Origin: a virus
IMG/VR virus record: IMGVR_UViG_3300029892_000144
Coordinates: 1 to 24,519 of that record
Direction: 5' to 3' (one strand)
DNA length: 24,519 nucleotides
Part shown: in pieces, positions 1-24,519 of the stretch
Layout of the letters: each line of letters starts with the position of its first letter
Position numbering within the stretch: the first letter of the stretch is position 1
Program-made: the position numbers and the translations under genes
The notes under the pieces: model-generated
The model's database searches: none
Told to the model about the DNA's origin: nothing
What the model saw: only the letters and a program-made list of their open reading frames with translations

Positions 1-66
1 GTCGCCCGCGGCCGGCTGGCGCAGCGCCAGGATGTGGGTGCAGTCCTCGTCGGTGGCCACCTCCAG
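1..66 (-). pseudogene. Possible host coding fragment cut by the prophage end
   Basis: Read leftward, these 66 bases give an uninterrupted GC-rich frame with an ordinary protein composition (it begins LEVATDEDCTHILAL) and no similarity to a phage family I know. It lies outside the end repeats, so it is best read as flanking chromosome whose gene was split by insertion. The same frame stays open for a short way into the prophage, so the junction cannot be placed by a stop codon. I do not recognise the protein. Confidence 0.35.
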
Positions 67-77
67 TGGGCTTGCAC

Positions 78-154
78 AAATTAAATGCGACGCGTGCACA
101 CATTCCATGCGACATGATCACATTCTGGGCGACGATAAACGTCGCATGGAATGC
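78..154. repeat. Cluster of transposase-binding-like repeats at the prophage end
   Basis: Four copies of a 13-14 base motif lie in 77 bases. Three are direct: 78-91 (AAATTAAATGCGAC), 100-113 (ACATTCCATGCGAC) and 120-133 (ACATTCTGGGCGAC), with spacings of 22 and 20 bases. One is inverted: 141-153 (GTCGCATGGAATG), the exact reverse complement of 101-113. Regular ~20-22 base spacing of related sites beside the phage terminus is the arrangement of MuA sites in Mu attL/attR, and the site between phage end and last late gene matches a Mu right end. The motif is not the Mu consensus, so a different Mu-family transposase is implied. The perfect inverted pair could also fold as a stem with a 27-base loop. 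Confidence 0.6.
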
Positions 155-156
155 GG

Positions 157-453
157 TCACATGCGCTCTATGGAGCGCTCGCAGTGACCTGGATCAAGCG
201 CGTCAAGAAGTCGGCACAGCACGCATGCCCAGCGCTTGCCTTGGCGCCGTGCGCGCCCGGCGCGGCTGCTGATTGTCTCGTCTTCGCTCCCACCAAAGGC
301 GGCGTTGACGATCTGGTCGTATGCAACGGCCAGCGTCCATGCGCGGCGTCCGTTAGGGCTGACAAGCGCAGCCAAAAGCATCCATGCGCTGGCGACGATG
401 TGCGCGATCTGGCACATCGCCCAAAGGGCTATCAACAGCAATCGGCGCTTCAT
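157..453 (-). CDS. Small membrane-anchored phage protein of unknown function
   Basis: A 98-aa protein whose ATG overlaps the stop of the preceding gene (ATGA), which decides this start over longer in-frame readings. Residues about 3-32 form a hydrophobic N-terminal membrane segment or signal anchor (MKRRLLLIALWAMCQ...). The rest is a soluble domain with the sequence DETISSRAGRARRQGKRWAC, then CVLC, a leucine-rich stretch and GHCERSIE. I recognise this SSRAGRA...GKRWACVLC...GHC pattern as a recurring small hypothetical of tailed phages, but know of no function. Three cysteines and a histidine in the tail could bind metal. It is the last gene before the prophage end repeats and is probably co-transcribed with the fibre and DGR genes. 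Confidence 0.72.
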   Translation of the reverse strand: MKRRLLLIALWAMCQIAHIVASAWMLLAALVSPNGRRAWTLAVAYDQIVNAAFGGSEDETISSRAGRARRQGKRWACVLCRLLDALDPGHCERSIERM

Positions 454-1043
454 TCGGGCCAGCCGGTTGTGATGTCGATAGCGGCAAGATCGTCTAGCGA
501 CGCCGCGGCGTCCACGTCTGCTTTGAGTGCGCGGGCGTGCATGTGTACAGCGTAGACGCGCTGCGCAAGGGCCGCTGGCAGGGCGATCACTTGCTGCGCA
601 TCGAGGGTGACGATAGTATTGTCGGCGCACACCCAATCAACAGAAAACGGAGCGCCCGCAGCCAGAGCCGCTTGCGCCGCCTGCACAGCACCCATGATGC
701 GCGTGACGCTGCGTTCATCCGCATCGAAGCGTTTGCCAAGATAGCTAAACGGCTTGACCTCTTGAAGGTCGCGCTCAGCGTTGATGCGGCGACGCATCTC
801 TTTCTTTGCCGCGTCAAGGACGGCATCGTGATCCGGATCGATCTCGATTTCGCCAATGAGCACGGGCGATGCGCACGCCGGCACCTCTTCGACGCCGCCC
901 TGTGGCGTGACCGCGATGAACACGCCGCTAGAACGGTAGTCTTCTGGCACCTCCCATGCGCTGACCTTGGCTTTGACCGGGAGAGCAGGCAGGTCGTAGC
1001 GCTGACCGCGCACGACCGCTTGACGACCATCAATTGTCAACAT
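450..1043 (-). CDS. DUF4376-type tail-region protein downstream of the DGR
   Basis: A 197-aa soluble protein. The start is fixed by a near-perfect ribosome site (AGGAGGT, five bases before ATG) lying inside the 3' end of the reverse transcriptase gene, which it overlaps by 7 bases. The N-terminal half (to about 100) is beta-rich with an acidic stretch; the C-terminal half has a helical pattern (KRFDADERSVTRIMGAVQAA, then W...DN..V.LD) that resembles the DUF4376 domain seen at the ends of phage tail-fibre and fibre-assembly proteins. By family and position it may help assemble or fold the fibre encoded upstream; that role is inferred. Its ribosome site is much stronger than those of the DGR genes before it, suggesting more product. 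Confidence 0.72.
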   Translation of the reverse strand: MLTIDGRQAVVRGQRYDLPALPVKAKVSAWEVPEDYRSSGVFIAVTPQGGVEEVPACASPVLIGEIEIDPDHDAVLDAAKKEMRRRINAERDLQEVKPFSYLGKRFDADERSVTRIMGAVQAAQAALAAGAPFSVDWVCADNTIVTLDAQQVIALPAALAQRVYAVHMHARALKADVDAAASLDDLAAIDITTGWPE

Positions 1044-2065
1044 AGGGCACCTCCTAGAGAGAATCGCGACAGGATGGACTCACTTGTGCGCCACGCGTTT
1101 GCGTGACGCATGACCGCGAGAAACGACATGACGCGCTGTCGGCACTGGCCAAGCGTCGCTTGGCCGCTTTCGTGGCGGCGGCGCAAAGCGGCAAACCGTT
1201 TTTTCCAGGCGCGCAGACAGCGCTTGCGTGGCAGGATATGCGTATGGCGGATGCGATAGCCGCAAAAATCAACGCCGCGCGCGGCAGGCCATATCCCGCT
1301 CTTTGGGTTGACGCGCAGACCAAGCGCGGCCAGCTCCAGCGCAATGCGCCCCAGCAAGCTACGGGCGGCATTCTTGCCACTAACGACGGCCACCATGTCG
1401 TCCATGTAGCGTACGTAGTAGCGCACGCCAAGGTCATCCTTGACTTTGTGATCGATGACATCGAGCAAGATATTGGCGGCCAACTGGCTGGTCAGCGCAC
1501 CAACTGGCAGACCGACGCCGCTAAAGCCATAGCCGCTATACACCGTGCGCAGCAAGGCAAGAACGCGATCATCGCGCACGACGCGCGACATCTGACGCAG
1601 CAGCACATCGTGGTCGATGCTGGCGAAGTAGCTCTTGACATCGACCTTGACGATATAAGGCCGCGACCACGTGCGCACCGCGCCGCGCAGAAACGATTGC
1701 GTGCGACGCACGGCAGCGTGCGTGCCTTTGCCGCGCCGGCAGGCGTAGCTGTCGTGGATGAAGCGGCGCTCGAACAGCGGCTCGATAATGCGCACGATGG
1801 CGTGGTGAACGATGCGATCTGAAAACGGCGGCGCGGTGATTTCGCGCCACTTCGGGTCACGCACCCAAAAACGCCGCGCAACGCCCGGACGCCACGTGCC
1901 GCGCAGCAGGTGTTCGTGGATATTGACCAGATTTGCGAATGCGTCTGCATCGAAAGCGGCCACTTCCTGCGACTGTCGCTTGCCTTTGCGCGCTTCGCGG
2001 TAGGCGGCCACGAGGTTGTCCCACGCCACGACACGCTCGAATAGGGTGGGCGAAGCCACGGGCAT
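1037..2065 (-). CDS. DGR reverse transcriptase
   Basis: A 342-aa group II intron-like reverse transcriptase of the DGR class. It copies the template RNA into cDNA with errors at adenines, and the cDNA replaces the variable repeat. Motif A is VDVKSYFASID (141-151, D142). The DGR-typical motif 4 is GLPVGALTSQ (185-194). The catalytic box is YMDD (220-223) and the thumb-side motif is FCGYRI (267-272). All catalytic aspartates are present and there is no maturase or endonuclease domain. Length is close to BPP-1 Brt. The frame is open back to 2410 through the template repeat; I chose ATG 2065 because it gives the usual length and leaves TR and spacer outside. ATG 2182, whose A is the last TR base, is the alternative (381 aa). 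Confidence 0.95.
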   Translation of the reverse strand: MPVASPTLFERVVAWDNLVAAYREARKGKRQSQEVAAFDADAFANLVNIHEHLLRGTWRPGVARRFWVRDPKWREITAPPFSDRIVHHAIVRIIEPLFERRFIHDSYACRRGKGTHAAVRRTQSFLRGAVRTWSRPYIVKVDVKSYFASIDHDVLLRQMSRVVRDDRVLALLRTVYSGYGFSGVGLPVGALTSQLAANILLDVIDHKVKDDLGVRYYVRYMDDMVAVVSGKNAARSLLGRIALELAALGLRVNPKSGIWPAARGVDFCGYRIRHTHILPRKRCLRAWKKRFAALRRRHESGQATLGQCRQRVMSFLAVMRHANAWRTSESILSRFSLGGALC

Positions 2066-2181
2066 TTTGCCCGCCGCGCCGCCCGGCTGATGTTCGCCCA
2101 CTTCTGGGCAGGAAGGCACCCCCGAAGGATTAGGCACTGTCGGCGCAGCCGTGGCCGCGCCGCTTCTGGCCCAGTCTTCCA
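2066..2181 (-). ncRNA. Spacer of the DGR template RNA
   Basis: The 116 bases between TR and the chosen RT start. In the Bordetella phage DGR the RNA just downstream of TR is needed for priming and for adenine-directed errors, and this segment has the same position and similar length. It can form short hairpins, for example GCCCA-CTTC-TGGGC at 2096-2109. It also remains open in the RT frame, so it could instead be coding if RT starts at 2182. The RNA ends are not visible in sequence. Confidence 0.5.
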
Positions 2182-2284
2182 TCGCCAGGCGGCACCCGAT
2201 GTTGGAGTTCGCGTTGGACGGAGCGTTGTTCGCGTTCAGATAGAACAACCCGGCGTTCCCGCCGTTGCCCCAGTTGCCGCCGTT
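2182..2284 (-). repeat. DGR template repeat (TR)
   Basis: A 103-bp copy of the 3' end of the fibre gene, offset by 536 bases from VR. Read in the fibre frame it is packed with AAC codons: ten asparagine codons plus one ATC. That is the usual design of a DGR template, since AAC mutated at adenines can encode many residues but no stop codon. It contains 23 adenines in the coding sense. Its first base is also the final A of the avd stop codon (TGA, 2286-2284), and its last base is the A of an in-frame ATG of the RT frame. Identity to VR stops abruptly at both ends. The GC-rich 3' part (TGCCGCCTGGCGA) is unchanged in VR and corresponds to the initiation (IMH-like) segment. Confidence 0.96.
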
Positions 2285-2703
2285 CACAGGACACCTCCCT
2301 TCGCCTTGGCCGACTCGTGCTTGATCCACGCGCCGACCATGCGACCGAGTTCGGCGAGGTGTCTGGCGCACACCTCGAGCCGATGATCGTTGATGTATTT
2401 CAGCCGCCACGCCTTGCGCACCATCGTCTTTAGCACATGCAGCTCGACGTCCAAATCAAACAGCGCACCAGCGCGGCTCTTGCGCTTCCACGCCACAGCT
2501 ACGAGCCGATGAATCTCCGTCATCTGCTCGCGGCAGCGTGCAGACAGCCCGTGGCGCTCAGCCTTCGGCCACTGCTGTGTGATCTGATGCAGATAGACGT
2601 CAAAATCCTCGAGTGCCACCATCAGACGCGCCAGCGGCTGCGGAACTTCGTACTCTTGCCCCGCGCTTCGGCGCGGGGCATCGGTCATGGAATCATGAAC
2701 CAT
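2284..2703 (-). CDS. avd: DGR accessory variability protein Avd
   Basis: A 139-aa all-helical, basic protein between VR and TR, the standard place for Avd, which forms a pentameric four-helix-bundle barrel that binds RT and template RNA. The sequence shows long amphipathic helices (PLARLMVALEDFDVYLHQIT, then a helix around EQMTEIHRLVAVAWKR, then LFDLDVELHVLKTMVRKAWR and a C-terminal helix) with the arginine and lysine content expected of nucleic acid binding. AAGGTG at the end of the fibre gene, nine bases before ATG 2703, supports this start; ATG 2688 (MTDAPRR) is an alternative. The first codons contain the post-VR hairpin, and the stop codon contributes the first base of TR. Confidence 0.9.
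   Translation of the reverse strand: MVHDSMTDAPRRSAGQEYEVPQPLARLMVALEDFDVYLHQITQQWPKAERHGLSARCREQMTEIHRLVAVAWKRKSRAGALFDLDVELHVLKTMVRKAWRLKYINDHRLEVCARHLAELGRMVGAWIKHESAKAKGGVL
2657..2680. other. GC-rich hairpin/cruciform downstream of VR
   Basis: A perfect 10-bp inverted repeat, TGCCCCGCGC-TTCG-GCGCGGGGCA on the + strand (loop CGAA in the coding sense), starts 37 bases past the 3' end of VR. DGR targets in the Bordetella phage and several relatives have a hairpin of 7-10 bp with a 4-base loop just downstream of the initiation segment that stimulates retrohoming; size, loop length and place agree. It lies within codons of the Avd N-terminus, so it may also affect translation of avd. There is no run of T beside it, so a terminator is unlikely. 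Confidence 0.75.
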
Positions 2704-2709
2704 GGATCA

Positions 2710-5298
2710 TTACACCTTCGCCAGGCGGCACCCGAGGTCGGCGTACGCGTAGGACGGAGCGTTGTACGCGTCCAGATAGAACAACCCGGCGGGCCCGCCG
2801 TCGCCCCAGTGGCCGCCGTGATATGCGATTCGGTCATCCGTGTTTGTGCTGGAATAGAAATAATCGCCGGTCGATCCGTTAGATACCGCGCCATCGACGG
2901 TGGCTGGGACGATGACCCCCGCCGACAGCAGTGTCGTATCGAAGGTCACCGGGTACCCACTGGACGTCAGCGCCGCCCGGCCCGTATTTACATAGCCGGT
3001 TGCGAAATCGGACGCGGTGGTGTTGCCGGGTGCGTTGTACTGCCAACGCCACCAGGTGCCGCCGTTACGCTTGAGGCCATCGACCATTTGCCACACATTG
3101 CCCCACAGGCCCACGATGCCGCGCCAAGTGGCCTGGGCGACATCCGCCGCATCGACGTTGGCGGCACTGGATGCGCTGACGCGCCCTTGGCCGATGAGGG
3201 CTTGCATGTCGAGCCCGCCCATTTCGATGGTGGCGAGCATCTGGATGGCGGCAAGGTCGTAGTACGACCAAAGACGGAATCCAGACACGCCGCCTGTATT
3301 GCGGGCGTAGGCTTCGGCGCGCGCCGTGGGGAAGTCCATGCTTACGCGCGGCAACACGCCGGGTACGGATTGCAGCTTGCCGCCGGAAGCGCTGGCCTGG
3401 TATTTGCCCACCCAAATCTGGTCGAGCTCTACGCCGCCCGCGCCGATAAAGGCGGGGTGCACCGAAAAACCGGCTACCGGCTGGTCAGATATCATCCAAT
3501 ACGCTTTACCAGCATAGGTGCCGCTTGGGACAGTGCCGGCCTTGAAATAAAACTTCGGAATCTTGATCATCGACTGGCCGTCGATGGTTTGCTGGATGAT
3601 TCCTGCATAAGTCGGGTGGTTATTGAAAAACGCCGCGTCGGTGGTCTTGGGCGCGAAGTTTTCGTCGATGCGGACGTAGGTACCTGCACCGCCGCCGGTG
3701 GCGGCTTGTACCAGTCCGACGATGGCCGCGAATTGTTGCTTGGTTGTGATCGTCACATCAGCCGACCACTCCGACCAGCCCAGTGTCGCGCCTTTGTGGC
3801 GCACGCGCAGCACGTATTGCGTCTGCCCGGGTTGTAGCACACCGGCAGGTACGACGTAGCTTGTCTTGGCGGTCGTCGTCTCGCCCGAGTCGTGCACAGG
3901 CGATGACCAGCTGCCGCTGGCCAGGCGAATCTGCCATTGGCTGGATTGATGGGTGTCGGCGCCGCCCGTCACCGCAAAGGGCGACGAGATGATGGTCGGC
4001 TGCCCAGGAATGTCGGTTTGACCGTTGGTCGGGCTGGTGATCGCCGGCGTGTTGACGTACGCGAATGAGGTTTTGGTGGTAAAGCTCGATGCAGACGACC
4101 AGTCCGAGACGAGTCCTGCTGCATCCTTGACGCGGGCGCGCACATAGTAGGTGGTGCCTGTCGAGAGGATGCCGGCGGGCAGCGTGTAGGACTGCGCTGC
4201 CACATCTCCGGAATCATGCAGCACCGACGCAAACGTCGATGCAGTCGAGATCTGGAATTGCGCATAGGCGAACGGGTTGCCGGCCGGCGAACTGAATCCG
4301 GCGATGGCCAGCGTCGGCGTCTCGCCAATACCGGTTGCGCCATTGGCTGGATTGGAGATGGTTGGCGCATCGGGGCGCATGGCTGGATTGACCGCTCCGC
4401 CAGCGCCCGTGGGCGAGCCCGTGGCGACGATGTGGAGCAAGTCCACCGGCTCGCCGTCGATCTCGATGCGCAGGTAGCCGTTACCGCGCATCGGCACTAG
4501 GTATTCGTCGTCACAGAAGCCTTCCGGCACGCCCGCAATCTCGCCCTGGCGGCGCAGACTCCAGATGAGCTCCGTCCAGGCTGGCGTATAAGCGTCGCGA
4601 TAATAGAGTCGCACCGCGCCGGCATTGAGGCTGCGGCGGATGATCACGGTGCGCGCAGTATTGTCGTCTCCGAGGAACATCTCTCTGGAAACCCAAGCAT
4701 CGCCGACCTGGCCGCGCACGCCGCCGCCAGAAAGCGGCACCAGCGACATGCCGGTCAGCTTGGCCGAAGACGTCCAGTTGCGCGACAGCGTCGTTGTCAG
4801 ACGCAAGCGTTGGCTGGTGAGGATTTGCGCCACGCGCACCAGGGCGACGTTTTCACCCTCGACCAGCAGATAATCCTGGCCGACCTTGAGGCCATCCGTG
4901 CTGGCCACATCGAGCGATTCGTCTCCGGCGACGCCGGAGACCACCGACACACCCTCGGTGGGCACCAGACGATAGCCGGCAGCGAAGAGTTCGAAGGCGA
5001 TGCGGCGGTTGCGGTAGAGCCAGTCGAGCCCAACGGCGCGCTGCACCGACACCGGAGAGGCCATGCCAGAGAGCGTGCCGGAGATGCCGCCGATCTGCGT
5101 GATGATGGCGTTGATGGTGGCGGCGAGGTTCGGGTTTCCTGCTCGCGCGGACGAAACCTCGGACTCAAGCGCGCTGGTGCGGTCATCGAGGGCGGAGAAG
5201 TTTTCGTCGATCTCGACATAGCGCGTGTTCCAGAGACTGGGCACGGCCTCCGGCTCGTTATTCGGAATGGGAGTGATCGAGCTGTGCGGCAGGGTCAT
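2710..5298 (-). CDS. Tail fibre/receptor-binding protein, DGR target
   Basis: An 862-aa fibre placed at the end of the tail operon; AAGGAG six bases before ATG supports the start. Residues 1-300 form an N-terminal, probably trimeric and tail-attached part with a short helical stretch near 30-75. Residues about 309-410 and 416-520 are two fibronectin type III-like repeats, sharing a Y/SYxxPAGxLxxGxTxYxxRxR pattern and ending in TTK. Residues about 538-862 are a formylglycine-generating-enzyme/C-type-lectin-like domain (GFRLW near 673, GLWGNVWQMVDG at 730-741, final LGCRLA). The conserved core holds the variable loops encoded by VR. It is expected to bind the host surface, with specificity changed by the DGR. 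FGE-like enzyme annotation would be misleading; this fold is the display scaffold. Confidence 0.93.
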   Translation of the reverse strand: MTLPHSSITPIPNNEPEAVPSLWNTRYVEIDENFSALDDRTSALESEVSSARAGNPNLAATINAIITQIGGISGTLSGMASPVSVQRAVGLDWLYRNRRIAFELFAAGYRLVPTEGVSVVSGVAGDESLDVASTDGLKVGQDYLLVEGENVALVRVAQILTSQRLRLTTTLSRNWTSSAKLTGMSLVPLSGGGVRGQVGDAWVSREMFLGDDNTARTVIIRRSLNAGAVRLYYRDAYTPAWTELIWSLRRQGEIAGVPEGFCDDEYLVPMRGNGYLRIEIDGEPVDLLHIVATGSPTGAGGAVNPAMRPDAPTISNPANGATGIGETPTLAIAGFSSPAGNPFAYAQFQISTASTFASVLHDSGDVAAQSYTLPAGILSTGTTYYVRARVKDAAGLVSDWSSASSFTTKTSFAYVNTPAITSPTNGQTDIPGQPTIISSPFAVTGGADTHQSSQWQIRLASGSWSSPVHDSGETTTAKTSYVVPAGVLQPGQTQYVLRVRHKGATLGWSEWSADVTITTKQQFAAIVGLVQAATGGGAGTYVRIDENFAPKTTDAAFFNNHPTYAGIIQQTIDGQSMIKIPKFYFKAGTVPSGTYAGKAYWMISDQPVAGFSVHPAFIGAGGVELDQIWVGKYQASASGGKLQSVPGVLPRVSMDFPTARAEAYARNTGGVSGFRLWSYYDLAAIQMLATIEMGGLDMQALIGQGRVSASSAANVDAADVAQATWRGIVGLWGNVWQMVDGLKRNGGTWWRWQYNAPGNTTASDFATGYVNTGRAALTSSGYPVTFDTTLLSAGVIVPATVDGAVSNGSTGDYFYSSTNTDDRIAYHGGHWGDGGPAGLFYLDAYNAPSYAYADLGCRLAKV
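2718..2820 (-). repeat. DGR variable repeat (VR) in the fibre gene
   Basis: This 103-bp segment encodes residues 827-861 of the fibre. It aligns without gaps to TR and differs at 2736, 2739, 2742, 2745, 2751, 2766, 2772, 2792, 2793, 2802, 2811 and 2820. Eleven of the twelve are at positions where the coding strand of TR has A; the exception is 2742 (T in TR, G in VR). Protein effects are N to H827, H830, D833, P836, D843, Y845, Y850, Y852 and D854, S to A853 and I to L855; N846 still has the template codon. The changed residues lie in the segment that forms the variable face of DGR lectin-fold proteins. Confidence 0.96.
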
Positions 5299-5310
5299 AG
5301 GTTACTCCTT

Positions 5311-5691
5311 TCAGAATCGTGGCTTGATGCGGATTTCATAGCGCTCACCGGCCTCGACGGCCTTGGGCGCGAAGGTGCGCCAGGCGATGAGTGTGCCGTC
5401 GCCGCCAATGAGGCCGACTTCGGACAGCATGCGCCCCACCATGGGGCCACCCTCTAGATAGGCGACGGCCTCCGCCTCGGTGGGCGCAGGACGGGTCAGG
5501 CTGGCCAGTGCCACGCGGTCGCGTTCGGCATACAGCGCCGTGCGCGCGGCTGGCGCTGGTTTTGGCGTGAGGTCAGGATTGTGTCCGCCGTCGCCGAAGG
5601 CGATGTGGGTTGGCACAGGGGCGGTGCGCCCGCCGGCCATCTGCTCGGCCAGGCGCTCGCGGAAGGCATCGGTCAGTACGGCTTCGCTCAT
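5311..5691 (-). CDS. Tail-collar fibre N-terminal-type protein
   Basis: A 126-aa protein between tail protein I and the fibre. It matches the short tail-collar or fibre N-terminal domain (P2 gpH N-terminus type): an opening helix (LTDAFRERLAEQMAGG), THIAFGDGG, a mid-section listing RTALYAERDRVAL, a GRMLSEVGLIG segment and a final strand ERYEIRIKPRF. In P2 this domain is fused to the distal fibre; here it stands alone, so the fibre has probably been split into an adaptor and the 862-aa receptor-binding chain. The start overlaps the stop of the I gene (ATGA). Attachment of the fibre to the baseplate is its likely role, inferred from family and position. Confidence 0.8.
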   Translation of the reverse strand: MSEAVLTDAFRERLAEQMAGGRTAPVPTHIAFGDGGHNPDLTPKPAPAARTALYAERDRVALASLTRPAPTEAEAVAYLEGGPMVGRMLSEVGLIGGDGTLIAWRTFAPKAVEAGERYEIRIKPRF

Positions 5692-6830
5692 GCGGCAATC
5701 CTCTCAACGGTGATCTCAGGCAACAGGCCAGTGCCAAGGCGCCAGTGACCGGACAGCGTCAGGCGCGCAGGCGGCGGCGGAATGCGTTTCTCACCCAGAC
5801 GGAACGCGCCGAAGCGCTGGCGGACGCGGAACGTGGCATGAGACAGGCGAAATCCGAATGGCTGCCCCATGCGGGCATGATGCAGGCGCCACGAGCCGTC
5901 GAGCCGGCGCGGTCGGTCGATCAGACGATCCGGCGGCAGCACGATGGCTTGCGGCTCTGGCGCGATGCGCTCGCGCGGCAGGTCGGCCGCCAGCACGGGC
6001 ATACGGGCGACGAGCGCGATGGGTGCGCGGCAGGCGCGCAACCGCAAGCCTGCTACCGCGCCGCGCCGCTCGCCCACGCGAAACGCGCCAAACGGCTGCG
6101 GCAGGCGCAGCGGCTCGCCGTCTCGCCCCAGGCGCCAGACGGCGTCTGGATAAGTGGACAGGGAAGCGTTGCACCATGGGTGCAGCCGGGTGGCGGGCAG
6201 CCGTACATCGAGTTGCTGCTCGGCGGCCATTGCCGCTCGAAAGTCGGCGATGAGGAGCAGCCACAGCAAAAAGATCTGATGCCGCGAGACCGGTTTCCAC
6301 TCATCGATTAGGCGGCGCGCCAGGGCAAGACCGTCAGCGTCGCGCGCATCGGCCAGATTGACGCGCGCGATGAACTGCGCCCAGTGCTGGATTTGCGGCA
6401 CGGCGGCCAGCCGCTCGATGGGGCGGATGGTGCGCGTGCCATCCAGCCGCCACGCCCCGTCCACCTTGAGCGGCATGAACGGCGCGTAGAGGGCGCGCTG
6501 CGCGGTCTGGTCGATGATCTCGACCTCGAATCCAACCTGCTTGAGCGCTTCTTTGATGGCCCACGGCGTGCCCTTTTTGCGGTGCAGCGCGATGGCGCGG
6601 GCGAGCAGCTGGCGGCGTTTGTCGGTCGCGTCGGCCAGCCGCCAGCCTTCGAGGTCGGTGACGTGCCAACCCCAGGCGAGCGTCGGCAGCAGGCGCTCAT
6701 CCACCCGGTCCACCAGATGGGTGAGCACCTTGTCCACCGGCAGCGCCTCCAGGCGCGCCGACAGGTCGGCCAGCGCCGACAGGCGCGCGTCGGTGGCGAT
6801 GACGTCCGGATACCAGCTGCGGTCAGTCAT
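5688..6830 (-). CDS. Tail protein I (P2 gpI-like) with long C-terminal extension
   Basis: A 380-aa baseplate wedge protein. The N-terminal ~180 residues match P2 gpI: LEALPVDKVLTHLVDRVDERLLPTLAWGWHV, then a helix with ALHRKKGTPWAIKEALKQVGF (about 83-103). P2 gpI is about 176 aa, so this protein is more than twice as long. The added half is arginine- and proline-rich and contains repeats: WRL at several positions (GAWRLDG, AVWRLGR, GSWRLHH, GHWRLGT) and FGAFRVGE/FGFRL/FGAFRLGE. I chose ATG 6830 (MTDRSW), which overlaps the J gene by 8 bases; the in-frame ATG at 6848 would overlap more. It precedes the collar-type protein, fitting a role in fibre attachment. Confidence 0.85.
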   Translation of the reverse strand: MTDRSWYPDVIATDARLSALADLSARLEALPVDKVLTHLVDRVDERLLPTLAWGWHVTDLEGWRLADATDKRRQLLARAIALHRKKGTPWAIKEALKQVGFEVEIIDQTAQRALYAPFMPLKVDGAWRLDGTRTIRPIERLAAVPQIQHWAQFIARVNLADARDADGLALARRLIDEWKPVSRHQIFLLWLLLIADFRAAMAAEQQLDVRLPATRLHPWCNASLSTYPDAVWRLGRDGEPLRLPQPFGAFRVGERRGAVAGLRLRACRAPIALVARMPVLAADLPRERIAPEPQAIVLPPDRLIDRPRRLDGSWRLHHARMGQPFGFRLSHATFRVRQRFGAFRLGEKRIPPPPARLTLSGHWRLGTGLLPEITVERIAA

Positions 6831-7635
6831 CTTCCGGCTCCGCTGCACTGACGGTGATACTCACGGCGTGCGTCCAGTGGTGCACGTCGGCGGCGATGTC
6901 GGCGGCGGGGTGCGCGAGCGCCACGCGCTTGACACCCGGCACGTGCAACGCGGCGATCAGCGCTGAGCGGGTCACGTCCTGCCCCAGGCGCTGCGCTTTC
7001 GTCGCGCAGAATGCGGTCACGGCGGCTTCGGCGGCGGCGCGCACGCTCCCGGCATCGGCCCAGGCGTAGGGGGTGACGGTGGCGGCCACGCTGTAGGGGA
7101 AGTCCACCGGGTCCTGCACGCTCACCTCGTCGCACAGCGGCCGCACGTCATCGGCGGAGACGGCGGCGAGCACGCGCGCCTTGATGTCGGCGGAAGGCAG
7201 GCCGGAGGCGGTGAGCGGGTGTAGCACCACGAGCCCAGGCTCGGGCGAGCGCACGGCCACATCGGTGATCGAAGCATCCGCCGTCATGGCGTGGTAGCGG
7301 TAGGCCAGGCGCGGCCCGGCCACGCTGAAATGCTCCGGTGCCAGCCGGATGCGTTCGCGCAGCCGCTCGTCGTCCTCGCCGGGCAGGCGGGACACGCCCA
7401 CGAGTTCTCCCAGGTAGTCGAGCATCGGCGCGCGGGCGAAGGCCACGAGGTTCTGCCGCGCGGCCTCGTTGATCGCGGCGCGGCACAGGGATTCGCGGTA
7501 GGCGCAGATGTCGATCAGCAGCTGCTCGGCCTGGCCCGGGTAGACGGTGCGGCCGGCGGCGGTCTCGTAGGCGCTTTTGAGCTCGGCTGCGATGGCCGCC
7601 GGATCGTCGTCGATGAGCTTGATCGGGTCGGTCAT
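6823..7635 (-). CDS. Baseplate assembly protein J
   Basis: A 270-aa protein of the P2 gpJ / T4 gp6 wedge family. It shows the N-terminal region with QAEQLLIDICAYRESLCRAAINEAARQNLVAFA, then LDYLGELVGVSRLPGEDDERLRERI (about 73-97), both typical of the family, and the C-terminal ferredoxin-like part near VKRVALAHPAADIAA. It works with W and I to build the baseplate wedges around the hub. The start overlaps the stop of W (ATGA) and its end overlaps I by 8 bases, the standard P2 order W-J-I. Length is close to the family norm (P2 J is about 300). Confidence 0.93.
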   Translation of the reverse strand: MTDPIKLIDDDPAAIAAELKSAYETAAGRTVYPGQAEQLLIDICAYRESLCRAAINEAARQNLVAFARAPMLDYLGELVGVSRLPGEDDERLRERIRLAPEHFSVAGPRLAYRYHAMTADASITDVAVRSPEPGLVVLHPLTASGLPSADIKARVLAAVSADDVRPLCDEVSVQDPVDFPYSVAATVTPYAWADAGSVRAAAEAAVTAFCATKAQRLGQDVTRSALIAALHVPGVKRVALAHPAADIAADVHHWTHAVSITVSAAEPEDD

Positions 7636-8006
7636 GGACGCACCTCGGCCAAGCCGGATAGACCATCGGCGGCGGTGAAGTGCACGCCGATGCTCAGGTG
7701 ATGCGCCTCATCCAGCGTCACGGTCACGCGTTCGACCTTGACGCGCGGCTCCCAGCGGCGGATGGCCTCGACCACCTCGCGCACCAGGTGTGGGCGGGCG
7801 CGGTCGATGGGGTGGTCGATGTAACGCCAGATGTCCGATCCGAACGCGGGGCGCAGCGGGTCAGAGCCTTTACGCGTGAGCAGAATGATGGCGATGGCCT
7901 GGCGCAGATCATCGAGCGCCTGCGCGTAGCCCTCCCCGCCCAGGGCGATCTGCCAGTGGGCGCGGCGCGGGATGGAGGCGGCAGCGGGCGCAATCATGGC
8001 AAACAT
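7632..8006 (-). CDS. Baseplate assembly protein W (gp25-like)
   Basis: A 124-aa T4 gp25 / P2 gpW-like wedge protein. Visible family features are LDDLRQAIAIILLTRKGSDPLRPAFGSDIWRYIDHP (about 31-66), which holds the conserved tail-lysozyme-like core found in P2 W, and a C-terminal strand pair ending HLSIGVHFTAADG. It joins wedge to sheath at the start of tail contraction. A second ATG at 7997 (MIAPAAAS) is possible; GAGGA lies three bases before ATG 8006 and about 12 before ATG 7997, so neither is ideally placed. A 39-base gap separates it from the PAAR gene. Confidence 0.9.
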   Translation of the reverse strand: MFAMIAPAAASIPRRAHWQIALGGEGYAQALDDLRQAIAIILLTRKGSDPLRPAFGSDIWRYIDHPIDRARPHLVREVVEAIRRWEPRVKVERVTVTLDEAHHLSIGVHFTAADGLSGLAEVRP

Positions 8007-8045
8007 GATCCTCGCGCGCGCGCGTGGCGCGAAGGCTGATCGGCT

Positions 8046-8342
8046 TCAGGCAGCACGGTCATCGGCAAACACATCAGGGCTGCCGGTGGCGGCGGACGAG
8101 CCGCAATCGACCGGATCGCCGATGCGCCCGGCGGCGCGGCCGTTGACAAATACGGTCGGGCTGCCGGCAGCGAGCGCGCCGCCGTGACAGGCCGGGCCGC
8201 AGCAGTGCGCGGCCCAGCCGTCGCCGACGCAGTGCCAACCCAGGCCGTTGACGAAGACGTCCGGGCTGCCCTCGGCATTGGCGCGGCTGGGAAAGCAGCC
8301 GTGGCCAGTGCAGATGTCGGTGTGGCGGTGCGCGGCGGGCAT
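8046..8342 (-). CDS. PAAR-domain spike tip protein
   Basis: A 98-aa protein directly after the spike gene V. It has the PAAR pattern of two GSPxVFVNG-type beta repeats (GSPDVFVNG, GSPTVFVNG, then GSPDVFADD) and repeated Cys/His pairs (TDICTGHGC, HCVGDGW, HCCGPACHGG) expected to hold one metal ion. PAAR proteins cap the gpV/VgrG trimer and make the sharp membrane-piercing cone of contractile injection machines. The start is the first ATG after V, five bases past its stop, with no clear ribosome site, so translation is probably coupled. P2 itself has no separate PAAR gene, because its V carries its own tip; here spike and tip are split. Confidence 0.88.
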   Translation of the reverse strand: MPAAHRHTDICTGHGCFPSRANAEGSPDVFVNGLGWHCVGDGWAAHCCGPACHGGALAAGSPTVFVNGRAAGRIGDPVDCGSSAATGSPDVFADDRAA

Positions 8343-8346
8343 GGCG

Positions 8347-8772
8347 TCAGTTGAGGTCGATGCGCGGCGCGCGCAGGATGATGTGCGTGGCGGAGACGAT
8401 CTCGATGTCGCCGACACAGTGGACGCTGAGCTTGTGCGTGCGCCGGTCGTAGTCGATGGTGGTGCCATCACGAAAGCGGATGTGGTGTCGATCCGGCGCG
8501 CCGGTGACGGGCGCCGGGTCGCGCTGCGAGTAGATGCAGCCCAGGCACACGCCGGTTTCGCCGCGGCGGTCGAGCAGCACGGCCACGTGCTCGCCGATGT
8601 CGGGCAGGCCGTAGTGGCGGTCGCCGCGGCTACCCATGGTGAGCACGGGCAACCACCAGGTCTCGATCTCGAGGTCTGGAATCTGGGCGCGGATGGTGTG
8701 CGCCACTTCATCCAGCGCGGTCACGAAGCCGTAGCGCAGGGTCACGCCGGCCTCGTCGTGGGTCTCGATCAT
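8347..8772 (-). CDS. Baseplate assembly protein V (spike)
   Basis: A 141-aa gpV/gp45-type spike protein. It has the N-terminal OB-fold region (RYGFVTALDEVAHTIRAQIPDLE, WWLPVL) and the conserved DIGEHVAVLLDR...GVCLGCIYSQRD centre, followed by a short beta-helix-like C-terminus (IEIVSATHIILRAPRIDL). Three copies should form the membrane-piercing needle below the hub protein D. P2 V is about 211 aa; the shorter length fits a version whose tip is supplied by the separate PAAR protein encoded next. Its start overlaps the D stop (ATGA). Confidence 0.9.
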   Translation of the reverse strand: MIETHDEAGVTLRYGFVTALDEVAHTIRAQIPDLEIETWWLPVLTMGSRGDRHYGLPDIGEHVAVLLDRRGETGVCLGCIYSQRDPAPVTGAPDRHHIRFRDGTTIDYDRRTHKLSVHCVGDIEIVSATHIILRAPRIDLN

Positions 8773-9767
8773 GGCAGCCTCCGGGTTTGCAGGTCGGTCG
8801 TGTAGCCCGCGCGGGAGATGCTGTGCCGCGCTTCGACGATGAGGTAGCGGCCATCGAGGCGCGCGAAGCCCTCCAGCCGCACTATCGAGCCGGCCACGAG
8901 CAGCGGGTCGCCGGGCAGCGAAAGCTCCAGCGCCGTCTTGTCCACGGCGTGGCGCTCGGCCTCGCCTTCGGCCTGGGCTGCGGCGTCCTCGGGCGAGCGG
9001 GCGCGGCGGTGGATGCGGCGCACGTCGGCGGGCTTCACCTCGCCGGTGGCGGCATCCTTGCCATAGACGAGCGCGCTTTGGATGTCGTGGTGCTTGACCT
9101 CCACCTTTTGCGGCACGTCGGAGATTTTGTCGCGGTAGCGCCAGGCGGTGATGAGGGCGGGCGCAAGCACGGCCACATCGTCTTGCTCGGCCAGATGATC
9201 GGCGCGCGCCACGGCCAGCGTCTTGTTGTTTTCGGTGAGCTTGATCGTGTAGCCGTATTCGGCCAGCAGCCGCCGGAGGAAGGCCCAGTCGCCCTCCTGG
9301 TATTGCGTCACGCGGTCGAGCAGCGGGTCGGGATCGATTCTCCCGGCGCGCTTGGCGCCCAGCCGCGCCGCCACCGCATCGACGATCTGGGACAGGCGCA
9401 GGTTTTCATACGCCCGGCCCAGCCGCGTGCGCGCCTGGCGCGTGATGCCGGCGGAGAGCGCGCGGATGCGCACGCTTAAGGGCGGCGCGGCGATATCGAT
9501 CTCGTCCACCTCCATCTCGCCGGTGTCGCCGAGCAGCCGGTCGCGGTAGCCGTAGCGCATCTGAAGCGTCACCCCCTTGTCCGGATACCAGTCGGCCAGC
9601 CACCGGGTGTCGCGCACGGACGGGCTGGCCAGCTCGACATCGAGGTCGTCGGCCTCGCCCGAGAGCCGGTCGGTGTAGGTCGCGCTCATCAGGTAGGGCG
9701 AGAGATCGGCGGTGACGTCGCGCCCGTTGTAGAGGAGCTCGACGGCGGGGTGGGTCAGCGACGCCAT
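8769..9767 (-). CDS. Baseplate hub protein D (late control D-like)
   Basis: A 332-aa P2 gpD / T4 gp27-type hub. Family features include the opening VELLYNGRDVTADLSPYL, an early LSGEADDLDVELASP, GYRDRLLGDTGEMEVDEIDI near 73-92, and the central helix region around LSQIVDAVAARLGA, followed by YQEGDWAFLRRLLAEYGY (about 156-173). It forms a trimeric ring joining tail tube to spike. Despite the family name it is a structural protein. The gene overlaps X by 13 bases and V by 4, the usual X-D-V order in Mu/P2 chimeras. Confidence 0.93.
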   Translation of the reverse strand: MASLTHPAVELLYNGRDVTADLSPYLMSATYTDRLSGEADDLDVELASPSVRDTRWLADWYPDKGVTLQMRYGYRDRLLGDTGEMEVDEIDIAAPPLSVRIRALSAGITRQARTRLGRAYENLRLSQIVDAVAARLGAKRAGRIDPDPLLDRVTQYQEGDWAFLRRLLAEYGYTIKLTENNKTLAVARADHLAEQDDVAVLAPALITAWRYRDKISDVPQKVEVKHHDIQSALVYGKDAATGEVKPADVRRIHRRARSPEDAAAQAEGEAERHAVDKTALELSLPGDPLLVAGSIVRLEGFARLDGRYLIVEARHSISRAGYTTDLQTRRLP

Positions 9768-9973
9768 GGCGGCAGCCTCGCGGTGGAGACGACGGCCTCG
9801 CGTCGATCGATGATGGGCACGACGACGCGCTGGCCGGAGGGCAGCGTCGGGCGCGCGGCCAGATGTGGATTAGCCGTCAGCAGGCGCGGCAGCTCGGCCA
9901 CGTCGCGGTAGTAGCGCCAGGCGATGGCGTCCCAGCGCTCGCCGTCGCGCGTGATGTGGATGAGCGCCTTCAT
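9755..9973 (-). CDS. Tail protein X (LysM-like)
   Basis: A 72-aa protein of the P2 gpX family. It has a LysM-like fold pattern: DGERWDAIAWRYYRDVAELPRL, then NPHLAARPTLPSGQRVVVP. The start ATG 9973 overlaps the stop of the preceding gene (ATGA), and the family length (P2 X is 67 aa) fits this start. Proteins of this family sit at the tail tip and may bind peptidoglycan or stabilise the hub. It stands between U and D as in P2-like tails. Confidence 0.92.
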   Translation of the reverse strand: MKALIHITRDGERWDAIAWRYYRDVAELPRLLTANPHLAARPTLPSGQRVVVPIIDRREAVVSTARLPPWRR

Positions 9974-10872
9974 GCCACCGCGCTCCGGATGGCGATGTCT
10001 GCGGCAAGGCTCGCCAGCGCCTGCCGCCCGCCCTCGATGGCGCGCAGGGCGTATTGCGCACCGCTTGCGGCGGACTGGGCGCGCCAGAGGATGTCGGCCG
10101 GCCCCGCGCCATCGAGCACGGATGCCGCCGCTTGCAGTTGCGACACGGCCGCCTGCGCGGCGCTGGCGGCATCGGCCAGACGCGCCACGCCGGAGAGTGC
10201 GGCCACTGGCAGCGCATCCGCTGCGCCGGAGATCGACGCCGCCACGCTCGGCGCCAGCGCCAGCGCAGACGCCGGCGCGACCTGCGCGAGGCTCGCGAGA
10301 CTGGCCGCCTGCCCGGCCACATCGGCCACGCGCGACGCGCCTGCCACCGCCGCCGAGACCGTCTCGGCCAGATCGCCCACGGGCGAGTCGGCGAACACCG
10401 TCGCGATGGGCGCATCGACCACATCCACGCCGTCGGCCACCGGCGCTTGCCAGCCGGGCAAGAGCACCGCCGGCGGATTGGGCTCGGCCGGATCGCCCAC
10501 GCACTCTTTGAGGGTGAGGCGCGCCTCCAGCGCCATGAGCGCCCCGGCGCCATCGGTCTGGCGCGTGGTGGTCTCGATGTCGGTGAGCACGAAGACGCCG
10601 CGATACTCGCCCGTGCCCAGCACGAAGGCCATCGGCTCGGCGGCGTCCAGCCGCTCTTTCAGCCGCGCCAGCTCCACGCCCGGGTCGCACCACTGCGCGT
10701 GCAGCAGCACGTCGATGCGCACCTCATCGGGCTTGAAGCCGGTGTGCTGAATCAGGCTCTTGCGCCCGATCAGGCCTTGCTCGGGCCACTCGGCGGCGAA
10801 CTTGGCCTCGAAGCCATCGAGCCACTGGATGACCTCCAGCTCCGTCTCGCCCAGCACGGCGTATAGACTCAT
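9970..10872 (-). CDS. Tail protein U-like, alanine-rich extended C-terminus
   Basis: A 300-aa protein whose first ~130 residues match P2 gpU: MSLYAVLGETELEVIQWLDG, then GFKPDEVRIDVLLHAQWCDP, LGTGEYRGVFVLTDIETTTRQTDGAGALMALEARLTLKE. gpU is a tail-completion/terminator or tip-proximal protein in contractile tails. P2 U is only about 159 aa. The additional ~165 residues are dominated by alanine, valine and serine with helical periodicity (repeated VADVA, LAETVSAAVAGASR, AASLASLAQVAPAS), and look like extended helices. The start overlaps the tape measure stop (ATGA). I cannot assign a role to the extension. Confidence 0.85.
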   Translation of the reverse strand: MSLYAVLGETELEVIQWLDGFEAKFAAEWPEQGLIGRKSLIQHTGFKPDEVRIDVLLHAQWCDPGVELARLKERLDAAEPMAFVLGTGEYRGVFVLTDIETTTRQTDGAGALMALEARLTLKECVGDPAEPNPPAVLLPGWQAPVADGVDVVDAPIATVFADSPVGDLAETVSAAVAGASRVADVAGQAASLASLAQVAPASALALAPSVAASISGAADALPVAALSGVARLADAASAAQAAVSQLQAAASVLDGAGPADILWRAQSAASGAQYALRAIEGGRQALASLAADIAIRSAVA

Positions 10873-13484
10873 GACATCAACCCTCCGCCGGGCGCGATGC
10901 GCCGCCGCTCGGCCTCGTAGCGGCGCATCAGGCGCTCGAACTCGGCAAAGCTCATCTGCATGGCCTGGCTCACCTGCTCGCGCACGGCGGCCGGGCTGCC
11001 GCCGCCATTGACGTGAATGACCGGCGCGAACGTGATCTGCATGGCGGCTGGCGCACCCGTGCGCGCGGCAGATGCCGTTGCGCCAGCGGCGGGTTTTGTC
11101 GCATGCAATGCGGGCAAATCGGAGGCCAGCGCGGGCTGAAATGCCGTCGTGGCAGCAATGGCCAGCCCCGCCGCCGCCTTGCCCACCGCGCCAGCCATGC
11201 CGGCGATGCCCTGCGCCGCACCCTGGCCGATCATCTGACCGAAGCCGGCGAAGACAGTGGAAGGCGAGCGGATGCCGAGCCACCCCTTGAACCGGCTCTT
11301 GATGCTCTCGCCCAGCTCTTCGATGGCCTTGCCCGCCGAGGCGAGCTTGTCTTTGATGCCCTTGATCAGCCCGGCGACGACCTCGCCGCCGATGCGCAGC
11401 ATCTCGCCAGGCAGCGAAAGCAGCTTGCCCGGCAGCGACAGGAACATCTGTACCGCGCTGGCAATGGCTTGCCCGACGCGGCGACCTAGCGCCTCTGCCG
11501 CGCCGCCCGCATCGTCCATGGGTTTGAGCAGATCACCCACGCCCGAGACGAGCCTGCCGACCCAGCCGATGACGGTCTTGAACGCGCCAATCACAGGATC
11601 GAGCAGTGGCGCTACCGGCGCGAACGCGGCGCGGAAGGCGTCGGCCACAGGCGCCAGTCCAGTGGTTATGCCGCCCCACAGACCTTTGAAGAACCCCTTG
11701 ATCGGCCCCCAGAACTTGTAGACGAGCAACGCCGCCGCCGTGAGCGCCAGCCCGATCGGATTGAGCATCACCGCGCGCCCCAGCCACAGGATGGCCTTGC
11801 CCGCCCCAAGCAAGGCCGACTTGAGCGCGCCACCCACCGCCAAGGCCGCGCCTTTTGCCTGCCCGCCAATCTGCGCCAGGTGCCAGCCCACCGCCTTCAT
11901 GGGCGCGCCGGAATTGGCGATCTCGCGCAAGCGACCGAGCAACCCCGCCGCCGCCGGCGCGGCGTTGCCCAGCAGGGGCGCGAGGCTGCGCGTCTGTATC
12001 GCCAGCGACGCGGAGATCCACGCCGCGCGCAACGCCTGGATGCGCCCGATGCTGCCCAGCACGCCGATGGACATGAGGTGATAGGCCGCGCGCGCCGCGA
12101 GGCTGCCCGCCTTGAATGCCAGCAGCGCGGCGGTGAGCTTGCCGATGGCCGACACGACGCCGGGGTTTTCTCTGGCCCACGAGGCCAGCCCCTCAACAAC
12201 CGGGCGCAGACTGGACAGCACGCCATTGAGCGGCGGCAGAAGCGCCGAGCCGATATTGATCGCCAGCTCGGAGACCGCGTTTTTCAAAAGCTGTAGATTG
12301 TTGGCCGTGGTGGCCGCCCGCGCCGCGAATTCCTTGCCCATCGACCCCTGGGCGCGCGCCGCCGCGTCGAGCTGCTGCCTGTAGACGTCCAGGTTGCCGG
12401 CCAGCGCGGCGATGTCGTCTGAGTACTCCAGGCCGAACAGGTCCACCAGCACGCCCATGCGCGCCTCCTTGGGCACGGACTCCAGCGCCTTCAGGAAGCC
12501 CAGCAGCGCGCCTTGCGCATCTTCGCCGATCGCTTGCTTGAGCGCGCCGGCCGACATGCCCATGGACGCGAGCGCCGCCTGGAACTTCTCGCCCTGCTTG
12601 TCCGCCGTCTGCAACTTGAGCAGCAGCGCGTTGATTGCCGTGCCCGCCACCTCGGGCGGCTTGCCCATGGCGATGAAGGCCGCCGACAGCGCCGACGCCT
12701 GCTCGGCGGACAGGCCGAACGCCTGCGCCACGCCGCCCACGCGCGACAGCGCCCGCACGATCTCGCTGGCCTTGGCCGGGCTCTCGTTGGAGATCTGGTT
12801 GATGGCATCGCCCAGCCGGCCAATCTCGGCGATGGGAATCTTGTAGACGTTGGCGATCTTGGCCATGGCATCGCCGGCCTCGTTGGCACCCATGTCGAAG
12901 GCCACCGCCATCTTGGCCGTCGTCTCGACAAAGGCCGGCAGGTCTTTCAAGGCCACGCCAAGCTGTCCACCGGCGGCGGCCAGGGCAGCAATCTCGGTAT
13001 GCGCCAGCGGCAGGCCGCGCCCCATGCGCATGATGGCGGCCGACAGGCCGCTCAGTTCCTCGTCCGTGCCGTCGACGACCTTCCTGACATCGGCGAACGC
13101 GGACTCGAAATCCATGGCCGCCTTGACCGGCGCCGCCATGGCCATCCCCAGCCCGGCCACGCCGACGGCCTGCCCCCAGAGCTCGCCAGCGGCGGCCTTG
13201 TGTCCGGCGATCTTCGCCTGCGTCGCCTCGAAGCGTTCGGCATGCGCCCTGGCCTGATCGATCGTCCGGCCCAGCTTCACGTAGGCATCGGACAAGCCCT
13301 CGATCGGGCGATTCTGCCGGCCCACCAGCGCCAGCTTCTCGCCCAGCTGCGCATGGCTGCGGGCGGCCTCCGCCGTGCGCGCCTTCAGGCGATCCATGTT
13401 CTGGCCGAGGGACTGCAATGCGCCATGCGCCGCCCCGGCGGCTGCCGTGACCAGAATCCCGAGCGTTACCGTTGCGCCTGCCAT
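10869..13484 (-). CDS. Tail tape measure protein
   Basis: An 871-aa TP901-type tape measure protein. Residues about 20-90 are helical; the family core follows (AMDFESAFADVRKVVDG near 123-139, TEIAALAAAGGQLG, then DMGANEAGDAMAKIANVYKIP and LGDAINQISNESPAKASEIVRALSRVGGVAQAFGLS). Membrane-like stretches lie near 440-465 and 575-640 (GLALTAAALLVYKFWGPIKGFF). The C-terminus carries GWLGIRSPSTVFAGFGQMIGQGAAQGI, a common tape measure motif. It sets tail length and is ejected before DNA. No strong ribosome site is seen before ATG 13484. A 204-base gap upstream holds an ORF on the other strand. Confidence 0.95.
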   Translation of the reverse strand: MAGATVTLGILVTAAAGAAHGALQSLGQNMDRLKARTAEAARSHAQLGEKLALVGRQNRPIEGLSDAYVKLGRTIDQARAHAERFEATQAKIAGHKAAAGELWGQAVGVAGLGMAMAAPVKAAMDFESAFADVRKVVDGTDEELSGLSAAIMRMGRGLPLAHTEIAALAAAGGQLGVALKDLPAFVETTAKMAVAFDMGANEAGDAMAKIANVYKIPIAEIGRLGDAINQISNESPAKASEIVRALSRVGGVAQAFGLSAEQASALSAAFIAMGKPPEVAGTAINALLLKLQTADKQGEKFQAALASMGMSAGALKQAIGEDAQGALLGFLKALESVPKEARMGVLVDLFGLEYSDDIAALAGNLDVYRQQLDAAARAQGSMGKEFAARAATTANNLQLLKNAVSELAINIGSALLPPLNGVLSSLRPVVEGLASWARENPGVVSAIGKLTAALLAFKAGSLAARAAYHLMSIGVLGSIGRIQALRAAWISASLAIQTRSLAPLLGNAAPAAAGLLGRLREIANSGAPMKAVGWHLAQIGGQAKGAALAVGGALKSALLGAGKAILWLGRAVMLNPIGLALTAAALLVYKFWGPIKGFFKGLWGGITTGLAPVADAFRAAFAPVAPLLDPVIGAFKTVIGWVGRLVSGVGDLLKPMDDAGGAAEALGRRVGQAIASAVQMFLSLPGKLLSLPGEMLRIGGEVVAGLIKGIKDKLASAGKAIEELGESIKSRFKGWLGIRSPSTVFAGFGQMIGQGAAQGIAGMAGAVGKAAAGLAIAATTAFQPALASDLPALHATKPAAGATASAARTGAPAAMQITFAPVIHVNGGGSPAAVREQVSQAMQMSFAEFERLMRRYEAERRRIAPGGGLMS

Positions 13485-13494
13485 GCTCTATACT
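13466..13494 (+). promoter_or_regulatory. Possible promoter for the antisense membrane ORF
   Basis: A TATACT hexamer at 13489-13494 is one base from the sigma-70 -10 consensus. A poor -35 (TTACCG, 13466-13471) lies 17 bases before it. Transcription would begin near 13500, only a few bases before ATG 13504, giving a nearly leaderless message. The surroundings are otherwise GC-rich, so this AT-containing box stands out; the weak -35 keeps confidence low. Confidence 0.3.
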
Positions 13495-13503
13495 TGTCTA
13501 GCC

Positions 13504-13692
13504 ATGTCTTCGGAAAACCTCACCCTCGCCGCGCTCTGCGCCGCCATGGCCGCGCCCGCGCTGGTCGTGCTGATCACCGGCGGCAGCCTGGGTGCTGCGC
13601 TGCTGGCGGCCGTCCTTTGCCTGCCCGTCAGCGGCCCGATCATGGCCGCCGTTTTCGGCGCCGCCACGGAGCTGTTCGGGCCGAAGCACTAA
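13504..13692 (+). CDS. Small two-helix membrane protein, opposite strand within tail operon
   Basis: A 62-aa ORF reading against the tail operon, between the tape measure start and the GpE-like gene. It is predicted to have two membrane segments: about 7-27 (LAALCAAMAAPALVVLITGG) and about 29-53 (LGAALLAAVLCLPVSGPIMAAVF), with a short polar start (MSSEN) and a charged end (GPKH). It fills an otherwise unexplained 197-base gap in an operon where other genes overlap, and its composition is that of a real membrane protein. Its stop overlaps that of the GpE-like gene tail to tail. No ribosome site precedes ATG. I do not recognise the family. A cargo gene (moron) or a pinholin-like protein is possible, since no clear holin lies in the lysis cassette; both are guesses. 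Confidence 0.5.
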   Translation: MSSENLTLAALCAAMAAPALVVLITGGSLGAALLAAVLCLPVSGPIMAAVFGAATELFGPKH

Positions 13693-13841
13693 CCGCCGCC
13701 GCGCTCGGCCCTGATCTGCTCCTGCGCCAGCTTCACCCAGCGCAGAAAATCCCCCGCCTCCAGCGCATCGATCTCCGAGGGCTGAAAGCGAAACCACCTT
13801 GCCAGCAGGGCCGCGCCCGCCCACAGGTCGTCCTCACGCAT
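13689..13841 (-). CDS. GpE-family tail protein (E' counterpart)
   Basis: A 50-aa protein too short for routine ORF lists. The sequence starts MREDDLWAGAALLARWF, then PSEIDALEAGDFLRW and a helical KLAQEQIRAER tail, the recognisable GpE/E' family pattern of P2-like phages. In those phages the product is made mainly as a frameshifted extension of the chaperone E and helps load tube protein on the tape measure. Here it overlaps the chaperone by 8 bases and lies in the +1 (equivalently -2) frame. Both independent start at ATG 13841 and fusion are possible. Its position just before the tape measure is canonical. Confidence 0.85.
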   Translation of the reverse strand: MREDDLWAGAALLARWFRFQPSEIDALEAGDFLRWVKLAQEQIRAERGGG

Positions 13842-14076
13842 CCAGCAGGCCGCGAAAGGACTCCTGGATGCGCTTGTAGTCGGCCAGGTCGATGAGCTCC
13901 ACGTCCTCCGGCACCAGGCCGGTGAGACGGGCGATCAAGGCCAGTTCCTGGTCCTCCGGCTTGTCGGCCTGGCGCTGCGCGGCCTTCAAGTCGCCAACGG
14001 TGGCGCGGCGCAGGGTGACGCTGGCCACCTTGCTGCCGTCGGGACGGGCGATGGGATATTTGAGATCGATCTTCAT
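13834..14076 (-). CDS. Tail assembly chaperone (Mu gp41 / P2 gpE-like)
   Basis: An 80-aa protein of the short phage tail assembly chaperone class: an N-terminal strand pair KIDLKYPIARPDGSKVASVTLRRATVGDLKAAQ, then ELALIARLTGLVPEDVELIDLADYKRIQESF. The TVGDL...ARLTGL.PED....DLADY pattern is typical of Mu gp41-like proteins. It should keep the tape measure soluble until the tube polymerises around it. The start ATG 14076 overlaps the DUF2513-like gene by 4 bases. The 3' end overlaps the GpE-like frame, the usual arrangement for a programmed frameshift, though I see no classic slippery heptamer. Confidence 0.88.
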   Translation of the reverse strand: MKIDLKYPIARPDGSKVASVTLRRATVGDLKAAQRQADKPEDQELALIARLTGLVPEDVELIDLADYKRIQESFRGLLDA

Positions 14077-14432
14077 GCGAGCAGCTCCTTGATGAGGGCG
14101 GCGGCGGCGGTCTTGACCGCCTCGACGCTCATGGCCAGCCCGGCATCTCGGATGCGGGCCTTGACGCGGTTCCACAGGCTGGCCTGGCGCATGGCGTCGA
14201 GCAGCTCATGTCCGGCGAAGGTCAGGCGCGTGGCGAAACACGCCGTCGGCGCGCCCAGGGCGCGCACGCAGTGCGCCTTGATGAGACCGGCCTCGGCCAG
14301 CACCTCGATGTGATAGGACACCACCGGCCAGGCGAAACCGGGCACGTCGCCCGGCGCGAGCCGGCCGTCCTGCTCCGGCACATCCTCCAGCGCCGTCAGG
14401 ATGGCGCGCACGCACTCCCAGTCCAGGCGCAT
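14073..14432 (-). CDS. DUF2513-like winged-helix protein in the tail operon
   Basis: A 119-aa protein resembling DUF2513: MRLDWECVRAILTALEDVPE at the start, VVSYHIEVLAEAGLIKAHCV in the middle and TFAGHELLDAMRQASLWNRVKARI (about 72-95) followed by a helix with VEAVKTAAAALIKELL. The order helix, YHI...EAGLI, T.AGHE.LDA..WN.VK is what I know of DUF2513, a family with winged-helix-like character and no established function. Such genes usually lie near regulatory or cargo regions, so its insertion between tube and tail chaperone is unusual. It is translationally linked: ATG 14432 lies one base after the tube stop, and its end overlaps the chaperone ATG. Confidence 0.8.
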   Translation of the reverse strand: MRLDWECVRAILTALEDVPEQDGRLAPGDVPGFAWPVVSYHIEVLAEAGLIKAHCVRALGAPTACFATRLTFAGHELLDAMRQASLWNRVKARIRDAGLAMSVEAVKTAAAALIKELLA

Positions 14433-14433
14433 G

Positions 14434-14958
14434 TCAGCCCCCGATATTGGCGCGGTAGGTGGCGAGCATATCGACACCGCCCGCCTTGTAGATGTTGGCC
14501 GCCACATCGATCTCCAGGATGTCCTGGCCTTCGGCGGAGAGCTTCAGATACCAGGCGTCGAACTCGGTCTCGACCTCGACGTTTTCGTGCTGCTTGAAGC
14601 TGCCCGCCGGGAAGGTCTTGAAGAGCACCTGCATCACGGCCACCACGGGCTTTTCCGCGTTGCGCCCGGCGGGCGTGTTCCACTCCTCCAGCGAGCCACG
14701 CACTTGCAGCTGCACGGTCTTGAAGGGGTTGGCGGCTTTCTTGAGCACGTCGGCGTAGAGCGAGGCCCACTTGATCTTGCCTTCGAGCGCCTCGACGCCG
14801 GCAAAGGCGCGGATGGTGCCGACCATGCCCAGCGCCTTGTGCTCGGCCATCTTGACCTTGACCTGCGGCAGCTGGATTTCCTCGGCGCGGCCCAGCAGGT
14901 TGGAGCCGTCCATATAGACGTTGGCGTTGGTGATGCGGTGGATCAGTACGTTAGCCAT
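14434..14958 (-). CDS. Major tail tube protein (P2 FII-like)
   Basis: A 174-aa tube protein. It begins MANVLIHRITNANVYMDGSN and continues with EIQLPQVKVKMAEHKALGMVG, IKWASLY near 63-69, VQLQVRGSLEEWN, and a C-terminal beta region VEVETEFDAWYLKLS...LEIDVAANIYKAGG. This beta-sandwich pattern and length match the P2 FII family. Hexameric rings stack into the tube through which DNA passes. An AGGAG ribosome site overlapping the sheath stop precedes ATG. It directly follows the sheath as expected. Confidence 0.94.
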   Translation of the reverse strand: MANVLIHRITNANVYMDGSNLLGRAEEIQLPQVKVKMAEHKALGMVGTIRAFAGVEALEGKIKWASLYADVLKKAANPFKTVQLQVRGSLEEWNTPAGRNAEKPVVAVMQVLFKTFPAGSFKQHENVEVETEFDAWYLKLSAEGQDILEIDVAANIYKAGGVDMLATYRANIGG

Positions 14959-14969
14959 GATCTAGCTCC

Positions 14970-16406
14970 TCATTGCTGGCTGCCCAGACCGCGCAGCAGG
15001 TTGATGTCGATGAAGCTCTCGAACGTGATCCGCTCGGCAGGCGTGGGCGGCATGAAGGTGATGTCGAAGGTCAGATGCCCCAGCGCGATCTCGGTGGGCG
15101 GGTTCTTGGCCGGGTCGTAGGTGCAGCTGCCATCGATCAGCGCGCCGCGCGCGATCAGCGTGCGGATGAAGCCGTTGACGCTCTCCTTGATGGCGTCGAT
15201 CAGGCCGTTGTCGATGGGGAAGTCGATGAACTGGAGCATCGAGTACTCCACGCTCTCGTGCAGCACGTCGGCGGTGCGGCGCACGTTGATGAAGTTGCGC
15301 GGGTGGGTCATCGACGGCCAGGCTGCCGAGCGGTTGCCCCAGGCGCGCAGCCCCGTGCCGAAGCTGTTGAAGACGGTGACGATGCCGTTTTCGTTGAGCA
15401 GGTTGGCCTCGGACTGCGGGTCATTGATGCGCGCGGTGATCGGCCGCTCGGTGCCGGTGATGCCCATGATTTCGGTGTTCGACGGGCTCCACCAGTAGCC
15501 GTTTTCCGTGTCCTTGCGGCAGATCACGCCAGCCAGGCGCGCCGCCATGCCCTCCAGCCGCTCCGCGCCCGTGGCCTGATCGAACACCTTGAGGTGCGGG
15601 TAGCACAGGATGGCGCGCTCGGAGCTGGTGTTGAAGTTGATGCTGCCCGACGGGCCGCGCCCCTCCACCGCCTGCTGCACGGTCACGCCGATGGGCGCGT
15701 CGATGAGGGCCATCGCGCGCAGCTTGTGCGCCATGCTGATGAGCTCGGCGGAGACGCTGGCGAGCGTGCCATAGACCGGGGCGATGAGCAGCTTGGCGTT
15801 GAAGCCGAAGCGGTTGTAGGTGTCATCCAGCGCCTTGAGGCCGGTGCGGCTGCCTGCGGCGCTCACCGTGCCGATGATGTCGGAGGCGGTCACCAGCGCC
15901 GGGTTCAGGTATTGATAGTCCACCTTGAGCGCGGCGCCAGAGGCAATCGCCCCGCCAGGCTTGCGCGTGATGGTGCCGGTGGCGGCGTCGAGCGTGTAGT
16001 CGGTATCGAGCACGTAGGTGGTCGTGCCGGCGCTGTTCTTCACCACCACCGACGACACGTAGGGGTGGGCGAGCTTGGCGCTGTCGGTCACGGTGGAGAG
16101 CGTCACCGCCTCGGCGGTGACGGCGCTCTTGTGCGTGGCCGGGTCGAGCACATTGACCACGATCACGGTGCCCGCGCCCTGATCGAAGATGGCGTCCAGC
16201 GCGGCGGGGATGGTGAAGTCGCGACTCACGGCCACATCGCCGAAGGCGGCGGCGTCGCGCTCGGAGAGCACGATGGTCGGCTCATTGACCGCACCGGTCG
16301 GCGCGGTGCCGATCAGGCCGACCACGGCCGTTTTGACCTGGCGGATGGGGCGCGGGCCTTTGAGGACCTCGATGGTCTCGACGCCGTGCAAAAAATTGGC
16401 TGGCAT
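14970..16406 (-). CDS. Tail sheath protein (P2 FI-like)
   Basis: A 478-aa sheath protein that contracts to drive the tube through the envelope. The N-terminus FLHGVETIEVLKGPRPI is the family hallmark. Visible further on are VVGLIGTAPTG near 28-38, a variable surface domain about 95-175 (YVLDTDYTLDAATGTITR), and the conserved C-terminal half: RAWGNRSAAWPS, FINVRRTADVLHESVEYSMLQF, and the final LTFDITFMPPTPAERITFESFID. Sheath length exceeds P2 FI (396 aa) because of the insert. AAGGAGA precedes the start. The family resembles P2 more than Mu L, the first clear sign that the tail is P2-type. Confidence 0.96.
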   Translation of the reverse strand: MPANFLHGVETIEVLKGPRPIRQVKTAVVGLIGTAPTGAVNEPTIVLSERDAAAFGDVAVSRDFTIPAALDAIFDQGAGTVIVVNVLDPATHKSAVTAEAVTLSTVTDSAKLAHPYVSSVVVKNSAGTTTYVLDTDYTLDAATGTITRKPGGAIASGAALKVDYQYLNPALVTASDIIGTVSAAGSRTGLKALDDTYNRFGFNAKLLIAPVYGTLASVSAELISMAHKLRAMALIDAPIGVTVQQAVEGRGPSGSINFNTSSERAILCYPHLKVFDQATGAERLEGMAARLAGVICRKDTENGYWWSPSNTEIMGITGTERPITARINDPQSEANLLNENGIVTVFNSFGTGLRAWGNRSAAWPSMTHPRNFINVRRTADVLHESVEYSMLQFIDFPIDNGLIDAIKESVNGFIRTLIARGALIDGSCTYDPAKNPPTEIALGHLTFDITFMPPTPAERITFESFIDINLLRGLGSQQ

Positions 16407-16408
16407 GG

Positions 16409-16651
16409 TCAGTCTCCTTGTTCAAAGCGATCGATGCCGCGCGCGGTGATGTGCACGGCGGTGCCGCGGTAGGCGGCGCAGCCCGCCTCGATCAGATAGT
16501 CGAGCGCGAAGCGCGCCTCGGCTTCCGCTTGCCCGGCCTGGGCCGTCAGGTCGCGCGCATAGACGATGCGCCCCTCGGCGCGCGCGGCGTACAGCTCGCC
16601 CAGCATGGCGCGGCGGATGGCGCGCTGGCGCGAGACGAAATCCGGGCTCAT
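16409..16651 (-). CDS. Small winged-helix-like phage protein
   Basis: An 80-aa basic protein between the head-tail genes and sheath. Helices are evident (SRQRAIRRAMLGELYAARAEG; ARDLTAQAGQAEAEARFALDYLIEAGC) followed by a short hairpin (YRGTAVHITARGIDRF), a winged-helix-like pattern. The ATG overlaps the stop of the preceding gene (ATGA), fixing the start. Similar small genes occur in this slot in Mu-like phages but I cannot name the function. The likely role is in virion assembly or as a small DNA-binding protein; neither is proven. Confidence 0.68.
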   Translation of the reverse strand: MSPDFVSRQRAIRRAMLGELYAARAEGRIVYARDLTAQAGQAEAEARFALDYLIEAGCAAYRGTAVHITARGIDRFEQGD

Positions 16652-16851
16652 GCCGCCTCCTTGTCCTTGGCGGCGCGCGCCGGGCGAGCGGGCGCGGCCG
16701 GTTGCTCGACCAAATGCCCCAGCGCCGCCAGGGTCTGCACCCAGGCGTTGTCTTCGGGCAGCTCGACGGTCTGGCCGGGATAGAGCACCACGTCGCGCCC
16801 GTCGGGCAGGGTGGCGGCGCTCATCGGGCCGCTGTAGCGGTAGGTTTTCAT
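16648..16851 (-). CDS. Small head-tail region protein (positional Mu gp38 analogue)
   Basis: A 67-aa protein with a short beta-rich core: KTYRYSGPMSAATLPDGRDVVLYPGQTVELPEDNAWVQTL, then an Ala/Pro/Lys-rich tail (PAAPARPARAAKDKEAA) that looks disordered. The KTYRYSGP...LPDG....L.PGQ.VELPED pattern recurs in small proteins between the gp37-like and sheath genes of Mu-like phages. No function is established to my knowledge. It could be a tail-terminator-side or sheath-associated component. An AGGAGA site lies just before the ATG. Confidence 0.7.
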   Translation of the reverse strand: MKTYRYSGPMSAATLPDGRDVVLYPGQTVELPEDNAWVQTLAALGHLVEQPAAPARPARAAKDKEAA

Positions 16852-16865
16852 GGCAGGGTCTCCTG

Positions 16866-17330
16866 TTAGAAGCCGTAGTCGGCGGTCGCGCGCGCCAGAC
16901 GCGGCACGGCGGATAGCTCGCGATCCTCGATGGCCAGCGTCTCGGCCTCGAAGACGAGCTCATACGTCCAGATGCCCGCCTCCTCGCTCACGAAGCGGTC
17001 GGAGACGAGCCGCAAGCGGCCGCAGTTCGTCGCGCGCAATCCGAGCAAGGCGTCCGCCGCGGCATCCACCAGCGGCACCGCGCCGTAGGCGTCGTGCAGC
17101 GCGCGCGCCACCACATAGACGTGCACGCGCAAGACGCGCTCCTGCACCGCCAGGTCGGCATCGCGCGGCTGGCCGTAGCGGCTGCCGCCGTAGGCCACCA
17201 GCAGCGCCGCGCGCGGGTGATTGAGCCGCCAGGCTTGCGGCCGCTCCGGCGTGAGTGCCACCTCCACCTCGGGGATGGCGGCGCGCAGCCGATCGGCCAC
17301 GTCCTTGAGCACGGCGCGGGTGTCGATCAT
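16866..17330 (-). CDS. Mu gp37-like protein (DUF1834)
   Basis: A 154-aa protein in the head-tail connector region. It begins with a helix (RAVLKDVADRLRAAIPEVEVAL) followed by HPRAALLVAYGGSRYG, then VQERVLRVHVYVVARAL and GRLRLVSDRFVSEEAGIWTYELVFEAETLAIE. This alpha-beta layout is that of DUF1834/gp37-type proteins, candidates for tail terminator or head-completion proteins in Mu-like virions. The start overlaps the upstream stop by 4 bases. It follows the gp36-like gene, as in Mu. Confidence 0.82.
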   Translation of the reverse strand: MIDTRAVLKDVADRLRAAIPEVEVALTPERPQAWRLNHPRAALLVAYGGSRYGQPRDADLAVQERVLRVHVYVVARALHDAYGAVPLVDAAADALLGLRATNCGRLRLVSDRFVSEEAGIWTYELVFEAETLAIEDRELSAVPRLARATADYGF

Positions 17331-17743
17331 GCGAGCATCCCCCAGTCACGCGCGCGGCTGCCGGGCACCACCTCCAGCGTGCCCGACGGGTGGCCCGCGG
17401 CGCCGATGCGTAGCCGCCCGGCAGCGATGGCCTCCAGCATCTTGTGCGCCGCCTCCATCTCGCGCCGGATCGCCTCCGGATAGTCCATGCCCTCGGGGCG
17501 GCGGGCGTAGAGCCAGCCGCGCGCCAGCTGCACCGCAAGATGCCGGATCACCGCCGGTGGCGGCTCGGGCAGCGTCGCGCCAGCCGAAGCCAGCGCCGCA
17601 TCGATGCGTGCATCGGCGTGCGCCAGCGCAGCATCGACGATGGCGGCATCGGGGGCGGTCGCCATCGGGTCATCGCTCGCCAGCCGGGTGAGCACATCCG
17701 GCGGCATGGCCTGGGCCAGATCGGTCAGCGCGGCATAGCTCAT
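17327..17743 (-). CDS. Mu gp36-like protein (DUF1320), head-tail connector
   Basis: A 138-aa mostly helical protein matching DUF1320: MSYAALTDLAQAMPPDVLTRLASDD at the start, AIVDAALAHADARIDAALASAG (about 36-57), AVIRHLAVQLARGWLYARRP and a helix MDYPEAIRREMEAAHKMLEAI. Proteins of this family are adaptor-type head-completion proteins that sit below the portal. I chose ATG 17743 because GGAGG lies eight bases before it; the in-frame ATG at 17758 has no such site. It follows an 87-base gap, the largest break in the head part of this operon. Confidence 0.85.
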   Translation of the reverse strand: MSYAALTDLAQAMPPDVLTRLASDDPMATAPDAAIVDAALAHADARIDAALASAGATLPEPPPAVIRHLAVQLARGWLYARRPEGMDYPEAIRREMEAAHKMLEAIAAGRLRIGAAGHPSGTLEVVPGSRARDWGMLA

Positions 17744-17763
17744 CCGGCCAGCCTCCATCTAAC

Positions 17764-17781
17764 CCCGTCAAACGGGTTTTT
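17764..17781 (+). terminator. Weak + strand hairpin with T run in the 17744-17830 gap
   Basis: CCCGT-CAA-ACGGG followed by TTTTT resembles a short intrinsic terminator reading rightward, where no gene ends. It could stop antisense transcription, or be chance. Reading leftward, along the operon, the hairpin has no T run and would not terminate. I see no convincing promoter in the rest of the gap. Confidence 0.2.
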
Positions 17782-17830
17782 AGGCCCGTGGAGCGATTTT
17801 TTGGGGATGGGTGATACCGCCATAGCCACC

Positions 17831-18091
17831 TCAGCCGTTCGCGGCCTCAGCGCCGTTTTTGCGCCGGGTGCGTGCAGCAGCGGGCGGCGGCGCGGGTTTT
17901 GCGGCGGGCGCGCCCGCATCGGCTGCCACGTCCGCCTCGGCCACCAGCAGCGCCGGGTCGGCGCGCAGCGCCTCGGCCTGCGCGGGCGTGACCTCCACTT
18001 CGAGCGGCTCGCGCCCGAAGGGGCCGAGCCCCGCGCGGTAGCGCCGCGCGTCGCCGTGGGCGGGCCGGGTGCGGACGATGAGGCGGATCAC
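17831..18091 (-). CDS. HI1506-like small head-region protein
   Basis: An 86-aa protein with a compact N-terminal part (MIRLIVRTRPAHGDARRYRA, then REPLEVEVTPAQAEALRADP) and a disordered Ala/Pro/Lys tail. The pattern resembles the HI1506-related proteins found just after the major head gene in Mu-like prophages such as FluMu. It uses a GTG start with GAGGTGA a few bases upstream. The function is not known; small proteins here may decorate the capsid or join head and tail. Confidence 0.72.
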   Translation of the reverse strand: MIRLIVRTRPAHGDARRYRAGLGPFGREPLEVEVTPAQAEALRADPALLVAEADVAADAGAPAAKPAPPPAAARTRRKNGAEAANG

Positions 18092-18105
18092 GGCGTCACC
18101 TCACA

Positions 18106-19011
18106 TCAGGCCAGCCACGGCGAGACGATCACCTCGACCGCCTTGTAGTTGGGGTTGCTCGCGCCGCCCGTGGTCAGCTGCGCCTCGATCAGCGCCATGG
18201 CATCGGCGCGCAAGCTGGGCGGCACCACCAGGGTGGTGGGCTTGACGCCCAGCGGGCGGCCGCCGTCGGCCTTGATCTGCATCATCGCGGCCATCGCGGC
18301 GTTGAAGTTGCCGGCATCCAGCGCGGCCTTGCTCTTGTAGGCCAGCTGCCAGAAGCCGAAGCCCGCGTTGCAGCGGTAGCGGATGCCGTAGCGGTAGGCG
18401 TCCGACATGAACACCATCTCATCCTGCGTGCTGGTCAGAGCCTCCAGCTCCGGCGTGGTGCGTTCCTGGAAGATCAGCGGCTTCAAGGCGCGGCTGGTGT
18501 CCAGCAGATACCAGGCCGGGCCGGTGCCGGCTTGCAGGTTGGAGACGAGCGTCGCCGTGCCGGTGCCGTCCACATTCGGGTAGACCGGGTGGTCGGTGTC
18601 GAAGAAGTTCTGCCCGTCGTAGCAGGTCGTGGTCTCGCCGGCGGCCAGCAGGGCAAAGACCAGCTGGTCGGCGTGGGCCTTGGCAGCGCGGCCCATCTCA
18701 GAAAACAGCGGGGTATAGACGCCCACGTTGTCGTCTTCGATGTCGGTGCGCTTAACCGCCACCGTGCCCTCGTAGAGCTTGTTTTGGACCTGGTAGGCCT
18801 GCGCCGCCATTTCCTTGAGCACGCGGTCGCCCACCCACTCGCGCAGGGCCGGGGACTGGCCCAGCCAGGCGTAGGTGTTGCTGGCGGAAGAGGACGGCAC
18901 GCGGGTGGCGACCTTCTCCCAGTCGGTGGGGGTATTGGTGAGCGCGTCCTGGAAGGCTTTCGAGAAGCCGGTGCGCAGGCCGGACAGCAGGGCGGGGGTG
19001 ATGATGGCCAT
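18106..19011 (-). CDS. Major head protein (Mu gpT-like)
   Basis: A 301-aa capsid protein of the Mu T family. It starts MAIITPALLSGLRTGFSKAFQDAL, continues with TDWEKVATRVPSSSASNTYAWLGQSPALREWVG, then YEGTVAVKRTDIEDDNVGVYTPLFSEMGRAA (about 79-110), FFDTDHPV near 136-143, and the C-terminal LGVKPTTLVVPPSL...ALIEAQLTTGG and VEVIVSPWL. These are the characteristic blocks of the family. The ribosome site AAGGAG overlaps the stop codon of the protease gene before it, linking their translation. Length equals that of Mu T relatives (about 305). Confidence 0.96.
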   Translation of the reverse strand: MAIITPALLSGLRTGFSKAFQDALTNTPTDWEKVATRVPSSSASNTYAWLGQSPALREWVGDRVLKEMAAQAYQVQNKLYEGTVAVKRTDIEDDNVGVYTPLFSEMGRAAKAHADQLVFALLAAGETTTCYDGQNFFDTDHPVYPNVDGTGTATLVSNLQAGTGPAWYLLDTSRALKPLIFQERTTPELEALTSTQDEMVFMSDAYRYGIRYRCNAGFGFWQLAYKSKAALDAGNFNAAMAAMMQIKADGGRPLGVKPTTLVVPPSLRADAMALIEAQLTTGGASNPNYKAVEVIVSPWLA

Positions 19012-19014
19012 GGG

Positions 19015-19986
19015 TTACTCCTTATTGATGCGGCGCTTGTGGGCGATGAAGTCGGCCTCGGTCAGCCCGAGCTGGGCGCAGACGTAGCGCTCCTCCTCGG
19101 TCAGCGCCTCGGGCGTCTTGGCCGCGTGCGCGTCGGACTGGGCGCTGACGATGACCGGCGCCGCAGCAGCCCAGGCAGCAAAGCCCTCGGGGTCGCGGCT
19201 GGCGTAGCCCATGGCCCAGTCTTTGAGCGCCGGGGCGAGCTTGCCGGCGCGCATGACCTCGCTCACGGCGGCCTCGGCCTTTTGCCGGGCCACCTCGGCT
19301 TGCAGACGGGCCAGCTCATCGGCCACGGCCTTGTGCTGGCTCATCGGCACCCACTCGGCGGGATCGGGGGAGTCTGCGCGGCGGCGCAGGCTCGCCGCAT
19401 GGGCCACGAGCTGCGCGGCATCGGCGTCGGCAGGCGCGCCCAGGGCCTCGGCGATGGGCGAAAGATCGATCTGATCGGACATGGCGTCTCCTTGACGGTT
19501 GGCAACCGGAGTGAGGTCGAGATTCGGGTAGTGCACCAGCCCGGCGCCCGCCAGAGCCACCACGCGGCCCTGGACGTGGCGGAAGACCGGGGAGAGGAAG
19601 CGGTACTCGCGCGCGGCGATCAGCTCGGCGGCGCGCGACGTCCACTGCACACGAGCCCACAGCGCGCCATCGCGCACCTCGAGTTCCTTGATCCAGCCGG
19701 CGGCGGGCACCGGCCCGGCCTTGGCCTCGGCCTCCAGGCTCTGGTGCTCGTAGTCGATGGGCAGGTCGATGCCGCCCGCGGCAAAGGCCTTGAGCACCGC
19801 CTCGGCATCGAGCCGGTACGGCCCGCGCCCGTCACGCCCGGAAAAATCCCCCGCCGGAATGAGTTCGACCCACTCCGGCGGGGCGTCGGCGGCCGCTGAG
19901 GGGCTGGAGGCATGAATCGACATCAGCGCGCCGCCGGCCGACAGCGCGGCGGCGGGGTGCGCGGGTGATGTGCGTGGGGTCTGCAT
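19015..19986 (-). CDS. Prohead protease/scaffold (Mu gpI-like)
   Basis: A 323-aa protease-scaffold. The N-terminal half carries the Mu I family blocks WVELIPAGDFSGRDGRGPYRLD, GGIDLPIDYEHQSLEAE (the family's DYEHQ), GPVPAAGWIKELEVRDGALWARV, and REYRFLSPVFRH. A serine protease of the herpesvirus assemblin type is expected. The second half is helical and charged (about 190-300), like an internal scaffold; in Mu the shorter Z product starts inside I. MSDQIDLSPIAEALGAP begins at an internal ATG with GGAGA just before it, a candidate for that scaffold start. I chose ATG 19986; ATG 19923 (MSIHASS) is also possible, and TTG 20022 is less likely. Confidence 0.9.
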   Translation of the reverse strand: MQTPRTSPAHPAAALSAGGALMSIHASSPSAAADAPPEWVELIPAGDFSGRDGRGPYRLDAEAVLKAFAAGGIDLPIDYEHQSLEAEAKAGPVPAAGWIKELEVRDGALWARVQWTSRAAELIAAREYRFLSPVFRHVQGRVVALAGAGLVHYPNLDLTPVANRQGDAMSDQIDLSPIAEALGAPADADAAQLVAHAASLRRRADSPDPAEWVPMSQHKAVADELARLQAEVARQKAEAAVSEVMRAGKLAPALKDWAMGYASRDPEGFAAWAAAAPVIVSAQSDAHAAKTPEALTEEERYVCAQLGLTEADFIAHKRRINKE

Positions 19987-20025
19987 GGCCGCCAGTCTGC
20001 GCGTCTGCGCCACCAGCGCCAACGC

Positions 20026-20045
20026 TGACAGGCTTCAGACTGTCA
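20026..20045. promoter_or_regulatory. Dyad in the divergent late promoter region
   Basis: TGACAG-N8-CTGTCA, a perfect 6-bp inverted repeat spanning 20 bases, sits in the only intergenic space between the two divergent late operons. Mu late promoters are switched on by the C/Mor activators, which bind imperfect dyads near -50; this site has suitable form and place to serve both operons. No clear -10 and -35 boxes are seen on either side, as expected for activator-dependent promoters. Function is inferred only. Confidence 0.35.
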
Positions 20046-20075
20046 TCGGCGCCGGCTTTGGCGGACGATTGCGCC

Positions 20076-20558
20076 ATGCAGCGCACGCCTGCCATCCTCA
20101 TCACCGTCTCGGCGCTCACCTTGGCCGGCATCGCCGGCTGGGAGGGCTACCGCCGCACGGCCTACGACGATGGCGTGGGCGTGCAGACCGTGGGCTTTGG
20201 CTCCACCACCCACGAAGACGGCCGCCCGGTCAGGCCCGGCGACACCATGACGCCGGAGCGCGCCGTGCTGCGCCTGGCGCAGGATGCCAACCGCCTCTGG
20301 CGCGAGGCCGCCGCCTGCATCGGCGACGTGCCGCTGGCCGCCCACGAGGCGGCCGCCTTTCAGTCGCTGATCTACAACATCGGCCCGGCGGCGTTTTGCC
20401 GCAGCACGCTGGTGAAGAAACTCAAGCAGACCCCGCCGGACTACGCGGGCGCATGCAAGGAAATCCTGCGCTGGACGCGCGCCGGCGGCCGCGAGCTGCC
20501 AGGGCTGGTCAAGCGGCGCGAAGCCGAATACCGGCAGTGCATGGGAGAGGCGCCATGA
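20076..20558 (+). CDS. SAR endolysin (GH24 lysozyme)
   Basis: A 160-aa phage lysozyme of the P1/P21 type. The T4 lysozyme triad is present with native spacing: E23 (GWEGYRRTAYDD), D32 and T38 (VQTVGFGST). Residues 5-21 are a weakly hydrophobic, Ala/Gly/Thr-rich segment directly before the catalytic Glu, the signature of a signal-arrest-release anchor: the enzyme is held inactive in the membrane and freed when the potential collapses. C-terminal blocks AAFQSLIYNIGPAAFCRSTLVKKL and GGRELPGLVKRREAE are typical. Cysteines at 86, 107 and 127 could take part in disulphide switching. I chose ATG 20076 since longer in-frame starts lack family sequence. Confidence 0.93.
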   Translation: MQRTPAILITVSALTLAGIAGWEGYRRTAYDDGVGVQTVGFGSTTHEDGRPVRPGDTMTPERAVLRLAQDANRLWREAAACIGDVPLAAHEAAAFQSLIYNIGPAAFCRSTLVKKLKQTPPDYAGACKEILRWTRAGGRELPGLVKRREAEYRQCMGEAP

Positions 20559-20638
20559 TCGGACTGTGGATGCTGCTGCCCGCGCTGGCGTGGCGGCTGA
20601 CGCTCGACGCTTGGCTACAGGGGCGCTGGATATGGTGA
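20555..20638 (+). CDS. 27-residue membrane peptide in the lysis cassette
   Basis: A short ORF that overlaps the endolysin stop by 4 bases (ATGA) and the Rz start by 7. It consists of a hydrophobic N-terminal stretch (MIGLWMLLPALAWRL) then an amphipathic, Trp-rich end (DAWLQGRWIW). GGAGAGG precedes its ATG. Its overlaps on both sides suggest it is translated, perhaps to couple endolysin and Rz synthesis. It is too short for a classical holin. It could be a lysis regulator or a translational bridge without a function of its own. Confidence 0.5.
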   Translation: MIGLWMLLPALAWRLTLDAWLQGRWIW

Positions 20639-21153
20639 CCCCATGGCCCATGCTCGCGGTGGCCGCTGTCTCCCTGGCCAGCGGTTTCGCAGGCGGCTAC
20701 GCGCTCAAGGACCGCCTGGCCGATGCCGACATCGCCCGCCTTCAGGCCGCCCACGCCGCTCAGCAACAGGCAGCCGCCGAGGATGCGGCCCGGCGGCTGG
20801 CCGCCGCGCAGGACGCCGAGCGCGCCGCCGTGCACGCATTGCAGGCGACGAAAACCCGCCTCACCGACACCCAACGCCGCCTCAAGGAGACCCTGTATGG
20901 ATTGCCGACCGCTGACCGCTGCGGCCTGTCTGGCCCTGCTCGCGGGCTGCTCAACGCCGCCATCGCAGACGCCAGTGCCGTGCCCGCGCCCGCCGGCGAG
21001 CCTGCTCACACCGATGCCGCCGCTGCCGCCGATCCCGGCGCGACAGAGGCCGACATCGCCGGATGGGCCGCAGACGCCATCGCCCTCTACGGCGAATGCC
21101 GCGCCCGCATCGACGCCATCCGCCAGTGGGACGAGGTGACGCATGGAAGGTGA
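20632..21153 (+). CDS. Rz: Inner-membrane spanin (Rz-like)
   Basis: A 173-aa protein with an N-terminal membrane segment (about 6-26, WPMLAVAAVSLASGFAGGYA) and a long periplasmic coiled coil (about 35-90, rich in Ala, Gln, Arg and Glu heptads: IARLQAAHAAQQQAAAEDAA). The C-terminal part is variable, ending in a helix with YGECRARIDAIRQWDE. Together with Rz1 it fuses inner and outer membranes in the last step of lysis. It follows the endolysin and encloses Rz1 in another frame, the standard spanin arrangement. ATG 20632 lies inside the end of the 27-residue ORF. Confidence 0.87.
   Translation: MVTPWPMLAVAAVSLASGFAGGYALKDRLADADIARLQAAHAAQQQAAAEDAARRLAAAQDAERAAVHALQATKTRLTDTQRRLKETLYGLPTADRCGLSGPARGLLNAAIADASAVPAPAGEPAHTDAAAAADPGATEADIAGWAADAIALYGECRARIDAIRQWDEVTHGR
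20897..21139 (+). CDS. Rz1: Outer-membrane lipoprotein spanin (Rz1-like), embedded in Rz
   Basis: An 80-aa lipoprotein wholly inside the Rz gene in the +1 frame. The signal peptide ends in a lipobox LLAGC, so C18 would be acylated. The mature part is proline- and serine-rich (STPPSQTPVPCPRPPASLLTPMPPLPP), as in Rz1 proteins. An AAGGAG site lies seven bases before ATG 20897. It pairs with the coiled coil of Rz across the periplasm. Complete embedding is the most compact of the known spanin architectures, and the dual coding constrains both proteins. Confidence 0.9.
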   Translation: MDCRPLTAAACLALLAGCSTPPSQTPVPCPRPPASLLTPMPPLPPIPARQRPTSPDGPQTPSPSTANAAPASTPSASGTR

Positions 21154-21466
21154 CATCCTCTCCGGCCTCATGCGCTGGCAGGTCTCGGTGTGGGCCATCG
21201 GCGCGCTGCTGGGCGCGGTGGCGCTGATGGCGCGCGGCTTTGCCAACCGGCTCATGCGCGAGATCGACCAGCGGTTCGAGCGCCTGGAATCCATGGCCGC
21301 CGAGATCCGGCGCATCGACGCCGAGCTCACGGGCCTGCGCGCGGAACTCCCGCTGCACTACATCCGGCGCGAAGACCACATCCGCGACATGTCGGCCATC
21401 ACCATCAAGCTCGACCGCATCCACGAAATGCTGCTCATGATCGTCAAGGAGACCCGCCATGGCTAA
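21143..21466 (+). CDS. Mu gp25-like membrane/coiled-coil protein (DUF2730-like)
   Basis: A 107-aa protein with one N-terminal membrane segment (about 14-32, VSVWAIGALLGAVALMA), a basic turn (RGFANRLMREID), a coiled coil (about 41-70, QRFERLESMAAEIRRIDAELTGL), then YIRREDHIRDMSAITIKLDRIHEML. This layout and its place before the gp26- and gp27-like genes match the DUF2730/gp25 proteins of Mu-like phages, whose function is unknown. Because no ordinary holin precedes it, a part in lysis cannot be excluded. GAGGTG before ATG supports the start, which overlaps Rz by 11 bases. Confidence 0.75.
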   Translation: MEGDILSGLMRWQVSVWAIGALLGAVALMARGFANRLMREIDQRFERLESMAAEIRRIDAELTGLRAELPLHYIRREDHIRDMSAITIKLDRIHEMLLMIVKETRHG

Positions 21467-21779
21467 TCCGCTCGGCCAGGCCATCGACATCGAGCGCGCC
21501 GAGCGCGAAACCCTGCGCTGGGTGCTGCTGACCGCCCTGTGGCACGCCCGCCCCTACGGGGCGCTGGAGACGCTGCTGGCCGCCTGCGCGCACGACATCC
21601 CCGTGCGCGCCAGCGCCGCCGACGTGCGCCGCGAACTGGGCTGGCTCAAGGCCCACGGCCTGGTCACCATCGACGAGCGCGGCCCCGTGTGGTCCGCCGA
21701 ACTCACCGCGCACGGGATGGACGTGTACGAATACCGCGCGGACGCCCCCGCCGGCATCGCCCGCCCGCCGAGGTGGTGA
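21459..21779 (+). CDS. Mu gp26-like protein (VpaChn25_0724 family type)
   Basis: A 106-aa winged-helix-like protein: an opening helix (ERAERETLRWVLLTALWHARPYGA), LLAACAHDIPVRASAADVRRELGWLKAHGLVTIDE, and a C-terminal strand with WSAELTAHGMDVYEYR. The RRELGWLKAHGLV helix and TAHGMDV motif are typical of the small protein that precedes the terminase small subunit in Mu-like phages. It may bind DNA during packaging or regulate; no function is established. AAGGAG precedes ATG; it overlaps the upstream gene by 8 bases and ends one base before the next ATG. Confidence 0.82.
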   Translation: MANPLGQAIDIERAERETLRWVLLTALWHARPYGALETLLAACAHDIPVRASAADVRRELGWLKAHGLVTIDERGPVWSAELTAHGMDVYEYRADAPAGIARPPRW

Positions 21780-21780
21780 C

Positions 21781-22308
21781 ATGGCCCGCCGCAGCAAGGT
21801 CGATGCCCTGCCGCCCGAGGTGCGCGCCTGGCTGGAAAAGACCCTGGCCGACCGCAGCCACCCCGGCTACGTGGCGCTGTCCGAAGCGCTCAAGGCGCAA
21901 GGCTATGAGCTGTCGCACTCGGCCATCTGGCGCGCGGATCAGCGCATCCAGCGCACCATGAGCGCCATCAAGGCCAGCGCCGAAGCCGCCCGGCTCATCG
22001 CCGAAGCCGCGCCGGACGCCGCCGACGAGCACTCCGCCGCGGTGATCCGCCTGGTGCAGTCGAGCCTGTTCGAGGCCATGCTCAAGGTGCGCGAGGCCGA
22101 AGACGCCGACCCGGCCGAGCAGGTCAAGCTCCTGTCGCAAGCCGCCCGCGCCGTGGCCGAGGCCAGCCGCGCCAGCATCGGGCAGAAGAAGTGGGCGGAA
22201 GAAGTGAAGACGAAACTGGACGCCATCGAGCGCGAGGCCGGGCGCGCCGGCCGCACGCTCGACGCCGAGACGCTCAAGGCCGTGCGGGAGGGGTTGTATG
22301 GCGGATAA
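21781..22308 (+). CDS. Small terminase-like protein (Mu gp27-like, DUF3486)
   Basis: A 175-aa protein of the DUF3486/gp27 family, the likely terminase small subunit. N-terminal residues about 5-50 form a helix-turn-helix-like region (VDALPPEVRAWLEKTLAD, YVALSEALKAQGYELSHSAIWR) able to bind DNA at the phage end. The rest is long helices (KASAEAARLIAEAAPDAADEH, AEQVKLLSQAARAVAEASRAS, WAEEVKTKLDAIEREA) expected for oligomerisation. It overlaps the large terminase by 11 bases. In Mu-type packaging it would choose the pac site near the left end before headful cutting. Confidence 0.88.
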   Translation: MARRSKVDALPPEVRAWLEKTLADRSHPGYVALSEALKAQGYELSHSAIWRADQRIQRTMSAIKASAEAARLIAEAAPDAADEHSAAVIRLVQSSLFEAMLKVREAEDADPAEQVKLLSQAARAVAEASRASIGQKKWAEEVKTKLDAIEREAGRAGRTLDAETLKAVREGLYGG

Positions 22309-23635
22309 CCGCCCCATCCTCTACCCCTACCAGCGCCGCTATCTGGCCGACGATGCACGCTTCAAGGCGGGCATGTGGAGCCGCCAGACGGGCAAGACCT
22401 TCACGACCACCTTGGAGGCGGTGCTCGACGTGCTCGAGGCCGAGGCCGCCGGGCGTGTGTCGCGCTGGACGATCCTCTCCGTCTCGCGCGACCGGGCGCT
22501 GGATGCCATGGACAACGGGGTCAAGCTCCACCTGCGCGCCATCGGCGCCGCCTTCGAGGCGCTCGATGAGCCGCTGGATGTGGATGAGCTCGCCCACGTG
22601 GTGCGCATCGGCTCGCGCGGCAGCTACATCCGGGCCATTGCCAGCAAGCCCAGCACCGCGCGCGGCATGAGCGACAACCTCATCCTCGACGAATTTGCCC
22701 ACCACCAGGACAACCGCGCCATCTGGACGGCGCTGCTGCCGGTGGTCTCGCGCCCCGACTTGAAGCTTCGCGTCATCTCGACGCCCAATGGGCGCGGCGA
22801 CAAGTTCTACGAGATCATGACCGCGCCGGACAGCCTGTTTTCCAGGCACGTGGTCACCATCCACGACGCCGTGCGCGACGGCCTGCCGCGCAACGTGGAC
22901 GAGCTCAAGCGCGCGATGAGCGACCCCATAGCCTGGGCGCAGGAGTTTGAGTGCCAGTTCATCGACGAGGCCACCGCCTGGCTGCCCTACGACCTCATCG
23001 ACGGCTGCGAGGATGCCGCCGCCCCCGGCAAGTACACCGGCGGCCCGGTGTACGTGGGCATGGACTTCGCCGCGCGCGGCGACCTCACCGTCATCGCCGT
23101 GCTGGAGCAGGTCGGCGACGTGCTCTGGCTGCGCGAATTGATCGAATTGCGCGCGACGAGTTTTGCCGCGCAACTGGCCGAGCTCGACCGCGTGATGCGG
23201 CAATACCGCGTCATCCGCGCCGCCCTCGACCAGACGGGCCTGGGCGAGATGCCGGTGCAGGAAGCGCAGCGGCGGCACGGCGCCTATCGCGTCGAGGGGG
23301 TGCTTTTCAGCCAGGCGCGCAAGCTCGACATGGCCACCGCCTTGAAGGAGGCGATGGAGGATCGGCGGCTGCGCCTGCCCGCCGGCAACGCGGCCCTGCG
23401 CGCCGACCTGCATTCCGTGCAGCGGGTGGCCGGCCCCACCGGCGCGCCGCGCCTGGTGGCCGAGCGCAGCGAGCAAGGCCACGCCGACCGCTTCTGGGCG
23501 CTGGCGCTGGCGGTCTCGGCCAGCCTCGATGCCGCCCCGGCCTATGGCGGCTTCGTGCCGCTGCCGCGCCGTCCAGCCAAACCGGACTTCGATGACGCGC
23601 CCCTTGGCAGCGGGCGCGGGGAGGTATTCGCATGA
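22298..23635 (+). CDS. Terminase large subunit (Mu gp28-like)
   Basis: A 445-aa packaging motor and nuclease. The ATPase has Walker A SRQTGKT (28-34), Walker B NLILDE (126-131) and the coupling motif RVISTPNG (157-164). The RNase H-like nuclease shows its acidic residues at D255 (YVGMDFA), D310 (AALDQTGLGE) and D396 (HADRFWA). All key residues are intact, so the protein should be active. The strong purine-rich site GGGAGGGG lies just before ATG 22298, inside the end of the small subunit gene. Family members package headfuls, and in transposable phages take flanking host DNA. Stop and portal start overlap (ATGA). Confidence 0.96.
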   Translation: MADNRPILYPYQRRYLADDARFKAGMWSRQTGKTFTTTLEAVLDVLEAEAAGRVSRWTILSVSRDRALDAMDNGVKLHLRAIGAAFEALDEPLDVDELAHVVRIGSRGSYIRAIASKPSTARGMSDNLILDEFAHHQDNRAIWTALLPVVSRPDLKLRVISTPNGRGDKFYEIMTAPDSLFSRHVVTIHDAVRDGLPRNVDELKRAMSDPIAWAQEFECQFIDEATAWLPYDLIDGCEDAAAPGKYTGGPVYVGMDFAARGDLTVIAVLEQVGDVLWLRELIELRATSFAAQLAELDRVMRQYRVIRAALDQTGLGEMPVQEAQRRHGAYRVEGVLFSQARKLDMATALKEAMEDRRLRLPAGNAALRADLHSVQRVAGPTGAPRLVAERSEQGHADRFWALALAVSASLDAAPAYGGFVPLPRRPAKPDFDDAPLGSGRGEVFA

Positions 23636-24519
23636 CCGAGACCATCCGGCCCGCGGCCCTGCGCGAGCCGCAGACCGCGCGCGTGGCCCGCTACGCCCGG
23701 CCCTGGCACGAGTCGGCCCTCTCGGGCCTCAAACCCGCCACCGTGGCCGCCATGCTGCGCGAGGCCGACGCGGGCGACCTCTGCGCCCAGGCGCGGCTCT
23801 TCGCCGACATGCAAGACCGCGACGCCATGATCGCCGCCGCCATGCAGCAGCGCGCGCTCGCCATCGCGCGCCTGCCGCGCAAGATCGAGCCGCCGAAGGA
23901 CGCCTCGACGGCAGAAAAACGCGCCGCCGAGGCCATCGCCGGGTGGCTCGACGGCATGAACGACGCCATCGAGGACGCCATCGTGGCGCTGACGGACGCC
24001 GTGGGGCATGGGTTTTCCGCCATCGAGATCGTGTGGGACAGGGGCGACGGCCTGTGGCTGCCGCAGCTGCACGCCCGGCCCCACGACTGGTTTGCCATCT
24101 CCGAGGATCGCCGCAGCATCGAGCTGGCCACCGACGCCGGATCGGAGCCGCTGCGCCCCTACACGTGGATCCTGCACCAGCCGCGCATGCCGCGCGCGGG
24201 CTATGTGGCGCGCGGCGGCATCTACCGCGCCATCGTCTGGCCGTTCGTCTACAAGGCCTATGCCATCGGCGATTTCGCGGAGTTCCTGGAGACCTTCGGC
24301 CTGCCCTTCGTCATCGGCAAATACGGCCGCGAAGCCACCGAAGAGGACAAAAGCCGCCTGCTCCAGGCGGTGGCCAGCCTCGCCCACGATGCGCGCGCCA
24401 TCATGCCGCTGGAAATGCAGCTCGAAATCCAGCGCGTGGCATCCAGCGGCAGCGACAGCCCGCACTTGGCCATGGTGCGCTGGGCGGACGAGGCAATCGC
24501 GCGCGCCATCCTCGGGCAG
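23632..24519 (+). CDS. Portal protein (Mu gp29-like, DUF935), truncated by window edge
   Basis: The first 296 codons of an open frame that runs off the window. It starts ATG 23632 overlapping the terminase stop. DUF935 portal features are visible: RPWHESALSGLKPATVAAMLREADAGDL (about 23-50), CAQARLFADMQDRDAMIAAAMQQRALAIARLPRKI, DAVGHGFSAIEIVW (about 122-135), and WPFVYKAYAIGDFAEFLETFGLPFVIGKY (about 203-231). The portal forms the dodecameric vertex ring through which DNA enters and leaves. Full-length relatives are about 500 aa, so the missing part should lie just past the edge, probably followed by gp30-like head morphogenesis genes. Confidence 0.95.
   Translation, partial: MTETIRPAALREPQTARVARYARPWHESALSGLKPATVAAMLREADAGDLCAQARLFADMQDRDAMIAAAMQQRALAIARLPRKIEPPKDASTAEKRAAEAIAGWLDGMNDAIEDAIVALTDAVGHGFSAIEIVWDRGDGLWLPQLHARPHDWFAISEDRRSIELATDAGSEPLRPYTWILHQPRMPRAGYVARGGIYRAIVWPFVYKAYAIGDFAEFLETFGLPFVIGKYGREATEEDKSRLLQAVASLAHDARAIMPLEMQLEIQRVASSGSDSPHLAMVRWADEAIARAILGQ

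Follow-up and report, generated by a model that had tools for sequence, protein, structure and literature searches.

Whether the reverse transcriptase (RT) gene beside the tail fibre of this phage belongs to a complete diversity-generating retroelement (DGR), and whether that element has been at work recently, are the questions raised by this locus. We analysed the whole stretch of 24,519 nucleotides (the window), a 24.5-kb virus record without the early region of the phage. The evidence leaves us almost certain that this is a Mu-like transposable phage carrying a complete, recently active DGR of the BPP-1 type.

Organization of the element

All parts lie on the - strand. The tail fibre gene (2710..5298, 862 aa), which encodes the target protein of the DGR, comes first and has the variable repeat (VR, 2715..2819) as its last codons. 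It is followed by a GC-rich hairpin (2657..2680), the accessory protein Avd (2284..2703, 139 aa), the template repeat (TR, 2179..2283), a noncoding spacer (2069..2178) and the DGR RT (1037..2068, 343 aa). Each part named in the preliminary description was located, and in the order given there, but its extent of 1037-2820 is too short: the element reaches farther upstream, to the fibre start at 5298. Downstream of the RT is a tail-fibre-associated protein with a DUF4376 domain (450..1043, - strand; PF14301, E=7e-26; phrog_2837/1807 tail fibre); it probably takes part in fibre assembly or belongs to the tip.

The RT matches RVT_1 and phrog_1423 (E=5e-122), and both of its expected motifs can be read in the protein, YMDD directly and GALTSQ within LPVGALTSQ. 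Its best match in the PDB is 8ub7 (E=1.8e-48); group II intron RTs rank lower. This entry names an RT and Avd, and we take it to be the BPP-1 DGR complex, in which the RT is bRT. The RTs of GenBank phages are all <60% identical to this one. A weak Tail_P2_I match of the RT ORF was taken as chance. Avd belongs to the bAvd family (PF22296, E=9.5e-20; phrog_3206, E=5e-28) and matches solved Avd structures weakly (Bbp7/bAvd 4dwl, E=0.005). Measured against two relatives, L004 and L083, dN/dS is 0.22-0.26 for the RT and 0.07-0.12 for Avd; judging from these sequences, both genes are intact and under purifying selection.

The start of the RT required closer attention. In the window, in L004 and L083, and in a near-identical contig, IMGVR_UViG_3300029893_000374 (L003), the RT frame is open through TR, and the longest ORF spans TR into the RT, which might point to an enzyme fused to a TR-encoded peptide, with a start in or before TR. 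We consider such a fusion quite improbable. In L006 and L010, stop codons interrupt this frame between the TR start and the RT core (in TR or spacer); relatives begin with MPKTH or MPKSY close to where MPV (MPVASP) stands here; and bRT, the solved RT, also begins at that place. The in-frame stops and the start positions of the relatives led us to reject the fusion, and we place the most likely start of the RT at about 2068, at MPVASPTLFERVVAW, not inside TR. The start codon at the MPVASP position is GTG in L004 and L083.

With this probable start, TR and the 110-nt spacer are noncoding, and the spacer is probably the 3' part of the template RNA. An alignment of nine related sequences contains conserved spacer blocks, including GGCCAGAAG. 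It also contains a stem-loop at about 2110-2090 on the - strand, with compensatory changes in several pairs, the nine sequences being few and related. A search of Rfam gave zero matches at gathering scores.

Template and variable repeats

TR (2283-2179) and VR (2819-2715) align without gaps and with 12 mismatches. The near-repeat described at the outset is therefore real, although its length is 105 bp and not 103 bp. Ten of the 12 mismatches fall at TR adenines (A>C 4, A>G 3, A>T 3), of which TR has 22 among its 105 bases (p = 7e-6), in agreement with the earlier view that the differences lie almost only at template adenines. The remaining two are at T: T78G (window 2742) and, at the 3' edge, T103A. 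Shuffling the first 5.3 kb 100 times produced no repeat of 60 nt (0/100). Most TR adenines occupy AAC codons, and in VR these become codons for D, Y, H and P, among others. We also sought a second DGR target, and the only TR-like DNA in the window and its close relatives was TR and VR.

Adenine-biased TR/VR pairs occur at 120 of 159 loci encoding a related RT, in a search that required at least 70% of mismatches to be at A. A set of 101 distinct pairs has few non-adenine changes (0.04-0.8% per site), though the contrast between adenine and non-adenine sites is inflated because this set was chosen for adenine bias. Three phages have a single T>G inside VR (T78G in the window, T39G in L003 and T90G in L083). 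We counted these non-adenine changes within VR against the DGR reading; tested over the 101 pairs, T>G was not special.

The fibre and its variable tip

The fibre matches the tail protein phrog_5302 (E=6e-43) and has an Ig-like domain (Ig_Rha78A_N, PF25788) in its middle. A C-type-lectin-like variable domain forms the C terminus, at about residues 545-862, and matches TaqVP (5vf4) by sequence (E=9e-11, 21% identity). We built an AlphaFold model of the tip from 31 relatives (pLDDT 79, pTM 0.85). Its fold matches were, in order, TaqVP (5vf4, E=3e-14), TvpA (Treponema variable protein 1) and Bordetella Mtd. Because the predicted fold matches these three proteins, the model supports the description of a lectin-fold fibre ending in VR, and VR does close the fibre ORF.

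The post-VR hairpin

The hairpin, or cruciform, at 2680-2657 lies 34 nt after VR and has a 10-bp stem and a 4-nt loop (TGCCCCGCGC-CGAA-GCGCGGGGCA). Hairpins of phage DGRs have a GC-rich stem of 7-10 bp and a GRNA loop and lie 4-34 nt after VR, and in BPP-1 the loop sequence mattered (Guo et al. 2011, PMC3240598). The hairpin here agrees with that pattern in its stem, in the size of its loop and in its distance from VR, but the loop, CGAA, lies outside the sense-strand consensus GRNA. In no other respect does the element depart so clearly from what has been published, and we counted this loop against a BPP-1-type reading. Near relatives have CGAC or CGA loops in the same place with other stem sequences, and several more distant relatives have GRNA. 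Tentatively, this clade may find its target via a hairpin with a CGAA, CGAC or CGA loop and not GRNA, a proposal that we think has the odds somewhat against it; if true, the loop-recognition rule differs between DGR lineages.

Recent activity and its alternatives

Over window positions 67-11116, L003 is 99.88% identical to the window, with 13 mismatches over 11,050 bp. Twelve of the 13 are concentrated in the 105-bp VR (p about 7e-24); TR is identical, which leaves a single mismatch for the rest of the 11 kb. The VR differences are at template adenines in 10 of 12 cases, and every one of the 12 is nonsynonymous (0 synonymous). Protein-changing differences confined to VR are the signature of recent mutagenic homing, and this comparison of genomes supplies the strongest evidence for it.

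Other relatives extend the comparison. Contig 3300025104_000097, 93.5% identical overall, has an identical TR and a different VR, in which 8 template A and one T at the edge have changed relative to TR. The prophage of Tepidicella xavieri has a TR with 4 changes and a third VR, with 8 of 11 TR/VR mismatches at A. The preliminary description had proposed looking in related genomes for variants of VR beside a constant TR, and had named a VR fixed across lineages as an observation that would speak against it. The outcome favours the element: we found the same TR with different VRs, the differences being mainly at template A, and VRs that differ between related phages. A degenerate search for the TR/VR pattern returned zero further near-identical viral contigs, and no close DNA relative was found among GenBank phages.

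Between the window and L003, both flanks of VR differ. The middle (TR positions 44-74) is the same in the two, with three substitutions in common, a point that we counted against the DGR reading. None of 8 adenine sites in the middle has changed, versus 10 of 14 in the flanks (p=0.0017, post hoc). This could reflect selection on those residues, recombination or chance.

Beyond the 99.88% block, L003 and the window are 98.4% identical over 13704-24519, and the 11.4-13.7 kb interval (the tape-measure region) is largely unmatched. The alignment has the block pattern of mosaic exchange between close phages.

Such exchange between these phages does occur, as the 99.88% block beside the 98.4% block implies. 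Together with the VR middle common to the window and L003, it would suit a decayed or dormant DGR that once worked and whose present VR differences were imported by recombination between phages. Import should, however, have brought flanking differences, and there is only the one mismatch outside VR in 11 kb. Most VR differences, moreover, fall at template adenines, and RT and Avd are intact and under purifying selection; we regard this account as very improbable. Ordinary mutation in a duplicated gene end, with strong positive selection acting on a tip that binds a receptor, would agree with the finding that all 12 VR differences from L003 are nonsynonymous. Yet it leaves the adenine bias, the constant noncoding TR and the linked RT and Avd unexplained, and its probability is vanishingly small.

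The identity of the element as a DGR is supported by sequence, structure and mutation pattern. As to how it would work, we infer the biochemical steps of homing as follows. RNA from TR and the spacer would be copied by an RT-Avd complex that misreads template adenines, and the mutated cDNA would replace VR at the 3' end of the fibre gene. A GC-rich, IMH-like stretch at the 3' end of VR (about 2735-2718, - strand) and the hairpin behind VR would guide this replacement. The outcome would be new surface residues on the C-type-lectin-like fibre tip. By analogy with BPP-1, new tips likely change which cells the phage binds, which would amount to tropism or host-range switching.

The carrier phage and its host

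The window contains Mu-type head genes, capsid and protease among them, with matches to gpT (PF10124), Mu I protein (PF10123) and Gp37, and contractile tail genes for sheath, baseplate J, tail protein I and GPD. These matches agree with the Mu-type head first proposed and, for its P2-like tail, supply contractile tail genes. Homologues of MuA and MuB, the transposase and transposition ATPase (phrog_310 and phrog_296), are present in the Tepidicella copy and absent from the truncated window.

The right end of the phage is at 66..165, where there are GTCGCATGGAATG-like repeats and inverted repeat I3; by their sequence, these end repeats resemble transposase-binding sites. Bases 1-65 of the window are host DNA. 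Three copies of the phage have a common sequence from TGGGCTTGCACAAATT inward and different host flanks outside. Because the same phage end adjoins three different host flanks, we conclude that the carrier is a transposable phage. The DGR sits at this right end, adjoining the fibre genes.

The nearest named host is Tepidicella xavieri, and the host lineage is Burkholderiales; a literature search on phages of Tepidicella found no paper. The T. xavieri prophage interrupts an EAL-domain-like gene (L170 12690-12900, L168 around 7725). At its ends is a 4-bp CCAG repeat, which is too short for a proven duplication, and other CCAG copies lie nearby. The target-site duplication of Mu is 5 bp. The host reading frame appears to be continuous across the prophage ends, with the CCAG repeat. 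Within the window, the lysozyme, terminase and portal genes (20043-20558, 21459-24519) are on the + strand, and the capsid and tail genes below 20 kb are on the opposite strand. This split is real, because the Tepidicella copy is collinear.

Comparison with known systems

The element shares with BPP-1 (mtd-avd-TR-brt) the order target-hairpin-Avd-TR-spacer-RT, a CLec target and a matching RT (8ub7, E=1.8e-48). It differs in its Avd, which is weakly similar by sequence, and in its loop, CGAA and not GRNA. BPP-1, moreover, is not known as a Mu-like phage. By both sequence and fold, the fibre C terminus is best matched by TaqVP, the variable protein of the Thermus aquaticus DGR, but identity is 21%, and the domain here is the tip of an 862-aa phage fibre (5vf4, PMC6328139).

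The prophage of Tepidicella xavieri DSM 19605 (NZ_SNYL01000014.1) and IMG/VR 2770939514_000003 are of the same lineage, collinear and 92-96% identical and have the same DGR; they differ by 4 TR changes and another VR. T. xavieri DSM 19605 is a type strain that can be grown in culture, so its prophage would allow tests of DGR activity and of what the loop requires.

In a large survey, many DGRs were reported as active, and tail proteins of phages ranked with the main targets (PMC8144416). In Bacteroides, the transposable hankyphage has an active DGR that acts on its tail fibre (PMC12135933), so DGRs on the fibres of Mu-like phages are already known and the principle itself is not new. Like the phage described here, hankyphage combines identical TRs with diverse VRs between isolates, and its activity has been detected (PMC6199706, PMC12135933). 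It differs in its host phylum, against Burkholderiales (Tepidicella) here, and the likeness of the two is one of description. To these systems the window adds one from a Mu-like phage with a Burkholderiales host, a DGR that is well supported and has been active recently, together with a clean natural comparison of two genomes that are 99.88% identical over 11 kb and differ almost only in the 105-bp target.
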